DNA of 64,000 nt from Moniliophthora roreri (lineage: Eukaryota; Basidiomycota; Agaricomycetes; Agaricales; Marasmiaceae): NCBI GenBank assembly GCA_001466705.2, contig LATX02000249.1, positions 62,001-126,000 of the forward strand, written 5' to 3'. Shown piece after piece: positions 1 through 64,000 of the stretch (positions within the stretch are counted from its first letter, which is position 1; each line of letters begins with the position of its first letter). Made by a program: the position numbers and the translations under genes. The notes beneath the pieces were generated by a model. That model saw only the letters and a program-made list of their open reading frames with translations. It did no database searches and was not told the origin of the DNA.

Positions 1-2636
1 GGGTTGAGTGTTGACACTGGCAGTGAGCAAATGGTTTGACACATACGTACTTGTAAATTTTAAACTGATCTTCTGTGAAATTTGTATGAAAAAAAATCAA
101 AATTCTGTATGGACAAAACCTGTATATATGCAATCAAATACACTCTATTATACATTTTTCAAGGCAAAAAGTGTAGGTACTATATGATTTATGTTGAAAG
201 CCTTTTTCAGTAATATTGTTCCCAGTATATTAGCATTCTATGGCTGACTATCATTGGATATAGTATACATATTACAGATACTAAGTTGTTCATCCTCCTA
301 CCTATTCAACAAAATTACAATTTACTAGAAGTACTTACCCTCAAGGTGAGATAAATTACTGCCTTCAGTGGCCTTTGCTGCTTCTTCCTGTCTTCTTCTG
401 TGTGCTAGGTGTTTGAGGATGTGAAGACATGGGTGCATTGACAAAAGTGACATAAGACACAGAAGACTGCCATGTATAATCATCCCCAGCAAACCTTTAG
501 AATGTTCTGACAGAATCCTTCCTTTTCTGTAAAAGCTCCCATGGCTCAATGTGTGACAGTGACAGTGACTTAATGGTGACAGAATGTCTGAGTCTCAGTC
601 AATTTTTTTCTTGCTTTGAACGTTCTGCCAGCAGCATGAAGATGCAGATGTAAGTACAATAAGGCATGGCAGATGATGCTGGGATTGCCAATAGTGAGGA
701 CACCCATCTCAACTGATCAAAACACTCACTTACAAGTTACCTCTCAGCCAGTCACATCTGAAATCATGGTTCTAACTGCTCATTCAACCACTTGACTACT
801 CTGGAACCCCTTCACACTATGGTCAGAGTCCTTCTCTCTGCCTACTTTACTCTCTGTCTTGACACTGGATCAGGCTCACTTGCAAGCTGTCCAAAATGGC
901 TCAAAAGATGTCTATCATTGTATTAGTGCACCTTCCCTCAGGAGGAAATCCTAATGTCCTAGAGTCACGATTCTAGCTTTACCTGCTTATAAACATGTTT
1001 ATGTATATGGCTCCCATAGTATTCTGAAGCACAAGGGTTTACCTAGAGTTTGTATGCTGCCTTTTCAGGCTCTCAAACTCAGTTGGTCACCACAACCCAG
1101 ACTCGAGCACATTGCATAGCCATACCTGTACTTGTAACACTGCTCACCAACTACCTCACCAACAATTTTCACAAAGCTACCAAACACACCTTCCTTACCC
1201 AAGCAACTTGAAGCCTTTAGCAATGGCAATGACAAAAGCATCACTTTCTAAGACAAGTTATTCATGCAGCTCAAACACTGATCTCTGGTATCAAAGACTA
1301 ATCCAGTTTATCAATCCAGAGCAAAGGAAGAGAGATGCATTCAAGCATAAGGTTCTTGTGAAGCAGTTATGTGCTGAGAGGCCAGTTAGAGAGGAAGAGA
1401 TAAGGAAGAGGGCTGAGGAGGTGCAAAGAGGGAGAAAGAGGTGGAGAAGATAGAACAGTTGAGCAGATCAGTTTTAGAAAAAGGAGGTAAGCATACCCAC
1501 ACAAGTTCATGCCATCGAATTGGAACCCAGCTGGTCCCAAATTGCACCAGAGAGCTACCATCTCAACCCCTCTTCACACACATATTATATATAACCCCCA
1601 GGCCCACATAATTTGCATTAGGACATCTTTCTCAGCTACAGACCTGAAAACATTACTGGCGCTAGTGTTCACCAAGCCAACTATGCAAGCCAATTCAATA
1701 ATGTATAATGATGTTCAATTGTTTGTTCTCTCACCTATTTGACCTAAATACCAGACCTTGAATTGGAAGTGGAGGACCAACAAGGAGGTGAATTGATAAG
1801 GAGATGAATTAATAGAGTGCTTTTGGAACTATAGTATCTCAGTTTGTTAAGAGAGATGATGAGGATAGGAAGATGTTGATTCATTGGGTAGTGTTTGTGC
1901 AGAGATGCTTGGAGAAGATAAGAGGAAAGTGGGGTGAAGCCCTGGGGTTGGTCTTGGTAGTGGCTGCTATTTATTGGGGCCTGCTCACCTTTTTTTATTT
2001 ATTCATTGGACAGCATTTATGCAGGGGTGTATAAGAGAGAAGTGGTTTGAGTTATTTTGAAGGTATCATGGTTGAGATTTAATTTAAATGCCATGACACA
2101 TTCCAAATTTTATCAATGTACACTCTTACTTCTATTATTGTTGCTCTCTATATATGTACTTGAATACCACTGCATGTTCCTGAATTATTGTGTTGGGAAT
2201 GGGTACTAGTGGAGTTTTTCTGTTAGACAGCTTGTGATTTGGAGGTCCTGATTGAAATCATTGAGTTGAGTTGTGCCCAGCTTTTCTGGTCAATTTCTCT
2301 CATAGTATGCAAAGAAGAGCATTTTTGAGGTCCTGACATATGCCAATTGCCTTTAACAGTGTTGTTGAGCCTCACCAGGTGACAATATCAGCTCTTATGC
2401 CCAACACCCTCCTCAGTGGAGTAGCACTACTGCTAGTGCTTGCCTGGCTTGTTATGCTTCCTTGGGAATGAAAAGGAGATAGTTATTTATAGTAGCACAG
2501 ATCTTTTTCTCATACCTCAAGCTTCAATGAGGAAGTCATCATTTTTTGATATTGTGGTGCTGCAATGACTCTCATCACAGTGGGTAGAACCCTCTGCACT
2601 CAAGTCAGGAAAGTGGTAAGGAAAGGGGTGATCTGG
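1..2636. other. AT-rich stretch without a recognisable gene
   Basis: The DNA is AT-rich and nearly CpG-free and I recognise no conserved protein on either strand. The longest open frame with protein-like content is at 1112-1453 (+), 113 residues, with a charged C-terminal segment rich in Arg, Glu and Lys; it matches nothing I know and has no convincing intron structure or neighbours. The stretch is most simply old, mutated transposon DNA. Confidence 0.5.
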
Positions 2637-2919
2637 TGAAGATGCTCAAAATGCCTATGCCTCTATTATGAAAACACAAGACCTATGGTGCCAAAATACC
2701 CCAAAAAAGGTGTTTAAGTTCTTGATTCTCAGTTTTGTTTTGCAAGTTGGTTCAGTATGGTTCACTGTTACTGCAATGTTAAGAATAATTCTCAGCATCT
2801 CACTCAGTAGTTCAGAGATGAATGCCTTCAAAACAAAAACAACTTCTCAGATTGAGATTTGTGTTTGTGTTTGTAAATATTTTCTTGAGTATGTGGTTTT
2901 ATTAATCCCTTTGAAAGCA
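2637..2919 (+). repeat. LTR-like direct repeat, copy 1
   Basis: This 283 bp stretch starts TGAAGATGCTC and ends AAAGCA, so it has TG...CA edges. It is repeated in the same orientation at 3660-3934 with clear but imperfect identity. An N follows at 2921, just past the repeat end, so the junction is not securely assembled. The TG...CA edges and length suggest an LTR; no flanking target duplication is visible. Confidence 0.55.
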
Positions 2920-3098
2920 ANATGTCGTTCATTTGTCACAACACAGTTTAGGATCTCCATGAGTGGTTCAATTGGGTTGCAGAGTTGGATCAAAGTGTTT
3001 CTGATCTGTGTAAAGAAGATCCAATATTTGTTACCAGTATCATCTCGATCGGCCATTTGCCAGAGTTCCATGCCACAAAATTCTGTATGGCATTCATC

Positions 3099-3573
3099 TC
3101 ACCAAGTACATTTATGACAAGCTTCTGAGCAAAAGGAAATTGGAGTGGAATGAGGGGCGAAGGAAGTCGATTGTGGAAACTTTGCATATAGGTCCAATGC
3201 TTCTAAAAAGTCAACAATAGCAGGTTGCTTCTTATAGTTGTGTCCGAGTTCTTGAGCTCTATAGCAAATATAATCCTTTTTGGTTTCTATTAGGTCAAGA
3301 ACTGTTTTTGCAAAGCAAGTTAATGCAAACAGTTTTGAATCAATAGATGGATTATTATTTAGAAGCTCAATCTGGAATTTCATTTCCTTGAGCATAGGAA
3401 TCATTGTTGGATCATACTGAGCCTTCAGAATCTGGGCCTGGATTTTGGCTTCTATAAATCGTGACCATCTCCTTTGGGCACAACTATGGTCAGATTTGTG
3501 AGGTTGTTTGTTCTTGAACCTATTAATAGGATTACAAGGAACTGTTGACTCTGAAGTTTCAGTTGGAATGACA
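3099..3573 (-). CDS. Unrecognised open frame between the two LTR-like repeats
   Basis: The minus strand is open for about 158 codons (first Met in the open frame at 3404; the frame extends upstream to about 3573 without Met). The product is basic at its N-terminal side (QRRWSRFIEAKI) and rich in Lys, Gln and Leu, with several Cys near the end (CSEACHKCTW). I do not recognise the family. Its position between direct repeats suggests part of a retroelement or a captured fragment. It is antisense to the apparent orientation of the LTR-like repeats. Confidence 0.3.
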
Positions 3574-3659
3574 TCTCATACCTGGTTAGGGTACTTGTGT
3601 TTCATAAGATGTTTTCCAGATGGAAGATTACTGAATATATGCTCAAATGATTCTGACGG

Positions 3660-3934
3660 TGAAGATGCTCAAAAACCTATGCCTCTACTATGAAAACATG
3701 AGGTCTGTGGTGCCAAAATACCCCTGAAAAGGTATATATAAGTTCTTGATTCTCAGTTTTGTTTGTGAGTTGGTTTGGCATGGTTCACTGTTACCACAAC
3801 GTTAAGAATAATTCCCAATGTCTTGCTCAGTAGTTCAGAGACAATTTCCCTTCAAAACAACTTCTCAGATTGAGATTGGTGTTTGTTCTGTATAATATTT
3901 ATGGGTTTATAGTTTTATTAATCACTTCAAAGCA
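3660..3934 (+). repeat. LTR-like direct repeat, copy 2, with possible primer-binding site
   Basis: This is the second copy of the 2637-2919 repeat, 275 bp with TG...CA edges. A TATA-like run (GGTATATATAAG) lies near its 5' part. Five bases beyond the end comes TGGTATCAATATTCG (3940-3954), which resembles the TGGTATCA start typical of initiator-Met tRNA primer-binding sites. That would make this copy a 5' LTR reading to the right, although no gag or pol follows. The element is decayed. Confidence 0.45.
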
Positions 3935-6024
3935 AATACTGGTATCAATATTCGACCAGAAACTGCCCAAAGAATAAACTTCTTCTAAGCAAGAACAAAG
4001 GTACCTCTTGTACCTGAATATAGCCCTCTTAGCTATGTTCTGCAACAATTCTCAAGAGGACAAATCTTCTAGACACTGCTAGCCTGAAACCCTCTCTGAT
4101 TCACATCAAAACACTAGACTATACTGATGCACATCAGCTACCCTCTTGGTAAACTGATACAATATTCTGCTTATCAGAAAACACGCCTCTTGCATTAAAA
4201 ACTAAGCTCTTCCTAGCTTTTATTTATATCTCTGGTTTGGGTTACAATCTCAGGTCTCAACTAGCCTGTGCCTCTTGCACAACTAAATAAGCTAGGGCCC
4301 GAAGTGGTTGAAAAATACTGATTGCCGGTAACTCTTCTACCTGAACAACAACATCATACACTCTGGTAATTGGTGGGCAGTATCTCTCCTGCTTTCCACC
4401 TACAAAACATGTCCCCTTATATACTCTACAACATAAATAATCTAATATATCTGTCACACATACAAATAAAACTGAGTCGGGTGCTAAATATTATACAAAC
4501 TGAGCTGTGTTTGGTAATTTCTCTGTCACAGTGTCCAATTGTAGTCAGGCTTCATAGCTATAATCTTTTTTATTCTTTTTCTATAATGATTGCGCAGTCT
4601 CCTGACACTAATCGTTTGCAATTTCCTCGATCAAACAGCTCTCCTTCCGACTCTGTTTGAAAATATTATACTTCCATGCTACTCCGCATGGTTCCTTCCT
4701 TCCCCATCTATTGTCATCTGCTCTGTGGACACGTAATATGCTTCCATTTCTCCTCTAAAGTGTACGTGTAAGCTTAGCCATGCTATCTTCTTGTCATACA
4801 GCTTTGTCTTCCGCTTTCCATGATACAGGCACCTTTTCGGTAACCGATCATCTATTTCATTCCTCTAATTTGATTATCGGTATCTCAAGTATCCCCTACT
4901 GATAATTTGTCATTCTCTGTTTCATATCCGTTTCTCAGTAATATTCTCATTGATGTATCATCAAAGGCTTTTATTCTTCCTTCAAGTCAGGTGTGGTTTG
5001 AAAATATTGTTAAAAATTAAAATATTCCCTTTGGTATGCTTTCAATAGAGAGGTGTGATGTGGTGTGTTTCCCTACAGGTTTTGGGATGCTCCTCTGTGT
5101 TCAGATTCGCTGTTTATTTTCATACTAGCAGTGGTTGGGTACCCTTGTATGGCCTACTGTCAACCATTACTCTGCTAATATTTTGTATCTTTCTCTACTA
5201 CTCACTTTGACTAGCTGCTCAGGGCTCACACTAGCCCTCAATTCCCTTGTATATGTCATTTTCAACCATAAAAGTGCAAAATATTCTCTATTTGCATGCA
5301 AAATAAAAGGTAAAAGTTATGCATATCAACGGACACTACATAGGAGGTGTTCTTTTAACATGGTTTTCTGATTGAGAAAACACTGAATCTTCTTGCAAAG
5401 AGAATTTTTATAAAACCATATATAAATTCTAAATTTAAATTATGTCCCCTCAACAAGAATATGCCTGGAGAATACTAAATTTTCAGTAGCAAAACATATA
5501 GAATTTTCAAATTCTGAGAATTAATAGATAATATAATATATTAGAATAATTTCCATACTGAGCAAACATTAAATTTTCTCTGGTTGAAAATGCTCAGAAA
5601 ATGCTGATAAGATAAGATAAAAATTCCATATTTTCTATTGTGGGAAAGTCAGAGAAAACACTAGGAAAACACTAGGAAAATAGTAGGAAAATCATGTGAA
5701 AACACATAGTTTTCATATAGTTTTCCTTTTGTATTTAACATGTTTCCTTTGATATAAAATTCAAAATCTTATATTTGTTTTTTAAATGTTTTCTCACTAT
5801 TCTATAAGGCAGAAAATTTAGTATATTTGTAATCAGAAAATTAAAGGATAATTCTATAATTTCATTATTATAAAATAATCAAAAAACACAGACTCTTCTG
5901 GAAATTAAAATCCAAAGTATGCTTGCTGTTTTCAATATGTGATGATAACTTGAAACTAATAGAATTTTCTGAGTGTTGTCTGGAAGCAAATATATAGCAG
6001 TATTCTGAGTGTATTTCCTTTGTA
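3935..6024. other. AT-rich stretch, no convincing gene
   Basis: No intact gene is visible. A minus-strand frame at 4257-4457 (66 residues, including RYCPPITRVYDVVVQVEELP) has protein-like composition and could be an exon remnant, but I do not know the family. Around 5640-5700 there are short imperfect repeats of the type GAAAACACTAG. The rest is low-complexity AT-rich DNA with almost no CpG. Confidence 0.4.
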
Positions 6025-7385
6025 TTAATAGCATAAAAAGAACACCTTGTACATAGTGGGAAAAATATCTTCTATATTTATTTCCTTCTGGGTAATTGGA
6101 GGGGTTTTAGGAGGAATTTTATCCATTTGGACAATTTCAAAGGTTTGGCCAACTTGAAAATCTCCATGGAGAAAAGCATATGCCTTCTCATCAATAGGAA
6201 GGCATACTAGTACTGCCTTTTGGAGAATTTTCTGTTTAGCAAAGGAATGAGAATGCATCTTGTAGCACTGTTTGCAAATATACCAGGTTTTGTGATTTCA
6301 TCCAGTAATAAAGATACCATAAATGGTCTTGTCTGGACTGGTGCAGAAATGATTGACACATTTGACCAGAACTTTGCCATCATTGGAAGATTTTTCCTTT
6401 TTTAGAGATTGAGGTTCTTCCTTTTGAGGCAAATCTGTAATTTCAGCTATCATGACTAAGATTGCTCCATTAGGCTTTTTCCCTTTTCCTTTCTTGTTTG
6501 ACTTCTTCTTGTTATTCTTCTTCCCATTAGATTTTTGTTGACTTTGTTGGGGTTGTGCAGGCTGTTTGCCTTTGTTTCCTTGGTTCCCAGAGTTCTGGTT
6601 TTGATTATTACCAGGGTTTGGATTAGGGTTGCATGGATGGAACTTTTTCTGTCTATTCCAATTCAGGCTCTTCCCAGTGTAACGTTGAACACTAGAGATC
6701 TGAGTGGCATAAGTGGTGACCCCATCCATGTGTCGTCTATTATATTCCTGTTTAATGAAAGGAAGGATATTGTCGAAAGTAAGATTCTTCCCTTTGTTGG
6801 AGACAAACATCTGGGTGCAACACATTGTCTGATGAGATTGGCACTATGATCAGGATTTTGGCCTTCAGCAGTGCATGCCATTACAAGACCTTGAAAGAAG
6901 GTAAATACTTCCAGGAGACTAGGTACATTGTATTCAGCTTTCAAAGTGTCCCATGTTTCTTTAGCAGTAGTTTTGATAATCCACTGCAAAGTAGGACTCA
7001 ATTTAAGTTGAAAGAGGCCAAGAGCTTGAGCATTAGATGATTTCCATTCTTTGATGAGTTTCAGATCAGGTGCAATGGCAGTATCTCCAGTGCCGACAGT
7101 CTGAGGCATTGTATTAGTAAGGGCATATGCTGCTTTAGCTAAATTAAAGTATGCCAAGACCTTGCGCTTCCATTCTCTGAAATCGTCACCATTAAAGATT
7201 GGAATAATAGATAATCCTGATGTATTGCCAATAGAAGAATCATATACAGAAACCGGTTCAAGTATTTCCAAAGGATGGTAACTATAAACCAGAATGCCAA
7301 CACCATTCTCTGAGTTTCGAATTCGGACAGTGTTGTCAGCAAGAGAGACTTGGGGGATAGGACATTGTTGGTTGGAGTTAGACAT
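6025..7385 (-). pseudogene. Copia-type retrotransposon gag, frameshifted, no pol
   Basis: The minus strand encodes a Gag-like protein of Ty1/Copia elements. The frame from 7385 carries the gag core (FNGDDFREWKRKVLAYFNL, then WKSSNAQALGLFQLKLSPTLQ and AKETWDTLKAEY), typical of the UBN2/gag family that packages retrotransposon RNA. Near 6825 the reading moves to another frame (6298-6825), which holds the Asn/Gln/Lys-rich nucleic-acid-binding tail. A third short frame (6025-6258) may be a leftover of the following protease region. No integrase or reverse transcriptase follows, so the element is truncated as well as frameshifted. Its upstream side is the tandem repeat at 7490-9356. Confidence 0.8.
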
Positions 7386-7489
7386 TGTTATCGATAAAAG
7401 GCTATAGAAAAGGAGGGTGTAAGTGCTGGTTTGACTTTTAGGTAAATGGAGCCTTTATCGACAAGAATGCTAATGAATCCTCATACGTT

Positions 7490-8423
7490 TGGTCAATGGT
7501 GTTTCCTTCATGACATCCAGTCTCATCACCTGGACTGACATGGCTGTTAACAGTATATACAATATCTGATTGCAATAGAAAGTCTAAATAAGGTTTGATT
7601 TTAAGGATCCTGATCTGCCAGATCCATCAAATCCTTAAGAAGATGTTTAAGGGACTTATAGGCAATCAGGGGGCATTATTTATGAAAATGATATGTAATT
7701 ATATAAATGACCCCTTCCACAGATGAAGGCTTTAGCACAAGGCTGTTCTATCTAGGTGCCAGAACCCAGTTGTGAGACCCTCCAGCTCACTGGGATGACT
7801 ACTGGTTTATTGCTAAATGAGCTAACCCATGTTCCAATTAAGGAAATAAGGCTAACAGTTGGTTCTGCCTGTAATCTGGGTAATTCTGAATACAGGGGAA
7901 TGAATTTTGTATATATGTTAGAAGCCACTTTACTAGGCTTAAAGTCTACTAAGAAGGAAAAAGAAACTTGACCATTCCTCCAAGCAAATCAAAGACCATC
8001 TAGAACCTGTGATTATGGTCTAATGCCAGTTAAGGCGTTGACTACACAGGTACCTCTTGCAAGATCTCAGGTTACAAGCACTTGACAAGAGTAATGGTCC
8101 CATCCATCATTGACCAATGTGAATGAGGGTCCATTAACATGTTTGTCGATGCAGGGCCCATAACCTGTTGAGACAGAACAGAGACATAAAGCGCAGTGGA
8201 GTGTGCTCAACTCACATTTGTACAAGAGCTTGCTAGAACCTTGAGGGTTGTAGAGGTGCAATGTGCAGAGTAGTCAATGTAAATTGAACTGAGGAATGTA
8301 GTTACATACATGCTTGCTTTTATACTACTCTAAAAGATAAGTTCCATGGATAAACAGTGAAACCTAGTAAGCTATAAATGTAAGCTACTGAATACTTGTG
8401 AGACAAAGTATCCAAGAATAATG
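7490..8423. repeat. ~930 bp tandem direct repeat, copy 1 (CpG-poorer)
   Basis: This copy is repeated head-to-tail at 8425-9356. It lies directly upstream of the minus-strand Copia gag, so the pair may derive from the 5' LTR or leader of that element. Compared with copy 2 it has lost roughly a dozen CpG sites to TpG or CpA in its left half. Open frames inside (7756-7971 plus, 8067-8261 minus) occur in both copies but resemble nothing known. An N at 8424 marks the junction. Confidence 0.85.
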
Positions 8424-8424
8424 N

Positions 8425-9356
8425 GGTCAACGGTGTTTCCTTCATGTCATCCGGTCTCATCACCCAGACTGACGTAGCTGTAAACAGTATTTACAAGATC
8501 TGATTGCATATGAAAGTCTAAATAAGGTTTGATTTTAAGGATCCTGATCCGCCAGATCCATCAAATCCTTAAGAAGACGTTTAAGGGACTTATAGGCAAT
8601 CAGGGGGACTATTTATGAAAAAGATACGTAATTATATAAACGACCCCTTCCATAGATGAAGGCTTTAGCACAAGGCCGTTCTATCTAGGTGCCAGAACCC
8701 AGTTGTGAGACCCTCCAGCTCACTGGGATGACTACCGGTTTATTGCTAAATGAGCTAACCCATGTTCCAGTTAAGGAAATAAGGCCAACAGTTGGTTCTG
8801 CCTGTAATCCGGGTAATTCTGAATACAGGGGAATGAATTTTGTATATATGTTAGAAGCCACTTTACTAGGCTTAAAGTCTACTAAGAAGGAAAAAGAAAC
8901 TTGACCATTCCTCCAAGCAAATCAAAGACCATCTAGAACCTGTGATTATGGTCTAATGCCAGTTAAGGCGTCGACTACACAGGTACCTCTTGCAAGATCT
9001 CGGGTTACGAGCACTTGACAAGAGTAATGGTCCCATCCATCATTGACCAATGTGAATGAGGGTCCATTAACATGTTTGTCGATGCAGGGCCCATAACCTG
9101 TTGAGACAGAACAGAGACATAAAGCGCAGTGGAGTGTGCTCAACTCACATTTGTACAAGAGCTTGCTAGAACCTTGAGGGTTGTAGAGGTGCAATGTGCA
9201 GAGTAGTCAATGTAAATTGAACTGAGGAATGTAGTTACATACATGCTTGCTTTTATACTACTCTAAAAGATAAGTTCCATGGATAAACAGTGAAACCTAG
9301 TAAGCTATAAATGTAAGCTACTGAATACTTGTGAGACAAAGTATCCAAGAATAATG
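8425..9356. repeat. ~930 bp tandem direct repeat, copy 2 (keeps CpGs)
   Basis: This is the second unit of the tandem duplication, ending near ...GAATAATGTG. It keeps CpGs at positions where copy 1 has TG or CA, for example ACGG, CCGG, GACG, CCGC and ACCGG. The right-hand ~350 bp of the two copies are nearly identical, so divergence is concentrated on the left half. The right end is followed by TGTCTTGGAGAGACACA, a short palindrome that could be the edge of an LTR. Confidence 0.85.
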
Positions 9357-9672
9357 TGTCTTGGAGAGACACAATACAATTGTCTGACAGTAGAAGAAGC
9401 TATACATGTGTTCTACATGAGTTCTACTGTATTGTACATGAGGCTACAATACTCCTACTGGATGAGAGAGCACTCTTATGACTATAGTGCAAGCTCTGGA
9501 GAAGCTCAGGAACATACTTTGTAAGTTCCATAGTTAATCACAGATGCAAGTAATACAATAACTAATCTATCTAGTTTAGTATAGTACAGGTACAGTGCTT
9601 CAACAGATGTCATTGTGTCTCCCATCATATGCAGGACAGATTACTCCCGAAGTTGATGGAATGACATAAGTA

Positions 9673-10531
9673 TAGGGGTGCCAACAGCTCGGCTCGAGCC
9701 GTGGCTTGAGCCAGACCAGAGCTGAGCCAGTATGAACTGCTCTGCTTAATGGCTCTAGCTGAGCTGTTTAGACAAGTTGCTCCAAGTTGCTTCAGGCAGC
9801 TAAGCCACCAGCTTAGCTGGTTACTTTTTAGAGGGCCCAAAGTATGATTTTGTACTGTCTCAACCTCAGAAAAAAACAAAAATCTGGAGTGGGATGGACC
9901 AGTAAGGGCTGGGGGTACTATATAGTTACACAGCCACCCATTTGGTGGCTTTGGTAACTGCCATACTGCACACAACAACCACGATGATGACCTTGACAGC
10001 ATAAAAAGTCCATTTCTGGTGACCAACACTCTTTCCTGACATTGTACATTCCTTTGCCATCATTTATCAGTGACATGCTTATAATTCTATGCTTTAGTTG
10101 TTCTCTAATCCAGTTTTCAAGATGTCGACAGCTATTTGGATTGGGCAAAGGGTCAAAAGTATGCCATATAACTTCTTTTCCTTATTATTGGTCCTTATTT
10201 TCATTTCATCTAGACCAGTGAGGTCAAGAACATTATCTGATTGAGCTGTTTGCAATTCTCCTACTCCAAACCCTGATCCTTTGTGTCCCACAGCCCTCTA
10301 GTCAACTAAGATCAACTATCATTGTAAACTATATACAAAGAGAATGAACCCTTTGCATTCCTCAGCCACTTAGAATATCCATACAATCTCATTTCCTTAC
10401 ATTGCCAAAACTCCACTTGAGCTATTGGCTTAGCTACTTGGAACAGCTCAAGCTGTTGAGCTGTTTGGGCAAACAGCTCACCGAGCCGATAGCACCAGAG
10501 CCAAGCCTGAGCTGAGCTGTTGGCACCTCTA
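9673..10531. mobile_element. 859 bp hAT-type non-autonomous element with perfect 8 bp TSD
   Basis: The element begins TAGGGGTGCCAACAGCTC and ends with the inverted version GAGCTGTTGGCACCTCTA. It is flanked by identical 8 bp direct repeats CATAAGTA at 9665-9672 and 10532-10539. An 8 bp target duplication with TAGGGGTG-like termini is characteristic of hAT transposons. Subterminal DNA is full of AGCTC/GAGCC motifs in both orientations. No transposase frame is visible inside, so it would move only with help; the 6.7 kb element at 12486-19226 has nearly the same termini and is the obvious candidate source. Confidence 0.85.
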
Positions 10532-10539
10532 CATAAGTA

Positions 10540-11184
10540 TGAGAACCAGATCATCCTGCTGTCTTTTTCGCTGTCCCAAATTGGAAAGCATTTCTGATAA
10601 ATGCACTTTAACGTCAGAGAAGAATCATTTGTGGAATGTCAGAACAAATGACAACACCTGCCTTGCTTCCTTCCCCTTGTGCTACAGCAATAGGCTAATA
10701 GCGAGACCCATGATATCTCAAAATTTACTCATCTTCTTTACTCCTAACAACTGACGACTCATGATGATAAACTTACGACTGACAATGCCAACAAACTTAC
10801 TCACCTTGCTCTCCACCCCCTTACACACTTGCCTATGCCTTTGCTGCTCCACTTTCTATCCCTTCTCATTCCCAGAATCATTTCTTACACTTGATTGTAT
10901 GAGACAGTTTAGGTCATCAGCTACTGCATTACCAAAAAGAATAAGCTTGACTTCTACCTCAAAGGTGGAGTAATATATTGTTGTTTGCCTCCTCTTTTCA
11001 CATATACCTATGAGCTTTGGAACCCATAACTTTGTCACAGAGATGCTTGCTTCACTCACATATCTACTCAGTCACAGATTCCACAGCTTGTTAGGGGTGC
11101 AGCCCCCAATCCCCTGCTGTTGGCACTAGTGTGCCTCCAGCTTTTTTGAAAATTCAGTAGTATTATTTAATATCTCTAATTAAT
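10540..11184. other. Intergenic stretch, possible Helitron 3' hairpin
   Basis: No gene is recognisable. Near 11094-11106 the sequence GGGGTGCAGCCCC can form a small GC-rich hairpin beside the C-terminal end of the Helitron helicase remnant. Helitrons carry such a hairpin shortly before their 3' terminus, so this could be the element end, but a proper CTRR terminus is not evident. The rest is AT-rich. Confidence 0.3.
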
Positions 11185-12485
11185 CTACAAAAGATTCTGT
11201 AGTACTTCTGGATATACAATATTTACAGTACTTGTCCCTTCATTTGAAGAGAATAAAACATGAATATTTCCAGGTGATGTACATCTTGATAATGCAACAT
11301 ACAATTGCTCACAAGAGAACACAGGAGTATGCAGATCAATGCCAACAACCTTGACAGATTGTCCCTGGGACTTGTTAATTGTCATTGCAAATGCCAGTCA
11401 GAGGGGAAACTGGGTGCATTCAAGCTGGACTTGAATTGTAGCATCAGATGGTTGGATTGCCAACCTTGGAATAAAAGCATGAGCTCCAACATTTTTTCCA
11501 CTCATTATTCAACATTCAACAGCATGGCTAAGAAGCTGTGTTACCACTAATCTTATACCATTGCAAAGACCCATGCTTTGGTTTAAGTTCCACAAAAGAA
11601 TAACTGGGCAGCCAACTTTGAGCTTTAATTTATGCAGAGGCAAACCACCTTAATGAAATAATATTGATACTTGTAATTGGCCAGGGGCATTCTGCATATT
11701 TGGCAGCATAGGGTACATTGTTTGGAGGCAAGGCAACAGATACATGACTGGGGGATATGGGGAGGGCATGCTGGGTCTCATTATGGGATTGGAAGTCTGA
11801 CTTGCTGGATTTGGTAGTGGCATCCATACTGGACTATACATAGGTGTGTGCCCATTGACAGCCATCTGACTAGGTACTGTAGAAGCCAATAAAAGCAATA
11901 TAGACTCTCACCAGCACAGATTGAATGTAAAAATTCAATAGGATAAAGTATCTGTGGATCTTTTTCTACAACTTCATCAGCAGATAGATACACTTTCTCC
12001 TCACCTGGAAAGTGGTTCAGAAGATATGAATTGATGTCATCCACATTATCATTATGGCATGATAACAAAATCTGCTCTTGAAAGAAATGATCTGGATAGG
12101 TAACATTTCCAATATTGGGATAGATGAAGTTGGAAAGATCCTGGATAGATGTGACTTTCATACTCTCTGGAAGAGTAACTAAAGAGTCATCTCCTAAATC
12201 AATCCCTTCACCAATCTTTGGAAGCCATTCTGCAAAAGCTTCATTTCCTGCTGTTAACCACATATTTTGATAGAGTTTGAGGACTTCAATAGAGTTCCAG
12301 AGGATAGATCTTTGGAGACAGCAACCAACAATTGCCTCTCATGATCCTTAAACTACCACTGGAAGTGTTTGACAGAAGTCTCCACTAAAGACTGTAGTGA
12401 TTCCACCAAAGTTTTTATTATTTTTTAACAGATCCTTCAATGTATAGTTGACTGCCTCAATACAGTGTTGATGCTGCATTGGAAC
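11185..12485 (-). pseudogene. Helitron Pif1-like helicase C-terminal half, broken
   Basis: Read on the minus strand from 12485, the fragment contains MQHQHCIEAVNYTL, then FGGITTVFSGDFCQTLPVV, the helicase motif following the Walker B region in Helitron Rep-helicases. The frame 12263-11781 continues with WLPKIGEGIDLGDD and YPNIGNV, also typical of Helitron helicases. The last frame, 11385-11185, holds motif [20 protein letters not shown] and YVALSRC. Frames are interrupted by stops and shifts in 11.4-11.8 kb and near 12.3 kb. The N-terminal half, with Rep and Walker A, is missing; the fragment stops exactly where the large hAT element begins, so that insertion may have cut the gene. Confidence 0.85.
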
Positions 12486-12676
12486 TAGGGTTGCCACCAG
12501 CTCAGCTCAGCTTGCTCTGGCTTGCTTGCAGCAGCTCAGCTCCCCCCCGGCTCAGGGAGCCAATATCATATTTGGCTTGGCTCCAAGAGCTGCTTTGAGC
12601 CACTGAGCCAACGGCTTCCAGGCTTTTTTTTTCTTCACCGTAGATAAGACAATGTTATCAAAATAGCAGAAGAATG

Positions 12677-15400
12677 TTAAATATATATGAACTTTTCTAC
12701 AGAAGAAACCACTGGTAGGTCAACAAAGGAAATGTCTGGTAGGTTACCTCTGTAAGTGTCAGGATCAGCTGTATCTGGAACATGCTCCTCATCCTGACAG
12801 ACTATTGCTTCTAGCTCTGTTACCTCGACACTATGCTTGTACTGCTTTGTGAAGTCAAGTGGACTATTTTGCTTGATAGAATTCTTCAAGATCTGTATTG
12901 CTTCCATAAGCTCAGCGCCCAACCATGTGTGAAGGTCAGTCTTGGTGCACCTCGAGGATGAGAACAGTCGCTCGCAGGGCACTGATGTACCTTGAATTGG
13001 AAGCAGGTCCATAGTGAGTGCAAAAATAGTTGGATATTTCTTGCAATTAAGCTGATGTGAGAGTAAGTAAGATGTATAANCGTTCCTGCGTCCAAGCTGA
13101 AGGATACTTCATGCCCAATCATCATCCTGTTTGCCTGAGGAAGATGCTTGAGATGGCTGTGGCTGTGGGTCATTCGTATGGAGGTTACTGCCTCCAGAAC
13201 GTCTTTGTCGTAGCTGCATTATATTGTAAGGCTTCTGAACAATTATAGAACACCTAATTACTTACCTTAGCATGGAAGGTATCAAGGATATTGGCCTTAT
13301 GATACCGACAATTCTGCTCAATCCAATCCAGCTTGATGTTTGGGTGGATAACTACTACCAAGTCAGAATCTGTTGTAACTGCTAAAAGGAACAACCTTAC
13401 GCATAGAGAGGAAGTATGCAGGAACCTTAATGATTCGGTCCAGATACTTCTTGAGTTTGTTGATCCCTTGCTGAATGATATCGACAAAATCTGAATATTC
13501 CTCTTGAAGTCTAATCCAGCGGTTGATGACAGCATGGAAAGCAGGAATGGTGTATGCAAGGCAAGGTGTTCCATCAGTTGAGAGAAAATGTTGGAATGCA
13601 TGAGGCACCTGGAAAGAAGTAAGTAAACACTAAGCGTACATGAAAAGGTGACCTCGAACCTCAAGTATGACCTCGCATACTTCAATTGCCTGCCATTCAT
13701 ACTTGTGGAGTATATATGGTGCTATATCAAGTCCATGCACTTTATCTAGCCGAAAGTCCTCCAGTTGCTAACACAACATTTGAATGGAAGCACACGATGA
13801 AAACACATAATACTCACAGGTCAGAGTTTGAGGGCTCAATATAGCATGTGGTGAGATGAAGACCAGTGGTTTGAGATGTCTTTGACAAGCAGCAGCTCTT
13901 GCCCCTCTCAAGCAGCCGTAACGAGCTTACTGAATGCAATTCTCCGTTGACTGGAAGCCCAGCACTGCATTCAAGTTCAGATCATCGATGCTTCCATGCT
14001 GCCATTCAAGAAATAACTTACCTCACACACCATCCCTCTTGTGCGAGTCAGTACACCAGGCTTATGATTTGCAGGAAGGGTACCACCATCCTTAGCTGCA
14101 AAAATAGTGGCCAAGTCGACTTTATCTATCTTGTCCAAGATCACTGTTACAGCCAAGTGAATAATGTGTGCAAAACATCTGAGAAAGTCGTCAGCCCTTC
14201 ATGAAGAGAATATGTCGACACATTACATACCTAATGTGATTGAGGACCTCATCGAAGTCAATTCCCATCCCTTGGAGATGATAACCAAGCCTCCCACACA
14301 TAGTTTCATTGTTTGATGTGTTATCACAGGTAATCCAGCCGATCTGAAGGAATAAGTTAGTCGGATATCGGATTTAGGTTTAGGCACATACCTTCTTCAA
14401 AAGCCCTAAACAGTTGACTAAGTACAAAAAAGCTTCTCCCAAGTGNCAGGACACTGCGCCCATCGTTGCTTGAATCTGAAATATCATCCCAATTGAACTG
14501 TTCACCTGGTGATAGGTCTGTGAAATGCACGATGCTGTGACCTTGACCTTGACTGCGACTGCGACTTCCTGGCTGGTGTAAGGCCGGTGCTGGTCGTGGT
14601 GTTGAAGTATTATCTACACCAATTGGGCTGAAGGCAAAGAGGTCATCTTCATCTTCATCTAAGGAGCGGAAGTCAGCTGCTTGATCGAAACATCATACGG
14701 ATTGCAACTGACAAAGTGAAAGAGGCCTGGAATGTGAAGAATGCCCCCTGGAAGGTTCCCTTGAAGATTGACGACGTCTCGAACGCTCCCTGGAAGGCTC
14801 TCTTGAAGGTTGATGACTTCTCAGAGATCCTTCCTGCTCCTCAGGTGAATGGGTGTCTTCTACATTAGTGTGCCGTGATCTTCTAGGAGGGGGTTGTGGG
14901 TGTTCAACAATGGTATGTGGAATCGGATCACGGCTTGGCGTTATCGGGCATGTTGAGCTGTGTGTGGGAGCACTAGGTGACCTGCTGCGTGCTGCGGGTG
15001 GATTGGCTGTGATAGACCCATATGAGCATACTATGGGCCTGATTGAAGATGAGACATACCAGGGCCACCTTGTTTACCTTTCTGCTTATGGGTATTGCGA
15101 CAGTTGCTTGGCTCCACACTCTCTGCTAGATACCAGTTAGAAAGTGAAAGTATGGAAGATAAAGGCACATACACTGTGCTTCTGCATTAGCTCTCTTTTT
15201 TCCTTTTCCGCATCCAGGCATCGAGCGAAGAGGAGATGTAGAACATAAAGCGATATGTTGAGCCTTTTATAATTACACCAGTCACAAAGTCGTTTGGGTG
15301 ACCTTCAGCATCGTGTTTCTCCAAATTTGCTGAACAGGGATTGTTTTGTGGTCCAATGTTGCGCTGGTGTGTGAACTGGCATAATGGATAACAGAGCTAG
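12677..15400 (-). pseudogene. hAT-family transposase
   Basis: Several minus-strand exons or fragments form an hAT transposase. From the N-terminal side: a region near 15.2-15.35 kb, an acidic and Ser-rich linker (14.4-14.7 kb), IGWITCDNTSNNETM (14.3 kb, the start of the RNase H-like core), LPANHKPGVLTRTRGM (14.05 kb), the frame with PAFHAVINRWIRLQEEY (about 13.5 kb), and finally the C-terminal hAT dimerisation motif PIQGTSVPCERLFSSS at 13.0 kb. The protein would cut and rejoin the transposon ends. Parts lie in different frames; some changes coincide with plausible introns, while the N at 13080 and stops between segments suggest decay or sequence error. I cannot decide whether it is functional, so I list it as broken. 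Confidence 0.75.
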
Positions 15401-15762
15401 GCTATGAAGCAAGAAATCATGAAGTTCCGATTATGTGAAAAGGTGCACGCAAAAGGATGATATGTAAATGGGCATGTGTGATTGTGATAAGACAGATTTA
15501 ATCAATCAATCAGGCTGGTAAAGCGGAAGATATAGCACAAGCAATGTGACAAGATATGACACAGATGTGGGCCAAAGCATGAAACAAGCGGGAGGGAAGA
15601 TAGGAAACTGCCTGTTGAAGTATGTGTAGTGGAGTGAAATGGAGTGAAGCGTGGCATGTGGATGTTCAAAAAAGGTATCTTCAAACATGTAGCCAGGTGT
15701 ATACAACAAGTCCAGAAAGTAAGCCTCAGCACCCAAAATGTGTTCATGTACGTGAATCGAGT

Positions 15763-16559
15763 GACTACAAGTCTGCTTGCATAAACCTCTCCACCATGCA
15801 GGCAACTACAAGTTGCCTATGATGTCAAATTGAGCAGCTGCAAGCCAGCTCAGATTTCGACTGACATTTCTGGTTCTTCCATGACTACAAGTTGATGGAT
15901 ACATCCATCCCGATGACTACAAGTCATCAGAATAGGTTTGAGTGGCTACAAGCCTACTCAAGTACCATATGATGTGCTGATCCCCTCTCGCTGCCATGTC
16001 CTCTATCCCATCGCAAAGCCTTCCTCGACCCAATAATTAGTACTTGAAGCTAAGTGTAAGAAATTAGTGAGAAAATCATGAAAAGAAGAGGTATGCAGCG
16101 TACCTTGCCTGAGAGCAGCTAAAAAGGTGGGGTTTTCATCGAGGGAGAGGACAAGATGATGGCAAACGGTAAGAAATGAAAATGCAGCATGCTGATGAAA
16201 AGTCCATTTCAAACTCTGCCAGCGCTCATGGTGGACTCGGAAAAAAAAATAGACACCTGTATGTGCAATCCCTTTCTCATCATCATCTCACTTCATCTGC
16301 AACCAACCAAAACTGTCGACTCATTGCCTCTCTTCTCAGTCTCGTGGCCGTTTCAAACTCAAAGAGAAATTATATTGGTAAGTAAAGACCTATAGCCTTT
16401 TAATTCAGTGCTCAATCTGTTGATATCTCAGGACTTCTGGTAAGCCTTAGTTGCGGGAACTACAAAAGCGATAGGGTTTTGGCTTGTAGCTGAACTCAGG
16501 CTTGAATCTGACTTGTAGCCAGATTCACTTGCCTTGAACTTGACCTGTGGTCGGTTCAA
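15763..16559. repeat. Cluster of palindromes with constant TACAA/TTGTA core
   Basis: Between the divergent transposase and accessory genes lie at least seven short palindromes whose arms differ but whose 5-base centre is nearly constant. At 15800-15818: AGGCAAC-TACAA-GTTGCCT. At 15912-15928: GATGAC-TACAA-GTCATC. At 15879-15898 and 15938-15961 further TACAA-centred copies with one bulge; at 15831-15852 one with TGCAA. At 16503-16527 the centre is TTGTA, the reverse complement, with 9 of 10 pairs; at 16534-16559 it is CTGTG. The left group has TACAA and the right group the opposite orientation, so the two groups face each other across about 540 bp. This is sequence evidence; function is unknown. 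Confidence 0.8.
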
Positions 16560-16667
16560 ATAGCTGCTGTAGTCTCTCATTCCCTTTGGCTTATTTCTGA
16601 TCTGCCTTTAGCAGTACTCAACGAGGCCGTGATCATTTGGAAGCTCAATTATTAGAAGAGAGGTGGG

Positions 16668-18837
16668 ATGGATTCAGAGGAAATTGGATCACCTACAGTT
16701 GTCAACAGGTCAGAGATAGGTAAGCTTGGTATACCTCCTACTAGACCCTTAGTGCTTACATCTTTCCAGGAAAGCGATATAGTGCGCTAGATGGAAGGGT
16801 CAGCACATTCGTCGATGAAGGACATCTGTTTGTCACATCTCCAAATTCCAATGAGATTTACATTCCATGTCTCAGGAAGCATGAAGTATACATGTGATGT
16901 GACTACTTTTATGGAGAAGATGACCCACTATCCTACTCCCAACCCTTCATCCCTGATCACTGTCATTGGGCTGCTCTCCAGCACCGTCCTTCCTCAGGTG
17001 ATCCTGCTGCCATATGGTGGGATGCTCCTCCAGCTGTTGCCTTCTCTGAAGATGAGAATGGTGCTGCCAAAGGAATGGGCATGTGGGATGCCACATTTTT
17101 GGAAAAGTTCAAGGCCGACTATGAAGCGCTTCAGAGCCGGGTACTCATTTACAGCACGTCCCAGCATGGGAAGGGGCAGGACACCAATAGTTTCATTTCA
17201 GCATTGAGCCCACATTTGGAGCAGGCAATGAACCATCTAACCTCCTTTGCGCTGCCTTATCATCGCACCCACCAACTGTTTTCATATTTCCAGCAGTGGT
17301 ATCTTGAACTCAAGGCGGCACTTGACTGGATTGAAGTGTACCAGCCTTCTATGACGTCCAGAACTATGCGCATCAGCTCCGGGATGGCAGAACCCAACGC
17401 TATGGGTGCCTTTCTCTCTGATGCCACTCATTGTGAGATGTTTTTCTTGGCCGGCCTTCCTTTCTGGTTGGTTAGGCCACACATGCATCACCATTTGACG
17501 TGCATCGACCATGAAGTGGTACCATTGACACCCACAAGCTTGCATATTCAATTGGACCCATTCACAATACATTCAAGGAACGTGGTCTTCTCCGGCACTG
17601 GTAATGATAAAGCTAAAGCATTTGCATTGGAGGATTATGGTCGCTCACTCGTTCGTTTTACTGATCCGTTTTCCATGGCATCCGAACCAGATCATCCAGA
17701 ACCCTCTTTACCTCCTACTAATACATCTTCAGGTGCATGTGGAACTTCTCATTCTCAGAACTGGAAGGGGAAGCGCAGCCATAGCCCTTGTGAGTCATAC
17801 TGATAACTCTTATCTCTCCACCAACTAAAGATATCGCAGACACAAAACCACAGAAGACCAGTACTGATCACAACAAGTTCACCGAAATTAAAGGACCGTA
17901 TACACCTCCTGTTCCCGATGTATGGGTTCAAGCCTTAGGTGCCACTGACCGGTCAAAACAGCCACAGAAGGCAGTCGCCCTGAATTCCGGATATGCCTTC
18001 CCAGAACCAGGTTTAATTCTGTACGCTGGCCTGACGTCTACAGACAGGATGGTCCAATATTTGAAAACATGGTTACATTTCCGCGCTGTGCTCATATTTC
18101 ACCACCAACTCCCGTTCCTTCTACCGACTGCTCCTCCTGCCGCATATGGGACTTGGTCGCCAAAACAGTGGCGTACACTTCTGGCATTACATAACAAGTC
18201 CTCTGACTCAGGAGTAGTTCAAGCTCGCCAAAGGAAATCGGTCAGTGACTTACTCGCTGAGACTCTCAAGTTTGTCAATGTAGATATGGAAGGCAAAGCA
18301 GTCGAAGAGTATCACTTCACTTGGCGGGGAAGCTGCATGGGAATAGGATGACTATCAGAGCCTGCAATCGTGATGGAAATCATTTGGGAACTTTTTGAAC
18401 TCAATTTCTGCTTCGAGTTCCATGCTCTCAATAGCAAGCTTGGCCACAGCAGTGTCCATCGCAATGTTGGCATGCATGACATCACTTCGTTTGAGCCATT
18501 GGTGCAAAATTGTTTTCCAGGATCGACGGGCATCTGGAATCCCACACAGATCAACTGGGCACAATCAAATAATGGTTTGGCAGCATCAGAACTACGTCGG
18601 CATGCAAAGTTCTTTCTTAGGATGCGAGACATTGTGAAGCAGTGGCCAAAAGCGAATCATCTCCCTGTCCTACAATCCACCAAGTCCACTATTGACGAGT
18701 ACTCTGACAATGAACTAGTGGAGATGGAGCAGACGGTTGCTCAATTCTATTGTCAATCGTTCTACAAGACATTTGGGCAACCACCAATCACTCCCCATCG
18801 ACTGGATACCCACCACACACTGGGTGGTCAGTCCTAA
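16668..18837 (+). pseudogene. Transposon-carried accessory protein, two in-frame TGA
   Basis: A long plus-strand gene sits inside the hAT element. A possible start is the ATG at 16668; a 50 bp intron (16720-16769) leads to a frame running KRYSALDGRVSTF, YFYGEDDPLSYSQPF, then the uninterrupted frame from 17075 with HLEQAMNHLTSFALPYHR. A second intron near 17786-17840 joins a frame containing LPFLLPTAPPAAYGTWS and, near the C-terminus, EIIWELFELNFCFEFHAL and FYCQSFYKTFGQPP. The total is close to 690 codons. I know similar hypothetical proteins from Agaricomycete genomes near transposons, without known function. Two TGA codons interrupt the frame, at 16895-16897 and 18349-18351; each could be a CGA codon changed at CpG. 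Otherwise the reading frame is preserved. Confidence 0.65.
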
Positions 18838-19226
18838 GTGCATATATTGATGTTCTAGAGCCTTTTCCTGGCTAAAATCATGTTGATTCCTTGTAGATGC
18901 ACCAATTTCCTTTTTCTTGTCTGTATATCTTATATGCTCGCACCTGTAAATCACTTCACGGACACTACACACACCTCAATACATGTTTTCTTGATACATT
19001 GTTCTCCTTGTTTCTATTGTTTAGGGCTGCTATTCTGATAAGGTACGTTAATCTCTAACCTCCCATATCAATTCTGCGAGAAAAAAATTGCTACCAAACT
19101 TGCAGCTTAGCCACTTGAGTCCGCTCAGGAGCTGCTCAACCAACTGGCTCAGAGTGAGCCGTTTACCTGAGCAGCTCTACCTGGCTCGGCTCCGGTTTGG
19201 CTTGAGCTGAGCTGGTGGCACCCCTA

Positions 19227-21066
19227 GCTGTGTTACACCTATCTCAAGGATCAGAATCCATAATGTTTCACTCTCTCTAATAAATGCTTTCTGGACTATT
19301 TTTCCTGAATACAAATTATTACAATAGGCATGTATCTACCACAAATTCCCATCAGATTTTACTTATAATGCCAATCTAGACTGAAAACCAAAATGTCTAT
19401 AGATTACTAGATTCTTTTAATGTAGATATCTGAGCTTACTGTCATTTAACATATTGCTCACTTTGGCCCTTTACAACCTCTTCCTAAATTCAAACAGTGT
19501 CACATATGCTGTGTTCTAATCACTGCTGATACACTCTTGAAGTGTCTGTGTGTGTGTGTATTCTCACAAAGTTCACATTTTTACCAGTACAAAAGTGTAC
19601 ATTGAGACAAGTTTAATGCCACATGTTGCTAATAGTTGAACCATCAAGTCAAGAAGATAAGGAACTGCAGTAATATTACGCTAGTGCTTCAAGCTAGACC
19701 ATATTAGCCTCTAAGCCTGCCAGAACAGTGTGAAAGAACATTCTGGACAAGCTGAGGCATAATACAGCTTTGACCAAAAAGAGACATGATGACAGATTAC
19801 TCAGTCATTAACTCTAGAAGCCATTGAGACAAGAGATACCTCCAGACTCTCTTTGAGAATACTGTAGAAGAAAGGAAAAGCAGATAGCAGAGTAGAATTA
19901 TCTTACTTTATGCTTGAGGCATCTCTATGGTAGTGTATGACTCTGATATCACAGAAAGAAATATCTCTGATGTGACAATTCACTTGGATTATATTAACAG
20001 AGAATAATCAGAAAAGCACTCTAGAAAGAACACCTAAGGAATAATAGGTGCTAATGTTGTTTGAAGGTTTGGACAAAAACTGGCCTGCCACAGGTGGAGG
20101 CCAGATGCAGAGTTTGGACAAGAACAGTTGTCAGCACACTCAAATAGGTAGATATTGGAGCACTGCATCAGATTACAACAGCCATCTATATAGGACAATG
20201 TAGAACAAGAGCCACTCCCTGCTGCTACAACCACAGAGATTAGCATGCATGTTTAAGTAGAACTTGTAAATGAAAAATTAGAGCAGACTTTAGGAAGCAT
20301 AAAAATGTTCGGAAATAAGCTAATATGTCTGCTATTTGATACTATCAACTCCTAAGTATATATACATCTTCCTACTCAAATTTTGTAATTTGACATGTGC
20401 CAGAAACATTCAGATGGCTGAAATCAGACCTTTGGCAGTTTCTGGAATTTTTTTTCTGATTTTTAGTGATTTTTTAGAGGACATTGGGCCAGTTTAAACA
20501 AAAAGTAGTAAGAGGCTCTGAAAATGGGCATAAACAAAAACTAGCAATTTCTAAACAACATCAGCACCTATTATTAGAGGTCCTTAGTAACCCATCAAGA
20601 AGTCCAACAGCCACAAGCCAGTACCTCACATATAGCCTAGAAACCAGAAAACATTTCAAGGCCAGATCCAGTCTAAGTTCAGAGTTTGAGACCTTAAAAG
20701 CTGTATAATACCATATGCTATCTATATTCCAAGAGTCTTGAACCTTGTAACACTATGCTTGATGCTATAGACTGAGGTTCCAAGCCCTCCAGCCAAGCTA
20801 CAAGTGTTTTCTACAGGATACTGTACTATATGTACCACTTCTGTGACATAAAGACCATTCTGTATCATTACAACAAGAGGTCCACCTATCCATCCACCTT
20901 GTCTTGCTGCTACATTTAATCCTAGTGCTATAATCTATAATTGAGACAGATTGCCTGTGTCTCTTGTGTAGTTTTGGTCAAGTTCAGCATATCAAGTTAG
21001 TGCTTGTCTCCACTAGTATCTTAGAAAGAACAGTTTTCCTTCTATTGCTTGTGCTCTTTAGTCTTA
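19227..21066. other. AT-rich, CpG-poor stretch, no recognisable gene
   Basis: No conserved protein is seen on either strand. Frames of 70-75 residues at 20034-20246 (-) and 20484-20708 (+) resemble nothing known. There is a short GT run near 19549. The composition matches the other decayed transposon stretches. Confidence 0.45.
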
Positions 21067-22359
21067 GAGTTAAGTGACCCACATTGCAGTGCTCAGCAGG
21101 TGCCTTTATATATTACTTAATATATGTCCAAATGTGGAAGTAAGCACCCATGCAAATTTTCACCTTATTGCCATCTCCCATTCTCTTGATGCAGCAGTAC
21201 CAGTAATTGGCCATGTTTCAATGAAAATTCTGTTCTAAAACCAATTACTGACTTTAATAAACACTCTAGGTCCTCCAGACTGCTGAAAATCACTTCTGAG
21301 CTTATCTAATCCACCAAATCCATCCTTATCCAATGCATCTCAGTGATTATGCCTGCAGTGCCCCCAGGAAGAGGCCAAGGATGAAGAGCTCTATGGAATA
21401 TTGCTCTCAAAGTCCTCATGTGCTGTATTGGACACTGTTGACCCTGATTTCCACTATATTCATTGATATGATTGCTACATAGGCCTGAGAACAATGCAGT
21501 CAGCATGATATATGCAATTTCTCTTACAGAACCTCTTCCAGAAGTCTCTAGAACAGCAAACTCAACCTTTTTTGCTCCTGTAATGATGCTGAGCACCCTC
21601 ACCAACATCCCAAGCCTATACATCTCACACACCCATCACTATCACTCATGTCCTATACCAGCCCACTCATGACACATAGGAACATAGGAGGCAAAGTTAT
21701 AATGGAAGGGATGGTTATCATTAAGAGATGAGGCCAACAAAACCAGGCCTATGGTGCATCATACTGTCTGTAACTTTTGTCTACCTTTTCATAAACACCT
21801 AAGCAGTTAAATGACATCCAAACTATTTCCCTGCATCTCTCTCCACCCAGAAACTCTCCTAAAGCCATCTATACACCATAAAGTGCTGCTGGATATAGAC
21901 TGCCCACTGCTGCAATAATGACTTCAATTGACTCTAGACAATACCCGGAGACTGCTTGGTCAAACATCATTCACAGTTCATACCCCCTGTCAATGCCACT
22001 TCCTTGATGTGCCACTTGTTGCAAACACCTTTCTTACATCTTACCATCAACTTATCACCAGTGGATGGGGAACCCTTCTCACAAGAAATACTCATCTAGC
22101 AGAGACATGGAAGCTATTGAACAAGTGTGGGTCAAAATGATTCATTGTGTACTCATTTTATTCATAAATTGATCAATATACACTTAAACTACCACTTTGA
22201 CTCTCTTGGTGGCCCACTGACGACAGTAAATAAAGTTGAGCCAGAGCAACCTTATGCTAGGGTGTGGCTATGCCATGTGCCTTTCTAAATTAGGACATAT
22301 ATTAAGTAATATATAAAAAAAGGCACCCACTGAGCACTGCAATGTGGATTACTTAACTC
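21067..22359. mobile_element. 1.3 kb element with ~63 bp terminal inverted repeats
   Basis: The left end (21067-21129), beginning GAGTTAAGTGACCCACATTG, returns in inverse orientation at 22293-22359 as the sequence ending CAATGTGGATTACTTAACTC. The match runs for more than 60 bp with few differences and a small indel in a T-run. No transposase is visible inside. The minus-strand frame 21306-21632 (108 residues, hydrophobic stretches) may be a captured host fragment, but I cannot name it. No clear target duplication is visible, so the superfamily is undecided. Confidence 0.7.
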
Positions 22360-23195
22360 ACAGACATTATACAGCAATGTACATGCTTGCATTGTCACAG
22401 TGGGTATAAGTCTGCTTAGGGGAGACTATGTGCTCTTGATGTTAATACCTATGCTAGAACCTGTGAGGAGTCAGATTGGCAGTGTCCCTTGCATACATTG
22501 GGTATCTTGTATCTTAAAGGTATCTATTTTGGGGAATATACTCTTTTCTCACCTGAAGTTCCTCTCAAGCAAGTGTTCCTTTGAGTCTCAATCACCAGAT
22601 ATTTTTTTTTATTTTGAATGTATTACTTTACATGGTCTATACCTCAGTTTGAAGAGATAGTCATAAGCCTGTCCTCAAAGTCTTGTGTTATTGAGGTGCC
22701 TTGCTGACAGCCTTGCCTAATACTTTGATTGGTAATACATTGTATAGTTTGCAGCCAGTAGTATAGCTTGATGTATATACTACTGCAGTCCTTTATACTC
22801 TGAATCACTCTCAAAGCAACTCCTTAACTGGCTACTCAACTATTAGTAACACATGGTGTCAAGCTTGTCTTGTTGTACATATTGTACTGGTGAAATTGTA
22901 ATGTTTATAGGAATACACACCTGGTGATTTACAAAGTATATCAATGCTCAGCCACCAGATGATAGTGGTAGGTTTTCTGATGCCTCCTGGATTCAAAACA
23001 AAGAAGGAAATAGAATAAAGTAACATATGCATATAATAAAGCTTTAACCATGCAGCTGTATACAATCATAGTCAAAAAATAGTAAACAGCAATGAGACCT
23101 GCTCTAACATAGTACAAGTAACAAACTAAAGCCTTGACTGAAGACACTAATTAGTTTTAAGTAGTAAATTGTATAGATAGTAACACATACCTACA
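22360..23195. other. 3' flank of membrane gene A, no gene seen
   Basis: This AT-rich stretch follows the stop codon of gene A (which reads leftward). No recognisable protein or RNA gene is present. It probably contains the 3' untranslated region of gene A near 23.1-23.2 kb. Confidence 0.4.
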
Positions 23196-25141
23196 TTAGC
23201 CAAAATGAACAATATATGTTGTCCATTGCACAGTTTGATAGGCACTTGGAGGAAGGTCTCGGAGTGCCATTAGAGCAAGGATGATGAGGATCATTCTTGC
23301 AGTAATGTATGAGATAGTACCCAAAATGGTAGCAATATTGATGATCCAGTTCAACCAGTGGGGTAATCTCCTAATATTGTCCTTCTGGTCCTTCACTGCC
23401 TCCTCTGTCTTCTCTGCCTCCTCTGTCTTCTCTGTCTCCTCTGCCTTTGGAAATCCAGAAAGCCAATACACCAGTCCTATTGAGACTGGAGCAGCAGCTA
23501 CTGCAACAGCTGATATCTGCCAAAGCAACTGTTCAGTATGTGTTGGAGACTGAAAGCCCCATGGAATGCAGTGAATAGCACCAAATACACCTATAATAAT
23601 ATAAACAATAATGGAGGTGCAAGTTGAAACATTTTCTGCTCCTGTAGAGCAGAATCCCAATATCTGAACAAATCTTGAGGAGTTGTAGCTGTGGCGATAA
23701 ACCATAGTGACAATGCTAAGCAGAATAATAAAACAGAAAAGTACTAGAGAGAAGATGCCAATGTAAAGGACTAGAAGAAGGAGTGACAATGCAATCGCTA
23801 AAGTTGAAAAAGTTATTGAGAATATCATAATAATAAGTAATAGGAGAATGTAGAACAAAAAGATGAATGGTAGTGATACCACTGTTAATATGACCTTGGA
23901 TAAGGGAACTGGTCCATTTGTGGTTGCATTGACTACACCATCTGGATTAACTTGCTCCTCCCTGGCTGGTGTTTTCTTGAACCAAGTTATTTTTGATTTG
24001 GCTTTTTTGAGTTTGATTTTACACTCCTCATGCTGCCAATAGATACGGAGAGGATAGCAGACACGGAGTGGCTTCCTCAACCAGAAAATATAGGTTCCTA
24101 AGTTGAGAAGGACAAAGGCTGCTGTCACAATCTCAAGCCTGGTAATGGCAAGACCTTGTGCTGCACGGGTAATCACTTGTGATGTGAACCAAAGTGTCTG
24201 TCCAATGGCAATGGATTTGGAGATGATGTCACCATGGCTGAGATTGCCACTGATGTCGTCTTCATTCACATCAATGTACCCATTGACAATCAAAAACTCC
24301 AGAAGACATGTTGGTGGTGATTTTTGATCATCCTGCTATTAAAAATATCAGATAGCTGTAGAAACACCTGTGGTATGAAAGTATACCTTGATTTCATGAT
24401 TCCGGGCCTCAACATCAATTTCAGAATGTGCCCCTCTGGATTCTGGTGGGTCAACCACCTGTCTGCAATCTCTTCCTTCCCCATCCTGTATTTTTAGATG
24501 AGACAGCATAAGCTAATATGTTAGCATGGAAGAGTATGGGTATACCTTACTACCAAAAACTTCCTGAACTCTTTGGTGATACTCTTGAATCTGATGCCAA
24601 TACTTATTGGCACTTGGTTCATATCCCTTTACAGCATTGTCGTAAAGATATCCACAAAACTTGTCCCCATCATAGAGAGTGAAACCTCCCATGAGAACCA
24701 GAAATGCATGTGGCATACCCCACCCATACTCTAGCATCAAGTCTTTCAGCACCGGCTCAGAAAACAACTTTGTTACTCACTTTCATATTTCCTTGCAAGT
24801 TCTTGAGCAGAAGACCATTGCTGCATCGCTTGGAGGATGATGAGATCAGGTGCAATAAGTGCAACGACCATGTTGTTCAGTCTGGTGAACAACATCCCAG
24901 ATGAACCTGTGCCCTCTCGTGGGACATCAGGATGAATAGTAACCCAAGTACAGACCAATATGACTGAAAGACAGCTCCATATTATACCGGTGATTGTCCT
25001 ACAACCATTGATGTTGATGCATTCACCAGTGGTGGGATCGAACAGGGAATCAAAGGAATTGGAAGCAGTGAGGTTCTTGGCCATAGGCCAAGCAAGAGCG
25101 TAACGGAGAAGCATTGTGGGGTGACAATTTGAAGAACGCAT
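23196..25141 (-). CDS. Multi-spanning membrane protein, family copy A
   Basis: The gene reads leftward and appears intact across short introns. Exon 1 (25141 to about 24781) starts with a hydrophobic MLLRYALAWPMAKNLTAS and contains IIWSCLSVILVCTWVTIHP and a second membrane segment MVVALIAPDLIILQAM. After a 50 bp intron, exon 2 carries EYGWGMPHAFLVLMGGFTLY-like residues; two further introns lead to the last exon (24.34-23.2 kb) with LSHGDIISKSIAI, several membrane segments, FGAIHCIPWGFQ and the ending IVHFG. I recognise this as a large uncharacterised basidiomycete family whose function is unknown to me. A distinctive Glu/Lys/Ala-rich acidic run (EETEKTEEAEKTEEA) separates membrane segments. 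The start could be 25141 or the Met at 25114, or lie upstream. The body is CpG-starved, unlike its 5' flank. Confidence 0.75.
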
Positions 25142-27240
25142 CTTTACTCACTTATATGGTGTACACAAGACAACCTGCTTTTCAGCAAGGGTTTCGTTCC
25201 TTTGGCTAATTTGACAGCCAAACACAGCGGTCACAGCGGTGGTTGATCGGGCTGAATGGATCGGCAATGAAGAAGAATGGACTCACGAGTCATGAACTGT
25301 ACATTAGCTTCCTGCTCTACTCTGTAGCTTCCGTTTCAGATTCTGATCCCATGCAGCGCAGTGATGTGAATGAACCATGGAGAAGTTCGCTCGAAAGTTC
25401 ATTTATTTTCCCATGGCTCCGCATTGTTAGAATAGCGCATGCCAATTGAGCAAGCAGTGTACTTTGAACAGGATTATAGATGTGACACTCCCACCGATGA
25501 CTACAGCATAATATATAGACGAAAATGTGTTAGGTGTGGTCTTGCAGAGGTCTTTGAATTCTAACCTATCTGAACCATTGTCTATACGGTACATCTGGTA
25601 CTTAAGTGCGAGAAAACGGGAGGCACGTCTGTTGGGAAAAGGTTTACAAAAGTGTAGCTCCCTTCGACGACACGAGTACGCTGCCACGAGTGAGCAGAAT
25701 AAACAGATGTATAAACGTGCAAGAAGGGTGCTCCGCTTCGGTAATTTGTGTGGATTCGGCGTGGATGATCGCCTATCGATCATCGATCATACTCCCTCTC
25801 AACCTAAAAGCGTCGCTGAACTAGGTGTCAAGCGAAGATCCAACGTGGTGCTGGTGCGTGAAACGACTACCTCATGAGCTGCATGTAGACCAATGTATGC
25901 GAGTTAGGCTCTGTACATCCTACTGTACGTACGATTCAGCACCTATACCCGACGATTTTGGAATTTGGAATGTACGCTGTTCTAGAAGCAAGAGAAGGCT
26001 ACCATCGGTGATCAGGGCACCACCTCCGGGTTCCAGCGTTGTGTCTGCTTTGAAACGAGTTAACACCCGCAGTGACGTAGCTCACAAGAAGACATACCGC
26101 GCATCATGGAGACGGCTCGTTCTGCTCATGATTCTTGAACTATGGCCAGAAACATGCAGATAAACCCCAAGTCTGTTCGTAGCGTTCATTTTTATGTACA
26201 GCGTTGTCAGTCGAGATATCGGGAATGATATGGAAGAGGAATGCTCACCGGATAACAGGATAGCACGGCCTCGGTGAATATTCGCGATTGTTTGCCATCG
26301 ACGCTTGATTCCGTCATCATTACTAGTAGCTGGGGGCTCGCAACACGACCAAGAAAGTTGACAGAGTGACGGATTTGTGTAGGTGACCGTCAGTAGTGAT
26401 GTGGAGACTGCAAGCGCAATTATTATCAACGGGGTGCGTATGGGCCACACATAGTACAGGTCGTGAAAAGTAATGAATTCTCGTGGGGGCCTTGCTCAAG
26501 TTGACAGTAATTCCGATAATTTCCAGCAGGATTGAGTGCTTTGACGAGCACACGACGGAGAAGGGCGTGTAAATTGTCTCTGTGAAAAGGATCGCCATGT
26601 CAGCCAATGTCAAACAATGAATAATGACGTACCCAGGCAAGAACTCCTCAATGTGCGCACTGTAGAATCTCATATTCATCGGTCGTGAGGGTGAGCATTG
26701 TTAATCGCTGCACCGTGAAAATCTGAATACTAGGCTGATCCACCGTGGGTTGGCATGTAAGCGTCGGTCAAGCCCGGCTCAAACATGCGTGGCCCGAACG
26801 ATTGTGTCGCCTTAGTCAATAGCAGCTTGTAGAGCTCTTCACGTAGAAGAGGCTGTTTTCTTATGTGTGGATGAACTGTTCAGCTGGTGTAGAGGGGTCC
26901 TAATTTCTGGTTTAGTCAGTATGTATTACAGATGCTAGGGCTATGTGTCCGCACATTCATGATATCGTTCGGTCTTGCTGGAGCCGCCGCCGATATATCC
27001 CAAGGTGTTGGGAAGGCTTTCGAAGCGGGCATGATTGGACCTCTCCTTTTATCGTCTTCCTTTACAGAGATCACGTCGTTAGCACCGTTAACTCCAGCCG
27101 AACCATCTCCCCAAGCTCAGAACACCACTCGTCCTTCAACCCACCGACCAGTACTATCCTTGGGCCTCGAGAGAGCGTGTGAAACCAGGTGTCGATTGAG
27201 GAAGGTTCGGAGATGTACTCAGGACATCCAATGATTGTAT
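25142..27240. repeat. Left part of tandem block 1, decayed gene remains
   Basis: This CpG-normal stretch has a diverged relative at about 31.75-34.05 kb: for example GCTTTGAAACGAGTTAACAC near 26.05 kb against GCTTTGCAACGAGTCAGTAC near 32.77 kb, and further matches through 26.1-26.6 and 32.8-33.4 kb. Minus-strand frames at 26.1-26.7 kb include hydrophobic segments (WPIRTPLIIIALAVSTSLL) and may be exons of a former membrane or other protein, but the second copy does not keep them open. I cannot identify the ancestral gene. Part of the stretch next to 25.14 kb is the upstream region or 5' exon area of gene A. Confidence 0.55.
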
Positions 27241-27654
27241 GAGTTGGTATTGCGTTTGTGAACGACGATATCGAGGATACTGAGCCTACAGCTGCGTCGA
27301 TGAGCAAAGGAAACTTTTGGAACGGGCGCTTTTTTCGATGTTTGCCCATTGTTTGGACGCGTGGGCGGTCTAGACTCTCGGGCCCTTTTGCTTGCACGAC
27401 GCGTCGCTCCACAACAACCTGCAATTCTATTCTCGGGGAATGGCTGATTGGCTGATTCACGATATATGGTGAGATTTCTGCTACCTAGTCTCTCATTGGG
27501 CTCATTCGCTGGCTCCTCTGATAGCTTCCGATTTGATGTACTTGGCCGTTCGTATTCAAGTGCAGATGTTTAGGTCCTTCGAGGACTCTTGGATGGATAA
27601 TGAGCCAGAAAAGGGACTTTGAGGTAGGCCCTGTCACACTCTACTATTCCTTTC

Positions 27655-27990
27655 CAACTCACAGTGTCCCTTTACCGTACAGCTCTACAACTCGAAAGGC
27701 TTTCGGCTCTGATGTCCAATGACACTGTCCAGTCTACGAATCCTCCATCTTTCCCGTGTTCTCGCTTTCAACCTTATCCCTCTTACTCAAACCTCCACAC
27801 TGTCACACCCTCATCGAGGATTGCATGCTACGTGACACACCGAGTGACGTTGCTTCCGCTACCAGCGATTTCTCAGCCCGGATCTCAACGTGTTGCACAA
27901 AGGCTGGTCTGAAGCTGCTGCTCGTTTTCATGGAACGCATCCGGCGTTAGCTTCTGCGAACGTCGTGATCATCTGCCTGTACGATTCGGC
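27655..27990 (+). pseudogene. Decayed copy of a possible SGNH/GDSL-like hydrolase
   Basis: This is the block 1 version of the better-preserved frame at 34415-34882. The start, MSLYRTALQLERLSALM, is present, but the coding sequence is then spread over three frames with a deletion in the middle relative to block 2. Assignment to the GDSL type rests on the block 2 copy and is weak. No catalytic residues can be pointed to here. Confidence 0.35.
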
Positions 27991-28044
27991 TTAACGAGTG
28001 TGAGATAGGTGAAGAGGACTGGGGCGTACAGGTAGAGACGGAAT

Positions 28045-28287
28045 TAGTGATGTTGCGGGCTCGGTTCGGCTCAAAGCCCTGGGCTTAGGCCTGGTTTGAG
28101 AGGGCTCAGGCTCACCAAACATTGAGCCCCAGCCGTAGGCAGTGCCCGGCTTAGGCCAGAGCTTCAGAAATGCAAGCCCGAGCCTCGAGCCCGGTCAAAG
28201 CCCTACAGTAGGGCTCGGCTCGGCTTTGTGAGCCCTGGCTCGGTCAGGCCTGGCTTTAGGGCCCGAGCCGAGCCCCCAACATCACTA
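28045..28287. mobile_element. 243 bp hAT-like MITE, absent from the duplicate block
   Basis: The insertion begins TAGTGATGTTG and ends CAACATCACTA, with subterminal CGGGCTCGG/CCGAGCCGAG sequence in both orientations. The right flank is AGACGGAT (28288-28295) and the left flank AGACGGAAT (28036-28044), a near-perfect 8 bp duplication with one extra base. The duplicated block keeps the empty site AGACGGAT at 34935-34942 with matching sequence on both sides. It is GC-rich (many GGCTC motifs) and has no coding capacity. Confidence 0.85.
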
Positions 28288-28949
28288 AGACGGATATTGG
28301 ATGGTTGATAAAGACACGAACCGTCGAACTCTCTCCGCTACCTAGAACATCCACAAGTATCCGCCAGCACCGTGCGAAGCACCCCATCGCTACCATCACA
28401 TCCCTTCATCGTCCATACGCATACTTTGGAGACATGCTCAGCGCAAGATCATCTTCAGGCTCTTCTTCCAGCCACTGTACCCCACATTTCGATCCCACTT
28501 TTCTTCATAACGCTACGAAGCCAATCCGCTTCTTCGCCGTCACGTACAGATTCTACGTGGTAAACCATGCAGACAAACCACTCGCAGCCTTCACCCTGCA
28601 CCCCTCGTCGAACGCTTTTGGGTGCAGCTTAACAGGTTGAGGCATCGGAGGCGTATTTCGAGCCCGCTGGACACAGGCTGGCTTTTTTCCGCCGACTGGT
28701 TTTGGCGTCAACATTGTTCGCCTTGACCCTCGAGGTTGGACTACGCGAAACATCGCGACGGATAGCGCACGCTATTAGTATCGATTTATGGTCGAGTAGA
28801 AGGCGAAGAGCTGGTGAGATCTATTTCACCCGCAACACACATCTCTCCAATCTACTCCAGACTAAACGCTTGCTGGGGGACAGAATGCCCTTCTCTCTTT
28901 CTAACCCTACCCTGATGATAACACCCTCACCGAACGCGCTGCTCGAACA

Positions 28950-29300
28950 TAGATTTCACTTATGATGCCGTGTCCAACATTCCTGGTAGTTCATCCTGTG
29001 TACGCCGAGTTGTCGCCGACCTTGTCGGAAATCCTATCGAGTTTACCCAAAGTTCATCTCAGGAAAGTCTAAACGACGCAAAAGAGTCGGGCAGTGCTGA
29101 GCTGTCGGTTTTGACGCTGCATCTAGGATCGGCGTCTCTTGAAGGAAGTCGGACTCGATTGTTAATAGCTTATGTCGACGGAATGGAGGTACAATGACTC
29201 GAGACCAAAGCCTTTCTCTCCCTCAACACTTTCTTCCAGGTGCTGACAAGTTGTGCTCGTGGGAGTCGACATGGGCTTTTCCTCTCCAAAACGTATAATT
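28950..29300 (+). pseudogene. Unrecognised exon remnant, block 1 copy
   Basis: The frame to 29197 includes FTYDAVSNIPG-like residues (start of frame partly lost), VRRVVADLVGNPIEFTQ, and SLNDAKESGSAELSVLTL, followed by a plausible intron with donor GTACAATG (around 29190) and acceptor near 29239. The block 2 copy at 35818-36190 keeps the same frame, so this was once a coding exon. The sequence after the intron is shifted relative to block 2. I do not know the family. Confidence 0.4.
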
Positions 29301-29882
29301 AGTGGATCCGTTTTTATGATCCTATGGATGTGACGGCTAGGAATAGGGTAATCAAGCCGTTTGTGTCACTACAATGTGAATAATTGTCCGCATATTCTAA
29401 AGTTTGCGGGTGAGCGTTTGCTGCTAATAGTATTTCGAGCTGTGCCGTGGCTATTCTTTCATAGGTGGAGATGATTAGGGAGATTAAGCTCGTGGTATAT
29501 TACCTTCGTTCTGCCCCCGAATTCGCTGATGCAATGCTCGGACCGTGAGTCCCTACTTTGTCGCTTCCTGATGTAGCTGACATCGTTTTTGCAGTCAAGT
29601 GGTGCCTGGATAACTGCTAAACAAGACCCCCTCAATGCAATTCCCGGAGGTGGCAGATATCGAAACGGAGCTGACAGCTTATAAATAAGTAACAATACAA
29701 ACTATAATACAGCAAGGTAGCAGACCAGTGCAAGCAATATGATATACTCCAATCAAAAAGAGAAGAACTGCATACAATAAATAAGATGGACTGATATGCA
29801 TACTGATGAATAGGTTCCCATTGGCTAGGCCTGAGATCTAATCAGATTCATGGCAGTGAGTAAAATATAACACATACTAGGA

Positions 29883-31745
29883 TCAACCAATGTGAGGAAG
29901 CAATATTGTCCATTGCACAGTTTGATATCCACTTGGAGGCAGATCTCGCAGTGCTGTCAGAGCAAGCACTATAAGGATGGTTCGTGCAGCAGCGTATAAG
30001 CTAGGGAGCAGAATGGTAAAGACCACAAGCAATATGCTTAGCCATGTAGGCATATTCCAGTTGCGGTCCTTTTTTGTCTTCATAGCCCAATGCAGAGACC
30101 CTGTTGGGATTGGTCCAGCAGCAACTGCAATTGCAGATATATGCCAAAGCAGCTGTTCAGTGTATGTTGGAAATTGGAATGCCCAAGGGATACAGTGGAT
30201 AGCACCAAATAAAGCTGAAATGATGTACATAGCAGCATAAAGATGGAGTGGACTATCTTTTAGCCCTGTAAAAAACCGAATCTTGGATCCATCTGAATCT
30301 GCCTTGTCAGCAAGTATGTCATTGCTCATAACCAAAAATTGCAAGACTGCAACTAGTGGAAAGAGCATTAGTGCAACCACTAGCTCTGAGATGCTGTTTA
30401 TTGACTTCTTCCAGACATACTTGAAGATGGCAGCAATTCCTCCCCAAATTGCACCCAAGCAGCCATTTGTAGACTCCATAGTCCTGGAGTTGCATTTCCA
30501 CTTTTTTTGGCACCAATAAACATGAACAGGATGTTGCACACGAAGTGGCTTATTCCACCACAGAAAGTAGGTCCCAAAATTGAGCAGGGCAAATGCCACT
30601 GTCACAATCTCAAGTTCTGTGATGGCAAGTCCTTCAGCCCAGCGACCAATAACTTGAAGTAGGAACCAAGTAGTCTGTATAATGGCAATGGATTTGGAGA
30701 TAATGTCACCATGGCTGAGATTGTCTTTGATTTCATCTTCAGTTATTGTGATGTGACCATGCACAATAAGATATTCCAGAAGACATGTTGTTTCAGGTAG
30801 TTCATTGTCCTTAAGGCATAAATATGGGTACATAGCACATTTAAAGTACAAGGCACAAGGAATGGACTTACTGAAACTACTACTTTATCAGACTCAGGCA
30901 TTGGAGCATGTTCCTCATTCTTTTCTTGTTCCTATGATTTACAATTAGTGCTTAATAATGTGAGATTAAGGTCTCAAAGCCTACTGCAATGTTTGAGTCA
31001 GGGATATTCAAATGCTCAGGCCACCCAACAGAAACATCCCTTTTTTGGCTGTTTCTGGTAATCTTCCTCCAGTACTCTTCATGAGCCTCTTTCCAAACAG
31101 GCCAATCCCCCAAACCTAATTCCTTGCCTTCCCAGAGATAACCACAAAACTCGTCTTCATCATAGAGAGCAAAGCCTCCCATAAGGAGTAGAAAAGCATG
31201 GGGCATTCCCCAGCCATACTCTATGGTAGAATTTTTAGCTTCAGCCCAGAATTAAAAGAATGTTACATACTTTTGTATTTCTTTGCAATCCTCTTGGCTG
31301 AAAATCTCTGCCTCATTGCCCACATAATAATCAATTCCGGTGCAAGCAGTGCAACAAGCATGAGTTGCAGGTTTTGGTAGACCACCACTGCCCGATGCTT
31401 CCCTACTTCTGGGACATTGGGATGAATGGCCACCCATATACAAATGAATACAACAGATAAACAGCTGTATAGGATCCCAGGAACAGTCCTACACCTATTG
31501 ATGTCAACACATTTGCCAGTTGTGGGATCAAATAAGTCAGAGTCGGAAGAGTTGGTAGCAGCTAGGTTTTTTGCAAGAGGCAAAGCAACAGCGTAGAGGA
31601 AGAGCATTGGGGAAATAACAATATGAGGAGTGGATTGTTTTAGCCGTTTATATGCATTGGCTGTTCTACATGCTTCACCTTCTTTGGCTACTTTAACTAC
31701 TTTGGTAGTCAAACGAAGTTCAATAGCAGTGAATATTAAGATCAA
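29883..31745 (-). CDS. Multi-spanning membrane protein, family copy B
   Basis: The minus-strand gene looks intact. Exon 1 (31745 to about 31271) has LLTTKV-type N-terminal residues, LFLYAVALPLAKNL, then ILYSCLSVVFICIWVAIHP and LVALLAPELIIMWAM. A 50 bp intron (31221-31270) joins an exon with YGWGMPHAFLLLMGGFALY; two more short introns follow (near 30.95 and 30.8 kb). The last exon begins DNELPETTCLLEYLI, contains LSHGDIISKSIAI, FGAIHCIPWAFQFPT and ALTALRDLPPSGYQ, and ends LLPHIG at 29883. A further 5' exon may exist, since CTTTCAG lies just upstream of 31745. About 15 CpGs occur over the whole 2 kb body, against about 20 in the next 420 bp upstream. Confidence 0.78.
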
Positions 31746-34055
31746 ATAGAACCCTGAAAGAGAAGAGCGTACGCTTGGGAGTCGGCTTTACACTGCCGTT
31801 GTATAGCTTCCGTCGCAGATCCTGATTTCTTACAGCATGCCACATGTTGAATATGAAATGATCAAAAAAACCTCTCGGTGCCTTGAAAACGGGACATCGG
31901 TTAGAGTTGTAGCTCGACAAAGTCATCAAATAAGTTGCTGAAAAGTAGTTCTTGCCAAGGCCACAAGAAAACGACAGGCGCGTTCATCATGATAGCATTT
32001 TTCGCCTCCTTTTGATAATGTCAGTATTCTGCTGTGATTGGTCAGAATGAATTGAATCGTGACAGGGAAGAGGATAAACGTGCGAGCAGGGTGGCCCACT
32101 GCCTACCTGCGCCACCATTTAACTTTATGTTGATGGCAATTCGTATGGAGTCGGTGTGAATCATCGCCACCTAAAGGCGTCGTGTTTGAGTAATGATATT
32201 GTGCAAATTTAACGGTGTACCTTGACCTAGGCCCAAGAGATTGCGCATTATCCAGAACTGCTAAAAAGATACCAGATAATTGCTAAGTTCAAAGCGACGA
32301 AAGCGACCACAAGGCAGGGGCTGCGGAGACCCATTTCCGTCCAGAATGGGTTGCCACTCGTCAAGATGTCCTCCATCATGCCGAAACCCCTCCCCCCCCT
32401 TGATCGTTCTCGCGAAACCGGGTATTGGGAAACTGCTTCTGAATGATAGAGTTTTGACTGCAACGTGAACATCAACTTTACCTGTAACGAGACGCAACGA
32501 AATTAACCTATCATGAGTACGACTTGAAAGGTCGAACATGAGGCCTTCGCAGTGTCAATGGTGATAGCTTCCATGAAAGCCTAGATCAAGGGAACAACTC
32601 ACTCTCATTTCGCCTCACAAGCTGCAGACTGTGATAAGTAGAAATGTCCTCAAACCTCCGAGTTATGTACATGGTTCAATAGTTATGTCCGACAGTTCTG
32701 GAATACGCGCTACCTTAGAAGAATATTGGGTCTCCACCTCCCACGTTATCTCTGCCGCTCTCTGCAGTCGCTTTGCAACGAGTCAGTACCTGCAGTCATA
32801 CAACTCGCAAGAAAGACATCGTATCCTTTTCATGAGGACAACTCCTTCCGTTCGGGGACCATTGAACTGCGGACGGAAACATGTAGATAGACGCCGATTC
32901 TGCGTCCATCTCCTGTGCAATGTTGTCAGTCAAAATCTTGAAAATATCGTCAGAGGAATACTCACTGGATAACAAGATGGTTACCTTTCACTCCTCTCGC
33001 TCCGGCGAACAGCCGCAATGATTCGAGGTAGACACTCCATTCCGTCGGTTCACTAAAGGCCGGCCATGCAACTAGGCAGACGGACAACCTACCAAATCTG
33101 TAAACGTGATCGTCAGAAGCGATGTGGAGACTGCGCAGATATAATCACTTCTCACCGGTTGATTATCACGGATTGGGTATGAGCCATAGTGCATCGTTCG
33201 TGTCAGGAAGAAGGTTGATTCTTGTGGGAGTTCTCGCTCTTGAAAGTGATTTCGTTGGTTTTAGGAAGATCGAGCGCTGTGGCAGGCGCACAAAGGTGTA
33301 GTCGTGTCAGTTGATCCTCAATGTCAAACGATAGATGGTGATGTACACCTCAACGGACTGGATCTCATCTTCAACGGTTGAGGATTGAACGCTGCACTGT
33401 GAAGTCCTAAGTCAGTATTGAGCTGCGAGACCCGGGGCTAGCCGTATCGGACCAGGAATGTTGTATATCCCGCTCAGTTTCGGACATATTCTGCGAAAAT
33501 GTATCAGTATCGAGTCTTACTCAAGCATACGAAATAGTATTCACAATGACGAGTAGCCGTTCACCATACGTAACGCAAACGCGCTAACCTGAACAGTTGC
33601 TTGGACTGCTCCTTCTTATGCAGAGAAGGCTGGTTTCTTGTAGCATGAATAAGCCCTTCAACTGGGCTTAGTGCTGTCAAATTGTCCTAGCTATCGATTA
33701 ATCAGTATACATCGCAGATGCAATGGTTATGGAACCGCACGTTCGTGATCTCATCCTGTCCTCGACAACGTATACTAGGTATCATCAGGAAGGCGTTTGA
33801 AGCGAGCACAGAAATGATCGCTCCTTCCCCGTTCTTCATCGCCTTCCTCTAGGGACATTTTGCCTCCAACGCCCTTAAACGTGACCTAATTCAATCCATC
33901 TCCTCAAACTCCTCAGGATACCATCCGTCCTTCAATCCACTTGGCACTGACCTTGGGCCTCGAGAGAGGATGTGAACCTAGTTGTCGATTGAGAAGAGTT
34001 CGGGGATGTACTCGGAGCATCCAGTGATTATATGGGTTGGTACTGCGTGTGTGGA
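31746..34055. repeat. Left part of tandem block 2, decayed
   Basis: This is the diverged counterpart of 25.2-27.2 kb, and is CpG-rich. The first ~200 bp may include an upstream exon of gene B: a minus frame at 31720-31929 contains WHAVRNQDLRRKLYNG, and a related stretch is found upstream of gene A near 25.35 kb (QNLKRKLQS in one frame). The remainder shows only broken frames. No intact gene is recognisable. Confidence 0.5.
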
Positions 34056-34414
34056 TGGGAGTATCGAGGAGCCTGAGCCCACAGCTGCGTCGATGAGCAA
34101 AGGTTATTTTCGGAACGGGCGCTTTTTTCGATGTTTGCCCATTGTTTGGACGCGTGGGCGGTCTAGACTCTTGGGCCCTTTTGCTTGCACGGCGCGTCGC
34201 TCCACAACAACCTGCAATCTTATTCTCGGGGAATGGCTGATTGGCTGATTCACGATATATGGTGAGATTTCTGCTACCTAGTCTCTCCTCGGGCTCACGA
34301 GCTGGTTCCTCTAATAGCTTCCGATTTGATGTACTTGGCCGTTCGTATTCAAGTGTAGATGTTTAGGTCTTTCGAGGACTCTTGGATGGATAATAATGAG
34401 CCAGAAAAGGGACT

Positions 34415-34882
34415 TTGAGGTGGACTCTGTCACTCTCTGCTATGTTCTTCCAATTCATAATGTCCCTTTACCGTACAGCTCTACAACTCGAAAGGCTTTC
34501 GGCTCTAATGCCCAATGACACTGTCCAGTCCACGAATACTCCATCTTTCCCGCGTTCGAACGAAACAACCTGTCGAAACAGTCCCCTGCGCACGTATTTC
34601 CTGAAGTTCGGATCTTTCGCAACACACTATAAACTCGCTTTCAACCTTATCCCTCTCACTCAAACCCCCCGTCACACCCTCGTCGAGGATTGCATACTAC
34701 TTGACACGCTGAGCGACGATGCTTCCGCTACCAGCAATTTCTCGGCCCAAATCTCAGACATGCGCCATAGGAGGAATGTCTTGCACAAAGGCTTGTCTGA
34801 GACCGCTGCTCGTTTTCATGACACGCATCTGGCGCTAGCTTTTGCGAAAGTCGTGATCATCTGCCTGAACGATTCGGCTTAA
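34415..34882 (+). pseudogene. Possible SGNH/GDSL-like hydrolase fragment
   Basis: A 155-residue open frame contains FNLIPLTQTPRHTLVEDC, then SNFSAQISDMRHRRNVL and a C-terminal LALAFAKVVIICLNDSA. The order LPPL-x-x-TP, then W/R-N at the start of a helix, then a hydrophobic strand and VLD-like residues resembles the middle of fungal GDSL esterases, but the N-terminal GDS block and the C-terminal D-x-x-H are not visible. It may be a fragment of a longer gene whose other exons have decayed. The same region is more damaged at 27.66 kb and 41.87 kb. The identification is tentative. Confidence 0.35.
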
Positions 34883-35817
34883 CGAGCGTGAATTGATTAT
34901 GGGATATGTGAAGAGGATTGGGCTGTACATGTAGAGACGGATACTGGATTGGTTGTCGAACCCTCTCCACTACTCAGAACATCCACAAGCATCCGCCAGC
35001 ACCATGCGAAGCACCCACCGCTATCATCACACGCCTTCATCATCCGTAGGCGTACTTTGGGTATTTGTAGACATGCTCAGCGCAGGATCGTCTTCAGGCT
35101 CTTCTTCCAGCCACTGTACCCCAAATCACCCAACGGCATCTCAATCCCACTTTTCTCCATAATGCTACGAAGCCAATCTGCTTCTTCGCCGTTACGTGGC
35201 AAACCATGCAGACAAATCACTCGCAGCCTTCACTCTGCACTCCTCGTCGAATGCTTTTGGGTGCAGTGCACCCAAAGCTTCTCAACAGGTTGAGGCATCG
35301 GGGGCGTATTTCGAGTCTGCTGGACACAAGCTGGCTTTTTGCCGCCGACTGGTTTCGGAGCCAACGTTGTTCGTCTTGACTCTCAGAATTGGACTACGCG
35401 AAACATCGTGACGGCTAGCGCACGCTATTAGTATCGGTTTACGATCGAGGAGGGATAAGCGGATGCTAGGTCATGTGATAGAAGAATTAGCCTTACAGTG
35501 AAGCTACAGGCCACGACAGGCTCGCCTCGGAACTCTAATGTTGGCTTTGGTGTCAGCTGGTACCGAGATAGCTCGGTGGTCCGTATTGCTTCGATCAGCG
35601 CACTCATCGGAGAAGGGCGCATTCGAGGAACGTTAACCATGTCCTGTGTTGCTGGCGTTAGGTCGAGGAAGGATGGTCACAGTCGAGTAGAAGGCGAAGA
35701 GCTGGTGAGAGACCTCTTTCACTCTCGACACACATCTCTCTAATCTACCCCAGACTAGACGCTTTCTGAGAGACAGAATGTCCTTCTCTCCTGTAAAACC
35801 CTCACCGAACGCGCTGC

Positions 35818-36208
35818 TCAAGCCCAGATTTCACCTACGAAGCCGTATCTAACATTCCTAGTAGTTCATCTCGTGTACGCCAAGTTATCACCAACCTTTT
35901 CGGAAATCCTATCGAGTTTACTCGGGATTCATCTCAGGAAAGTCTAAACGACGCAAAAGAGTCAGATAGTACCGAGCTGTCGGTTTTGACGCCGGATCTA
36001 GGATCGGCATCTCTTGAAGGAAGTTGGTTTCGATGTTTGGTACCTTATGTCGGCGGAATGGAGGTACGATGATTCGAGAACAAAGCCTTTCTCTCTCTCA
36101 ACTCTTTCTTCCAGGTGCTGACAAGTTTGCGCTCGTACGAGTTGATATGGGATTTTCCTCCATCAGCGAATTCGTTTTATGATCATACGGATGTGATGGC
36201 TAAGTGAT
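35818..36208 (+). pseudogene. Unrecognised exon pair, block 2 copy
   Basis: The frame reads DFTYEAVSNIPSSSSRVRQV, NLFGNPIEFTRDSSQESL, SLEGSWFRCLVPYVGGME and ends in a good donor (GTACGATG); an acceptor (TTCTTCCAG) lies about 50 bp on, after which two frames are open, one ending near 36208. The block 1 copy shares frame and splice sites. I do not recognise the domain. Because both copies keep the frame over about 80 codons, it was probably coding until recently. Confidence 0.4.
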
Positions 36209-36685
36209 AGGTTAAAGTCGGTGAGCGAGTGTTTGCTGCTAACGGTACCTCGAGCCGTGCCGTGGCTATTCTCTCGCAGGTGGAGATAGTTAGGGAGATT
36301 AAGCTCGAGCGAAATATTACCTTTGTTCTGCTCCCAAATTCGCTGATGCAATGCTCGAACCGTGAGTCCCTACTTTGTCGCTTCATGATGTAGTTGATGT
36401 CGTCTTCGCAGTCAGGAGGTGCCCGGATAATTGGTAAACAAGACCTCCTCGATGCAATCCCCGGGAGTGGCAGATATTGAAACTGAGTCGACGGTTCAGA
36501 AATAAGTAACGATACATGTCTTTCAATGGATTGCATGACGATACAAACTACAATACAGTAAGGTAGTGGACCAGCGCGAGCAATATGATACACTCCAAGT
36601 AAAAAGAGAATAGAGTCGCATACGATAGATAATATGGACTGACATGTATACTGATGAATAGGTTCCTGCTGGCTAGGCCTGAGAT

Positions 36686-38607
36686 CTAACCAACGTGTGG
36701 AATGAATCGCGTCCATTGAATCGCTTGAAGGGCACTATAAGGTAATGCCCTCAACGTCGCGAACGCAACAGCAATTGTGGCGAATCTAGCGACAATGTAT
36801 ACGCCGGACAAGCAGAACAGCACTATGTTGGCATAGTCTTCTGGCTTTGTGTTAAATTTTTTGTAGCTTATGTTATGAAATGGAAACATTGCGAGTGGTA
36901 CCAGCATCAACGTGATCGTCGATGCACGCCATACAGTGCTCTCAATATCAGTTGGGAAGGCGGCATTCCAGGGAATAAAATGGACTATTGCGAAGACGAG
37001 TCCAGCGATATACACCCCCTTTCCAGTGGGCAATGGTTTGGGAGGTGACGGCTGGATAGAAGGTGACGGTTGGGTTGAAGGTGCTGATTGGGTTGGAGGT
37101 GCTGACTGGATTGGAGGTACTGATTGGGTTGGAGGTGGTGATCGGGTTGGAGGTGGTGATCGGGTTGGAGGTGGTGATCGGGTTGGAGGTGACGGCGGCC
37201 GTATTCCAATGTCGAGTAAGGAACCCGCGCGATAGCAGGGCAGCAGCGCTTCCCTGAAAACGCGAATGGGGAAGACGATGAAGGGTATCCAATTGAAGTA
37301 ATTTCGGGGGGACTTCAAGTTGTTATCATTGTAATATTTGAAGCTTTCATTAACGTCTGACACCAGATACGTCCATACTGCACCAAGTTCCTCCCGAACT
37401 GTTTCGGTCCACGACGGCGGCTTTGTCGATTCGGGTGCAATAAGTTTAGGCTTCAGTCTACTCCGTGTCACACGAACGGCTTGGCTCACACGAAGAGGTT
37501 TGTGCCACCAGTAGTAGTAGGATGTTCCGAGAATGGCTGCATGTGCGAGCGTGATGACCTCAATATCCGTGAGGACAAGACCTTCTGCCATCCGAGCAAT
37601 GCACTGCAGGATGAACCAGCCAACTTCAATGATGGCTATGGTTTTGGACAAGAAATCCCCTCCACCCTTCGCTATAGCTTCGTCCTCTGTAATGTCAATG
37701 AAGCCTTCCGCAAGCAGGAGTTCAAGGTAACATGTCGGTCCTGCTGGATGCGCGACATCTCTCTAAGGAAAGGTTTTAGAATGATCCCAGAGTACTTGTG
37801 AGAAAATGACGAACCTTATCATTTTGGATGTCTTTGACTTGTGCTTGACTCCGTTTGAAAAAGGAAATAATTACGGAGCGGAGAGATTTGACGAGCCAGG
37901 TAAGATGTTGGCTCTGATGAGCTTGATCTCCCAAGTCTTGATGAGTTGCAAAATGTCCTTCGGCTTGCATGTGCTCTAATTCCCGTCGAACATCGGCAGA
38001 ACTAATGTGTCTACAATAAGAGAAGGTAACGGAATGAGAATGAGAATGACTGACAGAGGGTCTTCTTCAAGTTTATCATAGTCCCACAGGATACCCAAGC
38101 ATTTATCTGGTTTGTATTGCTCTGGCTCACATCGACCTAATTCTTGGCCATATAGAGCATAACCCCCCATAATAGCTAAATACGCATGTGCCTTGGTCCA
38201 CCCAGTGTACTCTGCAATCATTAGTGAGCAATAACCGTAAGTATTCCAATTAGAAACTTACCTTTGTATTTTTTCCAAACAATCTGCGAAGCCTCATGTT
38301 GTCGCATAGACCACAACATGATCAATTCGGGGGCGATGATTGCAAGAAGGGTCAACGACGCGTGTTTCAGCCAGACGACCGTGGATTGATCATCAGGATG
38401 AGGAACATTCGGGTGAACAGCGACCCAGGAGCAGATGAAAATAACTGAGGCACAAGTCCAGAGTATGTCACTAAGGCTTCGGCACTGCAGAAGGTTGTCG
38501 CATTGAGCTATAGATGCGTCAGAGGCATCCAGAGCAGCGAGGGTTGCATTAAACTCCGCGACAGAGCGAGTAATAATAGGACGAGCGAGGGCATAAAGGA
38601 GAAGCAT
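36686..38607 (-). CDS. Multi-spanning membrane protein, family copy C, with Pro-rich insert
   Basis: This is an intact-looking, CpG-normal member of the family. Exon 1 (38607 to about 38262) runs MLLLYALARPIITRSV, CRSLSDILWTCASVIFICSW and LLAIIAPELIMLWSM. Exon 2 starts EYTGWTKAHAYLAIMGGYAL; a short intron near 38.0-38.05 kb leads to SADVRRELEHMQAEGHF and an amphipathic region, and another near 37.77 kb to the last exon with ITEDEAIAKGGGDFLSK, membrane segments, AIVHFIPWNAAFPTD and the end RFIPHVG at 36686. Between membrane segments it has a long Pro/Thr/Ser repeat (about 50 residues of PPPTRS/PPPTQS type) that A and B lack; A has an acidic Glu/Lys run at a comparable place. Sequence immediately upstream of 38607 may belong to a 5' exon. 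Function unknown. Confidence 0.78.
37049..37194. repeat. 18 bp minisatellite coding a Pro-rich repeat in gene C
   Basis: About eight imperfect copies of an 18 bp unit (plus strand GGTTGGAGGTGGTGATCG) lie in frame within the last exon of gene C. On the coding strand each unit gives PPPTRS or a variant (PPPTQS, PPIQSA, PSTQPS). Three central units are identical, which suggests recent slippage or unequal exchange. Copy number could vary between strains without breaking the frame. Confidence 0.85.
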
Positions 38608-41600
38608 ATTGGAGTAGGTGGGCCTATCCCATACAAAATGCGGTTAAAACCATCGAGGACATGCTGCTGCCTGCACAATGCCTGCATTGTCATGGATGCC
38701 TTGGTAAGGCAATTCTATGGACAACAGCACGCCTCGAGACCTCTGTTCTGCTACGCAGCTAATTCAATGGCGCTGGTGAAGAACCAACTGCTATCTACAA
38801 TTCGTTCTGAGCAGTACGGAAGATAGACGCTGCCAAAATGTGATGAACTGTGGTGCAAGGAAACAATAGGACAGCCGTAGCGATAGGCTTTCGGGAAACG
38901 AAAGTGAGAAACTGCGCAACGGGAAGAGGGAGGGCAGGCGGTAGCGAATGGAAACAGACTAACACACCCTTCGCGATATGGGAGCTACGGGGTGGGAGCC
39001 CATCCGTCAACAACGACCAGTTTTCGTTAAAAGCATGGTTCTCTGATGAAAACTGCGCCACCTGGTTACTCCACAACGATAGCCTAATTCTAGGGCAGGT
39101 TTCCAGGCTCAGGACATGCGGTACATTAGTCATGCTTATGGACATGAGCTGCGAAAAAAAAAAAGACAGGACCTACGGTTATCACGATGTATCTGCGCAG
39201 AGAGGTAATGAACTCGGGAAAAAAAATACCAGTCTCTATCAAGTACTGTTCCCTTTCCGAGATCGTGTATTCTCGTAGTGAGAGATTCGAAGTACCTTAG
39301 CTGCCGACCTATGAAATTATGCCCAAGCTTAAAATATGATTCTTAGCGAGGACCCCTAGCTGATGGGACGTTGCAAACCTGCAGCGGATCCTTGAAGTAT
39401 ACACGCAAAAGATGTGACCGTTTCGGAGTCGGTGATGCCCGGCGGGGTGAATCTAGATGTAAGGTCAGGCGTCAAACGCACGAGGAAACATACCTTCAAC
39501 AAAGACTGCTCTTCCGAAAAAAACTTATTCCGAGGCGAGACGTAGCAACATCATTCGGCTATACTTAGCATTCCGCAGCCGCGATCCAATGGTACTAGGA
39601 TTTGTGGGGCTTGCTGATACACGCCAGAAGATGGTCCAATCCGGTGACAGATTCAGATGCTATATGGCGCCCAATTCGGGATATTATGTGTTTGCCGGGG
39701 TGACCCGTCGGGTCAACGGCCTTTACTCAAAAAATCAGTTTCATCTCATTTCATCGGGCAGGAACATTGAAAACACACAGTGTAATGTTTTCATTATGAA
39801 GATCTTCGAGACAGAGCTCGGCACAGAAAAGAACGCCAATCACGGGCGTAACCTTGACTGACAGGTTGCTGACAGGTATCATGCAGCTTGGTAACCCAAG
39901 TTCACGGAGATACTGCAACTTGATTGAGTGTCATTGAGTCGAAATCCGGAGATGTAAATGCGTTATCCCTGGTGCTATGGAGGTATTAAAACTGTTACCG
40001 CTGAGGCATACCGTTGGCTTTTGCAAATATTCGAGCTCAATCTTGAAAAAAAAACGGGAGTCGCGTCGATCATGATGGCATTTGGGAAAGGGTAGTTCGT
40101 GGGAAAATAGTAGGACTTCGTTTGGAATGGGCGACAGGATCCGTAATTCGGGGGAGATAAAGAGTTATCGATTTCATTTTTCGTACGTATCTTATCGAAT
40201 TGTAGGTCCGCAGTTGTGTACTTAAAGGATTATGAAGCGCCAGCGACCCGCTGCTACTGGATGAAGCTATACATCTCGATGCGGAGTAACATTTTTAGTC
40301 GACGGTAACTCCGAACTCGTATGTGCAGTGGAATCAATGTCACATTTGATGATTTTGGAATAATTAGGCATGATACGATGGAGCACTAGCAGCGCGTGTT
40401 AATTAAAAGTCGCAATCTTGCAAGCGGGGACCACGGGCGCAACCCCGAGCTTCTGAATAGCGAGTCGCCGCTCAAAGGGGTACCAATCTCGACAAAGGTG
40501 GAAAATCAATATAATTCCCGGGCTACGAGGTGCAGTTGATTCTCACCTGTATTGCCAAGGTCCTCTTCTCATGGTTGACGGTGTCACCCCGATCGTATTT
40601 CATGTAAACTCATGGGAGATCGTAGATGAACAGGAGACGTTGCGTAGCTCTGGATGCTGTATAAACGAATCTTCTGGTGAAGCAGTCTTCTAAAAGATAG
40701 TGCGCTTTGGCGGAGAGCGCGAAATCGGCATTGGGGATGTCACTGTGAGAGGTGATCTCCACGGAGGCCAGTTTCACGGCATCAGTTGTTGAATAACGGC
40801 ATACCTACATGAGTTTCGATCTGCTGGACGACGATGGCTGAGGACAGCGAGACTGCTGAATTCTGCAGTGAGCAGATGGTCAGTATCATGGACGGACTAA
40901 ATGTAAAGCAATTTCACCGGTCGAGTGTCCTACACGCATTGTTCACAAGGCAGATGCATCGAATGAGGCGACAGCCTTACTGCAGCGCCCACACCAAGAA
41001 TAGTCAGATTGAACAGAAAAGCACCCTAGAAGGTGCTAAGGAGCTGAGTTCAGCACCCAGCGCCAAAGTCACAATCTAGATCATACACTCTGTCAAGCTG
41101 CCCAATAAACTGTAAAATCCATGCACCATCAATGCGTGTTCATTCCAAAATTGACCAACAACTTCTATAGAGTACGGTGCTAGCAGCCGTTCAGGCAATG
41201 CCAATTCTATTTTGAGGTGCTGAACTTCTTGACATGAAGAAAGCATTTCTCGTAGTTTTATGAATGAGCTTTGCCTCTTCTTGTCGCTGAGGTCGGCCAG
41301 ATCTGGTCAAGAGGCTATCACAGACGTCGTTAGTAGGTATTGTGGATGTGAGAAGTATGAGGCACGCCTCCGTCCTTGGAATTTTCCAGACTACGGCACT
41401 TATAGCTCTTCACTCTCCACTTTACTCGAACAAGTACTTTTATCCATCCTAACTCAGCTCTTCCGTGAGGTATATTGCACTCTTGAGAGTACTTGACCCG
41501 TGCGAAGTGAGGTTGGCGCCAGATTATGAGAAGGGAAGTGCAAAGATAAGGAATGTATAGGAGAGCTACGCGACACGACAGCAGTTTTGAGTAGTAAGTC

Positions 41601-41660
41601 AGGTCAGACAAGAAAGGAAATGCATTTGGCAGTCGACATGGGAGGATGCGCCAGAAGAAG
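38608..41660. other. CpG-normal stretch, no recognisable gene
   Basis: No conserved protein is recognisable. Minus-strand frames just upstream of gene C (38795-39145, with a hydrophobic PPALPLPVAQFLTFV stretch) might be a 5' exon or signal sequence of gene C, but I cannot connect them confidently. Other frames of 60-140 residues (38850-39278 plus, 39589-39861 plus, 40834-41079 plus) look random in composition. Possibly further decayed block sequence. Confidence 0.4.
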
Positions 41661-41669
41661 CACCGTGCT

Positions 41670-42525
41670 TTGTTTGGTCAATTGCTTGGCCCGACGTGGC
41701 GATGATGCGGTCTAGAACGCAGGGCTTTTTTGATCAACACCAAATCAACAACCCGTCTAAAATCTCTTACCGACAACACTCTGGAGTCTATGGATCGTTG
41801 GACACAATGCTGAAAGAGTACAAAGCCCATCCCTTTTCACACGCTCAGAGGTGCGTCTTCTCGTTCTCTACCTTTCCAAGTTCCCAGTTCACAACATTCT
41901 TTTACCATACAGCTCAACCGTGACAATGTGCAAGGCGGATGGCTTTGAGTGATATCCGATGATAGACCCCCGATTCACGAATTGTGTCTCTCATGTATTT
42001 GGATGAGGCCGTGTGTTGGAATAGCTCTAGCTACCTGCGAATACAGGCGTTTCCCGAGGCTGCTCACGGTTGTAATACGGCCCACCCCAATCCTTTGATT
42101 CCCCGTTGATGACATGCTACATGACACGCTATGCAAGACCAATATCCTCGCTAGCATCCTTAATGCAGTCATTCAATGGATGTGAGCTGCCTATTGAGGA
42201 TCAGCACAGACAGATAGTGGATGACAATTGAGCGCCCTTTACCATTACCAAAGCGAATTCTGGTGCTATCAGCACGCATTTTCATCATCCGTCTTCTTGG
42301 CATCCGGAAATGTGTCCAGCTCAGCAACGTCTTCAGGCATTCATTCAATTACCCCGATTCACTGAACGACCTCTGGCTCCCGCTTTTTGACCCAAATCCA
42401 TCGCCCTGCCGATCTTCGTTGCCCGCAGATGCCGCATGGCACATCCAAGGCCAGATCATTATCAGCCATCAAGCAATCTCTTGGGTACACGTCATATCAC
42501 CTATTGACTATCGCTCAGCTTGAGG
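41670..42525. repeat. Third, strongly diverged copy of the block sequence
   Basis: The stretch matches pieces of blocks 1 and 2 in the same order. GCGGTCTAGAACGCAGGGC near 41.7 kb corresponds to GCGGTCTAGACTCTCGGGC; TTTACCATACAGCTCAACC near 41.9 kb corresponds to TTTACCGTACAGCTCTACA; the region near 42.26-42.34 kb (CATCATCCGTC, AACGTCTTCAGGC) corresponds to the 28.4/35.05 kb part. All former coding frames are broken. A copy of the block therefore also follows gene C, ahead of the decayed member D. Confidence 0.55.
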
Positions 42526-43959
42526 ACTACACGAGTCATTGCATATGAGCGTATGGCATAGCAAGGTGATAGTTCAGGGAGAGTACGGCGGATGTTGGGT
42601 TGTGCGACAAGGAAGAATGTTACAGGCCACGGCTCACCTCAGCATCACCTCACAGTCCAGCCGTAAGGCACATGTACCCGCACCATTGTTTCCCGTCACT
42701 TTCTTTCACGGTTCTCTTCTGTTGGACTTAATACCAGAAGCATGTGCATTTGGCATACAGCTGGCTAGCGTAGAGATAGTGTATCTTCACTTAGGATGTG
42801 GATGTGCAGTAAACTGGAATACATCTGAATCAAAATTCGTTCCCCTTGCCTTGTTGGCTTTCAAGTGGAAATGAGGAAGCTGCGCAGGAGCACAAGGATA
42901 GCTGTGGAGGAAAGGTGCTTTCAGTGGGGGCTCATATTCAATAGGTGGGCATCCCTAGTGTTGCCGGAAGTAGCTTGTGTATCAGATGGCGAAGAGCATT
43001 GCCCATCGTAATGGAAGGCCATCAGCAAGATTCCATTTTGATTGCTGGATTGCCAATTGTCCTGCCAAAATTTCCGAATCATCAACACTCTGCTGCATGC
43101 TTAAAGCCAAGTATCTGTCAGAGAGCCATGGAGAGTCATTGTAAAATAACTTGGCAGTAGATACATACTGAAGCTCTGAAGGAGACATTAATTTACACAG
43201 ACTTTGCAGTTGCTGGCTGATTATCAGATTGCAGAAAGCAGGTACCTGGGAGGTTGAGTTGCCAGATTGCTGATTGTTGTGGATGGTTCCAAATCTCTAG
43301 AAATGCTGATGGTATTCCTCAATATCAGATAGATCTGTGTTGACAGGTTCACAGCTGATCATCTGCCACCCTAGTGCTCAGCCTTCATGATCTGGGTCAC
43401 ACTACAGATAGAATCAATCTTTCTAGCCAACAAACATGGAGGTTTCCATAGAACCAGATACATCAGAGTTCTTGGAGCTCAAAGTGCCATTGACCAGGAT
43501 CATGTCAAATGGGATTCCTGGGTAAATTTCCATGTTTCATATTTGTGTCTAGGAGGGATAATTTCAGGTGAGCCTGCAAGAGGCTAGTCAAAGACCAAAT
43601 GATAAGGGTAGGTAGTACACACCAGTGGGGTGTTTTGGGAAGTATAGTATATGCAGTTTGATGCAGGTGATTATCAGTACATCAACTATCAGGTTCAAGA
43701 TTGGTGTTAGGACACATGCCTTGGCAAAATCAAGCAGAAAGGATATAAAACTGGTGTGTATGCTGCAGTATGTGCTCCCACCACAAACTACTTTCAATGT
43801 TGTTCACTGTCCTCAGGGTAATATTGGTTTTCTCAAACACCATTCTTACACAGTCATTGCAGTTTCCAGCCTACTGGGTAATATTGATCCTAATGCTATC
43901 AAGCTGCTTGACATTCTTATCTTTAGTGCAGAAAAGTAATGTCACATATGGACATCAGG
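42526..43959. other. Transition from CpG-normal to CpG-poor DNA, no gene identified
   Basis: The first ~500 bp is CpG-normal; from about 43.05 kb CpG becomes rare. The latter half may include the missing N-terminal exons of the GH76-like gene (a plus-strand frame at 43625-43939 is open for 104 residues), but I cannot align them to a signal peptide or the expected start. Confidence 0.35.
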
Positions 43960-46214
43960 ATTGACTTGACACTGCTGCTGCTGCCTTACAACAAGGAGTC
44001 AATAGACTAAATGCTGGGTGGGCCTTTGAAACTAGTAAGGCATAAATTGCTGTAGTGGAATGTGAACTGATTTGCATGCAGATTATTATAAAAACAGCTC
44101 ATACTTTTACACAGTCCTGGCTAATTTTGACATTGTAACAAGACAGGCAAAGTACAATTATACAGCATCCCCTTTCTTTGGCCCAGTTGGTAGGCCCCAT
44201 GATGAGCCATGTTTTGATGTCCTACATGGAGGACCACCAGGAGCAGGTTTCAACAAAGGAGTGGTACTGATAGTCATCTTTATTTATAAAGAATGCTTGG
44301 TCTCACACCATAAATTTCAGGCTGCATATTTGGTTGAAGTCTGGGGTGTCTTGTAGGATATCTACTTTGACCATCCTTTTCATGTCCCAAACTTATCAAA
44401 CTATGAATCTAGACAATATGGTTATGCTGCTTCATCTTCCTACAAGGCATATGGTGTTCCCTATCTTCAGGATGTTGCACAGAACTGCTGGGAAATAGCA
44501 AACCAATATACAATGCCACAAAATGACCAGGATACACCATACATGAATATCTCAACAAAAAAATTTGCCATTGCATCACAATGTGAATTTGGTGCAAGCT
44601 CCAAATATTTAACAGCTGGAGCAACATTTGCAGTAAGTTGATTGCTTCCAAGAAACATGCTTAGGCACTGACAAGACTACTATAGAATATGACTGAAGAC
44701 AGTATGGATGTAAAACCATATGAGACAGCATAAGTGAACTTCCCTTTATGGTATTCACAGACCTCTCAAACATGTCTAGGTTCTTCTTCCTGTATGTCAC
44801 ATCAATATTCTTCCTATGATGCCCAATGTAATTGAGACCTTAAGGCTCTCAGCAAGATTAGCTGACCTGGAGAAACCCCCAAACAATACCTATATTATGG
44901 CAGCACAACATTCATTGAAATTTCTTGTGGAGAGCAAGATATATAAAGATGCAGTCAATGTGACTGAGGAAGGACTGGAACTTACAATCTCTATGGACAG
45001 ACAAGGCTGCAGTGAGAGTGGTCTTATGGGAGGCCCAAGGCTTGTTGGGACATACAGGATTTATTATTGAAGGACTATCAATATTAGCTTCAATTACCAA
45101 TGACACAGATACAAAAAACCTGTAAGTAATGTCTTTGTTTCATTCTGGTCAGTGGGGACATGACAATGTTTTTAGGCTTGAACAAGCTCTATTGGAAATA
45201 TTGAGTAGCAGCACAATGGGCTGGCCAAGTCCCAGTGGTGCAGTGCCAAATTATTATAGTGAGTAATTTTACTAACTAAGCCATTCAAGTCTGAGAAGTA
45301 GCACAGCAGGACAAGAGAGTAATGTATACCTGATTAGGAGACTAGCTGAAGCATATAGATGTACACCTTCTCTTCCCTCAGACCTTTACAAATCAATCAA
45401 AGGTTTCCTTGGGGTTCAGGTATGTGACCTGGAGGGTTTACTAATATGTAATAAATCACAATCTAATGCTCTCTACACATACAGTATAATGCTGTGCATG
45501 AGCAGGCTACTTCTGGCAATGATATCTATAGTGGATCCTAGCTACAACCACCATCATCTCCATCCTTTAACCCTCAGAATCAAGCTTCAGCAGCTGAGGT
45601 CTTGGTTGAAGGAGTTGATATATTTGAAGAGGAACCTACCTCAACACCTTTAATGCCTGCTGGTAGTGGTTCCTCCTCACCTCTAATTGGTATCATTGCT
45701 GGAAGCACTGCTGGAGGTGTGATAATTTTGATATTGTTGGGCATTGCTATCTTCTACATTTTCCACCAACACAATTGCTCCCTCCAAAAGCCAAGGACCC
45801 TCAACACAACATCATCTCAACCCCTTCTACCTTGACTCTCAATTTGAGGTAACACCTTTTGAATGGGATCCCTATCAGGAGGCCAATAGCCCTACACATC
45901 CACCTTATTGGCATACTAAAAATCAATCAATACTAGGTAAAGCACACTATAGAAAACAATCTGGATCTGAATCCATGTTTGCAGAGGTAGCTGCAGTGAC
46001 ACCACCTGATTCACTTGGCATGGATAACTCAGGTGTGGCCTCATTATCTGCACCCATTGGAGTTGAAACACATGGTGCTACTAGAGAAAGTACTTCTAAC
46101 ACTCAGATTGTTATGAGAGCTACTGTACCTGATATGATTTGCATATTGTATCAGAGAGTATGGCAGCAAGATAGTTATGAGAGTCCTCTGGATTATTGTA
46201 GTCAGTTAGGATAG
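43960..46214 (+). pseudogene. GH76-like membrane-anchored protein, broken
   Basis: Plus-strand exons follow the order of basidiomycete GH76-like proteins (glycoside hydrolase family 76 contains endo-alpha-1,6-mannanases of fungal cell walls). They are TAAAALQQGVNRLNAGWAFE (43.97 kb), YYKNSSYFYTVLANFDIVTR (44.08 kb), NLSNYESRQYGYAASSSY (44.4 kb), LRLSARLADLEKPPNNTY (44.84 kb), FIIEGLSILASIT (45.06 kb), QALLEILSSSTMGWPSP (45.18 kb), YNAVHEQATSGNDIYSGS (45.48 kb), then an Ala/Gly/Ile-rich transmembrane helix (PLIGIIAGSTAGGVIILILL, 45.68 kb) and a short cytosolic tail. Damage: the frame shifts near 45.03 kb, and the Trp expected after YSGS is a TAG (45538-45540). The tail continues in another frame to 46214. 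The catalytic Asp pair typical of the family is not evident and the N-terminus is missing. Confidence 0.68.
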
Positions 46215-46481
46215 CCTAGTACAATAATGCATTGCTGTTCATTTGAATTCAGCCTAAGAAATTAGGTGCCAAATAGACAACAATTTCTGGTGCAACAAAT
46301 GCCAGAAGTGTTAGATACAGCTTCCCTTTACCATCTAGATCTGTTCATACCTCATCTTATTTATCTGTTTACTTCATGTATGCAGGGTGTGCACTGGTCA
46401 CAGTAAGTACTAGCTTATAAAGGCTCTGACTACAAAGACCAGTTTTGAGTGGTAAAAACCAGTGATTAGAATGCACCTGTG

Positions 46482-47815
46482 TCAGCCAATATGAGGAAGG
46501 TCTCAAAGTGTGGCCAGAGCAACAACAACAAGGATGATTCATCTAACAGCATATGAGATGAAGAGTAGAGCATAGAAAATAGCAAAAATTAAACCCAGCT
46601 TCTCTGGCACATCCAAGCACCATGTCATTTTTTTCCATATCTGATGTAAAAAGCCTATCAGAGCTGGTACAACAGTAATTGCAACAGCAGATGTATGCCA
46701 GAGCAGCTGTTGAGTATGTTGGAAACTGGAAGGCCCATGGGATGCAATAGATGGCACTGAATACACCTGAGATAGCATAAATAGCAATATAAAGGCAGAG
46801 CAGATCATTCTTCAGCTGTGTAGAAAATGAAGTTTTGTTGGGCATAGCCATAAATAGTCTATCAAGTATGATTTTGCCACACATAACCAAAAATCAAATG
46901 ATTTCAAGAGGTAAATTGATATTGCTATGACTAAGGTTGTCTTTGATTTCATCTTCTGTGATTATAATATAGCCATTCATGATGAATTACTCCAAGAAAC
47001 AAGATGGCTCCATTGCTTGGGGGTTTTTCAGAGTAGGAGAGAGATTAGTAGATGTAGCAAACTCTAGGGTTTGAAAGGCATAGATTTTATGGCTCTGTGA
47101 CTCTGGTTTTGCCAAAATTGAATGTGCTTCATTGGATTTTGGTTTGTCCTCCACCTCCACCTGCCTTCCATCCTTTTCAATCTCATTCTGTGTATTTCAG
47201 TCAGCAATATAGTATGTTAGAGAGTAAAGGCACACCTTACTATCAACTTCAGGCCAGCCAAAACCTCTTGAGCTTTTCAGTAATGTTTTGCAATCTGATT
47301 CCAGTATTTTTCATATAGTTTATCTTCTTTGTGTCCCTCCCAGATATCCCTGCAAAATTCATCTCCATCATAGAGGGCAAACCTCCCATCAGGACAAGGT
47401 ATGTGTGTGACTTTCCCCAGCCATACTCTAAAGTAATAATGTTCAGCTCCAGTACAGTGACCAAAATTGGTACTCAGTTTCATACTTTCTTGTGATTTTT
47501 CTTGTGGAAAACCATTGCCTCATTGCCCATAAGATGATTAGCTCAGGGGCAAGAAGAGTGACATCCATGACTCATAGGTTGTCATAGTCCATGACAGCCA
47601 AATGTTTTCCCACTGTCAGGACATTCAGATGAATGGCAACCTGTGTACATATCAGTGCAATTGAAAAACAGCTCTATAGGATACTAGTAACTGTCCTGCA
47701 TCCATTGATATTGTCACATTCTCCAATCACAGGATCAAATAGAGACTCAGGAGTTGGAAGAGTCAGAGGTAGTGAGCATATTGACTATAGGTCGAGCAAG
47801 GGCATAAAGGAGCAT
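46482..47815 (-). pseudogene. Membrane protein family copy D, broken
   Basis: The minus strand begins MLLYALARPIVNMLTTSDS at 47815 and contains ILYSCFSIALICT, LLAPELIILWAMRQW, YGWGKSHTYLVLMGG, ALYDGDEFCRDIWEG and, after frameshifts, IYAISGVFSAIYCIPWAFQF, closing with DLPHIG at 46482. Stops occur soon after the N-terminus and between segments. Near the C-terminus the codon before DLP is TGA where A and B have CGA (Arg), and about 13 codons of the conserved QTVQWT region are deleted. The last exon's first part near 46.9 kb (SHSNINLPLEI region) is eroded. The copy is dead. Confidence 0.8.
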
Positions 47816-49820
47816 TGTGTGAGAGCTCAAGGAAACACTGCTTCTAGATAATTCAATCAAGAGACCTATATGATAAATACATTTCATTGGACCTGGCCAA
47901 GTGTCCAGTACTGGAGTTAAGTCAATCCAATGAATTCTCCCATTCCAGGCATAATCATCAGCATCTTGACAGTGGTGACAGGTGGTGAAAACTTTGACAG
48001 CCTGACTGAGGTGCTAACAATGCTTAGTAGGAAAAGGTGGGAAAAGTCATGTTGAGATGAGATATCTACAGCTCTTCAATTCTCAAGAATGGCAACAGCT
48101 TTAAGGCAAACAATGCCCAGTGACACATATTGATACACAAAACTTTCATCTCACATTTGATATGTCAGGACCACTCCTGCTCCCTATTGCACAAAATGTC
48201 AAAAGGCACTGATGAGTTATAGGCAGCTAAAACACCTGACACTTGTCAATGCCTGGTAATAGGTTGATGTATCTGTAGCAGAACCTGATAAAACTTGCCT
48301 TGATCAGTAATAGAAGCTGTAACAACTGTGAGACTCATACTGACTGGTTTTGTGTAGAATATAACCCCCTCATGACCACCTCTTCACCCATTAATATGGC
48401 AAACCTAGAAAAGACCCAATTTTATTTGTTTTACATTACTTTTGAATCAGAACACTTTAATATGACACAAGATAATGGGTAATAAGGACTAGAGTGAGCC
48501 CAGTCTGCTAGTTATTGCCTTAGAGAAGCTATAGTGCATTAGAAAGTATGAAGAGCTATATGATACACTATATAGAGGTGTCTAGGCTGTGCTTTCTGAC
48601 CTATCTATGTATCAGATCCAAAGTGGATCACTCCCAAAACCTGTAGGGAACCTAACTATGACCAAATAAATGCATTGGCTAGTTAACCAGGCTCTCAAAA
48701 GTGCTATCAATGGGATTTTATTTTTGTTTTAACTTTCTATGACATCTGCAAAGTGCAACATGCAGTCAAACAGTACAGAGGTACTTAGAAGAGACATTAA
48801 AACAGAAAGACAATGCAGAGTAGGAACAATCAAAGAATGGTCATTCTCCAAAGTCAATAGGCAGATCAAAGTCAAAGCAGACAATCTCTTAATAAAGAGC
48901 TCAAGAGTGGCAAAGACATACAGAATAACATAACTAGGTATGAAGCAACCTCAGAAAGAAGAAAACCACTTCCAAAGGACAGCCACTACCTACAGACTGA
49001 TACAATGAGACATATGAAGAATATCTAGTGCATAAGAAGTCCTAACTAAGACCAAGAATGCATTATTAAAGGAGATAGAAACAGTAACAGCATGTTCTGA
49101 CCTCAGAAACTTTGGTATTTAGGTCTCTGCTGATGTGTGGATGCTAGCAAAGGAAATGCTGTAAGGAAACAGAATGGATACACCCATCAGCTTGTAGATA
49201 CCTGACTTAGAAAAGAGAAAATACAAATTGTAGAGTCCAGACCACCTGGAGAAGTAGATACCCACATGGATATGGTTGGATACTCTAGTGGCCAGACTCC
49301 ATGACATCTGAATATTCCCTTGTTTAGCATCTCAGTTACTTATTTATTATTTTCCTGAATTATCAGACATTATTTATATTTTTCTGTAGATATATTCTGT
49401 GGACTATATATAAGAACAGCTAGATATTCATATATACTCAAGTAACTCTGCCCCCTCTGATTGTGAATACATGAAGAGTTTGTTTGGTGTACAATTGTGT
49501 GTGCCATTCCAGTTTTGCCCCATCACTTCAGGCCCTGGAGATTGGTTCTGAGTGACTCCAGAGAGATAGACATCTGATAATGAACTTGTGTCATAAGAGA
49601 TAAGAGCAACATCTTGAGTGCATTGTAGCACTTTTCTAAGAGACACTTTACACTAAGAAGGAGCCTTGGGCACTTAGAGTGTGGCCTGTATGTGTATCAG
49701 GTTGTGACACACTTAGAGTCTTAGCAAGGGGTGTGCCTGTGCTGAGCTCTTTGTAGAAATTGGTCTAGGACCTTTTCCAGTACACTGTGTACTGTAGTTG
49801 TCTTGAGGAAGTCTTAAACT
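47816..49820. other. AT-rich stretch, no recognisable gene
   Basis: No conserved frame is found. The longest frames (47633-47851, 48739-48933 plus) have no recognisable motif. CpG is very rare. The sequence is consistent with decayed transposon DNA. Confidence 0.4.
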
Positions 49821-49825
49821 CTGTA

Positions 49826-50520
49826 GAGTCAGACTGTTACAATTTCCCTCCCATTCCCATTACGTGACACTCACATGACTGTCTTCTGACTCAGACAGGT
49901 GCATGACCTGGACTTTCTTTTTCTTCTACCTCTGCTATTGTACCATATGACCTTCTCACCTTCTTCCATCTGTTTCCTTGATATTCCATATTCCCTTATG
50001 ACCTCTTTGATTCCTTCTATCCATTTCTCTGTAGTTCTATATCTTCCCCATGATCACACTCAGTTATCATTCTATCATGTTCTGTAGCCTTCTAGTATGA
50101 CCAAACATGTAGATACAAGACATGTATATAAGGCAGTAGACTAGCAGTCAAGGCTCCTCAGCTTGACCTGGTTAATTGTAAACCTTGTGCTTGCAACAAA
50201 CAAACTCTCTGAACCCTTGACAACTTCAAGGTGAACTAGTCTTCTGAACTGATCCCAAACCCTTAATCTTGACATCACGAAGCACTGTGGTGTTGAGTTG
50301 TTGACATTGCTGTGCAAGTAACATAACACAGACTATATTGGCTATTGAGTCTTTGTACAGGACTGTAGCTCTTGTGTTTGTGCTTTGTGCACTGTGTTCT
50401 TTGTGTTTTGTATGTGTTGTGAAATAAACCCATTTTAAAAACCCATCTATACTCCTTTGGAGGTGAACACTTTGAAGTAGAACACTTCAATAAGAGAGAA
50501 TCAACCTAGCTAAGAGTTTT
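49826..50520 (+). other. Possible LTR or retroelement leader
   Basis: This stretch has promoter-like and transcript-end-like signals close together: TGTATATAAGGCAGTAGAC at 50123-50141 (TATA-type box) and AATAAA within GAAATAAACCC near 50421. It starts with TGTTACAA (49826), similar to many fungal LTR starts. No matching second copy is present in the window, so a solo LTR is only a guess. Confidence 0.25.
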
Positions 50521-50899
50521 GTTGGCATTCTAAGTGCAGCAACTCTGATCATGTCGATCCACACTTGCACCACAAACTGAGTTAGACTTTTGGAGGTTAT
50601 CTTTTGGGTAGTTTTCCACTAGTCTTATCTTAGACAAATTACCATCATTACTAGTTAAGGGTGGTTAAGAGCAGTTATAGGGGATATTTTGGGTTTTTGG
50701 TGCTGAAGCTGTTCTCAGGGGTTTAGATATGTTTAATGAGCTTAACATGAGTTATGTGTAGTTGTGAACAGGAATTTGGAGAGGAAACTGTTGTCATTGT
50801 GACTCCAAGGAATGACATTTGCTTGTTGATTGAGTGATGCACCCTCATATGAGTGAAGACCACCACAATTGTTTTGTTTATTTTGTTCAACAAACTTCA

Positions 50900-51400
50900 A
50901 ATTCTGTAATTTCCCTCTTTCCTTCATACTACCACCATCCTTCCCCTTGCCATCAATGCTCACTTGTTATTATTGCTCACTTATTGTTGTCACTCACTCA
51001 TCATCTCATTGTCATTGTCACTCACCTTGCTGCTGTCATCTACCTTTATCACTGTCACCTACCTTTATCACCATCATCTACCCTTACTGTTGTCTATCCC
51101 TATTACTATTGTCTACCCTTGCCATTGTCTATCATTATTACCATCATCTATTCTCATCACTGTCATCTGTCTATTGCCATCATCTCCTTATTGCCATTGT
51201 ATTTTACTATCTTCATAGCTATCATACTTCCCTCATCACAGTTGTTAATCCTCCACTCACTGTTGCTGTCATCCCTCCTTTGTTGCCCTCAACCACTGCT
51301 CACTGCCATTTTTGCACTATCCTCATCATTCTCTTATTGTCACAGTCATTCTCACTACAGCCTCTTGCTCTCCTGTGTCTCTTCCCATTTGGACTCAATG
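50900..51400. repeat. Pyrimidine-rich low-complexity tract
   Basis: About 500 bp of the plus strand is made of degenerate repeats of TCATCTACC, TTATCACTGTCACC and CATTGTCTA-like words, with strong C+T bias. Open frames are long in all three plus-strand frames (for example 50834-51430 and 50869-51504) because the repeat contains few stop words; their predicted proteins are Ser/Leu/His/Tyr-rich and not believable. It looks like an old expanded microsatellite. Confidence 0.7.
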
Positions 51401-51504
51401 AGTATTTTCTCTGTGTTGAGAACTCTTTGAAGCATTTGTACCCTTGTGCTGATCAGTGTTCTGGGTATGCCTTCTTTGTTACTCATAATGAGAACTCTTA
51501 CTGA

Positions 51505-52489
51505 CTATAACCCACTTTAGTTGTTGCTTTCACTAGCTTTTGCTGACTATGGCTCAAGCACTATGTCCAGATGATTGAAATTGCACCAAGTCAGGATCAC
51601 AATCCTCCAGCAAACTTGTCTTCATCAATATATGTGTGCTCCAATAATAGATGTCAGCCTCCATTGTCATTCTGCACAATTACAGGTTGCAAAGGCTTGA
51701 AGCAGATAAGTGTTCTGACCTCAGAAGCAATCAAATACTAATAGTAATATCTCTAGCCCTGATACCATTATGATAAAGGCTTCAAAAGGTTTGTTGCTCT
51801 CATTCCTTGTAAGATCCCTCTCTTACTTGTGGGTTTAGTGTACCAGTCAATCTAGGAATCTCAATGAATGCCAGTAAGTCTCTACACCCTCATCATGGAC
51901 TAATTGATTCATTGCCTATCACAGGGTTACTCATGAGATGGTCTGCAGGTTGGCTTGGTAGATTCATAATTGTTTGACACTGTGTCCTGTACATGATAGA
52001 TGTGAATCTAGTTGTCTATTGGAAATTATTTCTATTACAATTTCTATCTGATATGCACAAAATGCTGGTTCACTAAACAGACCCACCTTCAGCTTGCTCA
52101 GGATAACACTGAAAACTAGTCAAGAGGGGTTATAGGGGGTTATAGCACCACTAATCAGTAATAACTGCACTAACTTACCATAACCACTCAAACCACCCAT
52201 AACTGCCATTACTCATTAAAACTTACCATAACTGGTTATGATTTCCTACTAACCTGCTAAGAACCCCATTTACTCATCATGTCAAACTATGAACTTTATA
52301 ACTGGTTAGCAGAAAGTTATTATGAATCACAAGTGATATAACCACCCCCCCACCTTGGCTATAACCCCCATAACCAGGGACCCCTAGGTATATAGGGGTG
52401 TTCACAAGTCTTGGGCATTGTCTCTAGGTCACGTCCACTTGTCATTTTGTGCGATGCCTGTGAGCACAGGTGTATCTTCATATCCTCCT
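51505..52489. other. AT-rich stretch with short repeated words, no gene
   Basis: No gene is recognised. From about 52.13 to 52.36 kb the sequence repeats TTATAACCACCCATAAC-like words with spacing of about 20-30 bp (GGTTATAG, CATAACCACT, CATAACTGCC, CATAACTGG), a degenerate satellite-like patch. Confidence 0.4.
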
Positions 52490-53260
52490 AACACCCAATA
52501 TGTGGAATGAATAATGTCCATTGCACAGTCCACAATGCCTCAACTTGGAGATCCTGGAATGCCAGAAATGCAACAACAACAGTAGCTACTCTCACAAAGA
52601 CACAGAGTAATGCTAGCATGGAAAGCAATACCACAGACAAATAAATGTGCAAGGAGAAGCATCTTCTCTGTCCCACATAGGGGGCAAGAATGATCAGCAA
52701 TGGTGCACCTGCTATAAATATGGAGTTGGGAAGGTAAGTGACCATAGGATACAATGGAGGGCACTGAAGATGACTGAGATCAGGCATACAGTGGTGTCAA
52801 GCCAATGTAGCTTGACAATAAGTCCAGATGAGAGAATATAGATCCCACCTTGTCCATTCTGTTGCAAAGAGGCATAAGAGAGCAGAGAGAAATGGTGCAA
52901 TACCTATGTGATTAGCAAGCAGACTTTTGTACTTCTTCACAATGCATCAACTTGAAACCCACTGCCTCAGTGCCAAATAGACAACAATTTCTAGTGCAAT
53001 CAATACCAGAAGTGTGATCCAGAACTTCAACTTGATTATTTGCAACTCTTCATAGACTACATCCAGATATATTGCAACTCATGCACATATGAAAATAACT
53101 GAGAGGCAAGACCAGATAATATTCTATATAGTGATAAGAATTGACATCACACATCAGAGTATCTACCACTGTACTAGTAGATGTTGAGTTGAAGAAGAAG
53201 GGCCAAGCAGCAACCAGCAGGATGAACATGATGTCTGAAGGGATGTGAGGAGTGAACAGG
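52490..53260 (-). pseudogene. Membrane protein family copy E, truncated and broken
   Basis: Fragments of the same family are readable on the minus strand: near 53.24 kb FTPHIPSDIMFILLVAAWPF, then IIWSCLSVIFICA followed by a TGA in place of the expected Trp, VAIYLDVV, VLIALEIVVYLALRQW, and at the C-terminus VEALWTVQWTLFIPHIGC ending near 52.49 kb. The whole middle of the protein (the GGF/LSHGD part) is missing, so the second half directly follows the first. It is the most decayed of the five copies. Confidence 0.72.
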
Positions 53261-53668
53261 CTAAGCTACCACTATTGTATAGAGCAAAAATGTGTGTTAA
53301 GCCAACCACCTTCAATGCTGTGTCCTTGGTGATCATTGAACCTAAAAAAACTCTAACAACCAGCATAACAATAGACTATCCACTATGAGTAATGTGAATT
53401 TTGAAAGTATAATGTTGGGAACTACCAAATACATTTTCATAGGACAATTTGGTTTTATAAATAAAAACTTCAGTATGCAAATATTTGTACTAGATGCACA
53501 GCTTATAGTTCATAGTCTGTTATATTAAAAGGTTTTATAGACACAGATAATAACATGGAACTTGAAGAGAATCATTTTACAACACTAGTAGAGGTTGTCT
53601 ACAGTAACTTTATATTAATATTTTAACATTTTGGTAGCATTTCTCTCTTATTCAAGAGTTATTCTGAC

Positions 53669-54916
53669 CTTCAACATTGGAGCTAGCTCTCTTTTCAAGC
53701 AGCAGTTTCACAATGTCATGATAACCTTCCAATGAGGCTGCTCTAAATGCTGTCTCATACTTGCCACCTTACTTAGAGTAACAGAAAGTAACAGTCTGCA
53801 ATAGTCTACTTATGTTTTGGCCATAACTCAATGAATACTACTTCAAATACTCTAAACCTGCATATTAGTAGATTGTTTACAATGAGAGGGATATGTTGGA
53901 CATATTCATGTTTTATTCTTTTTATTACCTTAGGGTATAGTTGTGGTTTTGTTGTTTTTGCAGCAATCAAGCAGAAGTTCAGCTGAACATCAGGTGCAGG
54001 TATCAAAGAATGGCCATGAAATCCAAAAACTACATTAAAAGCCATGTTAGATTTAAAAAAGAACCACTCAGTTCAGTGCATTCTTTGGCTTTAAAACAAA
54101 GGCATAAGTTGGGTATTTTGGCACAGAAACTGACTCTGGACCATTACTTTCCATTACCCCAAGTGAATGGATATTTCAGTGCCATTTCTTCACAATTCAA
54201 AAGTAATTCTCACCTTTAACATTTGAATCAGCCCCCTTTTCAAGTAGCAGCTTCACAATGTCAAGATTTCCTCTCCATGAGGCTGCTTGAAGTGCTGTCC
54301 CATAGTTGCCACCTTGGATGGATATTTCAGTGCCATTTCTTCACAATTCAAAAATAATTCTCACCTTTAACATTTGGATCAGCCTCCTTTTCAAGCAGCA
54401 GCTTCACAATGTCATGATTTCCTCTCCATAAGGCTGCTTGAAGTGCTGTCCCATACTTGCCACCTTGGATGGATGTTTCAGTCCCATTTCTTCACAATTC
54501 AAAAGTAATTCTCACCTTTAATATTTGGTTCAGCCCTCTTTTCAAGCAGCAGCTCCACAATGTCAAGATTTTCTCTCCATGAGGCTGCTTGAAGTGCTGT
54601 CCCATACTTGCCACCTTGGATGGATATTTTAGTGCCATTTCTTCACAATTCAAAAGTAATTCTCACCTTCAACATTTGGAGCAGCCCCCTTTTCAAGCAG
54701 CAGTTTCACAATCTCCAGATTCCCTTCATATGAGACTGCCTGAAGTGCTGTCCCATACTCACCACCTTGAATGGATATTTCAGTAGTATTTCTCTATAAT
54801 TCAAAAGTAATTCTGACCTTCAACATTTGGGTTCACCCCCTTTTCAACCAGCAGCTTCATAATGTCCAGCTTCTCTGCCTGTAAGGCTGCCTCAAGTGCT
54901 TTCCCATATTTGTCAC
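53669..54916 (-). repeat. Ankyrin exon-intron array, exact 151 bp period
   Basis: Six exons of exactly 99 bp (33 codons, one ankyrin repeat each) lie at 54818-54916, 54667-54765, 54516-54614, 54365-54463, 54214-54312 and 53669-53767. Neighbouring units are separated by introns of exactly 52 bp that are also nearly identical (GTGAGAATTACTTTTGAATT start, CCATCCAAG end). A typical unit reads GGEYGTALQAVSYEGNLEIV then KLLLEKGAAPNVEG. A more diverged repeat precedes them at about 54.98-55.06 kb. The last gap, between 54214 and 53767, contains an extra ~390 bp. Confidence 0.9.
53775..54164. other. ~390 bp insert inside the ankyrin array
   Basis: Two ankyrin units that should be 151 bp apart are separated by 541 bp because about 390 bp of unrelated AT-rich sequence lies in the intron between them (from about ACTTAGAGTAAC to CCCCAAGTG). 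It shows no terminal inverted repeats that I can see. A 442 bp intron would be unusual for this gene, so this repeat may no longer be spliced in. Confidence 0.6.
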
Positions 54917-56717
54917 CTTGACCAGACAGTTCAATAGTATTTCTATCCAATTCAACAGTGATTCTAACCTTTAACATCTGGCTTTGCTCCATGGTCCAAC
55001 AGCACACTAACTAACTCTGAGTCTCCTTTATATGATGCAAGCTGCAGTGCTGTTATAGACTTATTCTCTATGTGATGCATTCAGCATACTCCTCAAACAG
55101 GGAAAACCATAGTTATACCTTGGTCTTTAACTTCCACACTAACATCTACACCCTTCTGAACTAGGTCCTTGATTGCTTCCATCTCCTCATTAAGAATAGC
55201 ATTCTTAAATGCTCTAGCATCCCCCTCTCTGTGTCGCCTTTCCCAGTGTTCAAAGATAGCCTCCAGAATGTCATGCAAGGGTGCTGCTAGCAGAAGCAAT
55301 GCAAGAGTTTGGCCAAATGTCCACCTTGATTCATTAGAATCCTCCTGTAGATGTTGATTTTGTTGAAGGGTGAGCTCAATATCAACAAGGAATATAATAT
55401 TAATAGCCAAAAGCATTAGCATGCCAATAATGATTGGAATGATGCTTGGAGGTATGGCTTGGTCCTTAGAGTTGTGAGAACAATTCCCATGCCATGTCTG
55501 GTAGCATATGTACAGACCAAGGAAGGCACCCATTGGAATGACCAAATTTAGCCCAGGTGTGAGAAATAGTAAGTAAATCACAAGTGAGCCCATATGCAAT
55601 CCCTTTAAGCTAAGAGGGACATGGTTGCCCAGGATAACCATAGTTGCAGAGTCAACTGCACAAGAGCTTGAGCATGAATGTCCAAACAAAGCTGGGCTAC
55701 CCCAGAGCCAAATCCCCAGAGCAGCCATAATGGACAGGTGGAGAGAGCCTAGAGAGAGGACAATCTTTCTGATGAAACCTCTTATCCATAAGGGCTGTTG
55801 ATGCTCTGTGCCTCTGTGTCTCTGCTCTATGAACAATATTTATGTAAGAATCTCAAATTTCTGGCAAGAAAATAGGTTTACTACTCTCTGGTAAATCCAA
55901 GTTTGCAGGGTTGTTAGAGCCAAGGGATTCTTCATCTGCAAATGGTAGGTTAGCTGGAAAAATCAATATTGTTAGAGTAAATTCTCTTACCTCTTCCATC
56001 CTCATTCTGTGGAGCAGTCAGCCAAAGCTTCTTCCCAATATGTGCTATCCAAGAGGACCACTCTGGTTTGACCTGGTCTAGTCCATCTTGACTCTTGTGC
56101 TGAACATAGAGAAGAAAGTAGATGAATGTGTTTGTGTTGTTCATCCAGCTCAAGCTAAGGACAATAGTTGCATGAAAGCTGGATAATCCAAGAGTCTGAG
56201 CCTGGACCATGGCTGAAATCAAGATGGCAAAAGCAGTGATGAGGATTGTGGTTTTCTGGGCTTCAATGCATTCAAGTTCATATGAAGTCACTTCTCTGTC
56301 CCAGAGGGCCCATATAACAGGGACGAAGCCAAGTAGATTCTGGGTGTAGATTGCTGCTCAGACACCAACTCCTGAGATGTCTGGATCTGAAGGGATGCAA
56401 GGCATCGTCATTGGATGGCAGGACATTGTCGTTGGATGTAAGGCACTGGGAGGAAGCAAGATACATGGGCATCCGTCAGGCATTCAAAGACACTGATTCA
56501 TGTTGCCGAACAACATCGTGGTCCACCACAGATCAACACGAGGACTTCATTTGTCAACAGCGAACGCAAAAGGTTAAATTACATCAAAGAGCCGCTGGCG
56601 TGCTTCGTCACGTTTACTACATTGTCCACACAAGTACCGACTGCCCTTCCCCCCCCACCAAATTGACCCTTGCAGATCTCTAGAACCAACTCCTGACCTG
56701 TAGCACCTGTTTCCGTG

Positions 56718-58320
56718 CATCAGGAAAAACTCAAACTGCGAATTTGAAAAAGTTAGCACGGAATCGGACGAATTGTTACGAATTCCGTGAACTTGATCAA
56801 ATTTGATGGTTAGCGCGGTTCGTCGTAATTCAACATCCCCCCTGTGAGTTCGCAAAAATTTTACCTACTTTGTTCGACTTCGCACTCGTTACAAGGCATC
56901 ATTGTCCCTTACAGTTCACCCTGCTTTACTGCTCTGTTATCACTATAGATGAGGCAAAGACATATTTATTGATATAACTAATACAATAGAACTAATACAG
57001 GACAACTAAGATGCGGACTAAAGATCTAGCACAACGACCAAATGTTCCTCTTCCCCTCCACAACAGCTGATATCCTAGCATCCTGTCCGTAGGCTTCTCA
57101 ACACCACCACACCACTTGAGTAGAAGCACCCGACCTCCTCAGAGTTTGCAAGTCTGTCTAGCAGAGATAGTCAATAACAAAATTCATTTGCACGACATGA
57201 TAGATGTGCACCTTGAGCGGGATTACAGAGTAGAACAGGGGAAGCAGTAATGACACTGGGTAAGGTGGAGACATCAGGCATAATGGGGGTACGAGTGGGG
57301 TCTGTCACTCACCAAACAACCTTCTGGGTATCCATGAATTGAATATTACTGAAATATGGGAAGTAGTCAGTAATCAAGTGGAGTAGCAGTGTTAGACAAC
57401 ACACCGTATCATCTGCACCATGATCTTCCTGTACACGGGAGAGGAGATTCACACTGCAAAGGGAGCGGTGGATGAGTATAGGTGTTGTTGAAAGAAGACA
57501 CATGATGAACAAGGCCTGCTTATCGACGAGGATGTGTTCCAGAGCGCCGGGGAATTACACTTGCGATGCAGAGGAGGACAAGACGGGGAGAAGCAGGGGA
57601 AGTCGGATGTTGGTGTTTGAGTTCAACATGGCCAACGTGATCGCAAAAATGGCGCGATATTTTATCTATTCAGAAGTTCCCGATCAGCTGTACAGTTGAT
57701 CAGGCTGCGGGTTGTGCCAGTAACCCTTCCGAATTCCGAAACGACATCCGATTTCCTGCTCTTTGTCTGCTCTTGCCCTCCACTGGCAAAGCGTTAAATG
57801 CTACACATGCAGTTGGAACGCTCAAGCTTCAGCCAAGAGGTCAAAAAGTGCGTTCACAAATTTCTAGTATTCATTGCTCACCTAACGCTTTCTCTGCATA
57901 TTCCGACCCACTCCAGATCTCCCACATTCCGCATCATCCGAATTCCGAACCCGAGCAAGACTCCCAAGTCTGGAGTCAAGTAACAAGTTACGGTTCTCAA
58001 GCTACTACATCCCAGACATACTGACATACTCAGACCAGATTCAGAGTGTATCTGCTAGTTTAGATCACTACCCAGCAAATGTGTACTCCAAAATCTAAAT
58101 ATGTTCATTACACACCAAGCATGCATGTTATAATGAGTGAGCTGCAACATCAGTTCAATTCTCACTAACTCGAGCATATTGCGCTAACTTTTCGAGTGGG
58201 TGCACTAAAGTGTCCAAAAATGCCATAATTCACCAAGTTCTAACAAATGAGCCGTGGTTAGTGCCGTTTTCCGGATTGGCACGAACTTTTTCAAATTCGC
58301 ATTTTGGGTTATTCCTGATG
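56718..58320. mobile_element. 1.6 kb element with long diverged terminal inverted repeats
   Basis: The left end CATCAGGAAAAACTCAAACT continues through GCGAATTTGAAAAAGTTAGC. The right end, read inversely, is CATCAGGAATAACCCAAAAT continuing GCGAATTTGAAAAAGTTCGT. Weaker inverse similarity extends for at least 100 bp inwards (GTTAGCGCGG against GTTAGCGCAA). No transposase is visible inside; frames at 57472-57699 (+) and 57773-58024 (+) are unrecognised. A target duplication is not clear. It sits just beyond the start of the ankyrin gene, in CpG-normal DNA. Confidence 0.7.
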
Positions 58321-59480
58321 TGATGGGATAAGCCATCGCCACCGTGAGCCACGCTATCCCAGATTGAAGTCCGCTCAAACTACCAGCGGCAATAACGTGG
58401 TCCCAGGCCTCCCAGGCATTCCAAAAGAGCGTTCATAATACTACAGTTGGTGTTATATGGCTCTTCGGGAGCGTTTGTGCATGCCTAATTACGACACAGG
58501 ACATGGCATCGCTTGGAGTGACGGTACACGGTGAGATGACAGTCTGTGTGATCGCCATGTGCTGATGAAAGCCGCGGAACAAAAAATGGGTAATCAAAGT
58601 TGATGCATTGCAAAGGCATGTGAGGAAGGAGGCAACGAGCGTCATGTGCTCAGAGACAAAAGAGGGTGCTTAGTGTTCGTATTGGTGAGTTAAGGCACGA
58701 TGAGCGTGATCGAGACTTGGAGTTGTGAGATGACAATGCTAGTTTGATTTCTACTCCAACGAGATGTTAGTAGGCGCTATCAGACGTTATTTGACAAATC
58801 CACGAAAATCTCACACACACCTGACGTTTTCTGACGTCGGTCTGCTTGATTCCTTCTTCTTCTCCGGGCCACAGGCTTGAAGTGTAACCAAAAGAGACTT
58901 TAGAAAAGGACAAGGAACATTCCCTAACACTCCCCACGAGACGGACTTGGAGAAAATTTGTCCCTTGCGGTCCGTGCACAATTCGCCTCAAATTCCCCTA
59001 TGCCCTAAATTTCCCCACGCTCAATTCTTTGTTTCTAACCATCATCCCCACTACCCAATAGCTCCCCTACACTAATCTACTCTTTCTCCCCGCCTGTGTC
59101 TTTAGCTGTCTCGAAACGAAACTCGATAGTTCCGGATACAATGCAGGGAGTACGAGCGGTGAAACGGTACGCGTAGTGTTTACTTGTCGTTTATGCGAAA
59201 CTAAACATATTGAGACGCGTCAGACACCTTGGAAGTGACCTAGACAACGGCGCCAGGCAATATACCGCTGTCGACCGTAGAAAATCATTACCCTTGTACT
59301 AAACCTTCTACGTGTTACGGCTAGCCGTGTCGTTAGGATAACGCTCCTCGTTTCAGGCCAGAAGGTTGTTGGAGTCGGGCAGATTAGGGCAGAGGGTCTC
59401 GCGGGCACAGTGGGAGTCCGGGAGATACTTATATCTTGGCGGTTGGAGAGAACCCTCTTTCTAACCTTTCCACTTTCTCA
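58321..59480. other. CpG-normal stretch, no recognisable gene
   Basis: No conserved protein is visible on either strand. Several frames of 60-75 residues are open by chance. The stretch from 59.03 to 59.13 kb is pyrimidine-rich on the plus strand (CATCATCCCCACTACCC), as seen near fungal transcription starts. Confidence 0.35.
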
Positions 59481-59489
59481 AATAGTTGT

Positions 59490-60232
59490 GTGAGTGCCTT
59501 CATCCCGCTATGGATAACGCTAACAATCTTTCCAATTTTAGCTACCGGAGCTTTCTTCGCCCAGTCCGATGTTGTAAGTACCTGATGACTTCTTAACGAT
59601 ATCATCCAAATGCTCACTCGAACCGCAAAGTTACCGTATTTCTCTTGGAAATTTCTCCGCCTGCCTTTCGGGCCAGTTTCGCCGGATTGTCGTATCCACT
59701 CAGCAGTGCCTTCCAGTCCAGGGGCTCAAATCGAAGCAGGTATGCCTTTACCTCATAGGCAATGGTCCATTACTGTACATCATTTCAAACGCTGGAAAAA
59801 GCCTGTCTTCTCCCTCTACAGGCTTTGCCCTCGGAACCGAGTCCCTGTACTGTGTCTGCCTGCTTTAGTCGGCGGTGGATACTTCAGGACCATGAACGTA
59901 AATGGCGATGCCATCCCGAAGTATGCCGCCGTTCAGGATATCCTCGTTGGTGCAGCAGCGCTCTGCTCATTGATTTTTGCACCCTTCGGGCCAGAGTACG
60001 TTGTCCAATCTAGCTACAGTATTGTCACTCATACTATTTCTCAGGAATCATGGTTTGCATTTCGAACGATACAAGACAGCGTTTGATCGACAAGACTAGC
60101 ATGGGTAAGACTCAGGTCAATCCATCGATACGGAGAGTGACGGCGAGAACAACTTACAAGGCTGTCCCCGAAGGATTCATGTCCGATGCCGCTCGAAAGG
60201 TATTTCCCGTATTTGCATCCCACGAACTTTGA
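59490..60232 (+). CDS. Possible small secreted protein gene, unrecognised
   Basis: On the plus strand around 59.5 kb the frame PLWITLTIFPILATGAFFAQ ends like a signal peptide (FAQ) and is followed by a possible donor. Downstream fragments with plausible splice sites are open (59610-59750, 59820-59935, 60050-60232, including TTYKAVPEGFMSDAARKVF). I cannot assemble them into a convincing protein and know no family with this order, so this is a weak gene call. It might equally be a decayed gene. Confidence 0.25.
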
Positions 60233-60494
60233 CTGATAAAGTGTGCTCCAGTAATTGCTGAACATCCGAGATACTTTGTCCACGCCAGCAAATTCCTTTC
60301 CGAATTAAACATCAGGAGCCAGCGACAGACATACGATATTTAGATATCAGTCCGCAATTAGTACTGTACCTCTATGTTGTATGCCATGTAGTTGTCGTAG
60401 TGCATCCGGTAACTTAGCGCTTTGCGCGTGGTGTGGGGATACCCCCGGAAGGTGATGTCACCCCGCGAGTCGGAATTTTAACATCTACTACCCA

Positions 60495-61263
60495 ATGCTC
60501 GAGCAATTGCCTGCAAAAGTAATACTCCTCATTCTCTCAACTCTATCTGTCTCATCTCTTCATTCACTCAAACTCACCTCAAAAGCATGGAACGACTTTC
60601 TGCAAACGAACGAAGGCACGGTATATCATGCTGCTGCTGTCGTGCACGAGTACATCGACTCAACTTCTGAGGGATTCGATCGGCTTCCTTCTCTTCGAGG
60701 GTACTAGCTGGGATGGGAGAGAACTGGAAGACCTTTTGTAAGCCCCCAATCTCGTTTCGAAATGTTCTACTTTACTTACTTATCGTCAAGGTCAGCGGAG
60801 AATGCAGCTGGAGAAGAGTTGGAAAGGATTGGCCCCATGATCTCGGCTTGCAAAGTATTCGGCTACTGCAAAGTCCGTTCATCCTGTCAAAGTAGACGAA
60901 GTTCATGGGTTCATCATAACCAGTTACACTTCCCGCGTCTTTGGGACCGCGGGCCTGCTAGTCTTGGATATGAAAAACGATCAGGTACTTTGGAGGCTTA
61001 TATCAAGTATCGAGTATCGGAACGGATATCCCATCTTTGATCGTCTCGGGGATCGGAAGGAGGTCTGGCGGGTTGCAACGATATCAGACCCTTCTCCTCC
61101 TACTCAATCTCAGCAACCGCCACCACCTTACACACAACGAAATCAGCTCGCCGTATCTCTCTCTGCGGCTGCTGAATATGCACACACCTATCCCTGGGGA
61201 CGTTTCTTGGCGATCATTCAACCTAAGATAGAGAATTTAATCAACTATGGTGTCTTTGACTGA
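60495..61263 (+). pseudogene. F-box protein, damaged
   Basis: The start MLEQLPAKVILLILSTLSVS, continuing LHSLKLTSKAWNDFLQTNEG, is a clear F-box, the domain that binds Skp1 in SCF ubiquitin ligases. Downstream, after an intron ending near 60779 (ATCGTCAAG), follow RRMQLEKSWKG, SRLAKYSATAKSVHPVKVDE, HGFIITSYTSRV, LLVLDMKNDQVLW, and NGYPIFDRLGDRKEVWRV, matching the middle of agaric F-box proteins with a beta-propeller-like region. Problems: the first exon changes frame before WDGRELEDLL, a TGA separates KGLAP and SRLAKY (60836 region), and the frame changes once more near 60.96 kb. It ends early at 61263 (NLINYGVFD) compared with relatives. It is probably broken. Confidence 0.65.
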
Positions 61264-61758
61264 TGATAGCAACTTGAACACGTCGAGAAAGAGCTGTATT
61301 AAAAAGTATGAAGTACGCTGGAAAGACTGATATTCACGGGAAGAGGACGACGTACATGAAGAAATTTGGCGCGTTCTACTACTTGCTTTGGGTAAACATC
61401 TCCCACGCACGAACCACCGGCCCCGGCATTTCACCTCGCCGGCAGTCGTTCTTTTTCTCATCCATGGTTCCGACCGCGAGCAAAAAAATCATTTATACAG
61501 CATGCTCGGCTCCTCCACCGATACCTCACCAGAAATAACTCCAAAAGCCAACAATATATCAGCCCCATGACCCAAGAGCTCACTGAATCTGGTTACTTCG
61601 ATATGCTGTCATGCGGCAACCGGTCTAATTCCATCATGATGCTTCTCATGCTCAGAGGAATGCTTCTCTAACAGTAAGTCCCCTCCACGGGTCATACGAC
61701 GTACTAGCGTATTCACGGATCCATCTGCTACGTCGTCTCTCTCTCTCTCTTTCCCTTG

Positions 61759-63333
61759 ATGTTGGCATTCTCTGTCCTGTCCCTCATTTTACCTTTACTC
61801 TGGACGACTTTCGTTGCAGGATGGCCGCTGTTGTGGAACCGAGAAAGGTGTGACTATATCTGTATCTTGAGAGACTATATAATAACAGCTCAAACTGAAC
61901 TTGCAGTCCATCGGTGTGCAATGGGCGCCCTGAACTCTGCAGAAGAAGATACTCCAATATAACCTTCATCGGCGCACACAATTCGTATGCCTTCAGTGAA
62001 GATCCGCTGGCTCGTACGCTCTTGGGGCTGTCTCTTCCATGTATTTGATACTGATGGGGTCGTGATAGTGTCGAGAAACCAGAGGATCAACGTCAGTCAG
62101 CAGTTGGATTTGGGTGTTAGGCTGTTACAGGCTCAGGCGCATGTGTAGGTCTTGGATTCATCCTGTCGGTTTTCTGGGCATTGACGAGTGCGCGGACCAT
62201 TAGAGATGACGGAGAGTTGCATTTTTGTCACACAAGTGAGTGTGATGGCCTTCTGATCCTTTTATAATGCTCACGCAGTCTTCTTAGGCTGCGTACGTGT
62301 TTCTGGAGCACACTCTACCTTCTTCATATTCATCCAGTCCCTATAGTCTCTTTTAGACGGCGGCACGGTTGAAGATTACCTCAAGATTGTCAAATCCTTC
62401 CTTGACGCGCACCCTACTGAAGTCTTGACACTCATCTTCACCAACCCCGAAGAACAATCCGTGAAAGATGTCTGGGAGCCAATATTCGACAAAGTCGGTA
62501 CGCGATCGACCCTTACTTCACCCGGTTTTGATTTTGACCATGTCTCATTACGTAGGTCTTGATTCAATGGCTTTCGTTCCGGATAATGTCCCGCTCAGAT
62601 ATGACGAATGGCCTACCCTAGGCGAGATGATCAACGCCGGGAAAAGGCTGGTCGTATTCCTGGATTCCGGAGCAAATACCACCGAGGTTCCTTTCATATT
62701 ACCGCAATTCGAAATGGTAACCGTAATCGCTCTTCTCCTTGGTTTAACTCACGAAGCTGTTCAACGTAGGTCTGGGAAACACCCTTCAGTACCACCGATT
62801 CCACCTTTCCATGCTCAATCGACCGAATTCAAGGCCCACTTCTGCCTATGGATCATCTATACATGATTAATCATTCCTTGAATACCAACGTGTTCCCGAT
62901 ACCGGGTGGAGCCGGTGTCATTGTACCGAATGTTTTCGAAGCTGAAACTACCAATGGTGTCAAGTCGTCAGTGACTGTCGCTTTACTCTAGTCCTCCTCG
63001 GCTGACGGGTATACGATAGAATCATGGATAATGTCCGAGGCTGCGCGCCTTTCGCGATGGACAAGAACCCCAATTTCATTCTGTTGGACTGGGTAGACGA
63101 GGGAGAAGCGTTCTTGGCTGCTGACCAGCTGAATGGTTTTACGTCACCGTGAGCGCGTTTTTTTTTGTTTTTTGCTTAAGCCATCGGGTTGTACAAGCTA
63201 ACTGCCTTGCTGTAGGTCCCAATCCGCGCCTGCAACCGGGGGAGAGACTAACAATGCTCCAGCAAGATCAAGACATGGTCCATGGCTCGCGATATTGACT
63301 CTTGGATTTGGTGTACTTGCGCTGGGTTCATGA
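61759..63333 (+). CDS. PLC-like phosphodiesterase, secreted, probably GPI-anchored
   Basis: The ATG at 61759 opens a signal peptide (MLAFSVLSLILPLLWTTFVA). With short introns (61848-61906, 62014-62068, 62145-62203 and others) the product reads CNGRPELCRRRYSNITFIGA, HNSYAFSEDPLA, QLDLGVRLLQAQAHV, DDGELHFCHT, LLDGGTVEDYLKIVKSF, EVLTLIFTNP, LVVFLDSGANTTEVPFILP, then GCAPFAMDKNPNFILLDWV and DQLNGF. GAHNSY and HFCH supply the two His of the PI-PLC X-type TIM barrel superfamily; the natural substrate of these fungal proteins is not established. The C-terminus (NNAPARSRHGPWLAILTLGF then GVLALGS) looks like a GPI-anchor signal. All introns seem functional, although the join near 62.24-62.36 kb is ambiguous. 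It converges with a paralogue at 63571. Confidence 0.85.
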
Positions 63334-63432
63334 GATTTTACGACAATTTTTACGACCTTTACGATCTGCGATGACCCCATGACCTTTATTGTATCCTAGA
63401 CATTCCTAAATGTAGCATAGAAATTGATTTAC

Positions 63433-63521
63433 AGTCATTCCGGAAAATAATGGGACGGTGCGAACTGAGACATGACTCGTATGACTTGCTTCTTTGGTGA
63501 CACTATTTTCCGGAATGACTG
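63433..63521. mobile_element. 89 bp mariner-like MITE between the two PLC-like genes
   Basis: The element has perfect inverted arms: with the flanking TA included, TACAGTCATTCCGGAAAATA at 63431-63450 and TATTTTCCGGAATGACTGTA at 63504-63523. TA at both edges is the target duplication expected for Tc1/mariner/pogo transposons, and CAGT is a common end of that group. The inner 53 bp are not palindromic. It lies between the ends of two convergent genes, so its transcript-hairpin could affect 3' ends of both. Confidence 0.85.
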
Positions 63522-63570
63522 TACAGCTCCGTACACATGTACAAACATTGGTATCATCGAGGTATCATAA

Positions 63571-64000
63571 TCACGCAAACCCGTTCAATATATCCATAGC
63601 TTTCTTGCCCTCTCCGACGTTGACATAGTCCAACATGACAAAGTTTGGTGCCTGTCCTCCTGCGAATGGTGCACACCCACTGGCATCTGCGAGAATTCTG
63701 TAAAGAGAACCACTAAGCTCGTTGTGCCAATAGTCAGAATGGCGCGCAAGTACTCACGAAGGTACGCCATTCGTCTTTGGTGCATCCTCCCTGTCACTGA
63801 TGAGCACACCGTCTCCAATGGGAATGATGTTGATGTTCAAATTGTGATTGAGCATATGTAAATGTTCTTCAGGCGACAATGGACCGTCAATCCTATCGAC
63901 TCTGCATGGGAAATTAGGATCTGTTGAGCTGAATGGTGGTTCCCAAAGCTAGGTGACATCATGATGAGCGAACGTTTTTCACAAGATAGCACGCTTCACT
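63571..64000 (-). CDS. PLC-like phosphodiesterase, C-terminal part, runs off window
   Basis: The minus-strand exon ending at 63571 reads ILADASGCAPFAGGQAPNFV, then MLDYVNVGEGKKAMDILNGF and stops with A. Upstream, past a 60 bp intron near 63.71-63.76 kb, come NLNINIIPIGDGVLISD and REDAPKTNGVPS, then RVDRIDGPLSPEEHLHMLNH and LWEPPFSSTDPNFPC near 63.95 kb. These align step by step with the neighbouring gene (GCAPFA, NFxLLDxV, LNGF). Unlike it, this protein ends directly after LNGFA, so it lacks the C-terminal GPI-type signal and would be soluble if secreted. The catalytic N-terminal half lies beyond the window. Confidence 0.85.

What the first reader, a model, noticed from the sequence alone, without database searches (positions are those of the whole stretch)
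23196..38607. Sharp-edged CpG depletion covering gene bodies A and B but not paralogue C
Gene B (29.70-31.74 kb) has about 15 CpGs by hand count in 2 kb, while the next 420 bp upstream has about 20. Gene A is similar, with the edge at 25.14 kb. The paralogue C has normal CpG. In the 3' flank, B and C align and C's CpGs are TpG or CpA in B (for example CAGCGCGAGC in C against CAGTGCAAGC in B; GTCGCATACGATAG against CTGCATACAATAA), beginning near 29.69 kb. The frames of A and B remain open, so this is not simple decay. It suggests that methylation is placed precisely on the transcribed part of some family members and drives CpG loss there.
Basis: partly seen in the sequence, partly recalled or inferred. 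Interest (0 to 1): 0.8.

Follow-up and report, generated by a model that had tools for sequence, protein, structure and literature searches.

The report
CpG-poor gene bodies in fungal family
In a cacao fungus, about half the examined members of a large membrane-protein gene family have lost nearly all CpG letter pairs inside the gene but usually not in front of it, the scar expected from long-lasting DNA methylation, and yet many of the CpGs that spell conserved amino acids have been kept.

Summary
B is CpG-depleted from about 29,675 to 31,750 (o/e 0.16) between spacers at 0.96-0.99. A has a sharp 5' edge near 25,225; C is normal (0.90). The genome is Moniliophthora roreri.

The pattern is family-wide. 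Of 43 copies examined, 22 are depleted (0.00-0.37) and 21 normal (0.71-1.05), with none between. Pooled o/e in 20 depleted copies is 0.71 upstream, 0.42 in exon 1, 0.10 in the body and 0.12 over the first 200 bp past the stop. Sampled P450 (0 of 16) and hydrophobin (0 of 20) pieces show none.

CpGs removable silently are almost gone from depleted copies (1-5% of the normal level). CpGs encoding arginine are kept at 43% in open copies and 13% in broken ones, so the protein was under selection while CpGs were lost. Losses continued after duplication. B's 3' edge lies inside homology, and RIP signatures are absent. DNMT5 and DNMT1-RFD genes are present.

Best reading: long-term, copy-specific CpG methylation of gene bodies with unmethylated 5' ends, on genes that still function, perhaps only sometimes. 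Methylation and expression were not measured.

The parts
23196..25114 (-). Gene A, 584 aa by the model used here, introns 24731-24780, 24486-24545, 24333-24386; CpG-depleted, frame open
19200..25225 (.). CpG-depleted block that ends at the 5' end of gene A
29883..31607 (-). Gene B, 519 aa, introns 31221-31270, 30932-30984, 30810-30871; identical over its full length to Moror_5993 of M. roreri MCA 2997
29675..31750 (.). Isolated CpG-depleted segment over gene B, from about 143 bp before the ATG to about 208 bp past the stop
29690..29900 (.). 3' flank and last bases of B, aligned to C: no CpG in B, six in C, five of them TG/CA in B
36686..38607 (-). Gene C, 591 aa, introns 38212-38261, 38011-38054, 37763-37814; normal CpG
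25225..29675 (.). Spacer S1, normal CpG; pieces of 27103-29844 match 33896-36692 at 76-88% identity
31750..36685 (.). Spacer S2, normal CpG, partly a segmental duplicate of S1
46485..47815 (-). Fourth family copy, a pseudogene with many stops
43100..56300 (.). Nearly CpG-free block (o/e 0.02) that contains the pseudogene

Best explanation
About half the examined members of this multicopy membrane-protein family have carried CpG methylation over the gene body for a long evolutionary time, with the 5' end (promoter and part of exon 1) mostly unmethylated. Methylated CpGs mutated to TpG/CpA until few remained besides those needed for conserved arginines. The state belongs to the single copy: it persisted as one subfamily spread over five contigs, and at least five changes of state are needed on the family tree. 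Shown here: depletion, its edges, its gene-body profile, its bimodality, the post-duplication losses and the selection signature. Inferred: that 5mC is the cause, kept by the DNMT5 and DNMT1-RFD enzymes that the genome encodes; and that these genes are expressed at least sometimes, because permanently silent genes would not keep CpG-encoded arginines. The likeliest role is a conditional or low-expression state of family members, not permanent silencing.
For: Bimodal o/e in 43 copies: 22 at 0.00-0.37, 21 at 0.71-1.05. Profile of 20 depleted copies, pooled o/e with bootstrap 95%: upstream 0.71 (0.58-0.82), exon 1 0.42 (0.32-0.53), body 0.10 (0.08-0.12), first 200 bp past the stop 0.12 (0.03-0.24; 18 copies). 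Frame test beyond exon 1, CpG per 1000 codons in 13 open depleted / 6 broken depleted / 21 normal copies: positions 1-2 (arginine) 16.5 / 5.0 / 38.4; positions 2-3 0.4 / 0.5 / 46.7; positions 3-1 4.3 / 4.1 / 79.3; open against normal Fisher p 2e-28, open against broken at positions 1-2 p 3e-5 (copies are related, so p values are too small). Most retained arginine CpGs sit at B residues 301, 487, 499, 267 and 307, which are arginine in 20-21 of 21 normal copies; R487 is invariant and R267 and R499 are nearly invariant in 67 homologues. Post-duplication loss: of 52 CpG columns of the nearest normal copy beyond exon 1, 21 show losses after the subfamily radiated, 15 a uniform loss and 16 other; with three other normal copies as reference, 24 of 55, 29 of 61 and 26 of 67. 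Controls: 0 of 16 P450 pieces (of 115 matches) and 0 of 20 hydrophobin pieces (of 54) depleted. DNMT5: match to 7r76 at 1e-81; two DNA-methylase matches lie 2-3 kb from RFD matches, on C1 and C45, the C45 one matching DNMT1 structures.
Against: No methylation or expression data. 10 of 18 depleted copies stay depleted well past the stop and 6 of 20 are depleted upstream, which looks like ordinary heterochromatin. 18 of the 22 depleted copies form one clade, so independent cases are few. 6 of 19 scored depleted copies are broken, and the window's fourth copy is a wreck. dN/dS does not separate open (median 0.54) from broken (0.50) pairs. 5 of 20 fixed-position 600-bp stretches of the genome are also depleted, so the state itself is common here. 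Codons were placed by local tblastn alignments, which read into introns at their ends; in the same count even normal copies show 16 stops (8 TGA, 5 TAG, 3 TAA).
Confidence: 0.72

Rival explanations
1. Ordinary transposon-type heterochromatin: these copies are silenced, methylation spreads over them from repeats or recognises them as repeats, and they are on their way to becoming pseudogenes.
For: A continues into a depleted block; the fourth copy is dead; 10 of 18 copies are depleted far past the stop; the big depleted clade is repeat-like, its members 82-90% identical to their nearest other copy, with one identical pair; 6 of 19 are broken; 5 of 20 fixed-position stretches are depleted.
Against: B lies between spacers of about 4.5 kb with normal CpG; normal copies sit between depleted ones on C6 and C115; 14 of 20 depleted copies have upstream o/e of 0.5 or more; arginine CpGs are kept in open copies and largely lost in broken ones.
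Confidence: 0.17
2. A duplication-triggered mutation process (RIP, or methylation like MIP) acted on duplicated gene bodies; edges mark where homology stops.
For: The depleted clade is multicopy, 82-90% identical to the nearest other copy.
Against: The 3' edge at B lies about 170 bp inside a B/C homologous segment, and the duplicated spacers S1/S2 (up to 94% identical in a 300-bp bin) have normal CpG. A, B and the C148:175574 copy are at most 77% identical to any copy held, while three C94 copies at 91-98% are normal, though these may be too young. TA is not raised and TCG is not preferred. Selection kept the proteins. M. roreri is described as asexual (PMC10468315, abstract passage).
Confidence: 0.06
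3. Fossil methylation: gene bodies were methylated in the past; the state is over and only the CpG scar remains.
For: CpG o/e integrates over long times; some CpG columns were lost uniformly in the subfamily (15 of 52).
Against: Other columns were lost after the radiation (21 of 52), and few silent-site CpGs are left in open copies, so the process went on for a long time.
Confidence: 0.05

Closest known systems
Gene-body CG methylation of animals and plants, read through CpG o/e in invertebrates (bimodality recalled; use of CpG depletion for gene-body methylation in Cnidaria: PMC8857923, title and start of abstract in the listing)
   Same: CpG loss over gene bodies with a protected 5' end; genes remain functional; two classes of genes
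   Different: Here it was found in one multicopy family of a mushroom-type fungus and not in the P450 and hydrophobin samples; fungi lack DNMT3 and most lack gene-body methylation (PMC7862722, passages)
Methylated gene bodies in fungi: Pleurotus (PMC6627472, passages), Puccinia striiformis allele-specific expression (PMC12129025, passages), U. reesii and M. robertsii (as cited in PMC7862722, passages)
   Same: CpG methylation over some fungal genes, linked to lower expression in Pleurotus and Puccinia
   Different: Those are direct methylation data; in Pleurotus only one ortholog pair shared the gene-body state between two species. Here the state is old enough to have removed nearly all silent CpGs, and selection on the protein is shown
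TE-like methylation of coding DNA in maize pollen genes, teM (PMC11436724, passages)
   Same: Functional genes bearing repeat-like methylation in coding DNA; shows how selection can act on genes that are silent most of the time
   Different: Plant system with CHG methylation and DNA glycosylases; no counterpart was shown here
RIP / MIP
   Same: C-to-T change or methylation in duplicated fungal DNA
   Different: The edge at B, sequence context and selection do not fit

Membership tests
Gene-body CpG methylation | CpG-specific loss with TpG/CpA gain | tested here: met
   Depleted copies CG 0.18, TG 1.41, CA 1.57, TA 0.62; normal copies 0.93, 1.10, 1.20, 0.72
Gene-body CpG methylation | 5' end spared, body affected | tested here: met
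   Pooled o/e upstream 0.71, exon 1 0.42, body 0.10 in 20 copies; 6 of 20 have upstream o/e below 0.5
Gene-body CpG methylation | Depletion ends near the transcript end | tested here: inconclusive
   o/e at +500 to +1400 past the stop is 0.5 or more in 8 of 18 copies; transcript ends unknown
Gene-body CpG methylation | Genes are functional | tested here: met
   Arginine CpGs retained in open copies, largely lost in broken ones; shows selection in the past, not present expression
Gene-body CpG methylation | 5mC present at the CpGs | not testable with these tools
   No methylation data held
Gene-body CpG methylation | Genes are transcribed | not testable with these tools
   No RNA data held
RIP | C-to-T changes in a preferred context (CpA, raising TpA, or TCG in some basidiomycetes; contexts recalled) | tested here: not met
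   TA not raised; share of TCG among the remaining CpGs 0.33 against 0.32 in normal copies (ACG 0.15 against 0.24, CCG 0.31 against 0.21)
RIP | Affects the whole duplicated segment | tested here: not met
   Duplicated spacers S1/S2 have normal CpG; the 3' edge at B lies inside homology; edges of other copies were not tested this way
Transposon-type heterochromatin | Promoter covered and coding capacity decaying | tested here: inconclusive
   14 of 20 have upstream o/e of 0.5 or more; 13 of 19 scored copies open; but 6 broken, and long 3' extensions

The most novel reading that the evidence does not exclude
A fungus keeps a membrane-protein repertoire in two heritable states, with gene-body CpG methylation acting as a long-lived, copy-by-copy switch. 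The marked copies are still used and selected, so the methylation must be opened at some time or place, or does not block transcription at all, as in animal-type gene-body methylation, which is held to be largely lost in fungi.
Probability: 0.35. Interest if true: 0.75.

Novelty: new variant of a known kind. Interest (0 to 1): 0.58.

Why it matters
Most fungi are said to lack gene-body methylation (PMC7862722, passages), perhaps because of its mutational cost to coding sequence (PMC13297926, passages). This family shows that cost in sequence: silent CpGs are nearly gone, and the remaining ones are mostly held by selection on arginine codons, copy by copy, with unmarked paralogues as a built-in control. 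The frame-by-frame CpG count may give a simple way to tell 'methylated but used' genes from 'methylated and dead' ones in a genome sequence, without methylation data.

Full report
What was checked. The window is G000:C148:62001-126000 of a 59.4-Mb, 154-contig genome. Gene B's protein is 100% identical over 519 aa to Moror_5993 of Moniliophthora roreri MCA 2997, and other hits of M. roreri lie on a 395,491-bp contig (WG66 tags), the length of C115 here, so the organism is M. roreri. CpG o/e is 0.21 in A, 0.16 in B, 0.90 in C, and 0.96 and 0.99 in the two spacers. Change points fall at about 25,225 (A, 5'), 29,675 (B, 3') and 31,750 (B, 5'); none of 500 bin shuffles matched any of them. B's ATG is at 31,607 and its stop ends at 29,883, so depletion starts about 143 bp before the start codon and ends about 208 bp after the stop. 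A is depleted on its 3' side as well, in one block from about 19,200.

The B/C comparison. Spacers S1 and S2 are partly segmental duplicates, and the homology runs through the 3' edge of B's depletion. In 163 aligned columns from 29,690 to 29,900, B has no CpG and C has six, five of them TG/CA in B; on the other side, bins of similar identity share 8 to 21 CpGs in most bins and hold private CpGs on both sides. The edge is therefore not a junction between two kinds of sequence. No third copy of this flank was found in the loci held, so polarity rests on the neighbouring bins.

The family. A six-frame protein search with B gave 111 exon matches in this genome, in clusters on C6, C94, C115, C148, C18, C130, C121 and others. 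I could assemble 43 copies; about five more were not fetched. Their o/e over the gene is bimodal: 22 from 0.00 to 0.37 and 21 from 0.71 to 1.05. Copies of both kinds alternate within clusters: C115 10 depleted and 1 normal, C6 4 and 4, C148 4 and 3; C94 has 5 normal and C18 4 normal. In controls from the same genome, 0 of 16 P450 pieces (of 115 matches), 0 of 20 hydrophobin pieces (of 54) and 0 of 4 reverse-transcriptase pieces (of 150) were below 0.6, while 5 of 20 fixed-position 600-bp stretches were below 0.4. The genome thus has a sizeable depleted compartment, and this family is unusual among the three gene families sampled (22 of 43 against 0 of 36 P450 and hydrophobin pieces, Fisher p 7e-8, not corrected for relatedness). 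The control pieces were picked by me from high-scoring matches.

Profile. In 20 depleted copies (the pseudogene of the window and one fragment left out), pooled o/e is 0.71 upstream, 0.42 in exon 1, 0.10 in the body, 0.12 in the first 200 bp past the stop and 0.50 at 500-1400 bp past it (the last two in 18 copies). Six copies, B among them, are depleted islands with both far flanks at 0.5 or more. One copy, C148:175574-177375, has normal CpG through exon 1 (0.95) and is depleted after it (0.14); its sister on the tree, C148:180215, is normal. This is the form of gene-body methylation with a protected 5' end, with a 3' end less well defined.

Selection. CpGs that span codon positions 2-3 or 3-1 can be lost without changing the protein; those at positions 1-2 encode arginine and their direct decay products change it. 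Beyond exon 1, the 13 open depleted copies keep 0.4 and 4.3 of the silent kinds per 1000 codons against 46.7 and 79.3 in 21 normal copies, but 16.5 of the arginine kind against 38.4. In all 13 open copies the arginine CpGs outnumber the silent ones; in the 6 broken copies this holds for 2 (per-copy counts). Broken copies have lost arginine CpGs to 5.0 per 1000 with the same silent level. The most often kept CpGs sit at five residues that are arginine in 20-21 of 21 normal copies, three of which are among the invariant or nearly invariant columns of 67 homologues. 'Broken' means stops inside the C-terminal exon match, plus C121:4913, whose match is interrupted. Left out of this count: the window's pseudogene, one fragment, and one of two identical tandem copies. 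So the protein was needed while CpGs were being lost. A dN/dS comparison was less informative: medians 0.54 for open pairs and 0.50 for broken pairs.

History. On a protein tree of the 43 copies, at least 5 changes of state are needed: one clade of 18 copies on C115, C6, C145, C121 and C89 is wholly depleted, and A, B, the pseudogene (a long branch, place unsure) and C148:175574 stand apart. Within 16 copies of that clade, 152 dinucleotide columns hold both TG and CA variants, against 18-81 for seven comparison dinucleotides, although only 69 columns still hold a CG. Against the nearest normal copy, 21 of 52 CpG columns beyond exon 1 were lost after the clade radiated, 15 show a uniform loss and 16 are other; three other normal copies give 24 of 55, 29 of 61 and 26 of 67. 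The process therefore started early and continued in the dispersed copies.

Cause. TpG and CpA are raised, TpA is not, and TCG is not preferred, as expected for deamination of 5-methylcytosine at CpG and not for known RIP contexts (recalled). The genome encodes a DNMT5 (7r76, 1e-81), two DNA-methylase exons on C1 and C45 each with an RFD match 2-3 kb away (DNMT1-like by structure match on C45) and a third DNMT1-like exon on C87; a fifth match on C128 was not identified. [quoted passage not shown] PMC13297926, passages). In two Pleurotus species 163 and 365 genes have methylated bodies, and highly expressed genes tend to be less methylated (PMC6627472, passages); in Puccinia striiformis methylation around the start codon is higher on the lower-expressed allele of secretome genes (PMC12129025, passages). 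How marked genes can stay under selection is known from maize, where pollen genes with repeat-like methylation in coding DNA are silent elsewhere and active in pollen (PMC11436724, passages).

What is shown and what is not. Shown: the depletion, its edges and profile, the two classes, the retained arginine CpGs and the continued loss after duplication. Inferred: present or past 5mC, expression at some time, and the switch-like role. The protein is a predicted multi-helix, probably membrane-spanning, protein of unknown function, with relatives across mushroom-forming fungi. Relatedness among copies makes the p values above optimistic; the per-copy and open/broken contrasts carry the argument.

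Noticed in passing
window 28040-28300: A GC-rich insert in spacer S1 that is not aligned in S2 and seems, by eye, to have inverted ends, like a small transposon.
   Followed up: no
window 7491-9356: Direct repeat of about 933 bp at 96.9% identity; an open frame just left of it weakly matches a copia-type gag family, below the Pfam cut-off.
   Followed up: no
window 53628-55053: Tandem array with a unit of about 151 bp inside the CpG-free block.
   Followed up: no
window 37040-37200: Gene C carries a proline-rich repeat insert (SPPPTR-like units) that A and B lack.
   Followed up: no
L062 (C148:175534-178875): A family copy whose exon 1 has normal CpG while the rest is depleted, with the change near the exon 1 boundary.
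   Followed up: partly
L021/L022 (C115:259946-261619 and 261929-263602): Two gene copies in tandem that are identical over the 1,674-bp gene body, both depleted.
   Followed up: partly
G000 fixed-position stretches L094-L113: 5 of 20 have CpG o/e under 0.4 (two with no CpG at all), so the genome has a large CpG-poor compartment.
   Followed up: partly
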